Source: a virus
Virus record (IMG/VR): IMGVR_UViG_3300043398_000200
Span: 1 to 56,178 of that record
DNA length: 56,178 nucleotides
Reading direction: 5' to 3' (one strand)
Shown: positions 1 through 56,178 of the stretch, in pieces
Layout of the letters: every line of letters begins with the position of its first letter
Numbering within the stretch: position 1 is the first letter of the stretch
The notes under the pieces: generated by a model
The model's input: the letters and a program-made list of their open reading frames with translations, nothing else
Databases searched by the model: none
What the model was told of the DNA's origin: nothing
Program-made: the position numbers and the translations under genes

Positions 1-119
1 TGCAGTTCGTCTATGTTCACCCCGATGCCACGCCGGCAACGCGGGCGCACTGGAACACCACACGGTGGAACGCAGCATGGTTCGCTGCCGACATTATCAA
101 CCGCAGGAGCAAAACATGA
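1..119 (+). CDS. C-terminal fragment of an unidentified protein
   Basis: The frame starting at base 3 is open from the window edge and codes for 38 residues ending in IINRRSKT before TGA at 117-119. Its aromatic and charged composition (WNTTRW, WFAADII) looks like real protein, unlike the arginine-rich readings of the other two frames. The stop overlaps the ATG of the next gene (ATGA), the junction style used throughout this block. The 5' part lies outside the window. Function unknown. Confidence 0.6.
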   Translation, partial: QFVYVHPDATPATRAHWNTTRWNAAWFAADIINRRSKT

Positions 120-343
120 TAGCGCCCGAACGCATCCGCGCCGCCATCCAGAACTGCCACCACCACAGCCTGCTCGGTGTAGCCACCCTCATCGAAGAAC
201 TGGCGCGCGAGGCCAGCAACTACAATGAGTACACCATCCTGGGTGAGTGGTGCATGCGGCACGCAGAGATCATCGGCAAGGGCATGGCGGCGGTGAACGC
301 CGACGCAGCCATGCAGGACATGCTTGGGCTGATGAAGAAATGA
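116..343 (+). CDS. Small hypothetical protein (75 aa)
   Basis: The ATG at 116 overlaps the preceding stop and has a GGAG ribosome site seven bases upstream. The product is 75 residues, mostly predicted helical, with two His and two Cys but no recognisable zinc motif. It ends in GLMKK, and its TGA overlaps the next start. Its place at the head of the replication genes suggests early expression. Family not recognised. Confidence 0.7.
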   Translation: MIAPERIRAAIQNCHHHSLLGVATLIEELAREASNYNEYTILGEWCMRHAEIIGKGMAAVNADAAMQDMLGLMKK

Positions 344-546
344 ACACCCACGGCGTGCCTAAAGAGCAACGTCCGCTGGCTGCGGTAGCACTTGCAGCTG
401 GCTGGAGTATCACCAAAACCAAACGCAACCATTTCCGCTGGCAGGCGCCAACGGGAGAAGTCACGTTCTCATCCTGCACGACAGGCGACCAACGATCTGC
501 ACTGAACCTACGCAGTGTTCTACGACGAAAGGGGCTACCAGTATGA
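340..546 (+). CDS. HicA-like double-stranded-RNA-binding-fold small protein (68 aa)
   Basis: The 68-residue product has the layout of HicA-type mRNA interferase folds: an N-terminal helix, a GW-containing turn, then a strand with the central histidine (KTKRNHFRWQAP), a second strand ending in SSCTTGD, and a C-terminal helix NLRSVLRRKGL. In HicA the single conserved His in that strand is catalytic. No HicB-like antitoxin lies next to it; the downstream gene has zinc-finger cysteines instead. Similar orphan proteins are common in phages and their role is unproven. The start ATG overlaps the previous stop, and the stop overlaps the next ATG. The fold assignment is by pattern only. Confidence 0.6.
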   Translation: MNTHGVPKEQRPLAAVALAAGWSITKTKRNHFRWQAPTGEVTFSSCTTGDQRSALNLRSVLRRKGLPV

Positions 547-1331
547 ATGACACAGATGCAGCGGCACGCGAGGAATGGTTCCATGCTCATGGAGTACGTA
601 TAGCACGCGAGATGCCGGCGAGGGAAATCCGAGAGTTTCTCATGTCCCGGCACACAGCCAATGTATGTGTGCTGAATGAAATACAGGACCGCTTCAATCT
701 GCAGATCTGTCCTAGCTGTGCCCGCCATGCCGACTCAACTGTTGAGTTCTCGTTTCGTGCTGCAGACCTGGACTCCAACCCACTGGGGCCTGAAGGCATC
801 ATGTGGCATAACCAGTGCTACCACTGCGGCTTCGAGGAATATTACGTGCCGAAGCCGGGGACGCAAGTTCCGCCCATGTCGGTCACGGCGCTCATGATGC
901 GGAGCGATCTGACCGACGACGAGAAGCAGCGGATCGTCAATGCGCGATGGCTGGGCGGCGACTTGACTACTTTCGTTGCCGAGATCGAGAAAGAGCGCGA
1001 ATATCGAGGCATACTGCAGGGGAGGGTGGCAGCAATGGCTGCAGGGCGAGTACAAATGGGGACCCCCGCCCCCCCGCCGGCCCACGTGGCGCAGCAGAGC
1101 TATGCACAGGCAACGGCGACACAGATACGGATGGACGCCCTCGCGCAAGCGCGCAATGCACTTGCGAATACTATCAGTAGCCTCACTCCGCCGCCGGGAG
1201 CCGGTATGGCGCGGGCTGTATCAAACCCGTACATAGGTAATTCAATCGAGCAGCGACTCATACAAAAATACGCGGACAGCAAGACCGCACCGAGTTCGTT
1301 GCTGGAGAAGTTCAGGAAGTACCTGAAGTGA
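543..1331 (+). CDS. Zinc-ribbon hypothetical protein (262 aa)
   Basis: The protein has one CPSC pair near residue 58 and a second CYHC pair near residue 93, a CxxC...CxxC arrangement expected to bind zinc. It is followed by an acidic helical stretch, a Pro/Ala linker around residue 175 (GTPAPPPAH), and a basic C-terminal helix ending in LLEKFRKYLK. It is translationally coupled to the DNA polymerase, whose GTG start overlaps its stop. This neighbourhood makes a replication or transcription accessory role plausible, but the family is not recognised. Confidence 0.7.
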   Translation: MNDTDAAAREEWFHAHGVRIAREMPAREIREFLMSRHTANVCVLNEIQDRFNLQICPSCARHADSTVEFSFRAADLDSNPLGPEGIMWHNQCYHCGFEEYYVPKPGTQVPPMSVTALMMRSDLTDDEKQRIVNARWLGGDLTTFVAEIEKEREYRGILQGRVAAMAAGRVQMGTPAPPPAHVAQQSYAQATATQIRMDALAQARNALANTISSLTPPPGAGMARAVSNPYIGNSIEQRLIQKYADSKTAPSSLLEKFRKYLK

Positions 1332-3178
1332 GTCTGTTCACGATTGACTTCGAGACGTACTACGACAAAGAGTACAGCCTCAAGGAAATGTCCACCGAGG
1401 ATTACATTGCTGATCCACGGTTCGAAGTTATCCTTGTCGGCATCAAGAAAGACAACGCCGCGCCCTACTACATCCACGGCAAGCGGCAGCTGATCGAGCA
1501 GCACCTGAAAGATCTGCGGATCGAAGATCATGCAGTACTGGCTCACAACATGTCGTTCGACGGGATGATCCTGTCGGAAATTTTCGGCATCGTGCCGAAG
1601 ATGTACATGGACACCCGGCTGATGGCACAGGCCAGGATCAAGCCGTATTCCCGTTCGGTTTCTCTGGATGCGTGCCTTAAGCACTTCGAAGGCATGAACC
1701 TGGGTGTCAAGGGTGATGAAGTCAAGAACATGCTGGGGCGCACTGCTGCGTCGCTATCACGAACCGAGATGCAGGGGTATGCCGCCTACTGTATGAACGA
1801 TTGTGAGACGACGTACCAGCTGTTCCGACAGATGGCGGCAGGGTACCCGCGCAGCGAGCTTGAGATCATCGACATGACGCTGCGGATGTATCTCGCGCCG
1901 CGGCTGCGGCTGGACGAGACATTGCTGGCCGAGATTCTCCACGAAGCAAGGGCAAAGAAAGAGCAGCTGCTTGCTCAGCTGCCCGCCAACGTCACCAAGG
2001 CTGACCTCATGTCCAACCCCAAGTTTGCAGCGTTGCTGCAGGCACGGGGGGTTGAGGTTCCGCAGAAGACCAGCCCAACCACTGGACAGATCACATGGGC
2101 ACTGGCCAAGACAGACACTGGATGGAAGCAGCTGGAAGAAGACTACGGGGATGATCCCGAGGTTGCGCCGCTATTGCTGGCGCGCATCTCAGCCAAGTCC
2201 ACCATCGAGGAAACGCGGCTGGAGCGGCTGCTGGAGATCGCGCTCCATAAGAGATACTTCCGCATCCCCCTGCTGTACTACGCTGCCCACACTGGGCGCT
2301 ATGGCGGCACGGATGGCATCAACGTCCAGAACTTCCCCCGCGTGGACAAGTCACGCATGCGCTACGCCGTGGTTGCCCCGAAAGACCACAAGATGGTCGC
2401 TGCCGACCTGGCGCAGATCGAGGCGCGCATCACGGCATGGCTGGCCGGCGAGACCAAGCTGGTGCTGGGCTTCAGGAATGCTGAAGACGTGTACTCAAAC
2501 TTTGCCGCCACTGCATTCAGAGTCTCTACCCAAAAAGGCCGTTCGAAGGAAGACGACCGCCGGCGCTTCATCGGCAAGACCTGCATCCTGGGGCTTGGCT
2601 TCGGCATGTCGGATGTCCGGCTGCGCGCCACGTTGAGAGCAGCTGGCGTGAAGATGGAACTCAACGAGTGCATGAATCTGGTGAACGTATACCGGACCAT
2701 GTACTCGGCCATCCCGAGGCTCTGGCGCAAGCTCGACGAGATGATCCCGTTGCTGGCAGGTGCTGGAACGGCGACGCTTGGGCCGGTGGTGTTCTCACCT
2801 GGCAAGGTCTCGCTGCCCAATGGTATGGAACTCGTGTATCCAAATCTCCGGTACGTGCAGTCAGAAGACTACGCCGGCTGGATGTACGACTTCGCTGGCG
2901 AGGCGCGGACTCTTTGGGGCGGCAAGTTGTGCGAGAATATCGTGCAGGCTCTGGCCCGCATCATTGTTATGGAGCACATGCTGACAATTAAGCACACGCT
3001 TAAATTATCGCCTTCACTTCAGGTGCATGATGAACTTGATTATGTGGTGCCCGAGCAGTACGCTGACAAGGTAGCAAGGGCCATCGGCAAGATGATGGCG
3101 GTGTCCCCTGCTTGGGCGCTGGATCTGCCCGTGGCGGTCGAAGTCAATGTCGGTGACACCTTTGGAGATTGCAAGTAA
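1328..3178 (+). CDS. DNA polymerase, family A, with 3'-5' exonuclease domain
   Basis: This is the replicative polymerase. The N-terminal DEDD exonuclease carries D7 and E9 (FTIDFETYYD), with a second exo motif around AVLAHNMSFDG. The polymerase half shows motif A with catalytic D360 (VAADLAQIEARI), motif B (RRFIGKTCILGLGFG) and motif C with D568-E569 (LQVHDELDYV). At 616 aa it is shorter than bacterial Pol I and lacks the 5' nuclease, as in many phage enzymes. The start is GTG, overlapping the upstream stop in GTGA. The VHDE signature and intact metal-binding aspartates argue for an active enzyme. Confidence 0.95.
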   Translation: MSLFTIDFETYYDKEYSLKEMSTEDYIADPRFEVILVGIKKDNAAPYYIHGKRQLIEQHLKDLRIEDHAVLAHNMSFDGMILSEIFGIVPKMYMDTRLMAQARIKPYSRSVSLDACLKHFEGMNLGVKGDEVKNMLGRTAASLSRTEMQGYAAYCMNDCETTYQLFRQMAAGYPRSELEIIDMTLRMYLAPRLRLDETLLAEILHEARAKKEQLLAQLPANVTKADLMSNPKFAALLQARGVEVPQKTSPTTGQITWALAKTDTGWKQLEEDYGDDPEVAPLLLARISAKSTIEETRLERLLEIALHKRYFRIPLLYYAAHTGRYGGTDGINVQNFPRVDKSRMRYAVVAPKDHKMVAADLAQIEARITAWLAGETKLVLGFRNAEDVYSNFAATAFRVSTQKGRSKEDDRRRFIGKTCILGLGFGMSDVRLRATLRAAGVKMELNECMNLVNVYRTMYSAIPRLWRKLDEMIPLLAGAGTATLGPVVFSPGKVSLPNGMELVYPNLRYVQSEDYAGWMYDFAGEARTLWGGKLCENIVQALARIIVMEHMLTIKHTLKLSPSLQVHDELDYVVPEQYADKVARAIGKMMAVSPAWALDLPVAVEVNVGDTFGDCK

Positions 3179-3435
3179 TGGTTAAGCTTAAATTCAAGGG
3201 GTGCCTCACGCTGGGCATCACGCGCCGCGAGTTGCAGGAGTTCACGGCGGGGCGGCCGATCATCGTGGAGCTTGAAGACGTGGGCCTCAAGGGCCAACGC
3301 ATCCTGCTGATCCCCGGTGAGGATGACCAGCAGCTGTACCGGATCATGTCCGAGGCTGCAACCGTCATCGAGCAGAATGGCAACGTGATCGAGATCGCGC
3401 AGACGCTGGAACACCTGAAGCGGACAAAGAACTGA
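3178..3435 (+). CDS. Small hypothetical protein (85 aa)
   Basis: The ATG at 3178 shares one base with the polymerase stop and lies ten bases after a GGAG site; an in-frame TTG at 3169 is too close to that site. The product starts with a basic strand (MVKLKFKGCL), contains a beta-rich middle and ends in a helix with KRTKN. It sits between the polymerase and a nuclease gene and is probably co-translated with both. Family not recognised. Confidence 0.7.
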   Translation: MVKLKFKGCLTLGITRRELQEFTAGRPIIVELEDVGLKGQRILLIPGEDDQQLYRIMSEAATVIEQNGNVIEIAQTLEHLKRTKN

Positions 3436-4097
3436 TGGCTAAGCCGTTCGCATGGAGCTACTCCGCACTGACGATGTTCGAGCAGTGCCCGAAGAAGCAC
3501 TACCACCTGCAAGTCGTCAAGGACTTCAAGGACGCCGACTCGTCATGGTCCGCGGACGGCAAGGTTGTTCACGACGCCATGAAGAAGCGCGTCATCGACG
3601 GGGTTCCGTTCCCATTGCCGATGCGGCACTACGAAGCCGTGGCAGCCAAGTTCGCCGGAGCCAAGGGTGAGAAGCACGGCGAGATGAAGCTGGCACTAAC
3701 CTCACACTTCAAGCCGTGCGACTACTTCGCGCCGGACGTGTGGGTGCGTGTCATCATTGACCTTGCCATTGTCCAGGGGACGACTGCAATTGTTGCAGAC
3801 TGGAAAACCGGCAAGATCAAGGATGACCCAACACAGAACGGGCTGTGCGCGGCGGTGCTGGCACAGTGGATGCCTGAGCTGACCGACTTCACGACGCTGT
3901 TCGTGTGGCTGCAGTCGGGCAAGCTGACGAAGGCCACCTACACCCGCGAGTCCATCAAGACCGTGTGGGCAGAGTTGCTTCCACGCGTGCAGAAGATGGA
4001 GCTTGCACGCAAGTACACCGACTTCCCTGCGCAGCAGAGCGGGTTGTGCGGGTACTGCCCGGTCCACACCTGCCCGCACTACAAACCCCGTGGCTAG
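3435..4097 (+). CDS. PD-(D/E)XK nuclease, Cas4/RecB-like with probable Fe-S cluster
   Basis: The start region SYSALTMFEQCPKKHYH is the standard opening of the Cas4/AddB/RecB nuclease superfamily. Core catalytic residues lie in GEMKLAL, VIIDLAIV and the D-W-K element IVADWKTGK. Four cysteines (C18, C205, C208, C213) are placed as in Cas4 and AddB nucleases, where one N-terminal and three C-terminal cysteines hold a 4Fe-4S cluster. The expected activity is DNA end resection or degradation during replication and recombination. It is 220 aa, typical for the family. The start overlaps the preceding stop (TGATG). Confidence 0.85.
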   Translation: MAKPFAWSYSALTMFEQCPKKHYHLQVVKDFKDADSSWSADGKVVHDAMKKRVIDGVPFPLPMRHYEAVAAKFAGAKGEKHGEMKLALTSHFKPCDYFAPDVWVRVIIDLAIVQGTTAIVADWKTGKIKDDPTQNGLCAAVLAQWMPELTDFTTLFVWLQSGKLTKATYTRESIKTVWAELLPRVQKMELARKYTDFPAQQSGLCGYCPVHTCPHYKPRG

Positions 4098-4614
4098 TCT
4101 CCCTAAAGACTTGTTCGGGATCGATGGGCGGCATCCGCATCCGAACCTGTGCGTACTACTCTCTAATGCTGTGAGCAGAGCCATCGCTCAATGCCCAAAG
4201 CCCGAACGTGAGGCATGGGAGCATACACGGCATCAGATGAATGTAGTTGCTGATACCGACCCGTTCTCCCGCAAGGTGTATGTCCACATCCTACTCAAGC
4301 ACCGCGAGCTACTGGGGTTAAAGCTTCCGATGGACATGTTCGAAGGCTCTGATAGGGAGGCCACATTGCAGGAGCTAACCAAAGTGGTGCTGAAATATGC
4401 AGACCAGATCAGGACAGAACTGTTCTGCATCCGTGCGCAGCTGCCACCCGTGAAGCTGGTGAACTACATAACCAACGATGAAAGGCGGACAACGACCGTC
4501 GAGGTCATCTGCCGCAACGGCTTCACCGTGACGGATGAATTTGATTTCGGACCTGACAGCGACTTCTCGGATCTGCGTGCCAAGGTCATCATGGTGTACG
4601 ACCTGCTTCCATGA
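4090..4614 (+). CDS. Hypothetical protein (174 aa)
   Basis: The reading frame is open from further upstream, but GTG at 4090 just overlaps the nuclease stop at 4095-4097 and gives a protein-like N terminus (ASLPKDLFGIDGRH), so it is preferred; no strong ribosome site is visible. The product is mixed alpha/beta with a central helical part and a C-terminal strand-rich section (TTTVEVICRNGFTVTDEF). No catalytic motif is recognised. It lies inside the recombination-replication block. Confidence 0.65.
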   Translation: MASLPKDLFGIDGRHPHPNLCVLLSNAVSRAIAQCPKPEREAWEHTRHQMNVVADTDPFSRKVYVHILLKHRELLGLKLPMDMFEGSDREATLQELTKVVLKYADQIRTELFCIRAQLPPVKLVNYITNDERRTTTVEVICRNGFTVTDEFDFGPDSDFSDLRAKVIMVYDLLP

Positions 4615-4931
4615 GCACGACTCCAGAAGGCAAGGTCAAGGCGCAAGTGAAGAAGGTGCTGAACCATTACGGCTGCTACCACGAGTGGCCAGTGCCATAT
4701 GGCTACGGCAAGTCGGGGCTGGACTGCACGGGACTGCTCAATGGAGTGCCGTTCTACATCGAGACGAAGGCACCGGGGCAACATCTGACGGCACGACAGG
4801 AAGCAACCAGGGCTGATATCCAAGCTGCTGGCGGTACGGTATTCGTCATCGGTGAGCGAATGATCAAGGGACGGCCGACCGGATTGAAGGACCTCGTGGA
4901 GTTTCTGGAATGCATCCGCCAGCTGCCATAA
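4611..4931 (+). CDS. VRR-NUC domain endonuclease
   Basis: The 106-residue protein is a stand-alone VRR-NUC domain. It opens with a helix (TPEGKVKAQVKKVLNHYG), then GKSGLDCTGLLNGVPFYIE gives the metal-binding D and E-x-K core (IETKAPG), followed by LTARQEATRADIQAAGG and the closing strand TVFVIGE. Phage stand-alone VRR-NUC enzymes cut branched DNA, as Holliday junction or flap nucleases. It overlaps the SNF2 helicase gene by 22 bp, a pairing seen in many phages and suggesting that the two act together on branched replication DNA. Confidence 0.88.
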   Translation: MSTTPEGKVKAQVKKVLNHYGCYHEWPVPYGYGKSGLDCTGLLNGVPFYIETKAPGQHLTARQEATRADIQAAGGTVFVIGERMIKGRPTGLKDLVEFLECIRQLP

Positions 4932-6472
4932 TCAGTCCAAAGCATCGCGCCTTCGCTCTGCCGTACGACGCCGGGCTGGCGAGCCTTGTGCCACAGGCCA
5001 AGGAGTTCATGCACCCCGAGCGCGGCCGGATGATTCTTTTGCCACACGAACAGGCAACAACGCGGTTGGCCCGCAATATGGGGTTCACCGTGCCGGCCCC
5101 GATCCTGGCGCAGTACGACTGGGTGGGCAGCACGCCGTTCCGTACACAACAGGTGACGGCAGCGATGCTGACCATGCAGCCGCGGGCGTTTGTACTCAAT
5201 GAAATGGGTACGGGCAAGACCCGAGCAACGCTGTTCGCGCTCGACTGGCTGATCCGCATTGGCGAAGTTCGTCGCGTGCTGGTGGTTGCTCCGCTGTCCA
5301 CATTGAGCATCGTGTGGGACCGGGAGATCTTCCAGTACTTCCCGCATCTCACCACAGCTGTCCTGCACGGCACGAGGGCAAAGCGGCACGACATGCTGGC
5401 CAGTGACAAGCACATCTACATCGTGAACCACGATGGTGTGGAACTGATCCTCAAAGAAGTTCTGGAGCGCGGCGATATCGACTGCGTGGTGATTGACGAG
5501 CTTGCGGTGTATCGCAATGCGCGTACGGCCCGCTGGAAGGCGCTCAACCCCATCGTCAGCAAGGCCAAGTTTGCGTGGGGCCTCACCGGCAGCCCGACTC
5601 CCGGCGAGCCGACTGATGCGTGGGGGCAGGTGAAGATGCTGCGGCCGACGCAGGTGCCGAAGTACTTCAAGGAATTCCAGCGGGACACCATGATCCAGGT
5701 GTCGCCATTCCGGTGGGTGCCCAAGAAGGAAGCCAACGAGAAGGTGTTCTCGGTGATGCAGCCTTGTGTGAGGTTCACCAGGGACGACTGCGTGGAGCTT
5801 CCCGACACGAGTTATCAGACCCGCGAGACGCCGCTGTCCACACAGCAGCAGAAGATCCACGACGAGATGATCAAGAAGCTGAGGCTGGAGTTTGCCCAGG
5901 GGCGCGTGACCGCTGCCAACGAGGGCGTGCTGGTCTCGAAGCTGCTGCAGATCTGTGCCGGCTGGGTCTACACACAGGACCGTCGCGTGATAGCGCTCGA
6001 TAACAAGCCACGGCTGCAGGCCCTGCAGGACTTCCTCGACGAAGCCGAGGGTAAGGTGATCGTGTTCGGAAGTTATATACATGTTGTTGAGAATCTTTTC
6101 GACATCATCAAGAAGTCCGGCAGGACCTGCTCGATGGTCCATGGCGGCACGCCGGGCGGGCAGCGTAATGCGATCTTCTCGGCTTTCAATCAGGACCCGG
6201 ACCCGCGTATTCTCGTGGCCCACCCCGGCTGTATGGCACACGGTCTGACCCTTACTTCGGCATCGGTCACGGTGTGGTTTACCCCGGCACCTAGCCTGGA
6301 GATATACGAACAGGCCAATGCTCGCATGACTCGTCCTGGGCAGGAAAAAAAGACCGTGATTGCTCACTTGACAGGATCAAAAACCGAGAGTAAGTTGTAT
6401 CAGAGGTTGAGGCAGCGCGCTTCGGTGCAGGGAGCACTGCTGGAGATGTTCGAAAACCAGGAGGTCGGGTGA
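4910..6472 (+). CDS. SNF2-family DNA helicase/translocase
   Basis: A complete SF2/SNF2 ATPase of 520 aa. Motif I is NEMGTGKTRA with K103, motif II is VVIDELAVYRN (D196-E197), motif III is GLTGSPTP, and the second RecA lobe ends with HGLTLTSA and the arginine-finger motif QANARMTRPGQ. The start ATG at 4910 lies nine bases after a GGAG site and inside the end of the VRR-NUC gene. Small phage SNF2 proteins of this type are thought to remodel or migrate branched DNA. No targeting domain is fused. Confidence 0.92.
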   Translation: MHPPAAIISPKHRAFALPYDAGLASLVPQAKEFMHPERGRMILLPHEQATTRLARNMGFTVPAPILAQYDWVGSTPFRTQQVTAAMLTMQPRAFVLNEMGTGKTRATLFALDWLIRIGEVRRVLVVAPLSTLSIVWDREIFQYFPHLTTAVLHGTRAKRHDMLASDKHIYIVNHDGVELILKEVLERGDIDCVVIDELAVYRNARTARWKALNPIVSKAKFAWGLTGSPTPGEPTDAWGQVKMLRPTQVPKYFKEFQRDTMIQVSPFRWVPKKEANEKVFSVMQPCVRFTRDDCVELPDTSYQTRETPLSTQQQKIHDEMIKKLRLEFAQGRVTAANEGVLVSKLLQICAGWVYTQDRRVIALDNKPRLQALQDFLDEAEGKVIVFGSYIHVVENLFDIIKKSGRTCSMVHGGTPGGQRNAIFSAFNQDPDPRILVAHPGCMAHGLTLTSASVTVWFTPAPSLEIYEQANARMTRPGQEKKTVIAHLTGSKTESKLYQRLRQRASVQGALLEMFENQEVG

Positions 6473-6936
6473 TCAAGGCGTTGATAGAAGAACGCAAGGC
6501 TAAGCGCCGTGCTTCGGCACTGCGCTGGTACCATACACACAAGAAGCAGGCCAGAGCCAAGAGTGCTGAGTGGTTCGCGGCCAACAAGCCGCACGTTTAT
6601 GCGCAGATGGCTAAGCGGCGAGCCGCGCGACCATACATGTACCTCGTTTCGTGTGCGCGTACTCGATCTAAGAAGCGGGGCGTCAAGTGTGATCTAACGG
6701 TAGAATGGGCGGTCAGCCGTTGGACCGGCAGGTGTGAAGTCACAGGGCTACCGTTTAAGGTTGGATCTGCAGGCGCGGGTCCCTTCTCCCCTTCAATCGA
6801 CAAGATTGATCCGAAGGGTGGTTATACGGTGCGGAATTGTAGGTTTGTACTCCACGCACTCAACTGCATGAAGGGGATTGGCACGGACAAGGACATGCTG
6901 CGAGTTGCAAAGGCAGTCGTCGCGGCATACAAATAA
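6469..6936 (+). CDS. HNH-type endonuclease-like protein
   Basis: The N-terminal half is strongly basic and helical (EERKAKRRASALRWYHTHKK), fit for DNA binding. The C-terminal half has CEVTGLPF, then SIDKIDPKGGYTVRNCRFV and LNCMKGIGTD, an HNH arrangement in which the aspartate of SIDKID takes the place of the first histidine and the Asn in HALNCMKG follows. Free-standing phage genes of this type include homing endonucleases. A strong AGGAGG site precedes the GTG start, which overlaps the helicase stop. Whether it is mobile or has a packaging or recombination role cannot be told. Confidence 0.75.
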   Translation: MIKALIEERKAKRRASALRWYHTHKKQARAKSAEWFAANKPHVYAQMAKRRAARPYMYLVSCARTRSKKRGVKCDLTVEWAVSRWTGRCEVTGLPFKVGSAGAGPFSPSIDKIDPKGGYTVRNCRFVLHALNCMKGIGTDKDMLRVAKAVVAAYK

Positions 6937-6951
6937 TGGAGGTCGGTTAAG

Positions 6952-7344
6952 ATGGCAACCAACATGACTTCCGCCCAAAAGGTGGAAGCGTATATCAAGC
7001 TCCGCGACTACAAGAAGGCGGCCAAGGCCGAGTTCGAGAAGGGCATGGAGCGCACCAGTCAGGCGATGGACAAGCTGGAGATCGAGCTACTTGCAGACCT
7101 GCAGGCATCCGGTGCAAAGTCCATTGCCTGCGACGCCGGCACGGTCTACCGTTCGGAGCAGCTGTCGGCCACGGTCGAGGATCGCAGCGAGTTTCTCAGT
7201 TTCGTCAAGAAGCACGGGGTGTGGGATGCCTTGGATGTGAAGGCCAACAAGACCGCTGTGCGTGATTACATGGAAGAACACGGCATGCCGATCCCCGGCG
7301 TGAAGGTGTCCATCCACCACACAATCGGAGTTCAGAGGAAGTAA
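6952..7344 (+). CDS. Hypothetical phage protein (130 aa)
   Basis: A GGAGG site ten bases upstream supports the ATG. The first 50 residues form a long charged helix (KLRDYKKAAKAEFEKGMER), probably coiled coil. The second half (GAKSIACDAGTVYRSEQL, then a helix containing KKHGVWDALDVKANK) is a compact alpha/beta region. I recall similar proteins as a common hypothetical family next to phage replication genes, with no established function. It sits directly before the candidate ssDNA-binding protein. Confidence 0.75.
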   Translation: MATNMTSAQKVEAYIKLRDYKKAAKAEFEKGMERTSQAMDKLEIELLADLQASGAKSIACDAGTVYRSEQLSATVEDRSEFLSFVKKHGVWDALDVKANKTAVRDYMEEHGMPIPGVKVSIHHTIGVQRK

Positions 7345-7345
7345 C

Positions 7346-8512
7346 ATGAATCAAGTCGCAACAGTCGATCCGCGCCTGCCAGCATCCGTCCGCAAGCTGA
7401 TGGGTCTGGTGACGCCCGAGGCATCCAACGAACTGACTGGTGGTGTTACCAGCGGTTTCCCCATCATCAGCTACAAGGGCAAGATCTGGCGCATCCGCAA
7501 GGGCGGTGAGGAAACGATGCACCTGGATGCCAACCAGCAGCCTGTGCCGTTCATTGACGTGGTGCTGATCAAGGCCAACCCGCACCCGTCCAAGATCTTC
7601 TACGACAAGCAGTACAGCGAGGGCAGCAACGAGGCCCCGCGCTGCTACTCCAACGATGGCATCCGCCCCGATGCCAACGTGCAGAACCCGATTGCACAGG
7701 TCTGCGCCGGCTGCCCCAACAATGCGTGGGGTTCGCGTATCACCGACCAGGGCAAGAAGTCGCGGGCCTGCAGCGACGCGCGCCGCATGGCGGTGGTGTT
7801 CGCTGACGACCTGGCTCATGGCGCGAATGATTGCGCGAAATATCTGCTCCGCGTGCCGCCGGCGTCCCTGAACCCGCTGAAGGACTATGCCGAGAAGGTG
7901 CTCAACCCCAAGGGCATCCCGTTCTTCGCTGTCGTCACGCGCATCTCGTTCGACGTGATGGCAACGCACCCGCAGTTCGCGCTGCGCGCGGCGCGGTTCC
8001 TGACCGATGCGGAAGCCGACATCGTGGCCGAGTTGCGTGATCACGCTGACGTGACCCGCATCTTGGCCGAAGCACAGGACTTCCCGGCTGTGGATGGGAC
8101 TGCTGGCAACGTGGCCCAGCCCTCCGTCGCAACCACGGCAACACCCCCCGCGGCCGGGAAGCCCTCTCCTGCCAAGCCCGCCATGCGGGCAGCATCAGAC
8201 GAGGAAGCAGGGGCCGACCTGCTGGCCAACATCCAGCCGGCCCCGGCTCCTGCCGCCGCCCCTGCGGCAGCGCCAAAGCCGCGCAAGCCGCGCGCCGCGG
8301 CGTCTGTCCCGGCCCCGGCTCCCGTGCCGTTGCAGGCAGCTGTTGAGAGTGAGGAAGAAGATGACATGGGCGGCCTGCTGGCCTCGACCCCCAGCCCCGC
8401 CCCTGTCGCCGCGGCACCCGCGCCGCGCCGTGCTGCTCCTGTCCCCGCGCCGGCTCCCGCCGTCTCCGGTGGTGGGGACTTCGACGCGCTCCTGGACACC
8501 ATCCTGGGGTGA
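7346..8512 (+). CDS. Cysteine-containing replication-associated protein, possible ssDNA-binding protein
   Basis: The N-terminal 240 residues are beta-rich and carry cysteines in PRCYSNDGI, AQVCAGCPNNAWGSR and SRACSDARR, a likely zinc site. Residues 250-370 are a low-complexity Pro/Ala linker containing EEEDDMGGLLA, and the last residues GGDFDALLDTILG form a short acidic-hydrophobic tip. A folded domain, a flexible linker and an acidic tip together resemble the plan of SSB proteins, and the gene lies between the helicases and the primase, so ssDNA binding is a reasonable guess but only an inference. The ATG is two bases after the preceding stop. Confidence 0.7.
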   Translation: MNQVATVDPRLPASVRKLMGLVTPEASNELTGGVTSGFPIISYKGKIWRIRKGGEETMHLDANQQPVPFIDVVLIKANPHPSKIFYDKQYSEGSNEAPRCYSNDGIRPDANVQNPIAQVCAGCPNNAWGSRITDQGKKSRACSDARRMAVVFADDLAHGANDCAKYLLRVPPASLNPLKDYAEKVLNPKGIPFFAVVTRISFDVMATHPQFALRAARFLTDAEADIVAELRDHADVTRILAEAQDFPAVDGTAGNVAQPSVATTATPPAAGKPSPAKPAMRAASDEEAGADLLANIQPAPAPAAAPAAAPKPRKPRAAASVPAPAPVPLQAAVESEEEDDMGGLLASTPSPAPVAAAPAPRRAAPVPAPAPAVSGGGDFDALLDTILG

Positions 8513-8553
8513 TCGAAAGCAGCATGGAAGCGCCGGGGGAAGGCTCATTACCT

Positions 8554-8580
8554 GACCCCCCGGCGACGCGGGGTCTTTAT
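8554..8580 (+). terminator. Possible weak hairpin terminator between gene blocks
   Basis: GACCCC at 8554-8559 pairs with GGGGTC at 8570-8575, followed by TTTAT. The six-pair stem and short T run make it a weak intrinsic terminator or attenuator. It lies between the stop at 8512 and the GTG start of the primase-helicase at 8582, so it could also mask that start codon. Confidence 0.35.
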
Positions 8581-8581
8581 C

Positions 8582-11479
8582 GTGCAACTGCTTGAATTCT
8601 TTGATCTGGTGCTCCCGGCCGCCGGGAAGGTTGTGCTTGCCCAGCGCGTGACCCGGACTGACCCCGTGGGCAGCCCGTACAACACGTTCCTGCACACCGT
8701 GGTGCCCCAGCATGCCGCTGCCCTGCCGGTCATCGACTCCTGGTCGGTGGGGCAGCGGGATGTCTATTATGCCCTGGCAGCCTACAGGCAGGGCTTACAT
8801 CTCGACGCCAAGGGCAAGAGGGTGGTGCGCGTCAGGGACAACGTGGAGGCCCTACGGGCGCTCTGGTTCGACATCGACTTCAAGGGCAACTACCCCGACA
8901 TCAAGACCGCTGCGCTGGCGCTGCGCGCGTTCTCGCAGGCCACCGGCATGCCGGCCCCGAGCATCCTGGTAGGCTCAGGGAACGGGATCCACACGTACTG
9001 GCCCTTGGATGCCGACCTGCCGCTGGACCGCTGGCAGCCCCTCGCAGACGCCCTGAAGGCGTGTGCCAAGGACAAGGGGCTGGACATCGATCCGGTGTGC
9101 ACCGCCGACGCCTGCCGCGTGCTGCGCCCGCCGGGCACCGTCAACTGGAAAGACCCGAACAGCCCGAAGCCGGTCAAGATTCTGTACAGCACTGCCAAAC
9201 AGCACACCTATGCGGACCTCGAAGCAGTGCTGCTTCCCTGGTTCGGTACCCCCAAGACTTATAACAGCACTGCCAAACAGAGGTTGGCTGTCAACGACGA
9301 GCTTTCGGCCAATGTCGGCGCCGCGGCCGCGCCCTCGAAATTTGCCAACATCGTGGTCCACTGTGGCGTCGCCCAGCACATCCTCAACACGCGCGGCAAG
9401 GACTGCACGGAGCCGGAATGGGTGGCAATGCTCCAGCTGCTCAGGCACTGCACAGACGGCGAAGACTTCGTGCACGTCGTCAGCGACGGCCACCCCGGCT
9501 ACCAGCCAGGGGCGACCGATGCAAAGTGGCAGCAGCGATCAGTGACGGCAGGGCCGACCCTGTGCTCGACGTTCGACCAGTACGAAAGCTCGATCTGCGC
9601 CAAGTGCCCGCACCGGGGGGCGATCAAGTCTCCGATCATGGTGGGCATGGATGACACCATGCCGGTGATCGGCGGCATGCCACCGACCTATCGTGTCGCG
9701 CCGGACGGCCGCGGCACCGAGCGCCTGTTCCTCGACGCCAACAACCAGAAGCAGTGGGTCAAGATTCTGCGCCACACGGTCAGCAACTTGCGCGTGATGC
9801 GCTCCATTGCGACCGGCGAGCACCAGCTGACCTTCGATGTGAAGGTGCAGGACTCGAAGCCCTACACCCTGCAGCTGCCATCGTCAGCACTCGGCAACAG
9901 CCGTATGCTCACCGAGACGCTGGCCAAATACGCCTTCGTGCTGAAGGACAAGGAAGCAATCGCATTCAAGGACCTTATGGCTACCTGGCTCGAACGACTG
10001 CAGACCAACCGCCGCGTTGCCGACGTGACCGACCAGCTGGGATGGCTGATCGAGAAGAAAGACGAAGGTGAAGTCATCACCGGCTTCGCTGCCGGCCCGG
10101 CGGTGTTCTATGCAGATGGCAGAGTGCGCGAGGACGTGAAGCCTGCGCGCGAGTTCGCCAGCGTGGCGGTCCACTACGAACCAAAGGGGAGTCTCGACGC
10201 ATGGAAGACAGTATCGAGCTTTCTTACGGACCAGGACAACCCTGCATTTACTGCGGCAATAGCCGCGGCGTTTGCTGCACCACTGCTGAGATTTACGGGT
10301 CACAATGGAGCCATACTCTCACTAGTCTCTACTGCGAGCGGTGTCGGCAAGTCATCTGCCTTGAAGTGCGCCCAGGGTGTGTGGGGGAGTCCGAAACACG
10401 GTATCAATGCTGTGGACGACACGCCCAAGAGCGTTGCCCGCAAAGTGGCCTTCCTCAACAACTTGCCAGCATTTTGGGACGAGCTTCGCGGCAGAAAAAC
10501 CCTGGAGGATTTCCTTACCTTGGCGTTCCAGATTACACAGGGAAAAGACCGTACGAGATTAGACTCATCTGCCCAGCTGAGGGAAGTCCACACCTGGGAG
10601 ACGATGATGGTTGTAGCTTCGAACGAGTCGATCTTTGAAGCCATGTCTCGCCACTCCGCAGGGTCTGACGCCGGCGCAGTGCGCGTATTCGAGATGACCA
10701 TCGACCCGGTTGCATCAGACCGCAACCGTGCCGAGCTTGCAATCATGTTTGAGTCACTCAACAGCAACTACGGGCATGCGGGGCGCATCTACTCGCAGTA
10801 CCTGGCCCAGCACGCCGGGGATGTGGAAGCCAAGGTCAAGGACATATACACGAAGATCGCCAAGCAGGGCACGATGGCGGCACAGGAGCGGTTCTGGTTC
10901 GCCATCGCCGCGGCCCTGATGACCGGCGCAATCGTCGCCAACCAGCTGCAGCTGACGAAGATCAACCTCTCGACGCTGCTCAACTACCTGATGAAAAACA
11001 TCGACCGGCTGCGCGGCCGCACGACGAACGCAATGGACTCGTCGGACCCCTCGACGCTGGTGGCTGGATATCTTGCCGCACACCAGGACCGCGGGCTTGT
11101 GGTGCAGACGTTCCCAGCAACCAGGCAGAACACCAAGGGGTACCTGCCGACGTTCCCTACTGGTGTTCCGAAGTCCAACAAGATCTCGTACCACCTGGAA
11201 CTGGACAGCAACACCGTCAGGCTCCCGAAGGCAGAGTTCGAACGCTGGCTGGAGTTCCGGCAGATGCCGGTCTACTCGACGATGCAGAAGCTGCGCAACG
11301 ACTACGGAATGATCCAGCGCAGGTCAGTGCTGGGCATTGGCACGAGCTACGCGCTCACTTCACAGATCGTGTTGGAACTGCAGCTGAACAACATGCAGGC
11401 CGACCGGGCTAGATCGGATGATTCTTTGAATCCCGCCGATAGCCCCGATTCGCTGCCACTGAGCGTACCCGAAGGTTAG
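8582..11479 (+). CDS. Primase-helicase: AEP-like primase fused to DUF927-type ATPase
   Basis: The N-terminal third matches an archaeo-eukaryotic primase: metal site D97-x-D99 in WFDIDFKG, then GSGNGIHTYWPL with H137, and DPVCTADACRVLRPPGTVNW. A cysteine cluster (SICAKCPHRG) follows. The C-terminal half is a DUF927/superfamily-3-like ATPase with Walker A STASGVGKSSALK (K590), a conserved NAVDDTPKS segment, LPAFWDELRGRK as the Walker B-like acidic motif, and a VVASNES sensor. It would lay primers and unwind the fork for the family A polymerase. The GTG at 8582 is the most upstream start that fits; no clear ribosome site is visible. The 3' end overlaps the convergent HNH gene by 71 bp. Confidence 0.85.
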   Translation: MQLLEFFDLVLPAAGKVVLAQRVTRTDPVGSPYNTFLHTVVPQHAAALPVIDSWSVGQRDVYYALAAYRQGLHLDAKGKRVVRVRDNVEALRALWFDIDFKGNYPDIKTAALALRAFSQATGMPAPSILVGSGNGIHTYWPLDADLPLDRWQPLADALKACAKDKGLDIDPVCTADACRVLRPPGTVNWKDPNSPKPVKILYSTAKQHTYADLEAVLLPWFGTPKTYNSTAKQRLAVNDELSANVGAAAAPSKFANIVVHCGVAQHILNTRGKDCTEPEWVAMLQLLRHCTDGEDFVHVVSDGHPGYQPGATDAKWQQRSVTAGPTLCSTFDQYESSICAKCPHRGAIKSPIMVGMDDTMPVIGGMPPTYRVAPDGRGTERLFLDANNQKQWVKILRHTVSNLRVMRSIATGEHQLTFDVKVQDSKPYTLQLPSSALGNSRMLTETLAKYAFVLKDKEAIAFKDLMATWLERLQTNRRVADVTDQLGWLIEKKDEGEVITGFAAGPAVFYADGRVREDVKPAREFASVAVHYEPKGSLDAWKTVSSFLTDQDNPAFTAAIAAAFAAPLLRFTGHNGAILSLVSTASGVGKSSALKCAQGVWGSPKHGINAVDDTPKSVARKVAFLNNLPAFWDELRGRKTLEDFLTLAFQITQGKDRTRLDSSAQLREVHTWETMMVVASNESIFEAMSRHSAGSDAGAVRVFEMTIDPVASDRNRAELAIMFESLNSNYGHAGRIYSQYLAQHAGDVEAKVKDIYTKIAKQGTMAAQERFWFAIAAALMTGAIVANQLQLTKINLSTLLNYLMKNIDRLRGRTTNAMDSSDPSTLVAGYLAAHQDRGLVVQTFPATRQNTKGYLPTFPTGVPKSNKISYHLELDSNTVRLPKAEFERWLEFRQMPVYSTMQKLRNDYGMIQRRSVLGIGTSYALTSQIVLELQLNNMQADRARSDDSLNPADSPDSLPLSVPEG

Positions 11480-11663
11480 ACCTGGCGTTGCTGCCACCGC
11501 TGTCCAGCGGGCGCTTGTGGTCCACGTCCTTGCCGTCGCCCTTGTGCGCGAGGCCAGCCTTGATCATGGCCGCCCGTGCACGGTTGCGTGCCATGCGGTG
11601 GCGCACCTGCTCAGGGCTGTTTTCGTACTCGGTGGCCCGTGTGTAATCCCGTGGTTTATTCAT
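11409..11663 (-). CDS. Small HNH-motif protein (84 aa)
   Basis: The ATG at 11663 follows the tail of the giant virion gene, overlapping it by 8 bp, so it is the last gene of the leftward late cluster. The core is KGDGKDVDHKRPLDSGG followed by NLRVRSVAANRGY, an HNH fold with the DH pair and the N...N elements. Such short proteins at the end of virion gene clusters are frequent in podoviruses; some may act in packaging, none is proven. The upstream open frame is low-quality arginine/serine text and was excluded. Its last 71 bp are antisense to the end of the primase-helicase gene. Confidence 0.75.
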   Translation of the reverse strand: MNKPRDYTRATEYENSPEQVRHRMARNRARAAMIKAGLAHKGDGKDVDHKRPLDSGGSNARSNLRVRSVAANRGYRRDSKNHPI

Positions 11664-14600
11664 CGTTGTAGCCCTCGAAGTCTTCGGCCAGCTGGCGCTC
11701 GCTAGGCCGCAAGTTTGCCGTGTACCGGAGGTTGCTGGCCTCAGTCTTGCGCATGGCCTGTCGCGCCCTGATAAGCGCCGATGCAGTGATGCGGTGGATC
11801 GGCCGCTTGCTATTGAAGGCGTCGATCTTCGCGCGGACTTCCTGTCTGTCTTCCATGTCGGCCAATGCCCACCGCCGAAGCAGCGCCGCCCGCTGGTCGG
11901 CCTCATACGCCTTCTGCGTGTTGATAGCCCCACGCTTTTCGTACAGCTGCTCGATACGTGCCGGCTGTACACCGAGCGACTGCCAGAACAGATCAATAGG
12001 ATGCAGGTTTTCAGGACTCTCGATCATCGCCCCGCGCGTATCGACAATGCCGGTCTGACTGTAGCGCAGGGCCTTCGACACATCTGAGAACATCTTTGGC
12101 AGGAGCATCTCCGTGCCGCGCCAGGGCTGTCCTTCCATCATGTACTTCATGCCGCTGTGAAACCGCATGCCAAGGTTCAGCGTAGGACCGCCAAGCCCCT
12201 TAACCAGGCTGCCCAGCAGCGACTCGGTAGTGTCCGCCTTCAGGTCCAGCATATACAGAGACCCCAGCGACAAGCTGGTAGCGTAGTCCTGCCCCAAAGC
12301 AGTCGGCAGGCCGCGAGCGAGTACCTGACCGAGGTCGGTCCCCAGGGCAGCGTTGGCTGCATCGTGGACCCACTTGTCATAGATGTCTCCAGACATTGCA
12401 TTGGTCCAGGTGTACGGCTCCTTCTGGTCTGCGCCGCCGCCCAAAAGGACTGCCGCAGCGCCCAGCGCCCACTTGATAGGCTGAAGCATCACACCCGTCA
12501 TGCCTCCCACGACGGCATGCGACATCAACAACCCTGCGATGGTTTTTGCCCCCTCCCTGCGTTCCTGCTGGCTTGCGCCTCGCCGGGCACGATAGAAGTT
12601 GTCAATCAGGAGCGCATACATGCCCTGCGGGTATTTCATGAACTGAAACACCAATGGGCTGGCACGGCCAAGCGGGCCACCACGACCAAACAGACGCGGG
12701 GCGTTGGATGCGCTGTAGTTCATGTGCGTCTTGGATACGGCAGATCTGGCATACGCGGCGGCGGCTTCCTGCGTCATCTGTCGCGGGCCTGGCTCACGGG
12801 CCAGGTCGTAGGCCGCGATGGCAGAAACAACGCGGTTATTCACTTCAGTCAGGTGCGACATGATGCGCGTAGCATCCAGAAGACGCTGAGCCTGACTGTT
12901 ACCCTTGCCCTCCGACATATTACGCAGCTCGGTGGCAGTGGTGATCTCCAGTGCACCCTGCTGCTTCAGCTTGTCCAACAGCTTCATGTATTCGGCGGCC
13001 TGCGCAGGCGGGCTGCGCTGCCTGATCCAGCCCTCAATCTGCTCCAGTACTTCAAACGCGTCCTCACCCGTAGAAGCAGAAATAGCTGCCTTGGCTCCAA
13101 GCCATGAGCGTCCCGTCTGGGTCAGGAGGGGATGCGCAATCAGCTTCTGCGCCCGCAGCAGCGCACCGACCGCTTTCGCCGTGCCATGCCGTGCCGCCAG
13201 CCAGGGCAGCATGACCATTGGTACCTGCATGCTGTTACGGAACCAGTAGGCCGGCGACAGCAGCATGAACAGCTGCGACAGCTGCGTGCCTTTCTGGATC
13301 AGCGGGATCACCTTGCTCGGTGTAGCCGCAAGAGTATCGCGTGCCTTCAGTTCACGATAAATATGCCCAAGCTTTACGCTGTCGAGCGGGCTTTTAATTT
13401 TATGTTCTGCGACCTTCTTGATGAACTGATCCATGCGGTACAGCGCATCACTCATGACGTGGCCATAACGCAGCTGCGCAATATGGTAGGCAGCACCTTC
13501 AGTGTAACGGGCCATCGCCTGCTGCGCGTTGTCTGCCTCGGCACCGAGGATGTTCTCGCGGCGGCGCTGATGCTGACGGAAAGATGCGTCAGCCAGCTGC
13601 TCCATGTACAGTTCCTTGATTGCGTTCTGTGCTGCCGGATTGCCGGTGAGCTTGTCCATCACACGGCTAAGCCGGTCGTCGGACTTGAGCAGCGTCGGGC
13701 CGTTGAGGAACTCATTTTTCAGTTCCACATCGCTGGTACCAGTTTCGCCATATTCCTGCACCAGCACCTGGCGTACGGCTTCAGCCTCGGCACGGGTCTT
13801 GCGGTACTGCACTTCAAACTGCACGACACTCCCGGTCCACGACCCGTCGGGGTTGCGCTCTACCCGCGCCGAACGAGTGACTTCCTTGGCCGCCTCGGTA
13901 TTGGCCCAGGTACGCGCCTCCTTCTTGTCCTGGAAAGTCTTATGGTCGAGTATCAGGTTGGCGTGGACAACGTAGTCGCCTTCACGGAACAGCGGCGCAT
14001 ACGGCCCCTGCTGCATCTTCGGAATGCGAGCAATGGCGGCGACAGTAGATGCCATATCGTCTGACAGAACACTGACTGTGGCCTCAAACTGCCCTGTTTT
14101 TTTATCCTTGCTGATTTCAGTGAACTGCATCGACGGGTTGTCCGCCTGCTCGTTGGCAGCCCACTGCTCAGCTTCTTCCCGCGTGCCGAAAGTCTGCTGC
14201 TTGCCGAACTCCTTCTGGATGCCGCTTACAGTATCAAGTCCGAGCCGCTGGACGCTGCCTTCATCGTACTTGGCGTTGAACTGCTTCTTGGTCATGACGA
14301 CGGTATCCCCACCTGTCAGGGCGGGGCGCAAAGCATTCAACGCGCGCAGGCTCGCAAGCTGCTGAATCGTGCGGCCATACATGTCGCGCAACCTGCCATA
14401 CAAGCGAGTCCATTCCGGGTCAATGGCCTGCAGGCGGGCACGCAGCTCGGCGTGTACCTTCTTCATTTCGTCAGACTTGACGTGCTCATTGCCAGGCGCG
14501 TCCAGGTCACGATCAGGGAACACCCGCTCCAGGGATGATTCTGCTTCGATACGCGCGAACTCAATCGCCTGATCGTCGTATTTCTCCGCCAGCTGGGTCC

Positions 14601-17600
14601 ATTCGCGGTTGATCGCCTTGCCGCCAGGGCGGGCCTCAGTACCCTGCTTGACGGCAGAGATGTTGGCGTCACGCTCGGATGCGGCGACATGATAGTCACT
14701 CAGTCCACTGCTTCCTTCGTCGGTGTCGTAGAACGCCCTGTGGTACTGGTCGGCAATCTGCTCCTGCGACATTGCCGACAACAACATGCGGTCGCCAACA
14801 TCACCAAGGTTCAGTTTCTTGTCACGGGCGCGCTTATAGATGTCGTTGGTAACACGGTTGGACCGCAACAAGCGGTCCATTGCGGCACCAACGTGTTCCC
14901 GTATAGCGTTGTCGGGCACGTTCTCCAGCGCCCACTTCATGCCGTTGGTAGCTTCTGACCGCTCACCAGTCAGGAGCGACTCGCTCAGCTGCATGATGGC
15001 ATCCAGGGCGTTGTCGGCCTGGTATCCATCCAGATGCAGGGCACGCCTGACAAACTTGACAAACTTACTCCAACCGGACTCCTGCATATCAATCTGCACG
15101 CCACGCAGGAAGTCCTGAAACTCGGGGTTAGAGAACGCCTCGGCAACAAACTCAGCCTCGACATTGGTCTTGGCCGTCAAACCGTAATGCTTGCTATAGT
15201 CCATGCCCTGCTTCGTTGCAGCTGTACGAACCATATCTACAAGGCTGCGCAGTTGTGCACGAAGCGCACCGTTAGCCTCAAGCTGTCCAACCGTGGCAGC
15301 GTGAACTGTCTCATGCGTGACGGCATGAATGAATGCCGCCATCGGATCAATGCCCTTCTCTCGGGCGGCATTCAGGAGCGCCCGGTTGAGCTTGATGGTG
15401 CGGTTGCCGTTTGCATCGACTGCAAACTGGCCCGTACGGCCCCCACGTCCTATACGGTCATCCCACGACAGATGCACATCATCGAGGTTCAGCTTACCCA
15501 GCTGGTCAAGCAGCTGCCGCTGCAGTCCTGACTTGACGTAGGTGCTGAACAGCCTGACCACATCCCCGGCACTGATCTTGTTGTTGGTTTCGAGGTTATC
15601 CGCGAGTGCCTGAGCAGCTTCGGTGAGCGACTTTACGAAAGCATACGGGTTAAGTGGAGCATCAGGGGCCTTCTTGATGCGCTTGGCCAGCTGGGCATTG
15701 ATGGCGGCTTCGCGGACCACCTGGGTCTTTTTGTCGGTCACCAGCCGGGCTTCACGCGCAAGCTCGATCTCCGTAGCCGGCCGACGGGCCGACACGACAT
15801 TACGCTCAGCCAGGAACATTTCATTCAGCCGTGCATCGTCCAGCTGCCCCGTTGGAGTGGTAGGGACGATCAGCATGCCGTTCTCATCAAAGCGAAATCC
15901 GAAAGCCTTGAACAACTTGACGAACGGCTCGACAACCTTTGTCTTGTAGTTAGCCCCACGCTCACTGTTTACAGCCGCAGGACTCAATGCTGCACGCAGC
16001 ATCTGCAGGTCCTGCAAAGTCAGCGGCTCGATCCATCGACGTTCCAGTTTGTCGGAGCCACCCTGCCTGGCAATGAACCCGGAAATCTTCGTGATGACTG
16101 GCGCAATGGCAGCCTCGTACATCGGGTTGCCCTTCATTGCTTCATGGAGCACGCCCCCCAACTCAAACCTACCGGCAAGGCGTTTCAGGTTGATGGCGTT
16201 CTGCACCAACCGCCCTTTTGCGGTATGTGCAAACTGCAGTACAACAGGCTCCATACGAGCAGCGGCCTGTGCTTGTGCAAGCGACTCGGCACGCATGAGC
16301 TTCGACAGAGCATAAACAATGCCGTCAGGAGTCTTGCGGTCGGTGATGTACTTGACGGAGGCATTGTACTTGTCAGCCTCCTTGAGGACGTTGAAAGATG
16401 CACCGTGCATCTGCGAAAGTATCTTGCCGTAGGCAAGCAGCACCTTCAGGTATGCATCGGCCAGGGCCACTCGTGTGCGCTTGGCGGCGCTGTCGGCGGC
16501 TTTCATCTCGTCGCGGATGAACCTGACTGATGCCTCGCCACTCTCAGTCAGCAGCTTCACCGACTGGTCTACTTCCTCATACGTACGCTTTACACGCGCT
16601 GCATGCTCCGCACGTTTTGCGTCCCCGCCCTCACGTACCTTGCGCGGGACGTTGAGGTCAAACAGCTGCCGGACGCCAAGCACGGCGCTTTTCATCGTCC
16701 TGGCGTTACCCTCACGATCTTTGCGCTGGCGGCGGCTGACCAGGGTCTCCGTAGGCTGTCCTTCCTTTTGCACGACGGCGGCATGCTCGGTAGCCCGGCC
16801 GGTGATGCCCTGGGAAGACACGCCCGAACCCATTTCACGGTTTGTTACGCGGTCGAACGCACGGCCGATCAGTTCCTTTTTCTCGGATGGGCGAGTGTGT
16901 GCAGCCATAAGCTCGCGCGCACTACGTCCCGCCGGCGACTCGATGCCTGTCGCTCCAGCAGCGATGCGTTCCTGCATCGGCCTGTCACTGGCAACCGCCG
17001 ACGCATTGACCCTGGCAGTCAGCTTGACATCAGTTGGCCGCTCTACTTCCTCTTTCTCCTTGCTCTTTTCAGCGGCGGCCATCACATCCACTGCGTTCAG
17101 GAACATGTGCTCGAACTCGACAGAATCTTCTGGCGGTATTTCGCGCGTCTTGGCTGCCTCGACCAGTTCTGCGTGTGCGTACGGGTTAGCCAGATCGCCA
17201 TGCCCGATCGTGAACGCGTTATCTTCTTCCTCATGTGACTGCGGGGCAGGGGATATTCCACGAAACCCTTTCGGGTTCACCTTATGGCCGACAGCCATAA
17301 TGCGCTCGGCTGCCGTAGTCGGCTTCGTGGAGGCCAGATGGACCCCCAGCTGCCGGGAGATCATACGTGCAGCTTTCTCGTCCTTATTCTCGATTGCTGT
17401 TTTCAGAAGTTCAAACAGCTTCGAGTAACGGTCGGCCTGTGCCACCTTGCTGAACGTGTACGAGCCAGGTGGCAGGAACCCACCAACCTCGCCCACCTTC
17501 TCCAGCGTGCGGGTATCGGTGGCTACCCGCCCTAGTCTCTGCAGAACTTCGTCGGGGGTCTTAACGTCGCGCGTGGCACTCAGTGCAAGGTCGCGCGCAT

Positions 17601-20376
17601 TGGCCCGGTCCCGCAATGTCTGCTCGATGGTTGTGCGAGTGCGACGCTGAAGCGCGGGAATATTGCCCGCCTGCTTCTCCTGCGCGATGAGTTCGTTGCG
17701 CCGCTGGATGGACTGCTCAGCAGTCATCACATGGGTAGTGCGGTCCGGGAACTCGCGGTCCCACGCCGATGCACGGCGCAGCGCGTCCAGGTTGGTGGCA
17801 ACCAATGCAGAACGCGTTACAGCGCCATTCTTGTCACGCTGCTCGACTGCAATGTTGGCCCCAGCAGGCTTACCAGTACCGGAACCGGTGACTGCGCCGA
17901 GGATCTCCTGCATCGAGTGGCCACCGGCCTTCATGCCGATCACTTCGTCGGCCACCTGGCGGTTCTTGGCAATCAGCGTGCCGCCCTTGTCATCGAAGTT
18001 GGCCAGCGGGACACCCACGCCACGAAGCTCATCGAAGCGACCTGTTTCCCGCAGGTGCTGAATATTCGCCGCCGACAGGTACACACCTTCGCGCATGTTG
18101 TCGGGGTTAGCCAGATCACGCATCTGTGCATCGAGATACAGGAATGGCTCGGCTGATGGCTCATCATCCATCTCGCCGGGGCGCTGGGTCAACGAGGCGG
18201 ACTGGCTCGTAACCGGGTCAACACGAGCGTACAGCCCTTCCGACAGCTGCCCTGAATCGTACAGGGCCGCCGCGGCCTGGTTGGCTTCCTCGGACGTAGC
18301 AAACACCTGCTGCTGAAGCACGTCACCGTTGCCACCGAAAACACTCAACTGAAAGCCCTGCTTCAATACGCCAGGTGCGGTGGGTGGCGCACTCTGTGAA
18401 GGCAGTGGAGCAGTGCCTGGGCCGAGCGGGGCCGCCGGCGCTGGATTGAACATGTCCAGCTGGTTCTCATCGGCAGCAGTGCCAAGGTACGTGCCTGGGG
18501 CACCGGACTCGTTGCCGCGGAAACCCTCGGGCTGCGACAGGTCCGGGGCCTGCGGTTCCGGTATCGGAGCCACATAGTCGGGGCCACGCCCCCGCACAAT
18601 ATCCGTTCGCCCCAGCCCTCGCTGGCGGTAGCGGCCGCCCTGGCGGATGTCAGCCCCCTGCGTCAGCGGGAGTTCCTGCTGCGTGTTACGAACGTAGGTG
18701 CTTGGCAGTGAGCGGGCGAACCGCTCCTGATCCTCATCGAACTGCGGCAGCATGGATTCCTGCTGCACGGGGTACAGCCCCTGCCCAGGGGCAAAGTTCT
18801 GCGCAAGCCCACGCCGAGGGCCAGGTTGGCGCAGCTGCTCCTGCAGGGTGTTGTACCCAGCCACTTCCTCCTGTGCGGTGCTGGAAGGCTGATCGAACAG
18901 GTCCCCCATCATGCCGTCGCGTCGAATGTTCCCTGCTACCTCACCCCCAGCAACAATCGCCTGCTGAATGTCCAAAGGAACAGGGCCAAGATCGAGCGCC
19001 CGCTGCCTTGGGGCACGTAGACCGATGTCCGGCGCAATGGGGTACATTGACCCTTCACGGCGATGCGCCAGCAACGCAACAGCACTGTCTTCCGTCGGGT
19101 CGCGCAGCGGGTCAAAGTTTGATCCAAACTCACCCGTAGAATCGTAGCCCGCGGGCTGCCCCGTGTACCCTCCAGGCGGCGGCTCCTGCTGCTTGAACAC
19201 ATCATCGAACGATGCAGGACCAGAAGGCGGCGGGGGTGTTTCTTCTCCTGCTCCCGGCGTGGCGTTGGGGGCGATTGGGACACGCTGGCCAGGACCCACC
19301 AGGCCCGTAGTCACACCACCCAACAAGCCACCAACGACTGCACCAGCCGTTGACTGCTCGGCCACGCCCTGGAACAAGGGGCGGCTATTGTCGTAGACCT
19401 TGGCAGCGAAGTTCTGTGCGGCCTGCTCGTTGCCCGACTGCAGTGCTTCCTGTCCGGCCTCAATGCCGCCACCCGCCACCGCCAGTGCCATGCGACCGCT
19501 GGCGGACTCGAATACGGGCTTCAAGTAGCGCCCCGCCATCGCACCGATGGCACCGGTGATCAGGCCACCCACCAACGGCGCATAGCCCTGTGCCTCAGTG
19601 ATCAGCGTCTGCCGTGCCGTGGTGTCATCCGCACCCTGCGCGATCAGGTCCCGATACCGTTGTGAGCCGGCCTGCAGTTCTTCCGGCTTGGCCTGCTCAA
19701 CTTCGTGCGCGACGTTGGACGCAATCTGCCCAACTGACAGGATGCCTTCGGATGCACCGAGGTACTTGATGGCGTTGGCCGCCATCGCCGCACCCTGCGC
19801 CCCCTTGATGCCGGCAGCAGCCTTCAACCAGATTGCACCGGGGAGTATCGTAACCAGGGTTGACGGTGCGTTCTGCGCGAGCGCGAGGCCGAGCGTGGCC
19901 ATCGTCTCTGTGATGCCACCACGCCACACACTGTTCTGCGGATCGAGTGACAGGAACTGCCGTGCGGCACGCTCCTGCGATTCGGGCGACATGCTGGTGT
20001 ACCAGTTGTCTGCAAACTGCTCTGTTGACTGACGAGCACTGGTCAGTCCTTCCGTGACTGCATTATCGCTTCCCAGCAGCTGTCTGGAGCCATACTCCAA
20101 TGCACCGACGCCCATAGCGCCGACCTGGCCAACGCCCGACATGAATGCCTTGCCATAATCAGCCAGGCCAGGCTCTGCAGGCGCGGGTCCAGCCGGCTGC
20201 AGCGAGCGCAGGCGTGAAAGCAGGTCAGATCCCGGAGGCTGCCCAGGCGTCGGAATAGCCGAGCGCGCACGCACAGCAATCTTTGCAAGATGCTGCTTGG
20301 TGTTCTCCGGTATGTCGGAGTCCGGCCCCAGGTCCGGCATCGGTGCATACGGGAAGATGGCGCTGTAGTTGCTCAC
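11656..20376 (-). CDS. Giant internal virion protein with zincin-type metallopeptidase motif (2906 aa)
   Basis: The largest gene in the window. The first 370 residues contain several hydrophobic, glycine/alanine-rich stretches (near 150-220, 270-290, 345-365), followed by a Pro/Gln-rich region to about 700. Around residue 1688 the motif HETVHAAT gives HExxH, with a downstream glutamate in AEFVAEAFSNPEF (near 1742-1746) as likely third zinc ligand. Two related modules near 2030-2165 share EEAEQWAA/KEARTWAN and a following beta section. The C-terminal part has further hydrophobic segments (LSPAYWFRN near 2370, WALGAAAVLLGGG near 2635). Such polyvalent giant proteins are ejected with the DNA in podoviruses. 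It overlaps the upstream virion gene by ATGA. Confidence 0.85.
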   Translation of the reverse strand: MSNYSAIFPYAPMPDLGPDSDIPENTKQHLAKIAVRARSAIPTPGQPPGSDLLSRLRSLQPAGPAPAEPGLADYGKAFMSGVGQVGAMGVGALEYGSRQLLGSDNAVTEGLTSARQSTEQFADNWYTSMSPESQERAARQFLSLDPQNSVWRGGITETMATLGLALAQNAPSTLVTILPGAIWLKAAAGIKGAQGAAMAANAIKYLGASEGILSVGQIASNVAHEVEQAKPEELQAGSQRYRDLIAQGADDTTARQTLITEAQGYAPLVGGLITGAIGAMAGRYLKPVFESASGRMALAVAGGGIEAGQEALQSGNEQAAQNFAAKVYDNSRPLFQGVAEQSTAGAVVGGLLGGVTTGLVGPGQRVPIAPNATPGAGEETPPPPSGPASFDDVFKQQEPPPGGYTGQPAGYDSTGEFGSNFDPLRDPTEDSAVALLAHRREGSMYPIAPDIGLRAPRQRALDLGPVPLDIQQAIVAGGEVAGNIRRDGMMGDLFDQPSSTAQEEVAGYNTLQEQLRQPGPRRGLAQNFAPGQGLYPVQQESMLPQFDEDQERFARSLPSTYVRNTQQELPLTQGADIRQGGRYRQRGLGRTDIVRGRGPDYVAPIPEPQAPDLSQPEGFRGNESGAPGTYLGTAADENQLDMFNPAPAAPLGPGTAPLPSQSAPPTAPGVLKQGFQLSVFGGNGDVLQQQVFATSEEANQAAAALYDSGQLSEGLYARVDPVTSQSASLTQRPGEMDDEPSAEPFLYLDAQMRDLANPDNMREGVYLSAANIQHLRETGRFDELRGVGVPLANFDDKGGTLIAKNRQVADEVIGMKAGGHSMQEILGAVTGSGTGKPAGANIAVEQRDKNGAVTRSALVATNLDALRRASAWDREFPDRTTHVMTAEQSIQRRNELIAQEKQAGNIPALQRRTRTTIEQTLRDRANARDLALSATRDVKTPDEVLQRLGRVATDTRTLEKVGEVGGFLPPGSYTFSKVAQADRYSKLFELLKTAIENKDEKAARMISRQLGVHLASTKPTTAAERIMAVGHKVNPKGFRGISPAPQSHEEEDNAFTIGHGDLANPYAHAELVEAAKTREIPPEDSVEFEHMFLNAVDVMAAAEKSKEKEEVERPTDVKLTARVNASAVASDRPMQERIAAGATGIESPAGRSARELMAAHTRPSEKKELIGRAFDRVTNREMGSGVSSQGITGRATEHAAVVQKEGQPTETLVSRRQRKDREGNARTMKSAVLGVRQLFDLNVPRKVREGGDAKRAEHAARVKRTYEEVDQSVKLLTESGEASVRFIRDEMKAADSAAKRTRVALADAYLKVLLAYGKILSQMHGASFNVLKEADKYNASVKYITDRKTPDGIVYALSKLMRAESLAQAQAAARMEPVVLQFAHTAKGRLVQNAINLKRLAGRFELGGVLHEAMKGNPMYEAAIAPVITKISGFIARQGGSDKLERRWIEPLTLQDLQMLRAALSPAAVNSERGANYKTKVVEPFVKLFKAFGFRFDENGMLIVPTTPTGQLDDARLNEMFLAERNVVSARRPATEIELAREARLVTDKKTQVVREAAINAQLAKRIKKAPDAPLNPYAFVKSLTEAAQALADNLETNNKISAGDVVRLFSTYVKSGLQRQLLDQLGKLNLDDVHLSWDDRIGRGGRTGQFAVDANGNRTIKLNRALLNAAREKGIDPMAAFIHAVTHETVHAATVGQLEANGALRAQLRSLVDMVRTAATKQGMDYSKHYGLTAKTNVEAEFVAEAFSNPEFQDFLRGVQIDMQESGWSKFVKFVRRALHLDGYQADNALDAIMQLSESLLTGERSEATNGMKWALENVPDNAIREHVGAAMDRLLRSNRVTNDIYKRARDKKLNLGDVGDRMLLSAMSQEQIADQYHRAFYDTDEGSSGLSDYHVAASERDANISAVKQGTEARPGGKAINREWTQLAEKYDDQAIEFARIEAESSLERVFPDRDLDAPGNEHVKSDEMKKVHAELRARLQAIDPEWTRLYGRLRDMYGRTIQQLASLRALNALRPALTGGDTVVMTKKQFNAKYDEGSVQRLGLDTVSGIQKEFGKQQTFGTREEAEQWAANEQADNPSMQFTEISKDKKTGQFEATVSVLSDDMASTVAAIARIPKMQQGPYAPLFREGDYVVHANLILDHKTFQDKKEARTWANTEAAKEVTRSARVERNPDGSWTGSVVQFEVQYRKTRAEAEAVRQVLVQEYGETGTSDVELKNEFLNGPTLLKSDDRLSRVMDKLTGNPAAQNAIKELYMEQLADASFRQHQRRRENILGAEADNAQQAMARYTEGAAYHIAQLRYGHVMSDALYRMDQFIKKVAEHKIKSPLDSVKLGHIYRELKARDTLAATPSKVIPLIQKGTQLSQLFMLLSPAYWFRNSMQVPMVMLPWLAARHGTAKAVGALLRAQKLIAHPLLTQTGRSWLGAKAAISASTGEDAFEVLEQIEGWIRQRSPPAQAAEYMKLLDKLKQQGALEITTATELRNMSEGKGNSQAQRLLDATRIMSHLTEVNNRVVSAIAAYDLAREPGPRQMTQEAAAAYARSAVSKTHMNYSASNAPRLFGRGGPLGRASPLVFQFMKYPQGMYALLIDNFYRARRGASQQERREGAKTIAGLLMSHAVVGGMTGVMLQPIKWALGAAAVLLGGGADQKEPYTWTNAMSGDIYDKWVHDAANAALGTDLGQVLARGLPTALGQDYATSLSLGSLYMLDLKADTTESLLGSLVKGLGGPTLNLGMRFHSGMKYMMEGQPWRGTEMLLPKMFSDVSKALRYSQTGIVDTRGAMIESPENLHPIDLFWQSLGVQPARIEQLYEKRGAINTQKAYEADQRAALLRRWALADMEDRQEVRAKIDAFNSKRPIHRITASALIRARQAMRKTEASNLRYTANLRPSERQLAEDFEGYNDE

Positions 20377-22112
20377 TTCTTCGGTCGCTGCGCCTGTGGC
20401 AGGTCGGCAGCCTCAAGTGCTGCCTGAAGCTGCCCTATAGAAGCTACTCGCTTGGCTTCAGCCAGTGCTCGCTCTGCGCTGATGGCCCCCTGGTACCTCT
20501 GCTTGATCTCGGCAGCGAGAAGCGCAATGTCGGGTATGTCAGCAGGATCGACAATCCCACTCTCGTCCTCTTGCAGGTTCTTGCGGAACGCAGCCTCGGC
20601 CGCGCGGAACGCGGTGCTATCCACATAAGCGCCAGCACCGCCACGCGCCTTTTCCGCCGCCAGCTCCACGCGCAGGGCGTCAGTTTCCTGGTTGGATCGT
20701 GCGTTGATCATTGCTGCCCAGCCCGCACGATCCTTGTACGTGGAGTCGGTCCTCACCTTCTGGTTCTCGCGTTCCTCGTCGCGCATCGACTTGGCGTACA
20801 GCCCCCACTTGGCCGGGTCCGCAGCTGCCTCAGCCAGATGCATTGCTGTTTCAGGGTCGATGGCCTTCACGGTATTGGGGATTGGCTTACCAGTCTTCTC
20901 ATTGACTTCGAAGCCGACAATGTGCTGACCCTGAACACCGAACTGCATGCTGGTGCCGGACGGCAGGTAGTGCCATGCGGTCTTGTAGGCCGCCATCGCT
21001 CCCTTGTTGTTACCACCCTGCTGGAGCAGTGCACCCTGACGCGCGTAGTGCGCGAAGCCTTCCTGCTGCTTCTGCTTGATGATGGCATCGACCTGATCAT
21101 CAACCAGTTCCGGGTTGCCTTCTCCACCCTCCAGCATGGCATTGAGCAGTGCGCGACGATACTTCGTCCAGTCAGCGCGCGAAAAGTCCGGGATGTCGGT
21201 CTGATCGACATCAGTGATATCCACCATTGCAGCAACTGGTGCGGCTGCAGCAGTCGGCGCTGCGCTGCGCCCACTGGTGCGCTTACTCAAAGCCGTGACG
21301 GCGGCCGACGTGCTCCCTGGGTTTGACGGCGCAACCCAGTCCGAGTTGTGCTGCCGCGCCACCATTGCGCCACTACGCCCTGGTGCCGCTGGTGCAGCGG
21401 GGGTTGGAGCAGGAGCGGGTGCTACTTGTCTTCCGGCAAACGGAGGGGTCTGCCCACGAGCAAGGGCGGCGGCGCGGGCATTGTTTACCCAATCAGCACC
21501 GTAAGCCAATGGCTGACGCTTATCCGAAGCAGTATCGAACTGCTGCGCCTGCACAGCATCAGCGTTGTAGTCGATGGCCGATTGCCTATCCCTGATGCTC
21601 TGAACGTAGGCGGCCTCTTTTGCATTACGCTGAGCTACGACCTCCAGTGCGCGCTTCTTCGCCATCTCCAGGGCGTTGTCTGGAGTACCATCGGCAAACC
21701 CCTCTGGTTCATCTCCAATCAGAGTCTGCTCCAGTCCGGTACTAGGGTCGTCCCCCTGCGTACCGCCGACATCGTAGTCAGCACCGTAAGAAGGTGCCGC
21801 AGCAAAACCAGCAGCAGGAATGGCGGCTTTCGGGCGGCGGAACAAGCCCCGTAACCGGGAAAAAGACTGACGCATGCGGTCCTGAATCGGATCACTCAGC
21901 CCTGATGGGTCAACCATGTACGGGGACGTATCGAGCGAACTCTCCCCCAACGCCGACGAAATGCGGTCACTGCGATGCCGTTTCTGCGCAACCCCCAACG
22001 CACCAGTCTCGATGGCCTGCTGCCGCAGCTTGCGGAACTGCTTGTTTTCTTCCCAACGGTCGCGGGCATCACGGCCGGCGGCGAAACTTGCGGGTACGTC
22101 TTCCCAACCCAT
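20373..22112 (-). CDS. Internal virion protein (579 aa)
   Basis: The ATG at 22112 (MGWEDVPASF) has a GAGG site and lies ten bases after the preceding gene; the upstream open frame is not protein-like. The protein is charged and helical, with a Pro/Ala-rich linker near residue 260 (APAPTPAAPAAPG) and a helical C-terminal third ending in LPQAQRPKK. I see no lysozyme or protease motif. Its place between the 339-aa and 2906-aa proteins is that of an ejection protein in podoviruses. Confidence 0.75.
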   Translation of the reverse strand: MGWEDVPASFAAGRDARDRWEENKQFRKLRQQAIETGALGVAQKRHRSDRISSALGESSLDTSPYMVDPSGLSDPIQDRMRQSFSRLRGLFRRPKAAIPAAGFAAAPSYGADYDVGGTQGDDPSTGLEQTLIGDEPEGFADGTPDNALEMAKKRALEVVAQRNAKEAAYVQSIRDRQSAIDYNADAVQAQQFDTASDKRQPLAYGADWVNNARAAALARGQTPPFAGRQVAPAPAPTPAAPAAPGRSGAMVARQHNSDWVAPSNPGSTSAAVTALSKRTSGRSAAPTAAAAPVAAMVDITDVDQTDIPDFSRADWTKYRRALLNAMLEGGEGNPELVDDQVDAIIKQKQQEGFAHYARQGALLQQGGNNKGAMAAYKTAWHYLPSGTSMQFGVQGQHIVGFEVNEKTGKPIPNTVKAIDPETAMHLAEAAADPAKWGLYAKSMRDEERENQKVRTDSTYKDRAGWAAMINARSNQETDALRVELAAEKARGGAGAYVDSTAFRAAEAAFRKNLQEDESGIVDPADIPDIALLAAEIKQRYQGAISAERALAEAKRVASIGQLQAALEAADLPQAQRPKK

Positions 22113-22122
22113 TGTCGTTACC

Positions 22123-23142
22123 TCACGCCATCGCAGCGCGCTGCTGGGCCGCAGGAGTATGGTACTTCTGCAGCAGCTTGTCGAAGAACTCCCGTCCCTT
22201 GGCCTGCACCACATCGGCGGGGATCACGTACTCCTTGACCGACAGCATGGCAGGCACCTGATCATCGATGCCACTGCCGTCTCCAGGCCCCTGGACCGGC
22301 CCCACCTGCTGCATGGGGATAGCCTGCCGCGGCTCGCCGCCATCAGCCATGAACATGCCTGCAATGCCGGCCACGCCACTGATGGCCCCGGTGATCGAGT
22401 CGCTGTTCTGCTTGGCGGCCGCCGAGGCATTCTGGAAGCCCTGGGTCGAGATGTTGGACGCGGAGTTGTACCCCTGCAGGGCTGTGTTCAGCCCCTGCCC
22501 GGCCGCGCCGAAGGATGCCGCCCCGCCGGCGGTGGTCGCATTTGCATTGCCCACCTGCGAGTTGCCAGCGTTGAGTACCTGACCGTACGCACCGGCCACG
22601 TTGGATGGGTACCCCTTGCCGATGTTCAGCGCCTCGGCACGGAGCGAACGGCCAACGGCTTCAGTGTTACGGGCCGCGTTGGTGCCCGCCGCAGCCTGGG
22701 CCTGGGCCTGGGCCGTGCGGACGCCAACATCGAGGGCCTGGTTGCGCACCATGCTCGGGTCAACGCCGTAGCCCTCCAGCCTCTGCAGAGCGTTGGTACG
22801 CTGTGCGTCGAACGACTGGTTGACATCGGCAATGGCCCGACTGCGGTCCGCCGCCCGTCGGGTGGGCGAGTCGTAGTTCTGGAAGTCCTTGACCAGGTTG
22901 TCTTCGAGTGGCTGGTAGATCTGCTGGTAACGGCTGCGGTCGAGCCTGGCATTGGCCAGCTGCTCGTCCTGCACGGCGTTCTGCTTGCCCAGCACCTGCT
23001 GGAGCGTTTCGCGGTTCTTCGCGTCCTGCTCTTTGGCCCACGCAAGCTGGTCGGCAGAATTCTGCCGCGCAATGTCCGCCGTCTCCTTGGATGAGTCAGC
23101 CAGCGGCTGCAAGTTTGGCGGGTCGGGTGCTTTCTTTGACAT
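22123..23142 (-). CDS. Internal virion protein with DGG/AMLSxxEYVIPADVV motif (339 aa)
   Basis: The first half is a long Gln/Ala-rich helix. The middle is glycine/alanine/asparagine-rich low complexity (near residues 175-260). The end carries ADGGEP and DDQVPAMLSVKEYVIPADV followed by GREFFDKLLQKYH, a C-terminal signature repeatedly found in phage virion proteins that precede large ejection proteins. A GAGG site precedes the ATG. The 5' end overlaps the acetyltransferase-like gene by 47 bp. Confidence 0.75.
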   Translation of the reverse strand: MSKKAPDPPNLQPLADSSKETADIARQNSADQLAWAKEQDAKNRETLQQVLGKQNAVQDEQLANARLDRSRYQQIYQPLEDNLVKDFQNYDSPTRRAADRSRAIADVNQSFDAQRTNALQRLEGYGVDPSMVRNQALDVGVRTAQAQAQAAAGTNAARNTEAVGRSLRAEALNIGKGYPSNVAGAYGQVLNAGNSQVGNANATTAGGAASFGAAGQGLNTALQGYNSASNISTQGFQNASAAAKQNSDSITGAISGVAGIAGMFMADGGEPRQAIPMQQVGPVQGPGDGSGIDDQVPAMLSVKEYVIPADVVQAKGREFFDKLLQKYHTPAAQQRAAMA

Positions 23143-23551
23143 AGTACTTGGACCTCATCCAGTCATCGCGCGTGAAGCGAAGGAAGTGAAGCCCCCCATC
23201 GGGGTGCGCGCCTTCCGCAAAGAATACTTCCTTGAATCCGAGCCGGCGGTCGATGTCGAGGGCAAGGGTGTTGCCAGAAGGCACAACGCCGAAGACCATT
23301 GCAAGGTCGAGGACTTCGAAGGGGTACCGGAACGCGCGTCGAATAAAATCGCGCGTGATCCAGGGACCTTCCCCGGCCATATGCATACGACAGCACGTCC
23401 CTGTAAACCCTTCATATCCAACGACGGCGATGATGTGGTCATCGACGACTCGCGCGAGTGCGCGGAAGTCAGAAGACCAAGGCAGGCCAATACGCTGACG
23501 AAGCCAGTCATGAATGACGAAGGGCGGTGTTGACGTATAGAAGTCACTCAC
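23096..23551 (-). CDS. GNAT-like acetyltransferase fold protein
   Basis: GTG at 23551 shares a base with the preceding stop and has AAAGAG at good spacing; it gives a product of 151 aa. The central strands (HIIAVVGYEGFTG), the later NTLALDIDRRLGFKEVFF (the 'neighbour becomes strange' helix and beta-bulge region of GNATs) and the final HFLRFTRDDW support a GNAT fold, although the acetyl-CoA loop is not a clean Q/RxxGxG/A. Proteins of this type are common among phage structural genes with no known substrate. Confidence 0.6.
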   Translation of the reverse strand: MSDFYTSTPPFVIHDWLRQRIGLPWSSDFRALARVVDDHIIAVVGYEGFTGTCCRMHMAGEGPWITRDFIRRAFRYPFEVLDLAMVFGVVPSGNTLALDIDRRLGFKEVFFAEGAHPDGGLHFLRFTRDDWMRSKYYVKESTRPAKLAAAG

Positions 23552-23946
23552 TAGAACTCTTTGCAATCAGGAAGCGGGAATGTGACCTTCGAAAGCTTGT
23601 GATACTCGAAGATCGTTTTCTGCAGGGTCTCCAGGTACAACTGCTTCAGGGTGGGGTTGTCGGTCCTGCAGTGCATGGCCCTCATGGCGAGGATGCGACC
23701 CTCCAGGTCTACCGCCCTGGCCTGCACCAGCTGCTGGCGGATTTCCTGCGTATCAGCGGCTGAGGCAAACCCCGGATAGATCGACGGGATAAAGCCGCAG
23801 GCCAGTGCGATGTGTGTTGCGAGTCCCATACCAATAACTCCTGTAGTGATTGCCATAAACCATCTCCACGCAACAACATCTTCCGCGTCCGCGTCGTGGC
23901 CAGGGGGGCGCAGTCGTCCTGCCATACTGAGTACTTCCTCGATCAT
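23551..23946 (-). CDS. Single-pass membrane protein of the lysis region, possible spanin-type accessory (131 aa)
   Basis: The ATG at 23946 overlaps the holin stop (ATGA). After a charged N terminus of about 25 residues a transmembrane segment follows (WRWFMAITTGVIGMGLATHI plus ALACGF). The rest is a helical soluble domain (QEIRQQLVQARAVDLEGR) ending FPLPDCKEF with a terminal cysteine. Its topology and place right after endolysin and holin suggest an inner-membrane spanin or lysis accessory. Spanin sequences are too variable to confirm by eye, and no partner with a lipobox is seen. Confidence 0.6.
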   Translation of the reverse strand: MIEEVLSMAGRLRPPGHDADAEDVVAWRWFMAITTGVIGMGLATHIALACGFIPSIYPGFASAADTQEIRQQLVQARAVDLEGRILAMRAMHCRTDNPTLKQLYLETLQKTIFEYHKLSKVTFPLPDCKEF

Positions 23947-24368
23947 GGTGTGTCGCTTTGCGTCCTGCGCCAGTAGCGAATGCCGACAGTTGCAAAAAAG
24001 AGCGACACCAGCATGATCTGGTACCACACCGGTGTCTTGGCGAGGGCGGCGAACCCCTTCAGGACGTAAATGTCCAGCCCTGGGATGAAGGCCATCACCG
24101 CCGGCATGCTGACAACAATCAGTGTATACTCATCCTTCCATGACGAGGCGGCCTGCCGGGCGAACTCCATCTCCCAGTTCGCATCGGCCGTCAGGCCCTG
24201 CGATACCAGTTCAATCTGCCGGGTCTTCTGCGCAAGCAGCAGTTCGTGGTCCTTGATCCGTGCCTCGGATTCGAACTTCGCCTGTTCGACTTTCAGCTCC
24301 GCCCGACGCTTGAAATAATCTGCGACAGGGCCGGTGAGGCCGGTAATGGCATCTGTGAGCAGACTCAT
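23943..24368 (-). CDS. Holin, three-TM family type
   Basis: The 141-residue protein starts with MSLLTDAITGLTGPVADYF, has a long charged helix (ELKVEQAKFESEARIKDHEL), then hydrophobic segments around TLIVVSMPAVMAFIPG and WYQIMLVSLFFATVGI, and a short basic C terminus. This matches the Holin_3TMs family found beside endolysins in many phages. It would form the pore or depolarise the inner membrane to trigger lysis. Starts and stops overlap with both neighbours. Confidence 0.85.
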   Translation of the reverse strand: MSLLTDAITGLTGPVADYFKRRAELKVEQAKFESEARIKDHELLLAQKTRQIELVSQGLTADANWEMEFARQAASSWKDEYTLIVVSMPAVMAFIPGLDIYVLKGFAALAKTPVWYQIMLVSLFFATVGIRYWRRTQSDTP

Positions 24369-24799
24369 GGAGTACCTCCGATACCAGCGATATCCCGCCA
24401 GTTCTTCTGCTGCAAGTGCGCCAGTTCCGAGAATCTTGGCTCGTTCGCCAGCGACTGTAAACCAACCTTCTCTGCCAATGCAATAGCCCGCCCATACAAC
24501 GACTTATCGTTCCACTGGGGCTTGCCAAGCAGCATCGGCACGAAGTCCAGGGCCAGGCCGAAATTGTGCGCCGACTGCCCCCCACGGGCGTTGGTGACGG
24601 TGCGGCCCATCGGCCGGCGCGTCGTCACGTCCTTGCCTTTGACCGTGCGGCCAACCTTGTACAGTTCGTCCTGCTCCGCACTCGTCCGCAGGGTGCAGTA
24701 GATCAGCACTGTCAGGCCGGCGGTGCGGCACTCCGCCTGCCACTTGTAGGCCAGTGCGGCAAACTCCGGTCGGCAGTCATTGAGGCTGGTGGAGGGCAT
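24365..24799 (-). CDS. Endolysin, M15 D,D-/L,D-peptidase (VanY-like)
   Basis: The 144-aa protein shows the M15 peptidase signatures: LIYCTLRTSAEQDELY (substrate-side Arg and Gln region), SAHNFGLALDF (zinc ligands H and D in SxHxxGxAxD), and the late RFSELAHLQ with catalytic Glu and third zinc ligand His. It would cleave peptide bonds of peptidoglycan. No signal peptide is present, so export depends on the downstream holin. The start overlaps the stop of the fibre gene (TAATG). Confidence 0.9.
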   Translation of the reverse strand: MPSTSLNDCRPEFAALAYKWQAECRTAGLTVLIYCTLRTSAEQDELYKVGRTVKGKDVTTRRPMGRTVTNARGGQSAHNFGLALDFVPMLLGKPQWNDKSLYGRAIALAEKVGLQSLANEPRFSELAHLQQKNWRDIAGIGGTP

Positions 24800-26316
24800 T
24801 ACAGCGCCGCCATGATGTAGAGGATCAGTTCGGTGTAGATCAAGCTATACCGGCCATTCTCCTTGGAGAGGAACGCCAGCTTGTCCGGGTCGATGCCTGC
24901 TTCGCGCGCAGCCTGTTCGACTTCCTGCGCGTACAGGCCGATGTGAATCTTGCCGTCAGGCTCCGACTTCCACCGGTACTTGCGGATCATCCGCTTCAGC
25001 GTCCATGCAAAGGTTTCATCCCTGGACGAGAACGGGCCAGCATCTTCCTTGAGGGTCTGATCGGACGTGACATGCAGTGCATTCACGCTCCAGATGTCTG
25101 CCCACGGCTTGCCTGATGATCCCAATGCACGAGTGCCATTCGTGTCAGGCTCCGTGTTCCCCTGACCGAGTACAATCGTCGATCCGTAAATATTAAGCGG
25201 GATGTATGTAGTAGTGCTGTTCCTATACGCCTGAACGAATCCTGCGGATGCGCCAGCCGAGTATCCGACCTGGACTGCGTTGTCTATCGCACCATCCAGC
25301 TCGTCCCCCCACTGCCCGTTGCCCTGGATCTCCATGCCGAAGCCAGTGACCATGCCGACGCCATCGGACACTTCCAGCAGATCGGGACCGGCCTTGATGC
25401 CTGACCTCGCCCACAAATAAGTGTAGACCTCTGCACAGTTGCGCGGCGGCACCTGATTCCACGGCTCGGGGCTGGCCGAAATAGCTGGGCCACATATGCG
25501 TACGGAGTTGTTGCCCCACACGCCCAGCTGCATCCAGTCCTCGGAAGAATTGGATACGTGCACACCCCAAACTGACCTGATGCTCCCGGCTGTGTCGTCG
25601 CTATCCACGAACCGCGAGAAAAACCCGCAGTGCTGTACGTCGCTACCGTTACTGTCAACGCCCTCGAAACTAATGGCATTCTCGTCGTCGGCCTTGACGT
25701 TGCGCATGACCAGGAAGGTGTGGCTGCCAACACCTGTCCGGTTCATCAGGATCAGCTGTGCGGCTTCACGCGTTACACCAACCGCCCCCACCTGCCCGGC
25801 GAGGACCATACCGCCATCAACCGAAACTATAGGTGCCCCACCATGATCCAGCTGCGACAGGGCATGCGACATCGACGAGTACCGCGCCGTCCAGCCCCAG
25901 GGGTAGGACAGATCCACTGGAGTAACGCCAGCGGCAATTTCTGCAGCGGATATCGGGAACGAACCTGTAATCGCCACCCACGCGCCACCCTGGCGGACTT
26001 CATGCTGCGAAGTGGTGCTGTTGTAGATGATCGTGCCGTCTTGCGGGTTCTTGAGATCATCCCGCATGGCCGTGGTCATCGTCGGCGGGTCCTGGCCGAG
26101 CGTCACCAGCCGGTCCGCACCTTGTACCTGCGCCAGCCCCAAAGCCACGAGGTCGCTCACACGGACGTAGGAGTCCATCAAGTTGCGGGTCCGCCTGGCA
26201 CCGATCTCGGTGTTCTCACGCAACAAGTTGATGGCCTTGGTGTGCGACTGCGGGTCGTCCGAAACCTCCGGTACTGTCGGGGTCTGACTATTAGGGCGGA
26301 GCCACAACGTCTTCAT
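24799..26316 (-). CDS. Tail fibre/spike with C-terminal S74 intramolecular chaperone
   Basis: The first 110 residues look like a virion-attachment region (charged helix NLLRENTEIGARRTRN, then GTIIYNSTTSQHEVRQGG). The middle is beta-rich. The C-terminal 110 residues are a peptidase S74 domain: the Ser-Asp of HVTSDQTLKEDAG, KYRWK, the IGLYAQEVE core and the closing LIYTELILYIMAAL helix. In this family the chaperone trimerises the fibre and cuts itself off before the conserved Ser. It is the last adhesin gene before the lysis genes. Confidence 0.88.
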   Translation of the reverse strand: MKTLWLRPNSQTPTVPEVSDDPQSHTKAINLLRENTEIGARRTRNLMDSYVRVSDLVALGLAQVQGADRLVTLGQDPPTMTTAMRDDLKNPQDGTIIYNSTTSQHEVRQGGAWVAITGSFPISAAEIAAGVTPVDLSYPWGWTARYSSMSHALSQLDHGGAPIVSVDGGMVLAGQVGAVGVTREAAQLILMNRTGVGSHTFLVMRNVKADDENAISFEGVDSNGSDVQHCGFFSRFVDSDDTAGSIRSVWGVHVSNSSEDWMQLGVWGNNSVRICGPAISASPEPWNQVPPRNCAEVYTYLWARSGIKAGPDLLEVSDGVGMVTGFGMEIQGNGQWGDELDGAIDNAVQVGYSAGASAGFVQAYRNSTTTYIPLNIYGSTIVLGQGNTEPDTNGTRALGSSGKPWADIWSVNALHVTSDQTLKEDAGPFSSRDETFAWTLKRMIRKYRWKSEPDGKIHIGLYAQEVEQAAREAGIDPDKLAFLSKENGRYSLIYTELILYIMAAL

Positions 26317-28124
26317 ATACGGTCCAGCGCCTTGGCAGTCTCAGCGATCTGCACGTTGCGCATGGTTGTGTTGCCATACATCTCGAACTGCCACTCGTCG
26401 CTCTTGTAACCGGACGGCAGGCGGTGGATGTCGCCGTCATGGATGAAGTGGTCGTACCGCACAATGCCGTCGGCGTACACAATGAATCGCACGTATGGCA
26501 GGACCTCATCGACCAGATCCAGCATGTAAAGCTCGCTGCCCCCGATGGGATGTCGCCCGTTCACCGTGGCTGAATGCGCCTGGATTCGTCCGCCTACGCA
26601 GCCCATTGAGCCGATAGACGCCAACCGCCCGGCGGCGAAGCGCGTGTTGTTGAATGTGGCGTGCCCCGTAATGATGCTCTCACCAAGAACGGGAGCCTCA
26701 GTGTCAAAGTTCAGGCGAAACGCGCCGTAGTTGAACGGTTTGTCCATCTGAAAGATTTTCGACTTCCACCGCCACGACACCGGCTTCGTCCCTATCGGGT
26801 TCCACTCCATTGCAAAATTGTTGGCCAGGATCGAGACGTTGCCGGTATACGGGTCGGTCTCGATGCCGACCACGTTCCTGAACGACGTGAGGTCGATGAA
26901 CTTTGCGGCCTGTTCCGTGGGGTCGATGATGAACCCTTTGGACGAGCTGTAGAAGGCAATGTACTGTGCCCCAAGCTGCGCAGCGAAAATCGTGGAAGGG
27001 CTGTACTCCGCCCACTCCTTCTTGGTGAACAGGCTCTGCGTGAGCGGAATGACACCCGACGTGTTGACCAGCTTCAAACCATCAATGGACGGATACACCG
27101 CGCCGGCGATAGTCCCCACCATGCCGCGCCGTGAAAGACAGGGGGCAACCGTGCCCAGCTTCTGCATGGTGAACGCGGCGGGAGACACACCGGAGCCGGC
27201 ATATGGAACCGATGCCGTGCCAATGACCAGCGTCGTCCCCCACACAGCCAGGCCAACGATGTCAAACTCTGTTGCAAGTTCGTATTCAACAGGCCAGGCG
27301 TGAGGCCGGTAAGGCTCGCTGAACAGCAAGCGACGGCCAACCCAGCCAACGAGATATCCGCCAGGCATCACCACCCAGCCGACCATATCCGATGGCGGCA
27401 TCGCCCAGGTCGTGGAGGCCAGAATGCTGTTCAACACCACCACGTCGTCCGCAATGGTGTCGTTGTAACTGGTAGTGGCAAGATCGATCTCAGCCACGAA
27501 ATAGAACAGCGCACTGCTCTGACCCGGCACAGTGCGGTAGATACGCTTCTTCGTGATGTTGCGGTTGGCCGCGTCCGCCACAGTCGTCGAGATGGCGGTT
27601 ATCGCCCATGTGCCAGCATCACCGGTGGCGAGGGTCGGAGGGGAAGGCTGCCCTTCTTCCCCGTACGCGCTCACAAAGGTGCAGACATACGCCCGCGTGT
27701 AATCTGAACCACCGGGCGGCGTCACGGTCATCGCAGTCGGCACGATGGGGACACCCAGGTAGAACGGCGCGCTGGCCGCTACGATGCGTGCCTTCGTGTT
27801 GTATGACGGGCGGTCGCTGTCTCCTACCCAGTAGTAACGCTCATACGAATCATTGACTACGGGCGAGCGCACCACATCCGTGTTGTAGGAGTCGAACGTC
27901 AGCCATGCTGCTGGGTCGGTGCCATATACGCGCACGGCCCGTTTGACGGCGTAGCCGGCGGCTGTGAAATCAGCCAGTTCCGCAAGCTCGTTGAACCCTT
28001 GTAGCTCACCACTGAGCAGGCTCGCATTCTCGGCTATGGTCGCGGCTTTGTCGGGTAGCAGACGATCAGCGCGTCGCGGGATGCGACCCTGAAAGTCGTC
28101 CAATACCCTACCGTTCTCTGCCAC
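26313..28124 (-). CDS. Tail hub/nozzle-like structural protein (603 aa)
   Basis: A beta-rich protein with repeated short blade-like elements (YLVGWVGRRLLFSEPYRPHA, TTLVIGTASVPYAG, YIAFYSSSKGFIID, GNVSILANNFAMEW) suggesting a propeller. Its location between the adaptors and the S74 fibre is where podoviruses encode the nozzle or hub. The start is GTG at 28124, four bases after the previous stop, with no strong ribosome site, so coupling is likely. The exact tail role is inferred. Confidence 0.65.
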   Translation of the reverse strand: MAENGRVLDDFQGRIPRRADRLLPDKAATIAENASLLSGELQGFNELAELADFTAAGYAVKRAVRVYGTDPAAWLTFDSYNTDVVRSPVVNDSYERYYWVGDSDRPSYNTKARIVAASAPFYLGVPIVPTAMTVTPPGGSDYTRAYVCTFVSAYGEEGQPSPPTLATGDAGTWAITAISTTVADAANRNITKKRIYRTVPGQSSALFYFVAEIDLATTSYNDTIADDVVVLNSILASTTWAMPPSDMVGWVVMPGGYLVGWVGRRLLFSEPYRPHAWPVEYELATEFDIVGLAVWGTTLVIGTASVPYAGSGVSPAAFTMQKLGTVAPCLSRRGMVGTIAGAVYPSIDGLKLVNTSGVIPLTQSLFTKKEWAEYSPSTIFAAQLGAQYIAFYSSSKGFIIDPTEQAAKFIDLTSFRNVVGIETDPYTGNVSILANNFAMEWNPIGTKPVSWRWKSKIFQMDKPFNYGAFRLNFDTEAPVLGESIITGHATFNNTRFAAGRLASIGSMGCVGGRIQAHSATVNGRHPIGGSELYMLDLVDEVLPYVRFIVYADGIVRYDHFIHDGDIHRLPSGYKSDEWQFEMYGNTTMRNVQIAETAKALDRI

Positions 28125-28127
28125 GAA

Positions 28128-29219
28128 TCACCATACCGCCTGGAAGTCGCAACGCTCAGGATCGACCAGTGAATCTGTACTGTCCACGACAAGGATGCGG
28201 AAGCCCGATCCCGTGATTGGAGTCGCCTCATCGAGGAATGCCTTCAGGACCCCAATGGATGAGTGGTTCATGACCGTCACATTGATTGACTGACCAGTTC
28301 CAGCCCCTGCGGTGTACGTGACATCGAACACGCCCTGTGCGCTTCGTACCACCGTGCAGTTGCCAAAGGTGCCACTGGCCGCTGCATCGAAAGTGCCCCA
28401 TGCACGCACGCCATACACCGGAGCAGCCCCACCAGAAGTTGCCAGCTTCGTGGCCGTCGTGGCCGTCGTGGCCGCCGTGGCCGTGGGGACTGTACCAGTT
28501 ACCTGACTGGCCCCGTCGATAGATATCAGCCCCTGCATCTGAGTCACGAAGTACGACAGGGTGCACTTGCGGAAAAAGTTGTCCCCACCACCCAGCGTCA
28601 CCATGACCTGCGTGAATCCGGCAGTCAGAGCAGGATTCTCGGCGTCAGTGCTGGCCTGACTGAAGTGATTAGCGAAGACATGCCCGCTGGCGCTGTAGCG
28701 CACGAGCTTGCCTGCTTCATAAGTCGTACCACTACCAGGCAGCAACCCCTGCAGAGTGTCAGCATCCAGCCCACTGCCGATGCCATCGTTACCTGCGTGC
28801 CATACCGTACTGCCGGCAATGGTGGAGCCAGAAGCCAGTGCCGCGGCGGCCGCGAAAGTGATTGCGTCATCGAAGGTGTAGTTACCCTTCACATGCCCGC
28901 CCTCAACCTGAATCATGCGTTCAAGGGTGCCGCGAGTCAGGCGGACCTCTATGCGATCACCAGTGAGCCAGTTAAGCGCGGTCGAGCCTTCCTGTGCGCG
29001 CACGACGGTCAACACATCAGTTGAGCGCCCCGTGCACTTCACATACTCAATATGCCCGGCCGCATCCTCCAGGGCGAGTATGGCGTGCTGGTTTGCACCA
29101 GGAGAAGGGAACAGTGCCCCGTAGCCACTCTCGACCTGGATCGAAGTAGCTACAGAATTGATGCCAGCAGCCAGCAGTGCGCTGGCGTTGTTGGTGAAAA
29201 TCTGTGTGCTGACGGGCAT
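28128..29219 (-). CDS. Tail fibre-like protein (363 aa)
   Basis: The N-terminal 110 residues form a virion-binding-type domain (ASALLAAGINSVATSIQVES, then VVRAQEGSTA, common at the head of phage fibres). A fibre shaft follows with STVWHAGNDGIGSGLDADTL, a motif found in many fibres, then low-complexity Ala/Thr text (TATAATTATTATKLA) and a beta-rich C terminus. A clear AGGAG site precedes the ATG. Confidence 0.75.
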   Translation of the reverse strand: MPVSTQIFTNNASALLAAGINSVATSIQVESGYGALFPSPGANQHAILALEDAAGHIEYVKCTGRSTDVLTVVRAQEGSTALNWLTGDRIEVRLTRGTLERMIQVEGGHVKGNYTFDDAITFAAAAALASGSTIAGSTVWHAGNDGIGSGLDADTLQGLLPGSGTTYEAGKLVRYSASGHVFANHFSQASTDAENPALTAGFTQVMVTLGGGDNFFRKCTLSYFVTQMQGLISIDGASQVTGTVPTATAATTATTATKLATSGGAAPVYGVRAWGTFDAAASGTFGNCTVVRSAQGVFDVTYTAGAGTGQSINVTVMNHSSIGVLKAFLDEATPITGSGFRILVVDSTDSLVDPERCDFQAVW

Positions 29220-29227
29220 GCTCGCTC

Positions 29228-29863
29228 CTACTTAGCGAAGGGTGGGAACCGCCACGCCTGCGCTCCATTGTTGCCCTGCTTGGCAATGGCGGCATACTTG
29301 CCGATGGCCGCGCGGAAACGCTTCATGTGGTATGCCGCACGCGTTGGATCTGAGTATGGCTTCGCAGGCTGCGCGTACAAGCGCCCCAGCGTGCCATCGA
29401 GGATGGCCATGTAGTGATCCTGCGTCGCAATGTTGTGCAGGGAAGTCGCCGCCGATGCAGGTATTACTGCCGCCCACATCCGCATTTTTCCAGTGAGTGT
29501 ATTGCGTGGCTTGGGGTACAGGCCAATCGAGGTCGGATATCCAGTCTGCACAAAAAAGGCAGCAGGTACTTCCGCAGAAGCAGTGTCACTGTCCACCGGT
29601 TCCGCCGCAAGCGGATTGATTGGCAGGCCGTTGATGAATACCCCCAGTACCTGATAGACCTCGTATACGCTCGGCTCCACCGCATTGGCCGTGTGGTAGA
29701 TGGTGTTGGCAGTGACGTTCTGCGCCGGCAGGAGGATCCGCCACGCCTTGCTCTCACGGTAGAACTCGCGCATTGCCAGCTGGAGTTCCCGCTTCACGGT
29801 CGGGCGCGATGCGCTCGGTGTGTAGGCCAGGAGGTCTTTCAACCATGCAGTGTAGACAGCCAT
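29228..29863 (-). CDS. Head-tail connector / tail-tube-type protein (211 aa)
   Basis: The protein is alpha/beta, begins AVYTAWLKDLLAYTPSASRP, has a central section with NTIYHTANAVEPSVYEVYQV, and ends in a basic helical tail (YHMKRFRAAIGKYAAIAK). The order capsid, 120-aa adaptor, this gene, then fibre and hub corresponds to the second adaptor or tail tubular A position of podoviruses. Start and stop overlap both neighbours. Confidence 0.6.
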   Translation of the reverse strand: MAVYTAWLKDLLAYTPSASRPTVKRELQLAMREFYRESKAWRILLPAQNVTANTIYHTANAVEPSVYEVYQVLGVFINGLPINPLAAEPVDSDTASAEVPAAFFVQTGYPTSIGLYPKPRNTLTGKMRMWAAVIPASAATSLHNIATQDHYMAILDGTLGRLYAQPAKPYSDPTRAAYHMKRFRAAIGKYAAIAKQGNNGAQAWRFPPFAK

Positions 29864-30225
29864 TACAGTCCAACCACCTGTTGCTTGAACTGTGAAAGAA
29901 GGGTCATGGCACGGTTGTCCACGGCGAACTCGTCGTCGAGGAACTCAGTCGAGCCGGTAACAAAATAGATCATCGAACCGAAAAACATCATCGGCAGGTC
30001 GAACTCATTGCCGAGGTCAGAACTGGTGATTTCGGGGACGATCACATCGTCTGCGTCGTCATCATACTGATCACGGAACACTTCGGGGCGCAGACGCGCA
30101 ATCTCCTGCAGGCCCCTGTTCAGGGCGCGCAGGAGCGTCGTATTGTCGTACCTGTAACGCTCAGAGTCAGTGTCCTGCAGGATGATCCGTGCATCATCGA
30201 GCAGTTCCTGGTAGGTCCGTGCCAT
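29863..30225 (-). CDS. Head-tail adaptor, DUF6682-like (120 aa)
   Basis: The opening TYQELLDDARIILQDTD followed by TLLRALNRGLQEIARLRPEVF matches the helical start of the phage adaptor family DUF6682. The C-terminal half contains a hydrophobic stretch (MMFFGSMIYFVTGSTEF) and an acidic region. A strong AGGAGG site precedes the ATG. As the first gene after the major capsid gene it would form the ring beneath the portal. Confidence 0.75.
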   Translation of the reverse strand: MARTYQELLDDARIILQDTDSERYRYDNTTLLRALNRGLQEIARLRPEVFRDQYDDDADDVIVPEITSSDLGNEFDLPMMFFGSMIYFVTGSTEFLDDEFAVDNRAMTLLSQFKQQVVGL

Positions 30226-30242
30226 CTCAACCTCCTGGGACC

Positions 30243-30264
30243 CCTGGGGGTGTTACCCCCCAGG
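30243..30264 (-). terminator. Strong hairpin after the major capsid gene, no U-tract
   Basis: CCTGGGGG (30243-30250) pairs over eight bases with CCCCCAGG (30257-30264) around a six-base loop. It lies between the capsid stop (30283) and the adaptor start (30225). On the transcribed strand it is followed by GGTCCCAGGAGG and not by a T run, so it is more likely an mRNA-protecting or partial attenuating hairpin than a full terminator. Confidence 0.5.
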
Positions 30265-30282
30265 AGTATTCACAGGCTGGGA

Positions 30283-31266
30283 TCAGCCCCTGGCGATGAC
30301 CGCCCGGCCGATTGCCACGCCGTTCACGACGCGGTAACCGTACACCTGCAGGCCGCGCACGAGATTGGAGAAGCTGCGCTCGCTGCGCAGGGTCTCCATC
30401 TTGGTGAACTGCGACGCGAAGGTCAGAGCGGCCTTCGTGCCGAAGTACATCGTGCTCGTATCGACGGCGCTGTCCAGAGCGGGCAGCAGGTTCGACTGGT
30501 ACAGCGTGAACCGGTCGATCATGCCGAGCCGACCATTGCGCAGGATCGAGGAACCGTCACCCGTGAGGGAGGCGTTCTTCAGATCCGACTTCTTGATCAG
30601 CGCGCTGACCCACGGCGGAATGATCATCCACCGACCATTTTCCGGCAGGTTCTGCTCGTCGAGCACCTGGCCGGCATCCACGATGAAGTCCAGGACGGAC
30701 ATGTCGTTCGACGTGCTGTCGCCCGCTTCCGTGCCCTGGCCCACCTTGCTGATGTACAGCGGCGAGGCCGCCGTGCCCAGGCGGATCGTGGCGGACAGTG
30801 CACCGGCCGAGTTGCCACGGTTGGCGCTGTTCACGTCCGAGGTTGTACCCAGGTACGACAGGACCGCGGTATCGACCGCGATCTTCATCTGCTCGGCCGC
30901 ATCCTCGGCCCACATCGACATCATGTCGATGTCGGACTGGACATCCATCACATCGTCGAGTGCCAGGTTGAAGTACTTGGCCTGGTCGATCGTGAGATCG
31001 ATCTTCGTGCTCGACGGACGCTGAATGCTCAGGTCCTGGTCGGTGGTGTAGTCCGAGATCGTGATCGTCGGACGGACGCGGATGTGAACCGTGTCGCCCT
31101 TGTTCTTGATCTCACCCTCGTAGTCCGTGTTGGCAATGGCCGCGAGGACCGTCGCCGCGTAGAACTTTTCGAGCAGCTTCCCGGACCAGATCTCCGGGAT
31201 GAACTGGCCGGCGTAAGCCGGGCTGGGCGTTGAACCTGCCCACGGTGTACCAACTGGAAATGCCAT
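30283..31266 (-). CDS. Major capsid protein (327 aa)
   Basis: Position (directly after the scaffold gene and before the adaptors), length and composition identify the coat protein. It has an extended N-terminal arm (FIPEIWSGKLLEKFYAATVL), acidic beta segments (GDTVHIRVRPTITISDYT), a central helix-rich region (ALDDVMDVQSDIDMMSMWAE) and a C-terminal beta stretch. This fits the HK97 fold, though no single motif proves it. AGGAGC lies in front of the ATG. Codon use is strongly GC-biased compared with the neighbouring genes, as expected for the most abundant protein. Confidence 0.85.
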   Translation of the reverse strand: MAFPVGTPWAGSTPSPAYAGQFIPEIWSGKLLEKFYAATVLAAIANTDYEGEIKNKGDTVHIRVRPTITISDYTTDQDLSIQRPSSTKIDLTIDQAKYFNLALDDVMDVQSDIDMMSMWAEDAAEQMKIAVDTAVLSYLGTTSDVNSANRGNSAGALSATIRLGTAASPLYISKVGQGTEAGDSTSNDMSVLDFIVDAGQVLDEQNLPENGRWMIIPPWVSALIKKSDLKNASLTGDGSSILRNGRLGMIDRFTLYQSNLLPALDSAVDTSTMYFGTKAALTFASQFTKMETLRSERSFSNLVRGLQVYGYRVVNGVAIGRAVIARG

Positions 31267-31298
31267 GACTGATGCTCCTGAAGTGAATTGAGAAACGG

Positions 31299-32396
31299 TT
31301 AGCGAACGCGTCCTTCACGCTGAGCCGCGAAGATGTCAGCTTCGAGCCGCTTGGCCTCGGTGCTGCCGGCCTTGATCTGCCCCGTGCGAACAGCGGAGTA
31401 GAACTGACCGATTTCCCCGCGGGTCCATACCCGCTTACCGGACCCTTCCTGAGCGCCAGCCGGGCCAGGCTTTGCGGTGCCTGGCGCGATGAAGCCTTCC
31501 AGCGTCTTCCCAGCAGCCGGCGCAGGGGCCGATGCGGGAGCGGGAGGGGGCGTCACTGCTGCGTGTTCGTTCTGGTATCCAAGAAAAAACGCCACGACGC
31601 GGGATGCTTCGTGGGCCTGATACGCTTCGGTCAGCAGGTCACCGCGCACCCTTCCGGTGTACGGGTCCCTCTGATCAAGCCACTGCAGGAACCCCTGATC
31701 AGTGTTCTGCTGCTGCCAGTTTGGGACAGCCTCAGAAAGCTCATCAAAGAAACGTCCTGCCGTATTGCGCTGCATTTCTTCCTTCGCCGCCTTAGCGTCG
31801 TTGGATGTCTGTGCAAGCTGCTTTGCCACCGGCTGCAGGCGACGATCAACCTCGCTCAGCACGCTGCCGTTTTCCTCACGGGCAACGCGACGAACTACGT
31901 CAATGAGGTCTGCTCCGAACTCCTGAACTTCCTCGTCCTTGACGAGGCGCTGCCCCTGTGGCGCGGGGGCGGGCTGTGCCGGTGCAGCGGGCTGCTGTGT
32001 ACCGAGCGAGGCCAGGAGTGCCTGGGTCGAGGTCAGCTGGCTCGTAAGCTGGCGGACCTGATCGATCAACTGGTTGGTCTGCGCCTGAAGGCGTGGAACT
32101 TCGGCGTTATATTTGCCCTGCAGAACCTTGTACCGCTGCTCGAAGTCGGGCGCGGGTGCCGGGGTAACATTCGCCGGCGGCGCGGGCGTCGGTTCTGGCG
32201 AAGGGGCGGGTGTCTCGGCGGGCGCGGGAGCGGCGGCGACAGGCTGCTCAACCGGTGTCTCGGCAGGCGCAGGAGCGGCGGCGACGGGCGCGTGCGGGTC
32301 CGGCTCAGGCGGTGTCGGGTCTTTCCCGTAGACCTCCTTGCTCAACTGGTTGGCCCGGTCAATCTGTGCCTGTACGGCTTTCGGCAATGCGCTCAT
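31299..32396 (-). CDS. Scaffolding protein (365 aa)
   Basis: Immediately upstream of the coat gene. It has a disordered Pro/Ala-rich N-terminal third in which the segment VAAAPAPAETP occurs twice in tandem, a long coiled coil (YNAEVPRLQAQTNQLIDQVR), an acidic helical middle and a basic C terminus (RVWTRGEIGQFY ... FAAQREGRVR). A basic C-terminal end that docks to the coat protein is usual for phage scaffolds. Start ATG with AAGGTGA upstream. Confidence 0.82.
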   Translation of the reverse strand: MSALPKAVQAQIDRANQLSKEVYGKDPTPPEPDPHAPVAAAPAPAETPVEQPVAAAPAPAETPAPSPEPTPAPPANVTPAPAPDFEQRYKVLQGKYNAEVPRLQAQTNQLIDQVRQLTSQLTSTQALLASLGTQQPAAPAQPAPAPQGQRLVKDEEVQEFGADLIDVVRRVAREENGSVLSEVDRRLQPVAKQLAQTSNDAKAAKEEMQRNTAGRFFDELSEAVPNWQQQNTDQGFLQWLDQRDPYTGRVRGDLLTEAYQAHEASRVVAFFLGYQNEHAAVTPPPAPASAPAPAAGKTLEGFIAPGTAKPGPAGAQEGSGKRVWTRGEIGQFYSAVRTGQIKAGSTEAKRLEADIFAAQREGRVR

Positions 32397-32403
32397 GCGT
32401 ATA

Positions 32404-32655
32404 TCACCTTGGTTGTGGAACTGCTTTGTTCAAACGCTTCTCGAGAGTGTCACGCGCCGTACTGGCGGCGACGACGAAATCACGGATCGTAACGACTGCA
32501 CCAGCTGCGCGAAGCCGCTGTTCCTCGTTCCCACTGATGCATCGTTCAATCTCATCACGCTCTGCTTCTTTCAGCATCGCAACGACAACTTCAAAGTCCT
32601 GGTTCCCATGAAGGCTGGCCAGGGCCTGGAGTTGTCGTTGCGACAGCGGCTTCAT
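32404..32655 (-). CDS. Small helical protein upstream of the scaffold gene (83 aa)
   Basis: ATG at 32655 overlaps the preceding stop (ATGA); the in-frame TTG at 32673 is less likely. The product is all-helical and charged (LSQRQLQALASLHGNQDF, ERDEIERCISGNEEQRLR). It belongs to the capsid assembly module by position. Family not recognised. Confidence 0.65.
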   Translation of the reverse strand: MKPLSQRQLQALASLHGNQDFEVVVAMLKEAERDEIERCISGNEEQRLRAAGAVVTIRDFVVAASTARDTLEKRLNKAVPQPR

Positions 32656-32849
32656 GCGAAGGGGCGCAACCAACGCTGCTTGCGGGCCTTCACGTCGTCA
32701 GCGTCGTTGTCATCCACGACCGGTGCCGACTTGCCGTGATGCCCCGCCATGCGGTGCTCCACGGCTGCATGCCCCACCTGCACGTCTGCCACTCCAGCTG
32801 GGTTGGACAGCTTGTGCGACTTGACGACCTTGTTCCCCTTGCTGAGCAT
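32652..32849 (-). CDS. Small hypothetical protein (65 aa)
   Basis: ATG at 32849 shares its first base with the upstream stop (TGATG); a GTG three bases earlier is an equal alternative. The product is basic and His/Asp-rich (VGHAAVEHRMAGHHGKSAPV, DDNDADD). No family recognised. It is co-transcribed with the scaffold and capsid genes from the promoter at 33116-33144. Confidence 0.55.
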   Translation of the reverse strand: MLSKGNKVVKSHKLSNPAGVADVQVGHAAVEHRMAGHHGKSAPVVDDNDADDVKARKQRWLRPFA

Positions 32850-33073
32850 CACGCACCCGGTGCCGTGACATCGGCCGAGCGGCCGCCGTGGCCACCACTC
32901 ACGCCGCTGGTGCGGTTGGGCGGGATGTTGGTGTTGCCCTTGGTCGAGCCGAGAAACTTGCCACTGGGGCTGCCGCCGTGGCTCTCACCGCTGCCGCCGC
33001 CACCCTGGGACACGTTGGTGTTGCGGTCGGTGTTGCCCTTGGTTGGGCCGAGAAACTTGCCTGAAATACCCAT
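32849..33073 (-). CDS. Glycine-rich small protein with internal repeat (74 aa)
   Basis: An AGGAG site eight bases upstream fixes the ATG at 33073. The protein is almost fully disordered and contains a duplicated block: SGKFLGPTKGNTDRNTN and, 33 residues later, SGKFLGSTKGNTNIPPN, separated by a Gly/Ser run. It is the first gene after the internal promoter, so it may be made in large amount with the capsid. Possible decoration or linker protein; function unknown. Confidence 0.6.
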   Translation of the reverse strand: MGISGKFLGPTKGNTDRNTNVSQGGGGSGESHGGSPSGKFLGSTKGNTNIPPNRTSGVSGGHGGRSADVTAPGA

Positions 33074-33115
33074 GTTCGAACTCCTGTTTGGAATGCTCCA
33101 CACACGGTGGGGGTG

Positions 33116-33144
33116 AATATACTCGCGCTGTTTACAGTTTACAA
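33116..33144 (-). promoter_or_regulatory. Sigma70-like promoter before the capsid module
   Basis: On the minus strand TTGTAA (33144-33139) and TATATT (33121-33116) are separated by exactly 17 bases. The predicted start near 33108 lies in the only gap of this part of the late cluster, 35 bases before the gene at 33073. It would give extra transcription of the small genes, scaffold and major capsid gene. Confidence 0.55.
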
Positions 33145-33513
33145 ACCCATGCCGAGGCCAAAACTAGTCCGGTACCGGTCCACATAGCCGCCGGGGGGCT
33201 GCGAAGTGATCGTGAAGGCGTTGGAATCGGTATCCCCCGACCCGTTCGTGCCGGTCACAACGATACCTCCAAACACGCCAGTACTGGTCGGCGTACCCGA
33301 CAGAACGCCCGTACCAGTGTCAAAAGACACCCCTGTCGGCAGAGTGCCAGCAATCGAGTAGCTGGAGGCACTGGTGAAGTAGGCGCTGAAGTCTATCGGC
33401 GTCATGGCGACGTTGTAGGTCAGCGGCTGGTCCGGGATGGGGCCAGTAAAAGTCGGTGGTCCTACAACCGCCTCGCCGCCGGCGAACCCCAGGTTCATCA
33501 GAAAGGCGAGCAT
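33139..33513 (-). CDS. Ig-like (He_PIG type) domain virion protein (124 aa)
   Basis: ATG at 33513 overlaps the upstream stop (TGATG). After a hydrophobic start (MLAFLMNLGFAGG) comes a putative immunoglobulin-like domain with SYSIAGTLPTGVSFDTGTG then LSGTPTSTGVF, the classic He_PIG pattern, ending in a Gly/Tyr-rich tail. Ig-like domains on phage virions bind surfaces weakly or decorate capsids and fibres. The gene's end carries the -35 element of the capsid promoter. Confidence 0.7.
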   Translation of the reverse strand: MLAFLMNLGFAGGEAVVGPPTFTGPIPDQPLTYNVAMTPIDFSAYFTSASSYSIAGTLPTGVSFDTGTGVLSGTPTSTGVFGGIVVTGTNGSGDTDSNAFTITSQPPGGYVDRYRTSFGLGMGL

Positions 33514-34214
33514 CAGGCACCGGCCCCGCACGCACCAGCTACGAACTCAGGGATGTAGATCGAAGGCTCTGCTTCGATCGTCGGAGAGCCATTGACGGTG
33601 AAGTCACGCCCGTTCCCGCTGTAGTCCGTGGCGGCCTGCGCTGCCGTCGTTGCGCCGCGGCCGCGCGCGTACACGTTGAGGCTGGCCCCTTTTACAATGC
33701 GCCGGCGGTACCGCTGCGCGTCGATCTCCGCGGCAGTCCAGACAGCATCGGAGACAATGATGTCCTGGTACCGGGCATCTGCCCACCACGAGTTGAGCGC
33801 TGAGATACTGCCGATATAGATGGCGGTCATGGATGTATCGCCAGCCTGCAGTGTGGTCTGCGCAGTGACAACGGACGAGGCGTCGTCACAATACGCCCAG
33901 CCCGCTGTAAGCTGGTTGGCTCCACTACCTGCGCACTGCAGATACCACTGAAACCATCGGCTGGTCGCTGGGCGGGACGCAAAATTTCCACTGGAGCCAG
34001 AACTCAGCAGCACCATCGTGCTACTGAAATCGCCATACGCTATGCGGGCACCGTAATCAACCGCATTGCTGGCTATATCGACCAACTGCTGCGACTCGCC
34101 AGTGCCACGATCCGAGACAATGTAGCTCTTGCCCAGGATCGTGAACGACGTAATGCTGGGCAGGTTGGCGGACCTGCTCAGATACTGGCCGTTGGCTGAA
34201 ACTCGAAGGCTCAC
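33513..34214 (-). CDS. Concanavalin/LamG-like domain virion protein (233 aa)
   Basis: A beta-sandwich lectin-like protein: FTILGKSYIVSDRGTGES, the inner strands SRWFQWYLQCAG and MTAIYIGSISALNSWWADAR, and IIVSDAVWTAAEIDAQRYRR, the closing strand-helix element seen in LamG-like phage proteins. It may bind host or environmental glycans. GTG start at 34214 directly after the previous stop. Confidence 0.65.
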   Translation of the reverse strand: MSLRVSANGQYLSRSANLPSITSFTILGKSYIVSDRGTGESQQLVDIASNAVDYGARIAYGDFSSTMVLLSSGSSGNFASRPATSRWFQWYLQCAGSGANQLTAGWAYCDDASSVVTAQTTLQAGDTSMTAIYIGSISALNSWWADARYQDIIVSDAVWTAAEIDAQRYRRRIVKGASLNVYARGRGATTAAQAATDYSGNGRDFTVNGSPTIEAEPSIYIPEFVAGACGAGA

Positions 34215-35975
34215 TCAGGCTCCGGTGTATCCCTGCAGGTTAATCAGCACGCCGGTAGACGCAGTTGTCGAAGACTCCTTGATATACAGCGCCGTGTTGG
34301 CGGTGGACTTCAGCGGGACGGGGAAAACAATGGTGGCTGCACCCAGTGGGCCGACGAAGCCACGGAACAGCGCCGTGCCGCCCGAACCGTCCGTAACAAG
34401 AAACTCCGTACCCGTCGTCGGGTGAGAGTTGAACACCTGCATGCTGGTAAGGTAGTTACGGATACCGGCACCAGCCGCGCCCTTGGCTGAGACTTCCGTC
34501 GTAGTGACGAGGCCAGCAGCAGGAGCCGCATAATTCCAGCTGTTGGCTTCCGATTCATAGGGCTGCGTGATCTGTTTACGGTTCAGCGTCATGCGCGCTG
34601 CGCCAGCATCTCCCTCGTCCACCGAGTCAGTCGAAGTATCGTCGGCAAGATACCCGACTACTGCAATCTTGCTGGTGGCTGGGGTGAATGCCGCATCATC
34701 AACCTGCACCCAGGTCCCGTTCTCCTGGACGACAAACGTGCCAGCATTGGTAACGGCGTGCGACGCGACAGTGACCGTGCCAGTGATGGCTACCTGACCA
34801 GTCGAGTCGTTGGCAATGGTGACACGCTGGACACCCGTACCTGACGCACCGTTGCCCATCGACGGAGCGACACCGTTGATCTGTGCAACATTGACCGCGC
34901 TGTTGGCAGTGATGGACACTGTACCGCTGACTGGCTGGGTGACGGCGGAACCGTCCACCTTTACAGCCGTCATTGATGCAATACCCTGGATGGTGATCAC
35001 ATCCGAGGATGCCGTGCCGGCCACACCGAGGGCGGGCTGCTTGGCAGCGGTGGACGCACCAGAGGGCAGGTCGGGCGTCGTCAGCAGCTTGTTGGTCAGG
35101 GCTGGCTGGTCCGTAGCCAGGACGACACGCAGTGTGCCAGCTGACTTGGTGCCTGAGTTGGTATCAACCGTAGTACCGTTGAGCTTGTCGATCTGTGCCG
35201 TGGTCCACAACCGACCAGCCGACATCTGCAGCATCGAGTAGTCAAGATCAGACCCCGCCGTGTCGGCCGGCGACGCACGCTGGACGGCCATCGCCGGGAC
35301 ACCCACGTCAGCGTCGGCGCTGGCCACATCCTCGGCCTTGGCAATGCTGGTCGCACCCGAAGCAATGGTGGCCTGCACGGCGAACGTGCCGGCGTTGGTG
35401 ACGGCGTGAGAGGGGACCGAGGCCAGGGACACAGGCTGTGTCACCGCCGACCCATCGACCTTCAGGGCGGTCATGGAGGCCGTACCCTGAACGGTGATCA
35501 CATCGGCTGAAGGGGTCCCCGCCACTCCAAGCGCCGGCTGCTTTGCTGCGGTGGCTGCACCAGATGGAAGTGGCAGGGACGCCACGCTCACAGGCTGAGT
35601 GACGGCGGAGCCATCCACCAGCACCGCCGTCATCGAGGCGATACCCTGGATGGTGATCACGTCAGCTGAAGCAGTACCAGCCACCCCCAGGGCGGGCTGC
35701 TTGGCGGCCGTGGACGCGCCCGAAGGAAGGGGCAGGGACACCACGCTGACTGGGTGCGTGACGGCAGAGCCATCAACCTTCACAGCCGTCGCATTGGCCC
35801 CAGTATTGGCCAGCGTGACCTGGAGCGGCGCGGCGGAACTGATGTCCGTGGCAGAACCGTCGGCACCCTGCTGGATCTTGACGCGCTGGACTTTTACCCC
35901 GCCACCGATGTCGTCCGTGGAAAGAACGTCCCCACTGCCGACCGTTACGCCGTTCAAAATCGTATTGTCAGACAT
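34215..35975 (-). CDS. Repeat-containing virion protein (586 aa)
   Basis: The N terminus (DDIGGGVKVQRVKIQQGADG) is a common opening of phage structural proteins of unknown position. The middle consists of three repeats of about 53 residues with the pattern PSGASTAAKQPALGVAGT, DVITIQGIASMT and VDGSAVTQPVS, plus shorter SHAVTNAGTF repeats. The C-terminal domain (AGAGIRNYLTSMQVFNSHP, TEFLVTDGSGGTALFRGF) looks like a compact beta domain. Probably fibrous or decorating. Confidence 0.7.
   Translation of the reverse strand: MSDNTILNGVTVGSGDVLSTDDIGGGVKVQRVKIQQGADGSATDISSAAPLQVTLANTGANATAVKVDGSAVTHPVSVVSLPLPSGASTAAKQPALGVAGTASADVITIQGIASMTAVLVDGSAVTQPVSVASLPLPSGAATAAKQPALGVAGTPSADVITVQGTASMTALKVDGSAVTQPVSLASVPSHAVTNAGTFAVQATIASGATSIAKAEDVASADADVGVPAMAVQRASPADTAGSDLDYSMLQMSAGRLWTTAQIDKLNGTTVDTNSGTKSAGTLRVVLATDQPALTNKLLTTPDLPSGASTAAKQPALGVAGTASSDVITIQGIASMTAVKVDGSAVTQPVSGTVSITANSAVNVAQINGVAPSMGNGASGTGVQRVTIANDSTGQVAITGTVTVASHAVTNAGTFVVQENGTWVQVDDAAFTPATSKIAVVGYLADDTSTDSVDEGDAGAARMTLNRKQITQPYESEANSWNYAAPAAGLVTTTEVSAKGAAGAGIRNYLTSMQVFNSHPTTGTEFLVTDGSGGTALFRGFVGPLGAATIVFPVPLKSTANTALYIKESSTTASTGVLINLQGYTGA
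34921..35745 (-). repeat. Three ~160-bp coding repeats in the virion gene
   Basis: Three copies encoding the same ~53-residue unit lie at about 34925-35075, 35420-35580 and 35585-35745. The two right-hand copies are adjacent with a period near 159 bp. Shared DNA such as GGTGATCAC and GCGGGCTGCTTGGC is visible, but many synonymous differences show that the duplication is not recent. Confidence 0.7.
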
Positions 35976-35991
35976 TTCAGATCCCCTATGC

Positions 35992-36330
35992 TCAGGCGTT
36001 CAGCCAGGCCAGCTCGTTGTTCCAGTAGGTGGTGTCTTCTTCCACACCACCGTCAACATCCGTGACATAGATGAACCCGCACCCCGCACCAAGGAAAAAA
36101 TCCATCACGTCGTGAAGGTTCGCCGCACTGACGCCGTTCACCAGGGCAGAGAACTTGCTGTTGGCGAAGTTGCTCATCCAGGCAGGCAACGTGGGGTATG
36201 TAGGTGAGCCATGCCCGTTGGGGATGTACTGCTCGTACATGACCATGATGTCCACGACATTGGCTATCTGCTGGTGATCGGACGCGGTGTCATACGTCCC
36301 GCCCTGATGGATTGCTACGATGGCTGCCAT
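35992..36330 (-). CDS. Hypothetical virion-region protein (112 aa)
   Basis: A small alpha/beta protein starting AAIVAIHQGGTYDTASDHQQ with a central IMVMYEQYIPNGHG and a C-terminal FFLGAGCGFIYVTDVDGG. It lies four bases after the 1860-aa gene and 16 bases before the repeat protein, so it is co-transcribed with the adhesin-like genes. Family not recognised. Confidence 0.65.
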   Translation of the reverse strand: MAAIVAIHQGGTYDTASDHQQIANVVDIMVMYEQYIPNGHGSPTYPTLPAWMSNFANSKFSALVNGVSAANLHDVMDFFLGAGCGFIYVTDVDGGVEEDTTYWNNELAWLNA

Positions 36331-36334
36331 ATGC

Positions 36335-39300
36335 TTACCCGTTGAATACTTTCACGACTACATGGCCACGCATTGAGCCAATCAGAATTGACTGTCCTGC
36401 GGGGACCAGGGTGCCAGGACCGACAATGCGAACATCAATCGGATAGGTGACATGCCGCGCCGGATTGCCCTCCGGGTTCCACCGTGCAAAGCCATAGTCA
36501 AACTCACGCATGTAGGTCCCATCCGCCTGCGGCGAGGAATGCTGCGACTCGGTACGCGCCTTACCGAGGTAATGCCGGCCTGCGTCCACGTTCGGATATG
36601 TATAGGGGATGCCAGTAGCGCGGTTAACTGAGAACTCCGGGTGCCACACGAAATCATCGGGCTTGTAGTTCTCGAAACCTCCAATGGGGCCAGCATAGCC
36701 TTCCTGGTACCCATAACCAGGGCGTGACATGTGGACACAGCCACCACGCTTACTGGCGAAGCACAGATATGCCGCGAACCAGTACATGCTGCCTTCCCCA
36801 GGGGGGCTATACTGGCCAGTGTAACCGTTCACGTCCATGAGCGCCTGGCGCCCATCAGCCATGATCGTGTTGAACGAGGCCAGCATGTACGGTCCGTGCG
36901 TCTGGTCGTTGAAGCACTTGAATGAACTCGGCGCACCTATCCAGTTGCCGCCGCGACAGGAAATGTCGATGCGCTCCGCGTAGGTTCCATCAGAAGCACC
37001 AGACAGGCGCGGCGGGTTGGTGTACCAGTCAATAGTTCCGAAGTTGCCAGTCCAGCTGGTGCCATTGTTCCACGCCATCTTCCCGGTGATGGCGCGAGTC
37101 TGTGCAAGCAGATCCCTACAGCCGCTCGACAGCGTGTCATTCACCTTGACGTTGATGTCCCCCTGAGCCACATCCGCAGGCCAGCCACCATGATGGTCGG
37201 CATACTCCTGCTGGCTATACCCACTGCGCAGATTCGCCTGCAGGTCGTCATAGAACGTGGCGTCGTACACGTCCATGAAGTTAACGCCCATATTGGAGTT
37301 AGGGGCCTTGCCAGTGGAGTTGAGATCCAGTACCCCCTTCTGCCACTTTGCAATGAACGTGCTGGCGGTTTCTCCAACCCCCGCGCCGCTGGTCCCAGTC
37401 GTTCCGCCTGGAAATGGCGGGTATACATAGACAGTATAAGCTGGATTGCCATTCTCCAACTCAAGGACATAGTTAGAACCGTTGGTCGTCGCAAGCCAGT
37501 GGTTATTACTGAGAACCCTCAACACATCCGTCTCGAACTGGTTGCCGCCAGCCGTGTTGTACCGGGGGAAGCTGAAGTCCCAAGTGTAGTGGGCAAGCTT
37601 CAGTGAGGGGTTCACTGCCTTCACTGCAAGGAAGTCCGCGTGAATATCATTGTTGCTGAAGTCCGTCGCAAAACTCGACACAACTGCCATGTCGATGTGC
37701 TTCAGGAACTCGAAGAAGGTGCCGTTGTTAGGCCCCAACTGCCAGTGGTTCCGACCGTAGGTGCCTTCATACAGACCGATGGCCATTGCGCCGATGCGCG
37801 GGAATAACTCAGTGGTGTCACCACTGCCGGAAACCCTCAACGCAACCAGACCGTCACCTTCGGGTAGCGTGTAGCTCCCACCAATGGCCCCGTTATTGAT
37901 GGCCGCATCACCAATGAGCGCACTGTTGTGTGTCAACCGCTGGAAATCGGTGAGGTCGATTACCTTCGCCCCATTCCCCCTCGGGTTCAGCCACGCACGT
38001 CCGCTCACAAAGTCACGGTGCAGCACTCCATTACCAAGTCGTGAAGCAGTCTGGAACCCTTCCAGCGCACTACCAAGCCATCCAGCGCGGTTGATCGCAC
38101 CACCGTACATCTCATCGTAAAACTGGTTGGCGGGTGGGCCAGCACTTGTCGTCGTGCCAAAATACCCAGGCCCCATCAACACAACACACTGCGCATAACG
38201 TGCTTCACGCAGGTTTCCAGATGTCGGCAAGTCGCGGGCATCGACTTTCAATGGGCGATCCGCGGCGGTCAGCGAAGCGTCTACCGCCCACTTGTAGCGC
38301 GCCAGGAAAGTCAGCGTACCGTCAGTCGCCTCCGACCCGTTTGGCCCAAGGCCGTTTTCGAGCATGGCGAAGTCAGCCATGTTCATCAGGTGTGTCCAGT
38401 TATTCGGGTCCGGCGCACCGTTGTTCCAGGTCGCGTACCCGTTGCAGCCCCAGCCCTTGTTGGGGTTGATCGTCCGGCCGTAAGTAAACCAATCGGACTC
38501 TCCTGCCCTGAAGTCGGCCTGAGTCCACGCCCCTCCAGTCGGGTTGTAGTCATAAGTCTGACTGTAGTAAGTACCAGGGTTGGTGTACGAGAACACGTTG
38601 TCGCAGAGAAAGTAATCTATCGACGTTGCTTTCGAGGCGGCGGGGTCTGCGCCGCCGCCGGTGATGTAGCAACGATTGGTTGCAAAGGCCGCGTACTGGT
38701 ACGGCCACAGCCCACCATACTGCCCTACGAAATGCGTCGGGTTGATCAGCCAAAAGTTTGGAATATCCCACCCGGATATTACATGGGTACCACTGCGCCC
38801 CACCTGCCACAGGTCCCAGTTGGCCGCGACGACAGCGTTCTTCCAGTCCTGAACATAGGCCCCACCATCGGCCCGCCGCTCGTTGAAGTTCCCGTACTGA
38901 ACGATCTTGGTACCAACGAGAGATCGAGACTTGATATCGTCGTAAGCCTGCTGGCGCGTCATCCCCTCGCCGTTGGGGTATGCAGCAGGGTAGTTCCCTC
39001 CAATCTCAATGATGTGAAACTTCGCCGCAATCGCCCGCTGCGTGGCGTCCGGGACCTGGTTTGTCCCAGTAAAGCCGCCAGCGATGCGCGGATATGGGTG
39101 GTTGAGGCCGGGGAAAGTGGTCGAGGTCGGCGGCGGCGTAGGCGACGGAGTCGTGCCACCCTGCTTGGAGCGCACGTAGGCCGTCATCTCGGTCCAGTGC
39201 TGCACCCAGGTCAGGTCCTCTGGCATGTTGGGGCGGCCCTGGCCGCCCTGACCAAAGAAAATGCCGTCGATGTTTGGAAACGCGTTGTACCACGCATCGA

Positions 39301-41917
39301 TTCGCGTCTTCAGCTGCGCGCGGGTCAGCATCTGATATGGGATTGTCCCGGTCACATCCAGTGACGTGACGTGCCCAAGGACCTTGATACCCCGTATATG
39401 GCACTGGTCAATATGTGCCTGCAGCTGCGGGTTGGGGTTGGAGTAGCTGTCGTAGTAGTAGTTGTCCGCATCGAAAATGCAAAACACCACACTTCCAGCT
39501 GGCATCTGGTAGATCTGCGCCCACTGCGCAGCATTGTTCGTGGGGAAGCGGAAGATGATCTTGTTGGACGGCTGTGAGATAGGTGGGTCGAGGGTCACAC
39601 CTGTCACTGCTGCACTCTGCGCAGACTCGTTCACCGGGTCGGCCTGGTCAAATGCCGACACCCGATAACTGTGCACTTCACCCGCCGCCATGCCTGTCAC
39701 ATCGTAAGTGGTACTGGTTGTCGTGGCGAGGTAAGAACCATCCTTGAACACCTTGTATCCACCCACCCCAGTGCCTGCATCCGACGAAGCACTCCACTGC
39801 AGTCGAGTCGCAGACTGGCTCAGGGCCTGTGCAGACAGGTTGGTGGGTACCGTGGGGGCCGTCAGGTCGGCAGTCTCACCACCCTGAATGATTTCCAGGG
39901 CACACAGCAGGCCATTATCCGAAGTACCAATGAGCCGCAGGTGCAGGCTGCCAGTACTGATGTGGTGGGTGTACGACTTCTTGAGTGTCGCATTGCTGCC
40001 GACCACCCCGCCAATATCAACACCCGTCTCCTTGACGGTGCCGTTCATCTCAACATTAAACACGCGATGCCCAGCAGTCCCAAACACCGGGTCGGCAAAG
40101 TACAGATTGATGGTGTAGGTGTCGTCAGCAGGCACCGCTGCATCGACAACCAGCGTAGGGATGTCCCATCGACTGGTCTGATAGAGCGGCTGCCTGGCGG
40201 CGTCCGAGCCGGTAATCGTTGCACCACTGTCATTGACGTAGGATGTGGGGGAGAGAACCCCCGTATCCGCCAACCAATTCAAACCGCCTGGGTCAGTGTA
40301 AGTCGGGCCACCAATGTTCACCCTGAAGGTGAACGGATCGCCGCTACTGGTCAAGGCCGGCAGGGTGAACGTACGGACGGCACTTTCATCCGACGAAAAT
40401 CCTGCGTGGTCGGTAGCTACGGTCGTGATGCTGAAGTTCTCTCGCTCCGCCCCGACATCGTAGTAGGACACGTCGGTGGCCAGTGTGAGCGCATACCCAG
40501 TGTAGGTACCCTGACCGTTGTAGGCCATGCGACAGGCCAGCACGTCCGTACTGAAAGGAAGCTCGGCCGTGGCACACGACACCCATGTCGGAGAACTTGG
40601 ATTGGTGGCGTAAAAGACCTCGAACCGGGTCAATGCCACGCGCACGATCTTGAGCGCACAGGCTACAGCAACGGACAAATCCGCAAGCAGCTGCGGGGTA
40701 CTGTTGTTGGTCAGGCGGGCATAGACCCGCAGCTTATTGATGCTGCCTGCGGTCGTCGTATGCAGGGCTGCAATGAAGGCCGCACCACGATCCGCCGAAT
40801 TACGGACCTCAATGCCAATAGCCCCATTGTTGGCGTCGATGCTGGACGTAACCGCAGTGACGTTGATCTGCTGCGAAAAATCTCCGCGGACAAAGCGGCC
40901 GCGCAAGTACACAGTATCCTGCGTGCCGAAATGACTCCCGCCAGTGGTCATGGCGATTGTCGAACCACTGTCCGACCCCTGCGCGCCGCCGAGGTTGTAG
41001 TCTGCCTCCGCAGTCAGTACCACCGGCTCGGGCATATCCCCAAGAGCCGCGCCGAAATTGCGGAAGGCGTAGGAACTGGTCCCCGACACCGCTTCTCCAC
41101 CACCCGGAGTAGCATCTGCGACGCGCGGCTGCTGCACGAGCCAGCCAAGGGGGCTGCCCCAGGTAGCGACCTTTATCAGCCCTGTAGGCTGCGGTGGCGC
41201 ATGCTGATCGACCGTACCGGTCCCAGGAACGGTCACAGCAATAGCGGCGGTCCTGTCAGAGCGCAATCCTACAGCGTCAACAGCATATGCCTGATAGAGG
41301 ACGGCGTGGTCCGTAGTCTGCACTGCCCCCGGATCGTCAAGCGGAAACCCAGGCGTCGAAAGCTCAGCAAGAACAGACGAGTCGCTGGGATTGATCCGCT
41401 CAACGACATAACCAACCACCGAAACATTGTCGATGGACCCACGCGACGTGATGTGCGGAACCCCTCCAACGATGGCGACAGCAAAATCAGCCGGCTTGGT
41501 TGGTTTCTCCGTGTCTGTAGGAACAGGTGGAGTGTCGTCTGCACCTGGGCCATACAGGTAGGTGTAGTAATTAGCAATGCTTGCGGGAATGAACCCGCAG
41601 GCCACAGTAACCTGCGCATCATCTGCCGGCGTCATGTATCGCGCCAGGCGCGTGCGACGCGAATAGTTGTCTGCGATTGCACGAATGCTGGCCAGCCCCA
41701 GTGTCACTGTGCTGCCAATGGCCTCACCATCCGGCCCAAAAATCAGCCGCATCTGCTCGGTCACATCTGAAAGGCCAAGCTTTGCATCCTGCGCACGCAG
41801 GTAATCCCGATCCTCGTCGGTCAGAAACCGCTTCAGTCGGCCACGGGCGGCCAACCCAAGCATGTACGTACGAAGTTCCTCGTACGCTACAACGATTGGA
41901 TCATCTGCGTGTGCCAT
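36335..41917 (-). CDS. Multi-domain virion protein with FN3, malectin and three TIM-barrel hydrolase-like domains (1860 aa)
   Basis: ATG at 41917 overlaps the previous stop. Visible parts: a helical N terminus (~1-130); an FN3-like domain (~135-235); a concanavalin-like beta region (~280-490); a malectin-like domain (~526-679, FRVNIGGPTYTDPGG, YTINLYFADPVF); an FN3 domain (~684-777); a spherulation-specific-family-4-like barrel (~786-919, IRGIKVLGHVTSLD, NIDGIFFGQGG); a Pro/Thr linker; and two further GHL15-like glycoside hydrolase barrels (~939-1362, SIDYFLCDNVFSY; ~1371-1860, MGVNFMDVYDATFYDD). In the first barrel the usual GIFFDE is GIFFGQ, so that unit may be inactive. A polysaccharide-binding or -degrading appendage is the likely role; substrate unknown. 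Confidence 0.75.
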   Translation of the reverse strand: MAHADDPIVVAYEELRTYMLGLAARGRLKRFLTDEDRDYLRAQDAKLGLSDVTEQMRLIFGPDGEAIGSTVTLGLASIRAIADNYSRRTRLARYMTPADDAQVTVACGFIPASIANYYTYLYGPGADDTPPVPTDTEKPTKPADFAVAIVGGVPHITSRGSIDNVSVVGYVVERINPSDSSVLAELSTPGFPLDDPGAVQTTDHAVLYQAYAVDAVGLRSDRTAAIAVTVPGTGTVDQHAPPQPTGLIKVATWGSPLGWLVQQPRVADATPGGGEAVSGTSSYAFRNFGAALGDMPEPVVLTAEADYNLGGAQGSDSGSTIAMTTGGSHFGTQDTVYLRGRFVRGDFSQQINVTAVTSSIDANNGAIGIEVRNSADRGAAFIAALHTTTAGSINKLRVYARLTNNSTPQLLADLSVAVACALKIVRVALTRFEVFYATNPSSPTWVSCATAELPFSTDVLACRMAYNGQGTYTGYALTLATDVSYYDVGAERENFSITTVATDHAGFSSDESAVRTFTLPALTSSGDPFTFRVNIGGPTYTDPGGLNWLADTGVLSPTSYVNDSGATITGSDAARQPLYQTSRWDIPTLVVDAAVPADDTYTINLYFADPVFGTAGHRVFNVEMNGTVKETGVDIGGVVGSNATLKKSYTHHISTGSLHLRLIGTSDNGLLCALEIIQGGETADLTAPTVPTNLSAQALSQSATRLQWSASSDAGTGVGGYKVFKDGSYLATTTSTTYDVTGMAAGEVHSYRVSAFDQADPVNESAQSAAVTGVTLDPPISQPSNKIIFRFPTNNAAQWAQIYQMPAGSVVFCIFDADNYYYDSYSNPNPQLQAHIDQCHIRGIKVLGHVTSLDVTGTIPYQMLTRAQLKTRIDAWYNAFPNIDGIFFGQGGQGRPNMPEDLTWVQHWTEMTAYVRSKQGGTTPSPTPPPTSTTFPGLNHPYPRIAGGFTGTNQVPDATQRAIAAKFHIIEIGGNYPAAYPNGEGMTRQQAYDDIKSRSLVGTKIVQYGNFNERRADGGAYVQDWKNAVVAANWDLWQVGRSGTHVISGWDIPNFWLINPTHFVGQYGGLWPYQYAAFATNRCYITGGGADPAASKATSIDYFLCDNVFSYTNPGTYYSQTYDYNPTGGAWTQADFRAGESDWFTYGRTINPNKGWGCNGYATWNNGAPDPNNWTHLMNMADFAMLENGLGPNGSEATDGTLTFLARYKWAVDASLTAADRPLKVDARDLPTSGNLREARYAQCVVLMGPGYFGTTTSAGPPANQFYDEMYGGAINRAGWLGSALEGFQTASRLGNGVLHRDFVSGRAWLNPRGNGAKVIDLTDFQRLTHNSALIGDAAINNGAIGGSYTLPEGDGLVALRVSGSGDTTELFPRIGAMAIGLYEGTYGRNHWQLGPNNGTFFEFLKHIDMAVVSSFATDFSNNDIHADFLAVKAVNPSLKLAHYTWDFSFPRYNTAGGNQFETDVLRVLSNNHWLATTNGSNYVLELENGNPAYTVYVYPPFPGGTTGTSGAGVGETASTFIAKWQKGVLDLNSTGKAPNSNMGVNFMDVYDATFYDDLQANLRSGYSQQEYADHHGGWPADVAQGDINVKVNDTLSSGCRDLLAQTRAITGKMAWNNGTSWTGNFGTIDWYTNPPRLSGASDGTYAERIDISCRGGNWIGAPSSFKCFNDQTHGPYMLASFNTIMADGRQALMDVNGYTGQYSPPGEGSMYWFAAYLCFASKRGGCVHMSRPGYGYQEGYAGPIGGFENYKPDDFVWHPEFSVNRATGIPYTYPNVDAGRHYLGKARTESQHSSPQADGTYMREFDYGFARWNPEGNPARHVTYPIDVRIVGPGTLVPAGQSILIGSMRGHVVVKVFNG

Positions 41918-42207
41918 CAGAACAACCCGATCATGTTGACTGCCGTCGTGACCGAACTCCACACCCGCCGCACACGGCAGGGGACGAAGCCGCCGGTGGG
42001 GATGATGAAGGTCACAGGCTCGGCGTCGTCATTGCCCGCAGGAGTCACCTTGACGTTCCCCCCCGTGCCGACGAACACAAACTGATCCTTGTTCTCACCG
42101 TTGTTGTTGGTGAGATCCACCGAGTCGCTCGGGCTGATCGCCTTTGCGCACATGGGGAACCCCGTGACGAAGAAGGGTCCTGGGGTCTCGTTTGCTTCTA
42201 TCGCCAT
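41917..42207 (-). CDS. Small beta-rich virion protein (96 aa)
   Basis: Composition and pattern (ITPSD-type ISPSDSVDLTN, FVFVGTGGNVKVTPAGNDD, FIIPTGGFVPCRVRRVWSS, TTAVNMIGLF) match a widespread small phage structural protein, often considered a spike base or decoration subunit. It is followed without gap by the 1860-aa appendage gene, which may attach through it. The ATG is supported by position five bases after the preceding stop. Confidence 0.7.
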   Translation of the reverse strand: MAIEANETPGPFFVTGFPMCAKAISPSDSVDLTNNNGENKDQFVFVGTGGNVKVTPAGNDDAEPVTFIIPTGGFVPCRVRRVWSSVTTAVNMIGLF

Positions 42208-42212
42208 GCGCC

Positions 42213-42380
42213 CTACTCCGTTTTCCTGGCGAAGCGCACCGATGCCGCCCGCGCCCTCAAGATGTTTTCCTGGACCTGCCTGACACGCGTCGGCTCATCG
42301 ATTGCCTTCTGCGCCGCGTCTACCGCCTCACGCTGGTCAATGGCCTGTCGCCGCTGACTGACTGTTGACTCAAATTTCAT
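42213..42380 (-). CDS. Small charged helical protein (55 aa)
   Basis: ATG at 42380 overlaps the upstream stop (ATGA). The product starts MKFESTVSQRRQAIDQREAV and continues as one long amphipathic, Arg/Glu/Gln-rich helix to RFARKTE. It fills an otherwise unexplained 169-bp gap in a cluster where genes are packed end to end, which supports it as real. Function unknown. Confidence 0.65.
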   Translation of the reverse strand: MKFESTVSQRRQAIDQREAVDAAQKAIDEPTRVRQVQENILRARAASVRFARKTE

Positions 42381-42637
42381 CGCCGCCTCGTGGCCGCGTT
42401 GGTTGCCGGGTTGTAGTCGAAGTCGGCGGGCTTTCTGCGAGTCGCCCGCGCCGCGCGGTCCTTCGCCCGTTCCGCCGCCGTCATCCGATCCCGTGCCCGA
42501 CCAGTGGCCGTCAACTCACCTTTGGCGTTCATATGGCCACGCTTCTTCAGGAGGGCAATGGCCTCATCCCGTGACCCAACCTGGGCAGTGAGCCGGCTCA
42601 CCAGCTGGTGCCGCCCCATGAACTGCTGGGTCGTCAT
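42377..42637 (-). CDS. Small basic protein after the portal gene (86 aa)
   Basis: A basic helical protein (SRDEAIALLKKRGHMNAKGE, ATGRARDRMTAAERAKDRAA) ending in TNAATRRR. Its start overlaps the portal stop and its stop overlaps the next ATG. The charge suggests nucleic acid or assembly contacts. Family not recognised. Confidence 0.65.
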   Translation of the reverse strand: MTTQQFMGRHQLVSRLTAQVGSRDEAIALLKKRGHMNAKGELTATGRARDRMTAAERAKDRAARATRRKPADFDYNPATNAATRRR

Positions 42638-44844
42638 CCCCCGGCCCTCATGCCTGGCCGCCCAGTAGCATTATTGGACATCTGCCCTTCCTGCGACTGG
42701 CGAACCTGCTCCGCAGGTGCACGCGCGTTCTGCGGAGAAGGCACCTGACTGCCCTGCTGGCCGGGGGGCATCGGCCCGCCCGGACCACCTGGGATCCCGC
42801 CCTGAGCCTGCAGCAAAGCCAACTGCTGCTGTTGTGCCTGCAACGCCTTCAGCTGCTCGTCGTCCGGCACGATCTGCTCGTGGTCGAGACCGAGGTTGGT
42901 CGCCACGCTGCGCAGGACGTTGGCCCGCCCCTCCATACCGACGATCTGCATATCGATTGGGTTACCGGTCAGCTGCAGGAATTCCAGCTGGCGCATGCGG
43001 TCCTGCTCGCGCTTCACGGCGTAGTTCACACCCTTGACGACGATGTTCTCATCACCGCGGAACATGCCGGGCATGGTCAGCATCACCATGTTGTACAACT
43101 GCTGCAGCAGCGGCCGCCACACGTCACGGTCAATGCTGGCCGCTACGTTCTGCAGCGACTTGGACGCGTTGCCCATCAGCATCGCCAGGCCGGACGCAGT
43201 ACGCCCCGCACCGCCCACACGCTCGTTGCCAGTCATGTAGCGAGGGATGGCGCTCACTTCATCAGCCATCAACGAGAACTTCTCGTAGATGCCAAGCAGC
43301 TCCGCCGCATTGGAGTTGGGCTGGAAGAAATCAATCGGTTTGGCTGTGCCGGTGAGCATCGGATCGAAGCTGACGTGCCACCGCTTCCACGGGTACATGT
43401 CATCACCCATACCAGGGTCGGCCAGGACCTGATCGTTGATCACTACCTGCGGGCCGGACGAAATCGAGATGTTGTTCACCAGTGCACGGACAGTCGCATT
43501 GCTTACCGACTGCACGTCATCGAGCAGGTCATACAGGCCGTAACCCGCAAGGCCGCCGGGGACCTTCTCGAAATTGCTGATGTAGTACGGAACGCGCTGG
43601 TCAGGGGACGGGTTGACCTGAACCTTGATGACGAAGCGGTCAATCAACCATGCCTGAACCTTGTACTCCTGCAGGGGGTCGGGAACTTCCTCTGCCGTCA
43701 TGCCCCACTGCAGGAGCATGGACCCCTGCACAGAGCCGTGGAACTCCGCGGTGTCAATCAGGTTGGACGACGTGCTGGGCCACTGCTCGCGCATCTCCAG
43801 ACGGGACCGCTCGGTGTCGGTCGTATCCCACCAGTCGCGGAAGCCGTTGTCGGGGAACCGCTCCAGTACCTGATCAATCTGGTCGTCGCGGTAGCCAGGC
43901 AGGCCCTTGACCGCCAGCAGGTCCGCGCGCGAAAGGCGCAGACGCTCAACAATCTCGGCCTCATGGATGTTGGCTGCAGACGGCGACCAGTACAGATCGA
44001 ACGGTGACACGCGGTACCAGAACATGGTCGGTATCTGCGCCATCACCGGCTGCTGGTTCTGCCACGTCAGCTGGTTCTTCTTGCGGACGACCGGCCCCTT
44101 GATGCATGCAAAAGGGAAGATCGGCAGGTCGATGAGGAACTCCGCGAACGCGTCATACGCGCCGCCCTGGACCAGGATGTCGTCGAGCTTGTCGCCCGAC
44201 CGTACCGCTTCCTGGACCGCCTTGTCCTTCGCCGCGCGCTCGGCTGCCTTGCGCAGCCCGTTCACACGGTCCTGGATCATCTGCGGGTCGATCTGTTGCC
44301 CCGCCTGCTGGAGCGTGGCGATCTCGGTTTTCACCAAGTCGTCCACGCTTTTCATCACGTCATCAGGAATGTCGGGAACAGGCGTTGGGTCGATGTCCCA
44401 CGGGCGCTCGGCCGAGAGATATACGTCACGCAGCAATGCCGTCGCGCCGCGGCACTTCGTCGCCGTCACGCGGGCGTAGACCTCGGAGCCACCGAACTGT
44501 TTGATGGCCTGCAGCTGCGTGGCTGAATACTGGCCCTTGTAGGTGCGGAGTGCATCGAGCAACCGCTGGGCTATGCCCTGCGTGTTCCGAAAATTCCGCA
44601 TTTCCTCCATGCGCCGGCGGATGTGCGCCGCAAGCTCGGAAGCCACGGCATCTTGCCGCTGAGCCTCGTTATCGGCTTCAATGCGCGCAGCATCCTCAGC
44701 ATCCAGCTGGTCATTCCCGACAACGCGGAGCAGCCCTCTGTCGGGTGGCGGACCAGGGGGGGCGGCTGTTGCGGGAGACGGGGAAGCTGGGGGCGGAGGA
44801 AGCCCTGAATTCGGATCAGGTGGCAGGGCGGCAGGGATTGCCAA
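42634..44844 (-). CDS. Portal protein (736 aa)
   Basis: First gene of the leftward cluster. The start is TTG at 44844, supported by AGGAG six bases upstream; no ATG fits better. Pro-rich N terminus, then a long portal core: RDVYLSAERPWDIDPTPVPD, the wing region MFWYRVSPFDLYWSPSAA, the clip/stem helix SLMADEVSAIPRYMTGN and ASGLAMLMGNASKSLQNVA, typical of podovirus portals, and a Gln/Gly/Pro-rich tail. Size is within the podovirus range. It forms the DNA entry ring and receives the terminase encoded divergently. Confidence 0.88.
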   Translation of the reverse strand: MAIPAALPPDPNSGLPPPPASPSPATAAPPGPPPDRGLLRVVGNDQLDAEDAARIEADNEAQRQDAVASELAAHIRRRMEEMRNFRNTQGIAQRLLDALRTYKGQYSATQLQAIKQFGGSEVYARVTATKCRGATALLRDVYLSAERPWDIDPTPVPDIPDDVMKSVDDLVKTEIATLQQAGQQIDPQMIQDRVNGLRKAAERAAKDKAVQEAVRSGDKLDDILVQGGAYDAFAEFLIDLPIFPFACIKGPVVRKKNQLTWQNQQPVMAQIPTMFWYRVSPFDLYWSPSAANIHEAEIVERLRLSRADLLAVKGLPGYRDDQIDQVLERFPDNGFRDWWDTTDTERSRLEMREQWPSTSSNLIDTAEFHGSVQGSMLLQWGMTAEEVPDPLQEYKVQAWLIDRFVIKVQVNPSPDQRVPYYISNFEKVPGGLAGYGLYDLLDDVQSVSNATVRALVNNISISSGPQVVINDQVLADPGMGDDMYPWKRWHVSFDPMLTGTAKPIDFFQPNSNAAELLGIYEKFSLMADEVSAIPRYMTGNERVGGAGRTASGLAMLMGNASKSLQNVAASIDRDVWRPLLQQLYNMVMLTMPGMFRGDENIVVKGVNYAVKREQDRMRQLEFLQLTGNPIDMQIVGMEGRANVLRSVATNLGLDHEQIVPDDEQLKALQAQQQQLALLQAQGGIPGGPGGPMPPGQQGSQVPSPQNARAPAEQVRQSQEGQMSNNATGRPGMRAGG

Positions 44845-44874
44845 CGCGGTCTCCTAGCCTAAAACACGCGCAAT

Positions 44875-44903
44875 GGTATATTACTCTCCACTGTAGCTGT
44901 CAA
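44875..44903 (-). promoter_or_regulatory. Sigma70-like promoter of the leftward late cluster
   Basis: On the minus strand a perfect TTGACA (44903-44898), a 17-base spacer and TATACC (44880-44875) precede the portal gene. The expected start is near 44868, leaving a leader of about 24 bases that contains the AGGAG site. The same 80-bp gap also serves the plus-strand terminase genes; TTGCCA (44839-44844) and TAAAAC (44861-44866) 16 bases apart are a weaker rightward candidate. Confidence 0.65.
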
Positions 44904-44924
44904 CTTACGTAACAGGATCGCCAA

Positions 44925-45425
44925 ATGAGTGCTCAGGGAACCCTGAAGACTTCATCCGATCAGGCCATCGCCCCCCTGGGGGTAGACCTGCAAATATCCG
45001 CGCTCAGCGCCCATATTGCAACCGAACTGGCAGCGGGGCTGTCAGACGTTCCCGCCATCCGTGAGCGGTATGGAATCACCGAAATCCAGTGGGACTCCCT
45101 CAAGAAAAACCCGGTGTTCCGCCAGATGGTGGCCGAGGCGATCAAGTCCCTGCGGGGCGACCTGAACGCCGGTGCCCGCATCCAGAAAAAGGCCGACATC
45201 ATTCTGGAAGATGCCCTGCCGGCCTACGACCGCATGGTCCACGACCCCACCATCCCCGCCCAGTCCCGCATCGACGCCGGCAAGCTGCTGGCCCAGCTGG
45301 CCGGGCGCGCAGCCAAGAATGACGGTATCGCGGTACCCGGTAGCGGCTTCGTCCTCAACATCAACCTGGGTGGTGCCAACAAGGGCGTCACCATCGAGAA
45401 CGCAGCCATCACGGACGTACCGTGA
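44925..45425 (+). CDS. terS: Small terminase subunit
   Basis: Translationally coupled (GTGA) to the large terminase gene. The 166-aa protein has an N-terminal helix-turn-helix-like region (LSDVPAIRERYGITEIQWDS), a central helical oligomerisation part (VAEAIKSLRGDLNAGARIQK, SRIDAGKLLAQLAGR) and a flexible C-terminal end with FVLNINLGG. This is the plan of phage small terminases that recognise the packaging start. An AGGA site precedes the ATG. Confidence 0.8.
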   Translation: MSAQGTLKTSSDQAIAPLGVDLQISALSAHIATELAAGLSDVPAIRERYGITEIQWDSLKKNPVFRQMVAEAIKSLRGDLNAGARIQKKADIILEDALPAYDRMVHDPTIPAQSRIDAGKLLAQLAGRAAKNDGIAVPGSGFVLNINLGGANKGVTIENAAITDVP

Positions 45426-46822
45426 GCGAGATCACATACGACGCGCCGGCCACGGTCGCGGCGATGATGATGAGCGACGCGCTGGTGCGCGTACTCACCG
45501 GCCCGGTGGGCAGTGGCAAGACAACCGGCATGGTCATGGAGTGCGCGCGGCGCATGGCCCAGGAGAAGCCGGACCACAACAAGATCCGCAAGACCCGCGT
45601 CGCCATCGTCCGCAACACGAACCAGCAGCTGCGCCAGACCGTCATGCCTGAAATCGAAAAATGGCTGATGCCTGCTTTTCGCTACAAGGTCACGGACAGC
45701 ACGCTGCAGTTCGACTTCCCGCTGCCTGACGGCACGCGCGTGCAGAGCGACTGGATGTTGATCCCGCTGGACACGCCCCGCGACGTGCAGCGCCTGCTGT
45801 CGCTGAACCTGAGCTTCGCATGGGTTTCGGAATTCCGCGAAGTACCAATCGAGATCATCGAAGCTCTGCTCGGCCGCGTTGGCAGGTACCGCTCACTGGG
45901 GGTGGATGAGTCCACCTTCTACGGCGTGATGATGGAATCCAACATGCCGGACGAGGACTCGGCCTGGTACCAGAAGCTGGAAGTTGAACTGCCGAAGGAC
46001 TGGCGCATGTTCAAGCAGCCCAGCGGTCTGGACCCACTGGCCGAGAACGTGGAGAACCTGCGCAAGGGCTACTACCAGGACCTGATTGCAAACAACACTG
46101 AGGACTGGTCCGACGTGTATGTCCGCGCGCAGTACGGCAAGAGCCTTGCTGGCCAGGCCGTGTTCCGCACCAGCTTCAAGCCTGATTACCACGTCGTACA
46201 CGAAACGCTGAAGCCCAACCCGCACCTGCCGTTGATGGTGGGTCAGGACTTTGGCCGCACGCCGGCCAGCCTCATTGGACAGATCGACTCCCGCGGCAGG
46301 CTGGTGGTCTTCCGCGAGATCACATCCGTTGGAACAGGCATCGAGCAATTTGCGATCACGCAGCTGCGCCCGGTAATGTTCAACACCTACGCCGGAATGT
46401 CGTCATTCATGATCGGTGATCCCGCCGGCCGCGAAAAATCACAGGTCGGTGAGGAGTCCCCGTTTGACTGCCTCAAGCGCCTGGGCTTCATGATCTATCC
46501 CGCGCCCACCAACGACATCGAGCCGCGCCTGCGTGCCGTCGAGCAGATGTTGCTGCGTCAGTCAGACGGTGGACCGATGGTGCTGATCGACGCCGCCAAT
46601 TGCCCCACACTCGTGACGGCAATGAAGTCGAAGTACCGCTACAAGCGCAAGCTCAACGACGAACTGGACGAGAAGCCTGACAAGGCACACCCGTGGTCAG
46701 ATGTCGCGGACTGCCTGCAGTACATGTGCCTGGGTGTTACCGGCAACTACATGGCCAAGGTGATGCGGGACTCACGGGCGCGCGTACGCAGACCCCCAGT
46801 GCCCGTGGCGGGATGGACCTAA
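45422..46822 (+). CDS. terL: Large terminase subunit (ATPase and nuclease)
   Basis: The packaging motor. Walker A is TGPVGSGKTT (K33); the catalytic glutamate region is FAWVSEFREVP (E137). The RNase H-like nuclease has its metal aspartates in GQDFGRTP (D276), IGDPAGREKS (D333) and HPWSDVADCLQYM (D427/D430). At 466 aa both domains are complete. GTG start overlapping the small subunit stop. The stop TAA at 46820-46822 overlaps the convergent glycosyltransferase stop. It is on the opposite strand to the portal and all structural genes. Confidence 0.93.
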   Translation: MSEITYDAPATVAAMMMSDALVRVLTGPVGSGKTTGMVMECARRMAQEKPDHNKIRKTRVAIVRNTNQQLRQTVMPEIEKWLMPAFRYKVTDSTLQFDFPLPDGTRVQSDWMLIPLDTPRDVQRLLSLNLSFAWVSEFREVPIEIIEALLGRVGRYRSLGVDESTFYGVMMESNMPDEDSAWYQKLEVELPKDWRMFKQPSGLDPLAENVENLRKGYYQDLIANNTEDWSDVYVRAQYGKSLAGQAVFRTSFKPDYHVVHETLKPNPHLPLMVGQDFGRTPASLIGQIDSRGRLVVFREITSVGTGIEQFAITQLRPVMFNTYAGMSSFMIGDPAGREKSQVGEESPFDCLKRLGFMIYPAPTNDIEPRLRAVEQMLLRQSDGGPMVLIDAANCPTLVTAMKSKYRYKRKLNDELDEKPDKAHPWSDVADCLQYMCLGVTGNYMAKVMRDSRARVRRPPVPVAGWT

Positions 46823-47532
46823 CGGTAGTGCTTGTCGATCCAGGGGATCGTTTCACTGAGTGTATCTGGAAAATATTTTCCATTGAAGAAGACGATACGC
46901 GCCGCTTCCGGCAGCTGGTACTCGGTGTGCTTCAGGTGTTCACGGAATGAGTAGACCCCATCCTTCCAGGTCCAACGCTTCTCGTTGCGCTCGCCCAGCA
47001 GGTAGCTGATCCACGCCTGGTCCGTGCCGTAGTATCCCGCCTGCAGTGCGCGTGACATGGCAAACCCTGGGTCCTTCACGAACCGGTCCCACACTTCTGC
47101 GCGAGCACCGGAATTCATCATCCACATGCTGCCGTTGAACGGCGTGCGCCGGCCGTCCTCACCCCAAATCACAAAGTCTTCTTTCCGGTTCCACACCGGC
47201 GACATGTCGCCCGTGATCACTGCATCGAGGTCGAGTGACACGAACCGCTCCCCGATCAGGGTCTTCATCTCGGCAGAGAAGGCGCGCAGCCGACGGTAGC
47301 AACTGGGGCTGCCTGCGCCGTATATCGACTCGGTGGTGGAGAAGTCCTCCCACAACGGGATGACATTCACGTCCTTGCCGAAGCCGCGGGTCATGTCGGT
47401 GATGACGTGGAACTGATGCGGATGCGGGTAATGCCGCTTCACCATCCGCTGCAGGATGTTTACGTGCCGGGGAGTGAATTGCGAATGGTAGTCCTTCGGC
47501 GGCCGCCAGAGCCAGGTGACGACGTGAAGCAT
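46819..47532 (-). CDS. Glycosyltransferase, GT8-like DxD type
   Basis: The order HVVTWLWRP at the start, FHVITDM, the central FVSLDLDAVITGDM with a DxD-like LDLDA metal site, PFNGSMWMMNSG and YYGTDQAWISYLLGE corresponds to GT-A fold family 8-like transferases. It likely transfers a sugar from a nucleotide donor. It is the last gene of the leftward glycan cluster; start directly after the preceding stop. Donor and acceptor unknown. Confidence 0.78.
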   Translation of the reverse strand: MLHVVTWLWRPPKDYHSQFTPRHVNILQRMVKRHYPHPHQFHVITDMTRGFGKDVNVIPLWEDFSTTESIYGAGSPSCYRRLRAFSAEMKTLIGERFVSLDLDAVITGDMSPVWNRKEDFVIWGEDGRRTPFNGSMWMMNSGARAEVWDRFVKDPGFAMSRALQAGYYGTDQAWISYLLGERNEKRWTWKDGVYSFREHLKHTEYQLPEAARIVFFNGKYFPDTLSETIPWIDKHYR

Positions 47533-48270
47533 TCAGAGCACCCTGACATACGCTGAACGGATCGGCTGCTTCGACTGAAAGTCTTCGGCCTCCCGTTTCG
47601 CCTGGAGCCTGGCCACGTATTTTTTATGGTGTTCGTCGCGGCTGAGAGAAGTGGTATCGGCATCAGCAATGACGGGCTGTCCTTCTCGGGTTCGCCGTCC
47701 AAACCCCAGGGAAACCACATCACCCCAGTGGAACTCAGGAACCACCCCCCGCAGCTGTCGTAAGAACTGGTTATCCCCTCCGTAGCCTCCGCCTCCATGA
47801 ACCGTAAGATCGAGATCATATCCTCCGACCCGCCAAAAAGCAGAATTTCGTACAAGGAAGGTATTGATGTGAATTTTCCTGAACCCATCGGGAAATTCCC
47901 TCTCAATCGTGTAGTGCTTGCGCGGGTCCCAGTCCTTCATGAGCATGCGCGCCATCGCCTCCATCGGCATGACTATATCGATGTCGCTCATGAACATCCA
48001 CGGATCTTCCCCGTCCGCCTTCGCCTGCTGCGCGCCGATATTGCGCGCCTCATGCATGTTGAACGGCAGATCGACGGGTATGCGGTACAGCTGCAGCCGC
48101 AGGTCACACTGGCGCAAAATGCTGGTGGGTGGCTCGGCACTGCCATCGTCCACGACAATCAGCCGCACCCGGTCCCGCACCGCGGCCGGATACATGTTCC
48201 AGTGAGTCACCTGGAGCCGCAGCATCTCCGGGTTGTTGTAGTAGGGGTAGATCATCACCAACTCGTTCAT
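47533..48270 (-). CDS. Glycosyltransferase, GT2 family-like
   Basis: The N-terminal Rossmann part has LIVVDDGSAEPP (the family 2 nucleotide-binding VDDGS), NMHEARNIGAQQAKADGEDP, and the metal site MFMSDIDIVMP. Downstream RKIHINTFLVRNSAFWRVGG and YDLDLTVHGGGGYGGDNQF are the acceptor-side region with the GxDxxF-like element. A typical 245-aa GT-A enzyme lacking membrane anchors. ATGA-type overlap with the upstream gene. Confidence 0.82.
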   Translation of the reverse strand: MNELVMIYPYYNNPEMLRLQVTHWNMYPAAVRDRVRLIVVDDGSAEPPTSILRQCDLRLQLYRIPVDLPFNMHEARNIGAQQAKADGEDPWMFMSDIDIVMPMEAMARMLMKDWDPRKHYTIEREFPDGFRKIHINTFLVRNSAFWRVGGYDLDLTVHGGGGYGGDNQFLRQLRGVVPEFHWGDVVSLGFGRRTREGQPVIADADTTSLSRDEHHKKYVARLQAKREAEDFQSKQPIRSAYVRVL

Positions 48271-48911
48271 GTGTGAGTCATCTCCTTGAACTTCTTGTAG
48301 TCGATGACCGGGAATGCATCGATCAGGGACCGGTGATTCACGTTGAAGACTTCAATGCGCCGCTTGGCAAACTGCTGCGCAATGTCGGGAAAGTGTGTGG
48401 CCCACCGCTTGAGCCTCGCGTTGTGGGACCCACCGTCCGCATTCCACGGATTCGCACCGTGCCAGTACGGCTGCCCCTCGGGTCCGCGCTGCATGTCAAA
48501 CCCCAGCAGGAACACCCGTTTTGGCTCCAGCTGATAGGCGTAGTTGAGCGCGCACACACCGGAGTTCTCGCCATTGAGGTTGAGCCGGTCGGGGCACATA
48601 TAGCTCGGGTCGCCAGGGCTGTTGTGAAACAGATACGTATACGGCAACCCCACCGGTGTCGCCTTGGGCGGCCGCGCATTGAAGTTCTTGAGAATCGAGT
48701 CCCGCAGCCAGATCTCCCTGATGTGCCCCTGACCGCACCAAATGGGGTAGCAGTGCTCGGCAGCGAGCCGGTCCATCGTGAGCGCAATGTGCGGCTTGCT
48801 GTGAAGCGCCGCGCCATTGACGCCGATAAGCAGGCCGCGGTTCTCCAGGCCGGTAAGCCGGTACTTGATGCAGGACCAGCCACTGGCCAGGACGATCACG
48901 GTGTCAAACAT
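48267..48911 (-). CDS. MptE/GT42-like Rossmann protein
   Basis: Opening FDTVIVLASGWSC (a VLASGxS-type nucleotide loop), then LLIGVNGAALH, IALTMDRLAAE, and later GENSGVCALNYAYQLEPKRV followed by FLLGFDM. This series (GxG loop, GVNxA, SGxxAL, LLGFDM) occurs in MptE-like/DUF115 and sialyltransferase-like GT42 proteins. A role in making or transferring a nucleotide sugar or glycan is plausible by context. Substrate unknown. Confidence 0.65.
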   Translation of the reverse strand: MFDTVIVLASGWSCIKYRLTGLENRGLLIGVNGAALHSKPHIALTMDRLAAEHCYPIWCGQGHIREIWLRDSILKNFNARPPKATPVGLPYTYLFHNSPGDPSYMCPDRLNLNGENSGVCALNYAYQLEPKRVFLLGFDMQRGPEGQPYWHGANPWNADGGSHNARLKRWATHFPDIAQQFAKRRIEVFNVNHRSLIDAFPVIDYKKFKEMTHT

Positions 48912-49509
48912 GGAATGCCAACCTCACGTATTTTTCTGCCTGAGCCAACACATCCGGCTTGCCGAACGCAACAACCATTTCTTCGAGCCAGCCCCGCTTC
49001 GTGCGGCGCACGTCGCAGACGATCATACTGCCGGCTTTCATGCATGCCTTCACTGCCGCAATGTAGTCGCTTGGCGGGATGTGGAACGGCCACGCCGCAA
49101 AACTCCACACCAGATCGAAGCAGCCCTGCTCCGCGCGCACGAACTCCCCGGTGCTGATGTGCCTGAACTTCGTCACGCCGTTGGCCTTGAGGAAGTCGGC
49201 ACTCACTGCCGCATTGCTGAACGTATGCGCGTGTGCCATGACCTCGGGCGGATCGTCAATACCATCTACGAGTGTGAAGTCAGCCAGAGGATGGTCGGCA
49301 GCAAGACGTACCTCCATGTGGCCCATCCCAGGGCCAATCCCACACACGCGGTGTAAATCACGGCCCCCAAGAACAGCAGCCACCGATCCGTACGTCGATT
49401 CCACAGAGGCTTCGAATTCTGGCTGCCATTTGTTGAAGTTGTGTCGTGCATTGGATACCTCCCCACGTTGGATGGACAGATACTGGAATGCCTCGGGGCT
49501 GATGATCAT
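48904..49509 (-). CDS. Class I SAM-dependent methyltransferase
   Basis: ATG at 49509 overlaps the preceding stop (ATGA) and lies after AAGGGGAAG. The 201-aa protein has motif I HRVCGIGPGMGHMEVRLA, an acidic end of strand 2 in FTLVDGIDD, motif IV-like FDLVWSFAAWPFHIP and late strand SMIVCDVRRTKRGW. No target-recognition domain is present. Embedded among glycosyltransferases, it probably methylates a sugar or small acceptor and not DNA. Confidence 0.8.
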   Translation of the reverse strand: MIISPEAFQYLSIQRGEVSNARHNFNKWQPEFEASVESTYGSVAAVLGGRDLHRVCGIGPGMGHMEVRLAADHPLADFTLVDGIDDPPEVMAHAHTFSNAAVSADFLKANGVTKFRHISTGEFVRAEQGCFDLVWSFAAWPFHIPPSDYIAAVKACMKAGSMIVCDVRRTKRGWLEEMVVAFGKPDVLAQAEKYVRLAFHV

Positions 49510-50180
49510 AGCTTCCCCTTGTTCAGGTACATGCCGACATGCCCCAGGTCCAGGGCCTGCCTCCCTGCCGATGCAATGCGGTCGGCAAGGCAAGTAGCCG
49601 TGGGGCCGGCACAGAGAATCACCCGATGGCTGCGCGTGTCCATCACCTTCTCGAACAGTTCATCGATCTGCTCGTAGGAATGTGCGTAGCTGCACTCTAC
49701 GAACTCCACGTCGGTGGATCCTGTGTCGAGAAGAAACTGCGGGGTGAGGCTGCGTACTCCGTTGGCGACCAGCGCAACACGTTTGCCGGCCCACAGGGAC
49801 ACGACCGACCGCCAGTAGTCCACCGTGTCGATGTCCGGGGCTGAGTCAGGGCGGGAGATGAATGCGGAGTAGTAGGTCGCCGTCTCGTGGAGGAACGGCA
49901 GGAACTTCGCTGCATATCGAAGCCAGATCGGGTTCTTCGGCGCACCGTCACAGATCCTCGGTATACCGACCAGGCAGTGCCTGCCGGCGTTGTAGATCAC
50001 GTCCTGCAGTTCTTCCATGATGCCCGGCACGGCCTTCTGCGAAACGCACCGGCGGCCGTACATCAGCTTCAATTCTCCATCCCCGAACCGCGCGATGGAA
50101 GCCCCGTCATGCAGGGCCTTGAGAGTCTCACGTTCTGAGACCACGGTAGGGTATTGCCGCCGCCCATCCCCCTGTGCCAT
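49506..50180 (-). CDS. GT-D fold glycosyltransferase
   Basis: The N-terminal signature GASIARFGDGELKLM, RCVSQKAVPGIMEELQDV and LVGIPRICDG, with VILCAGPTATCLADRIASAG and QALDLGHVGMYLNK at the end, are those of the GT-D (DUF1792) glycosyltransferases of bacterial glycoprotein and polysaccharide pathways. It is the first of the five glycan genes in transcription order. The GAGG-containing leader precedes the ATG. Confidence 0.82.
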   Translation of the reverse strand: MAQGDGRRQYPTVVSERETLKALHDGASIARFGDGELKLMYGRRCVSQKAVPGIMEELQDVIYNAGRHCLVGIPRICDGAPKNPIWLRYAAKFLPFLHETATYYSAFISRPDSAPDIDTVDYWRSVVSLWAGKRVALVANGVRSLTPQFLLDTGSTDVEFVECSYAHSYEQIDELFEKVMDTRSHRVILCAGPTATCLADRIASAGRQALDLGHVGMYLNKGKL

Positions 50181-50245
50181 AGTTGCCTCGCCTCTTGGTT
50201 GTCCGACAAGGCCGCCCGTGGTGATCCACGCACCGGCCTCCTACA

Positions 50246-50282
50246 GACCCGGCCCCTGCATGTTCAGCGGCCGGGTCTTTTT
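50246..50282 (+). terminator. Intrinsic terminator, plus-strand orientation
   Basis: GACCCGGCC (50246-50254) pairs perfectly with GGCCGGGTC (50269-50277), followed on the plus strand by TTTTT (50278-50282). No plus-strand gene ends here; the nearest is the large terminase, 3.4 kb away. It may stop rightward read-through across the leftward glycan genes. In the leftward direction the stem has no T run. Confidence 0.7.
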
Positions 50283-50286
50283 CGTT

Positions 50287-50697
50287 TCAGGCCGGCCGGG
50301 TGTTGGCCGTCAGGGCGCGCGTCGCCTCCAGGTCCATGATCTTGGCCCCCAGGGCCATCTGATCGACCCGCAAGGGGGTGCTGACCGGCATGATCCGCCC
50401 GTCCTTGCCGAAGACCGCCGCCATCAGGCCGGAAACCTCTCCCGCCCCGTGGAGCCTCACCAGATGCTCCAGGACCTGCGTGACGATCTGCGCCGGGTCA
50501 GGGCGCGGGGGTGGGGCCTGCTCCGCCCTGGCAGCCCCCGCGGCAGCCCCCGCGGCGGCCTGCATGGCCTCGGCAAGGACGGGAGAGGCCGAGCCAATGG
50601 GCTGGGGGGAGGTCGCCCCGCGGTGCACCGGGTTGGCCGGCTGGGGCTGCTCGTCGAGGGGCAGGTCCATCTGAGGGCCGCCATTCACCTGATCCAT
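50287..50697 (-). CDS. Pro/Ala-rich hypothetical protein (136 aa)
   Basis: AGGAG upstream fixes ATG at 50697 (MDQVNGGPQMDLP). The N-terminal half is disordered and rich in Pro and Ala (AAGAAAGAARAEQAPPPRP); the C-terminal half looks folded (VTQVLEHLVRLHGAGEVSG, VFGKDGRIMPVSTPLRVDQM). No family recognised. It precedes the glycan genes. Confidence 0.65.
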   Translation of the reverse strand: MDQVNGGPQMDLPLDEQPQPANPVHRGATSPQPIGSASPVLAEAMQAAAGAAAGAARAEQAPPPRPDPAQIVTQVLEHLVRLHGAGEVSGLMAAVFGKDGRIMPVSTPLRVDQMALGAKIMDLEATRALTANTRPA

Positions 50698-50722
50698 GAA
50701 ATTCTCCTGGTTGTCGGCTGCG

Positions 50723-50905
50723 CTAGCGCGTGCCTGGGTTGCGTAAAGCGGCCACATCGAGCAGCCGGAAATAACTGTCCACGGCACGGCGCAGATGCTC
50801 CGAGACGGTCATGCCCGTTTTGTTGGCCAGGGCATCGAGGCGGGCATCCTGCTGTGCCGTGAGCATGACGTGCCGGCGGACACCGCCAATTTTGGCGCGG
50901 GCCAT
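50723..50905 (-). CDS. Ribbon-helix-helix DNA-binding protein (60 aa)
   Basis: A minimal CopG/Arc-type domain: a basic strand (GGVRRHVMLTAQQDARLDAL), helix 2 start GMTVSEHLRRAVDSYF and a short tail. Position and size suit a dimeric repressor. The ATG at 50905 is two bases after the preceding TAA; the longer open frame upstream is arginine/alanine-rich and not protein-like. It is a candidate binder of the CACAATTGTG palindromes 0.7 kb away. Confidence 0.75.
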   Translation of the reverse strand: MARAKIGGVRRHVMLTAQQDARLDALANKTGMTVSEHLRRAVDSYFRLLDVAALRNPGTR

Positions 50906-50906
50906 G

Positions 50907-51158
50907 TTATGCGCCACCTGTTTTTGTGCCGCCTGCGCTCGCTGCGCTCGCGTGGCGGGCCGGCTTGGGGGCCTTGCCGGGATGCTTGCGGTACAGCCAG
51001 CTGATGTACTGGCTGCGCAGGTTGATGGCATGGTGCGTGCTGCTCGGCTCGTTGAAGTGAGAGTTGGCAAAGGTATGGAATTCTTCCAGGGTGGGGAAGC
51101 TCTCGAACTTCAGGAAGCAGGCCGCAAAGAAGGTTTCGAGTTGTGCTGGTGTGCTCAT
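50907..51158 (-). CDS. Small hypothetical protein, paralogue of the neighbouring upstream gene (83 aa)
   Basis: The protein reads as a helical domain (TPAQLETFFAACFLKF, FHTFANSHFN, SQYISWLYRKH) plus a basic Ala-rich tail. It shares the spaced pattern F..A....F, FH.FA..H and QYI.WL.R with the product of 51207-51431, so the two look like an old tandem duplication. Function unknown. Confidence 0.65.
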   Translation of the reverse strand: MSTPAQLETFFAACFLKFESFPTLEEFHTFANSHFNEPSSTHHAINLRSQYISWLYRKHPGKAPKPARHASAASAGGTKTGGA

Positions 51159-51206
51159 GGGTTGCGAATGTGCCTCATTGGATGGTGGATGTCAAGGGCC
51201 GGAATT

Positions 51207-51431
51207 TCAGGAGCGTTGCAGCCAGGTGATGTATTGGATCAGGAGGATGATGGCGTCGTGTTCTGTCCTGGCTGCTTCGGGGAGATGCTCGCGGGCGAAG
51301 TCATGGAACTGCTTGGGGATGTTGATGGTGGATTCGTTTGCGCCGAAGTGCAGCAGTGCCGCCATGTAGAACGCTTCACGGTCGGCACGAGGCTCGAACT
51401 GTGGGTTGTAGTCGTTCCAGATGTCATCCAT
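51207..51431 (-). CDS. Small hypothetical protein, first gene of leftward block (74 aa)
   Basis: ATG at 51431 (MDDIWNDYNPQFEPRADREA). No ribosome site precedes it; the ATG sits where transcription from the promoter at 51438-51466 should begin, so the message may be leaderless. The domain AFYMAALLHFG, FHDFAREHLPE and LIQYITWLQRS resembles that of the next gene. An open frame upstream of the ATG overlaps the promoter and is not credible. Confidence 0.6.
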   Translation of the reverse strand: MDDIWNDYNPQFEPRADREAFYMAALLHFGANESTINIPKQFHDFAREHLPEAARTEHDAIILLIQYITWLQRS

Positions 51432-51437
51432 GAAGGG

Positions 51438-51466
51438 ATGGTAGGGGTAGTGGTGGGGTGTGTCAA
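51438..51466 (-). promoter_or_regulatory. Sigma70-like promoter of the leftward block
   Basis: On the minus strand a perfect TTGACA (51466-51461), a 17-base spacer and TACCAT (51443-51438). The predicted start falls at or one base before the ATG at 51431. It would drive the two paralogous small genes, the RHH gene and probably the glycan genes. Confidence 0.55.
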
Positions 51467-51547
51467 GAGTGGGCTGCTTCAATGGTGGGAGGATCGTGTG
51501 CCGTAATGCCTGGTGAAAACGTACAGCCGTAGGCCCTAAACAAACCA

Positions 51548-51582
51548 TAAAAAGCCGGGGGGTATGTGGTCCGATACCCCGG
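51548..51582 (-). terminator. Intrinsic terminator, minus-strand orientation
   Basis: CCGGGG..TAT (51555-51565) pairs with ATACCCCGG (51574-51582), with two unpaired G; on the minus strand the stem is followed by CTTTTTA (51554-51548). No minus-strand gene lies to its right, so it would stop unwanted leftward transcription from the regulatory region before it enters the block at 51431. Confidence 0.55.
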
Positions 51583-51586
51583 TGGC

Positions 51587-51604
51587 GTCACACAATTGTG
51601 TGAC
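51587..51604. promoter_or_regulatory. Operator-like palindrome, copy 1 (perfect)
   Basis: GTCACACAATTGTGTGAC is a perfect 18-bp palindrome, 79 bp before the start of the gene at 51683 and next to the terminator hairpin. It is the best match of a family of four sites and probably the strongest binding site of a phage or host regulator. Confidence 0.7.
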
Positions 51605-51682
51605 CGCATGCCGATGCGTGCCCCCACCCGCGTATTGTGAGGAGAGGCACAACGCACCTCCCACTACAGCGAGGTTCACAAC

Positions 51683-52213
51683 ATGTCCGATTCAAAGTTT
51701 GTCGCTACGGTTGTCTCAACAATCGTTGGCGTCGTTCGCGGTTCAATATTCAGCGGCTCCGGTGTCACACAATTGTGCGACATGCTCCGAAAGAAATTCG
51801 ATGGCAAGCCGGTTCCAAAGGATACCAGCGATGCGATCCTGTCCGGTGTCGGCTCGCAATTCGGCTGGGAGGGCCGTAGCGGCTCCACTCGCAAAAGCGA
51901 GTATGGTGCGGTGCTGGCCGCCTACGCGCAGCTACCCGATGCAGTCGCGGTCGTCACCGCTTCCGACAGCAAGGCCAAGCGGCTGTACTGGGGTGATGTG
52001 GTGCAGGCAGCGCGGCTCATCACCAATGCCGACAAGCCGATGAGCGGCAAGGCGGCAGGCGCGGCGCTCATCGAGCGGCAGAACAAGGTGCCGGCCCCGA
52101 CCGACGAAGCCAAGATCATTGCGCGGCTCAAGAAACAGTTGATGGAGATCAGCGACAAGTCCGACAACTCCGACAAAAAGGTTGCGATCGCTACCTGCAT
52201 CGCATTCCTGTGA
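51683..52213 (+). CDS. Hypothetical protein of the regulatory region (176 aa)
   Basis: GAGG lies ten bases before the ATG. The N-terminal part (VATVVSTIVGVVRGSIFSGS) is hydrophobic and small-residue-rich; the rest is alpha-helical with charged C-terminal helix (DEAKIIARLKKQLMEI, DKSDNSDKK). Copy 2 of the operator palindrome lies within its codons for GVTQLCD. Its place between divergent blocks suggests an early or regulatory role, but no DNA-binding motif is clear. Confidence 0.65.
   Translation: MSDSKFVATVVSTIVGVVRGSIFSGSGVTQLCDMLRKKFDGKPVPKDTSDAILSGVGSQFGWEGRSGSTRKSEYGAVLAAYAQLPDAVAVVTASDSKAKRLYWGDVVQAARLITNADKPMSGKAAGAALIERQNKVPAPTDEAKIIARLKKQLMEISDKSDNSDKKVAIATCIAFL
51764..51781. promoter_or_regulatory. 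Operator-like palindrome, copy 2
   Basis: GTCACACAATTGTGCGAC matches the perfect site in 17 of 18 positions and lies inside the coding region of the gene at 51683, 177 bp from copy 1. An intragenic copy would permit looping with copy 1 or a roadblock to transcription. Confidence 0.65.
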
Positions 52214-52389
52214 TGCGCGCCCGGTTTGTCTACACGCCGGGCAAGCTTTGGCACGTCGCGAGGGTGAATCACGGCGTGCCAAAGTTTCCCAGCGCGGTGA
52301 TCGAAGACGCGGTTTTCCTGTTTGCCAAGGCGCAAGCCCGCGGCACACGGGCACGCCGTCGCGTTCTCAACGCGGCCCATAAGCGTTGA
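52213..52389 (+). CDS. Small basic protein (58 aa)
   Basis: ATG at 52213 overlaps the preceding stop (TGATG). Product starts MRARFVYTPGKLWHVARVNH and ends in an Arg-rich helix (TRARRRVLNAAHKR), consistent with nucleic acid binding. It ends eight bases before a strong terminator, forming a two-gene unit with the 176-aa protein. Family not recognised. Confidence 0.6.
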   Translation: MRARFVYTPGKLWHVARVNHGVPKFPSAVIEDAVFLFAKAQARGTRARRRVLNAAHKR

Positions 52390-52397
52390 GCCAACTG

Positions 52398-52430
52398 ATC
52401 CCCCGGTTCCGAAAGGGCCGGGGGATTTTT
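52398..52430 (+). terminator. Intrinsic terminator
   Basis: ATCCCCCGG (52398-52406) pairs with CCGGGGGAT (52418-52426) followed by a T run to 52430. It closes the short unit made by the genes at 51683 and 52213, separating it from the helix-turn-helix gene block. Confidence 0.85.
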
Positions 52431-52515
52431 CGTGCGCGCGTGTACGGATTCTGGCCCGTCATGCTGGAAAACTACGGCCAAACGTGTCTGGAAACTTGAG
52501 TGTTTGGATCATCAC

Positions 52516-52533
52516 GTCACACAATTGTGTAAC
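52516..52533. promoter_or_regulatory. Operator-like palindrome, copy 3
   Basis: GTCACACAATTGTGTAAC differs at one position from copy 1. It lies in the non-coding region, 86 bp after the terminator and 416 bp before the helix-turn-helix gene. Confidence 0.65.
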
Positions 52534-52698
52534 ACCGCCGGGCCGCTGTGCTGGGGCATCGTGATAGCGCCTACAGCACATAGGGGGCGCGCTGTGAAGG
52601 GCAAACGCTTGAAACGAACCCAAACTTACTTGGCGTAATGGCGACGATCAACTTGGCAATGAGTCGGCAAGTGGAGAGAGTAGTTTATATATTCATAC

Positions 52699-52907
52699 TT
52701 ATCATATCATTAGTAAGGGTACAGAGGAGCCTAAGGAGATTTGCAGTAAGAGCCTACATGGTGTAAGCCCTAGTAGTAGGGTAGCGCCTGTTTAAAAAGG
52801 CATCCTATGATAAGCATGACGGCATAAGGGCATGATCTACATAGCAGGATGCTAAACAACAACCCTGTTATGATAACTTTTAAAAGTGCTAAACCGTGTT
52901 ATGATAA
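52699..52907 (+). repeat. TATGATAA repeat family upstream of the regulator gene
   Basis: TATGATAA occurs at 52806-52813, 52869-52876 and 52900-52907, and its complement TTATCATA at 52699-52706. The two right-hand copies extend to GTTATGATAA and start 31 bp apart, about three helical turns. The copy at 52867-52877 reads GTTATGATAAC, a palindrome about its central base. This is the look of paired repressor sites. Confidence 0.6.
52877..52905 (+). promoter_or_regulatory. Probable promoter of the helix-turn-helix gene
   Basis: TATGAT (52900-52905) is a five-of-six match to the -10 consensus inside an AT-rich stretch; the -35 position (about 52877-52883, CTTTTA) is poor, suggesting an activated or extended promoter. 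Start expected near 52912, giving a 37-base leader with GAGGG ahead of the ATG at 52949. The -10 lies within a GTTATGATAA repeat, so a protein bound there would block it. Confidence 0.5.
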
Positions 52908-52948
52908 GGGTGCCTCGCTTCCTTTCACTTCGAATATGAGGGTTTCAC

Positions 52949-53737
52949 ATGCCAAAAGTACCGCTTTCCTCGTTAACTTCACGCGATGTGCTCGCAATCA
53001 ATGCGGCGCTTCGGCTCACACGTAAGCAATTCGCTGGTTACTTGGGCGTTTCGCAGACACTGATCAGCAACATCATCAACAACGGCTGGCCTGTCACGGC
53101 CAGACTCGCTGCCGACATGCGCGGGTTGCTGGACGAGCATCTTGCCGAAATCGGCATTCAGCAGGCTGCGATCAGTCAGCACGGCAACGAGGCTGCGCTG
53201 CTGGACCACACGATCGAGCTGGTCAAGGCGCACTCACCTCGGCGCAAACCCGAGTACAACCGCAAGCGACTCAAGATCCGCACGCCCAGCGCCATCGCTG
53301 GACATATGTGTGTCAAAGTCGAGCAGCTGGATCGGCCTGTGCCGGGTGCGTTCAGGCTCAAGTACAGTGAGGTAGGACTGTTTATCACAGCACTGGCAAA
53401 GTATAGGAAACACATCACCGAGCAGGCGGCACTGGACCCTGAGTATCAAGGCTGGCACCTCGAGCTTGCCGACGTGAAGCACATGGCCAATGAGATGCGA
53501 GGTGTGTTGGCACGGGGCACTCCTTACGATGTGTGGTTTCTGGTGGGCCAGAAGCCGGTGATGTGGCGCGTGCTCAAGCATGAGTACGACGCGCCGGTGG
53601 GTGATCGGCATGCACTGGCCCTGGCCATGCGGTGGCGGAACGTATGGATGTGGGGCAACGTCCGGCGCGACAAACTTACAACTGGTTGTAAGAAGGAGGG
53701 CGAGCGATCAAGGCAGAGGATGGTGGTGTGGCCATGA
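52949..53737 (+). CDS. Helix-turn-helix regulator-like protein (262 aa)
   Basis: Residues 13-55 form an XRE-like helix-turn-helix: AINAALRLTRKQFAGYLGVS then QTLISNIINNGWPVTARLAA, including the typical RxxFAxxLGVSxxxISxxxN spacing. The C-terminal 180 residues are unassigned but contain a folded-looking region (GAFRLKYSEVGLFITALAKY, YDVWFLVGQKPVMWRVLKHE). It has GAGGG at its start and lies directly behind the repeat-bearing promoter, so autoregulation is likely. It is the main candidate binder for one of the two palindrome families. Confidence 0.78.
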   Translation: MPKVPLSSLTSRDVLAINAALRLTRKQFAGYLGVSQTLISNIINNGWPVTARLAADMRGLLDEHLAEIGIQQAAISQHGNEAALLDHTIELVKAHSPRRKPEYNRKRLKIRTPSAIAGHMCVKVEQLDRPVPGAFRLKYSEVGLFITALAKYRKHITEQAALDPEYQGWHLELADVKHMANEMRGVLARGTPYDVWFLVGQKPVMWRVLKHEYDAPVGDRHALALAMRWRNVWMWGNVRRDKLTTGCKKEGERSRQRMVVWP

Positions 53738-53964
53738 AGGCGCTATCACGAATTGAGTGGGTGGATGCAGTGGCCGAGGCAGGTCGGCACGGCGACACAT
53801 TCCAATGGAGCAGCAAGGAGTTGGTGTGGGCTACTTATGGAGGCAATAGGAGACTGAGAGCATTGACAGGTGCGGCGACTCATGGCGTGCCGACTGTCGA
53901 AGGTTCTGGATCTGTGAACAGGATTGTGCTGGTTGTGTTTATAAATGAAGGAGGATCAACATGA
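53734..53964 (+). CDS. Small hypothetical protein (76 aa)
   Basis: ATG at 53734 overlaps the preceding stop; GTG at 53728 is an alternative. Pattern LSRIEWVDAVAEAG, then WSSKELVWATYGGNRRLRAL, suggests a small helical domain followed by a short strand (VNRIVLVVFIN). Its stop overlaps the next ATG. No family recognised. Confidence 0.6.
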   Translation: MKALSRIEWVDAVAEAGRHGDTFQWSSKELVWATYGGNRRLRALTGAATHGVPTVEGSGSVNRIVLVVFINEGGST

Positions 53965-54443
53965 AGATCGTACTGAGCAAAGGCGAGAAGGTTGACGTGA
54001 CACACACCGATGGCAGTCTCATATGCACGGCGGCAGTGCCGCCTGCGTATGCGGACAAGCCCCTACGTATGGAGGACTATGTGCAACCCGGTGAGGCTCC
54101 GGCGTCGAACGTCGAGTATCTCAACCAGCACATCATGCGGCTCACCGAGGAAATGTGTGCGCGTGACCTGCGCATCGAGGAACTGCAGCGGGATTACAAC
54201 CAGGTGTGCCGGAAGTATGCCCGCGACACCGACACCATGCTGGACAAGTACATGCAGCTGCAGAAGGAGCATGCCAGGGTGTGCAAGGAGCGCGACGCGG
54301 CTGTCAGCAGGAACTATGACCTGTCTGATCAGCTGAAATTGGCGTGCATCGAGCGTGACGGTGCGCGGAAGCTGATCAGGGACGGCAAGGTGCTGAAGCT
54401 GGGCACCAAGATGCGGACGGTGCGTATCAGGAAGGGGAAGTAA
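53961..54443 (+). CDS. Coiled-coil protein (160 aa)
   Basis: After a short beta-like N terminus (KIVLSKGEKVDVTHTDGSLI) the protein is a long coiled coil (MRLTEEMCARDLRIEELQRD, LDKYMQLQKEHARVCKERDA) with a basic end (KMRTVRIRKGK). The preceding AAGGAGGATCAAC gives a strong ribosome site. Function unknown; expected to oligomerise. Confidence 0.7.
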   Translation: MKIVLSKGEKVDVTHTDGSLICTAAVPPAYADKPLRMEDYVQPGEAPASNVEYLNQHIMRLTEEMCARDLRIEELQRDYNQVCRKYARDTDTMLDKYMQLQKEHARVCKERDAAVSRNYDLSDQLKLACIERDGARKLIRDGKVLKLGTKMRTVRIRKGK

Positions 54444-54444
54444 C

Positions 54445-54603
54445 ATGAGCAGCATCCGTGACTATTACTCCACCCGCATGTCGGCCTTCAACAATTACCG
54501 TTACAGGAGGGTGTCCCGGTTTGCAACCTACATGGGTGAGAGGCAATGGGAAGCGGCAACGCGCTATCACGCTATATGCCGCTACACCATGAGGCACCTG
54601 TGA
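54445..54603 (+). CDS. Small Arg/Tyr-rich protein (52 aa)
   Basis: Two bases after the previous stop, with AAGGGGAAG as ribosome site. It starts MSSIRDYYSTRMSAFNNYRY and ends YTMRHL; eight Arg and eight Tyr in 52 residues. GTG of the next gene overlaps its stop. No family recognised. Confidence 0.6.
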   Translation: MSSIRDYYSTRMSAFNNYRYRRVSRFATYMGERQWEAATRYHAICRYTMRHL

Positions 54604-54842
54604 AGTTCTATGCCATCCATGCCCTGCCGAGTGGGCTGCCGGCAGGGTGTGAAGTCAGGCTTGAGTCAGCCAAGGCTGTGGCCCGTGTACTGTTCCCAGG
54701 TGGTGGGTATTATATTGATCAGGTGATCGTGCCCGTTGAACTGGAGACAGTGCGCAGGCTGCTGGGTGGGATGACGTGCGAGACTGAGCGCACCAGACAC
54801 ACGACTATAGAGTTACACAATTGTGTGAAGGAGGACAGATGA
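54600..54842 (+). CDS. Small hypothetical protein (80 aa)
   Basis: GTG at 54600 overlaps the upstream stop and gives a coherent beta-alpha-beta product (KFYAIHALPSGLPAGCEVRL, AVARVLFPGGGYYIDQVIVP, LETVRRLLGG). An earlier in-frame ATG at 54546 would overlap the previous gene by 58 bp. Operator copy 4 lies within its last codons. Confidence 0.6.
   Translation: MKFYAIHALPSGLPAGCEVRLESAKAVARVLFPGGGYYIDQVIVPVELETVRRLLGGMTCETERTRHTTIELHNCVKEDR
54812..54829. promoter_or_regulatory. Operator-like palindrome, copy 4
   Basis: GTTACACAATTGTGTGAA matches the perfect site in 16 of 18 positions. It lies at the end of the gene at 54600 and touches the AAGGAGGA ribosome site of the gene at 54839. Confidence 0.6.
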
Positions 54843-55249
54843 ACATTGACGCAATGCGAGCCGCATTAGTGTTGAGGTCGAGTCGCGGCAACTACCTCGA
54901 ACAATTCGATACCGACGAGAGCATCATCAATGCCTTTCAGGCAGAACCCAACGCACTGGACGGTGCAGCTGTACTGGTGGCATGGTATGGGCTTGGCGAC
55001 TATGAAGGCAGTGCATTCGTGCTGTTTCTGAAAGACGACACGCTGTATGAAGTGAACGGGGCACACTGTTCGTGTTACGGGCTGGAGAACCAATGGGAAC
55101 CCGAGGTCACCAGCACGGCGGCACTGCGGAAGCGCGAGTGGTACTCATCGTGCGAAGGGCACGAAGACATGCAGGCACGACTCATGGAAGTGCTGGATAT
55201 TCTGGACAATCACATCATAGGAGAATCACATGCAGATCGAATTAAGTGA
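54839..55249 (+). CDS. Small acidic hypothetical protein (136 aa)
   Basis: ATG at 54839 overlaps the preceding stop and follows AAGGAGGACAG. The protein is acidic with a strand-rich core (AAVLVAWYGLGDYEGSAFVL, LFLKDDTLYEVNGAHCSC) and C-terminal helices (EDMQARLMEVLDILDNHI). Acidic early phage proteins of this size are often host-directed inhibitors, but nothing specific can be read here. Confidence 0.65.
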   Translation: MNIDAMRAALVLRSSRGNYLEQFDTDESIINAFQAEPNALDGAAVLVAWYGLGDYEGSAFVLFLKDDTLYEVNGAHCSCYGLENQWEPEVTSTAALRKREWYSSCEGHEDMQARLMEVLDILDNHIIGESHADRIK

Positions 55250-55424
55250 GACTGAGCTGGCCAATCTTGTCGTGGCGCTGCGCTTCTGGGTGCACGAACA
55301 TGAGCAGGCCGACGACATGACGGCACTGTTCAATGTGCTGTCGGACGGCGACCCTGACATCAAGCCCCTGACCGTCGATGAGTGGAAGGTACTGGAGGCG
55401 CGGCTTGTCACTGCCACCGGATGA
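55230..55424 (+). CDS. Small acidic helical protein (64 aa)
   Basis: AGGAGAATCAC precedes ATG at 55230, which lies within the end of the previous gene. The product is acidic and helical (QIELSETELANLVVALRFWV, DEWKVLEARLVTATG). No family recognised. Confidence 0.65.
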   Translation: MQIELSETELANLVVALRFWVHEHEQADDMTALFNVLSDGDPDIKPLTVDEWKVLEARLVTATG

Positions 55425-55695
55425 CAACACTGCCGACGACATAACCAACCTCACTGTCGTATCAGGCGGCATCAGGACAACAATCGGGGTCATGTACACC
55501 GTGTGGGTGGATGACTCCGAGCCGATGCTATTGGATGTGCAGACCGAGTGGCAAGGATTAGGCCAACTGCTGAGTGTGCCGATAGCCGGCGGCATGCCGG
55601 CATTGGTCCGTCACCTGATGGGTATGCTTGGCCCGTGGGAGATTGACATGGTTGTATTCGCTAACTTGAAGAAGGAGGAACAATCCGATGACTGA
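55405..55695 (+). CDS. Small acidic hypothetical protein (96 aa)
   Basis: TTG at 55405 has GGAGG seven bases upstream and is preferred over ATG at 55378, which lacks a ribosome site. The product starts with an acidic segment (DDNTADDITNLTVVSGGI), has a central VWVDDSEPMLLDVQTEW and ends with MLGPWEIDMVVFANLKKEE. Function unknown. Confidence 0.55.
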   Translation: MSLPPDDNTADDITNLTVVSGGIRTTIGVMYTVWVDDSEPMLLDVQTEWQGLGQLLSVPIAGGMPALVRHLMGMLGPWEIDMVVFANLKKEEQSDD

Positions 55696-55954
55696 TGAAC
55701 TGCATGAAGAAGATGACCTACGCAGGCTGGGGGATTGCGTACCTGAGTTATATAAGGTCGAGATTGATGATCACAACCCGAAGGCTGTACTGCTACATGC
55801 TGACTGGAACGAGTATGTAGTCCGGCGCTTTCCTTCACTCAAGCTACTGGTGAAGCATCTGCGCAGAATTGAGTTGGACTGCGACGACGCCTATGAGATC
55901 AGCTGGATTGTGTTCACAGAACTGAATGACAAGGAGGTAACCGACTATGAATAG
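55688..55954 (+). CDS. Small acidic hypothetical protein (88 aa)
   Basis: AAGGAGGAACAA precedes the ATG. A very acidic product (TDELHEEDDLRRLGD, RIELDCDDAYEISWIVFTEL) with a short basic region (YVVRRFPSLKLLVKHLRR). No family recognised. Confidence 0.65.
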   Translation: MTDELHEEDDLRRLGDCVPELYKVEIDDHNPKAVLLHADWNEYVVRRFPSLKLLVKHLRRIELDCDDAYEISWIVFTELNDKEVTDYE

Positions 55955-56159
55955 TTACGACGAATGGGATCTGCTCATGATCCACTGGCTCATGCTGATG
56001 TTTGGCATCGGCGCGTGCATCGCTATCACGAGATGGGCGTGGATCAGATACTGGCGTGAGCCGTGGCACGGGACGGTACGCAGGATGCTGCGCTGGTGGC
56101 GGGTTCAGCGCGTGCCGTGGCCCGATGAAATCCCACCATCAAAGGGGTTCCGCCAATGA
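55947..56159 (+). CDS. Small membrane protein (70 aa)
   Basis: One membrane segment near residues 10-32 (LMIHWLMLMFGIGACIAITR) followed by a strongly basic Trp/Arg-rich tail (RRMLRWWRVQRVPW). By the positive-inside rule the tail is cytoplasmic. AAGGAGGTAACC gives a strong ribosome site. Could act at the host membrane, but no family is recognised. Confidence 0.65.
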   Translation: MNSYDEWDLLMIHWLMLMFGIGACIAITRWAWIRYWREPWHGTVRRMLRWWRVQRVPWPDEIPPSKGFRQ

Positions 56160-56178
56160 TCGACATTACAGGCAGTAC
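56156..56178 (+). CDS. Start of an unidentified gene, cut by the window end
   Basis: ATG at 56156 overlaps the preceding stop in the ATGA manner used by this block and continues MIDITGS to the window edge. Joining this end directly to base 1 does not continue into the frame of the fragment at 3-119, so the window is not proven to close on itself here. Confidence 0.5.

Follow-up and report, generated by a model that had tools for sequence, protein, structure and literature searches.

A probable viral spike fibre with two GHL15-type domains apparently inserted in a spherulin-4/GH135-like barrel that continues in the next gene

Half-barrels are proposed ancestors of TIM barrels, and very few natural barrels are known to be divided between two genes; a search of the literature for a naturally two-gene barrel returned only laboratory splits and single-chain interruptions. 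A case of interruption is the GH148 enzyme EngU (PMC5725463), naturally one chain, in which a CBM4 module placed after beta4 leaves the barrel halves far apart, and whose activity is regained when a single cell produces the halves as separate chains. Another barrel family, spherulin-4/GH135, is represented by Sph3 of Aspergillus, a one-chain (beta/alpha)8 barrel with catalytic Asp166 and Glu167 (PMC10485009), its catalytic set being completed by the acid/base Glu222 (PMC10485009, PMC12054363). GH135 enzymes that are catalytically dead still bind polymer and can serve as lectins (PMC8546845). Regarding virion spikes, those on the head of the gene transfer agent RcGTA are made of a pentameric base plus a flexible fibre, through which they bind the host capsule (PMC7296036).

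The window analysed here is the whole of a metagenome-derived IMG/VR virus record of 56,178 bases. On its minus strand, the gene P0001 (Table 1) forms a single open frame, as the sequence-only reading had proposed, and its start codon is backed by the overlap of its ATG with the TGA of the upstream gene as TGATG. With moderate confidence, we interpret the product as the fibre of a capsid-vertex spike in which two GHL15-type domains would be inserted in a spherulin-4/GH135-like domain, the second half of this domain being a separate 112-aa protein.

Table 1. Positions in the window of the features discussed, with the evidence for each (aa, residues of P0001).
Feature	Position	Strand	Evidence
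Modular gene of the probable spike fibre, P0001, 1860 aa	36335..41917	-	open frame; TGATG overlap with upstream gene
N-terminal region, aa 1-140, no known family	41498..41917	-	position only
Malectin domain by homology, aa 530-669	39911..40330	-	Pfam PF11721 E=1.8e-17; PDB malectins 1e-6
Fibronectin type III domain by homology, aa 683-776	39590..39871	-	Pfam, PDB and Gordonia matches
Predicted N-terminal half (beta1 to alpha4) of spherulin-4/GH135-like barrel, aa 781-920	39158..39577	-	profile, hhalign
G889-Q890, in place of Sph3 catalytic Asp166-Glu167	39248..39253	-	alignments
Pro/Thr-rich linker, aa 921-936, left border of the putative inserted block	39110..39157	-	sequence
First GHL15-type domain (predicted), aa 937-1366, D1106 and E1187	37820..39109	-	blastp L043 2e-17; HMM 48 bits
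Second GHL15-type domain (predicted), aa 1369-1860, D1557 and E1648	36338..37813	-	hhalign E=2.8e-4, whole domain; glocal z=5.0
112-aa ORF, predicted C-terminal barrel half (beta5 to last helix)	35992..36330	-	22.4 bits, rank 1/498 ORFs
Spike base protein, 96 aa, RCAP_Rcc01079 family (NF048002)	41917..42207	-	NCBIfam and PHROG

The N-terminal region of P0001, which begins MAHADDPIVVAYEELR, gave no match in family searches and no viral relatives were found for it; its position suggests that it is probably the attachment part. The malectin-like domain claimed from the letters alone was recovered by the Pfam and PDB searches, and its identity is certain as judged by homology. Two fibronectin type III-like units had also been claimed, and one of them stands: its Pfam match (4e-4) lies below the cut-off, and the matches to the FnIII domain of chitinase A1 (1.6e-8) and to minor tail proteins of Gordonia phages (44-50% identical) make the assignment certain at the level of homology. 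Neither the other candidate unit (aa ~140-236) nor the proposed concanavalin-like region (aa ~240-520) found a match in Pfam, PHROG or PDB, and these two claims are unconfirmed. The fibre would be a chain of sugar-binding modules, including the malectin and fibronectin type III domains and probably a lectin-like region.

The 96-aa protein encoded directly upstream matches NF048002 (E=7.6e-12) with 45.4 bits against a cut-off of 28. A base gene of the Rcc01079 family adjoins the gene of a large sugar-binding fibre, in agreement with the RcGTA head spike (Rcc01079 base, Rcc01080 fibre; PMC7296036). On the contrary, P0001 is about six times longer than the RcGTA fibre, has hydrolase-like domains and shows no N-terminal Leu-Gly star peptide. 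Since P0001 adjoins a head-spike base gene, a head spike is likelier than a tail spike, and P0001 is probably a capsid-vertex spike fibre, produced along with the GTA-type base protein, its head location being deduced from this neighbour. That it is instead a tail spike or side fibre appears rather unlikely. A place on the tail would suit the PHROGs name of the upstream 96-aa product, 'tail fiber protein' (1.3e-8), the existence in RcGTA of tail fibres that bind polysaccharide as well (PMC10218006), and the lack in P0001 of the base-binding peptide of the RcGTA fibre. Against it, the upstream gene scores above the cut-off of a curated family of spike base proteins, typified by a protein located on capsid pentamers (PMC7296036), and the cassette is found between the portal gene and the scaffold gene, at a distance from the tail genes.

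Relatives of the portal and capsid proteins were found at 64-74% and 68-84% identity, respectively; P0001 is absent from all those records, and the relatives whose portal proteins are 64-74% identical lack the block from P0001 to the capsid-side genes. Portal and scaffold genes are separated by ~10 kb here and by ~1.3 kb in the relatives whose contigs cover the region; the spike cassette is therefore specific to this virus among the latter. No close relatives of P0001 were found in the collections searched, and back-translated peptides of the barrels recovered no relatives from IMG/VR and genomes.

Within the portal-scaffold stretch (31299-42637, minus strand), the small genes at 32849-33103 and 32404-32673 are shared with relatives, while the spike cassette is not. 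The same strand encodes a 130-aa protein with a He_PIG domain (33139-33531; Pfam 4.8e-9), whose C-terminus, FGLGMGL, resembles the Leu-Gly star peptide that tethers the RcGTA head fibre to its base; this protein is a possible further ligand for the spike base. A 586-aa protein (34215-35975, minus strand) with repeats around 'STAAKQPALGVAGTASADVITIQG..VDGSAVTQPVS', a weak DUF match and no other family is probably a further fibre of the spike cassette. Separate from the head-spike candidate, a 505-aa tail spike (24799-26316, minus strand) carries at its C-terminus a peptidase S74 chaperone domain (Pfam 2.6e-7).

The region that follows the fibronectin type III domain of P0001 belongs to the spherulin-4 family, as had been noticed, even though it comprises just half a barrel. 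A direct search of the window with Pfam PF12138 gave no match. Profiles were then built from 9-12 spherulin-4 (PF12138) members taken from genomes, and aa 781-920 scored 31.5 bits against the 12-member profile (best shuffle 7.9), with an hhalign E of 1.1e-8. The strand and helix names used here derive from the alignments and from the established order of barrel elements, without a model. The match starts at beta1 and ends after alpha4, at the Pro/Thr linker, and the gap to the first GHL15-type domain is of only 16 residues, so that this part of P0001 does not encode beta5 to beta8. Also in agreement with the earlier claim, the family motif GIFFDE reads GIFFGQ, G889 and Q890 replacing the Asp166/Glu167 pair of Sph3. 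In view of this loss, and as judged from the alignment, a GH135-like barrel lacking its nucleophile cannot be a normal GH135 hydrolase any more.

The missing strands are found in the 112-aa ORF, which starts 4 nt past the stop codon of P0001 in a different frame. When the spherulin-4 profile was run over the 498 stop-to-stop ORFs of the window, this ORF and P0001 ranked first and second, the next-best ORF reaching 4-6 bits, and their profile ranges are adjacent without overlap. Alone, the 112-aa protein aligns with spherulin-4 from beta5 to the C-terminus (hhalign E=3e-7), and its E33 (36232-36234) corresponds to the acid/base Glu222 of Sph3. For searches only, aa 781-920 were joined with the 112-aa protein, giving an hhalign E of 6.6e-12 across 217 columns and, against a broader profile, 56 bits and an E of 9.4e-14 across 216 columns. 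In tblastn against 72,556 plasmids, the joined query gave one match, weak by itself (E=0.8), to an annotated spherulation-specific family 4 protein that aligned across the join; among Pseudomonadota genomes it returned nothing convincing. Together, both genes match the whole Sph3-type barrel and keep its acid/base Glu, although, unlike Sph3, they do so as two polypeptides, with ~940 residues between the halves and with Gly/Gln in place of Asp166/Glu167.

This disposition bears on the proposal of the sequence-only reading that P0001 carries three complete tandem barrels on one chain. Each of the three regions matches a hydrolase family and two full-length GHL15-type domains are indeed recognized; nonetheless, the first region ends after alpha4, a 16-aa linker and GHL15 follow, and beta5 to beta8 lie in the next gene, beyond the coordinates given in that reading. 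The location of this second half refutes the proposal, to which we attach hardly any likelihood.

The split might also be thought an artefact of assembly or sequencing, either by fusion of a spherulin-4 fibre with the GHL15 fibre of a second strain or by a frameshift that made the end of the gene. The record being metagenome-derived, and the near-identical contig L002 ending before P0001 so that no second copy confirms it, this has to be considered, yet it seems very improbable given that (i) the block finishes with the natural C-terminus of a GHL15 domain and the ORF behind it starts neatly, (ii) the junctions share no long repeat capable of misleading an assembler, the best 14-nt match being of 11/14 and equalled by 82 of 400 random pairs, and (iii) several stops occur in the frames upstream of the 112-aa ORF. 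In its own frame, stops are found a few codons upstream, the 112-aa frame itself being fully open. Direct repeats at the two junctions, sought as insertion scars, were likewise not above chance.

Between the barrel halves, the two GHL15-like domains that had been claimed are both supported, the second more weakly. The Pfam model PF14885 gave no match at E<=10 to either of them, nor did Pfam, PHROG, NCBIfam and PDB searches with each domain alone, and aa 781-920 showed no similarity to them. A DNA pattern was derived from a motif of the first domain (Asp-Glu, ten residues, Trp-Leu-Gly, then Ala and Asp/Glu-Gly), which occurs once in the window and in none of its shuffles. In the genome collection, the pattern retrieved one chance hit and one true relative, a secreted Gammaproteobacterial protein (L043) that aligns with the first domain by blastp (27% identity over 349 aa); its matches in IMG/VR were chance ones only, nearly all within one conserved, unrelated phage gene. 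A genome search yielded further relatives (L048-L051), two of which, L049 and L051, match PF14885 at 1.8e-12 and 2.2e-10. Against a profile built from the five relatives, aa 939-1358 score 48 bits, whereas none of 2000 shuffles exceeds 4.9. The second domain aligns with the GHL15 profile across its full length, and its glocal z was obtained with the first domain left out of the profile, control regions of P0001 giving ~0. Homology of the first domain to GHL15 appears clear by way of these intermediates, and it is moderately supported that the second is a full-length, more diverged domain of the same type; both have diverged below Pfam detection, with family links running through intermediates.

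GHL15 (PF14885) and the five relatives are co-linear with the P0001 domains across the whole domain, and all share the Asp of FxxDN, the Glu of LE and the C-terminal module GV..R.F..G....NP. On the contrary, the P0001 domains are diverged, occur as two tandem copies and stand on a phage structural protein. Both keep the layout of the family, in which an Asp behind the fourth strand is followed some 80-90 residues on by a Glu (D1106/E1187 and D1557/E1648). The earlier statement that these two domains keep acidic residues is consequently right except for the residue indicated in the second one, since MDVYD contributes D1552, which does not align with the active site, the aligned acid being D1557 in TFYDD. 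A bacterial GHL15 query gave no match at E<=1 among phage records, PF14885 had none at 1e-6 among 399 Pseudomonadota genomes, and the second domain as query found nothing convincing in Pseudomonadota genomes. AlphaFold predictions of the first domain, alone and with two relatives, reached a mean pLDDT of ~29 both times because too few relatives were supplied; statements on the fold therefore rest on family homology. Most likely, the GHL15-type domains would be the working part of P0001, binding and cleaving a host surface polysaccharide so that the virion reaches the cell; in the fibre as a whole, the malectin and fibronectin type III modules would provide binding and the GHL15-type domains cleavage. 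Nothing in these results shows the processive or multi-substrate depolymerase suggested by the sequence-only reading.

As in EngU, the spherulin-4/GH135-like halves are parted by a block inserted within the barrel, although here it lies between alpha4 and beta5, contains two hydrolase-like domains, and the chain is naturally broken. We infer as the simplest history that the linker, both GHL15 domains and a stop codon entered an older domain of the spherulin-4/GH135-like type, the first half staying in the fibre while the right-hand remainder gained, or already had, a start codon and came to be translated apart as the 112-aa protein. The third-position GC content (GC3) offers a weak hint in this direction, the two halves (0.78 for aa 781-920 and 0.76 for the 112-aa gene) being closer to each other than to the intervening GHL15 block (0.68-0.69). 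A fibre homologue in uninterrupted form was not found in the collections searched.

Tip exchange by recombination is frequent among fibre genes, and it is quite possible that the 112-aa gene is only the dead, decaying leftover of an old spherulin-4 tip after a module swap, in which case only the GHL15 domains would matter. Loss of the catalytic Asp/Glu of the first half is what would be expected without constraint, and the collections searched gave no other instance of this split. Against such decay, the 112-aa frame is fully open and starts just past the stop codon, in a manner suggestive of translational coupling, while its product retains the Glu of beta6, the strand YVTD and, at the end, the motif YW..EL.

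More tentatively, the half-barrel of the fibre might be completed in trans by the 112-aa product; the capsid spike would then bear two active GHL15 hydrolases on a GH135 platform that is catalytically dead and lectin-like. Considering that dead GH135 enzymes bind polymer (PMC8546845) and that the halves of EngU work apart (PMC5725463), a two-piece platform of this kind may survive, the interrupted barrel being at most that. If so, it would be nature's version of the half-barrel co-expression experiments with EngU and HisF. The locus in any event provides a ready gene pair for asking whether a split barrel persists and assembles. Insertion inside an old tip would be a phage route to new enzyme tips, and hydrolase-like domains of an uncharacterised family are here placed on a probable head spike rather than on a tail spike.

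GH135-like domains occur also in Rothia phage Spartoi gp21 and in gene 46 of the virus Rctr41k, both intact, on a single chain and with the catalytic DE present, unlike P0001. Gene 46 (L068:2825-4804) combines its spherulin-4 domain with what by eye are a lipoprotein-like start and beta-helix-like repeats, while gp21 (L069:3788-4876), next to minor tail proteins, is annotated only as hypothetical.

Elsewhere in the window, a 2906-aa protein (11656-20376, minus strand) with a weak match to the LPD39 polyvalent-protein family and an HExxH motif seen by eye (AVTHETVHAA) is probably a giant internal virion protein. Between the terminase and the early genes, four adjacent genes (46819-50180, minus strand) look glycosyltransferase- and methyltransferase-like by eye and possibly act in surface or virion glycan modification.
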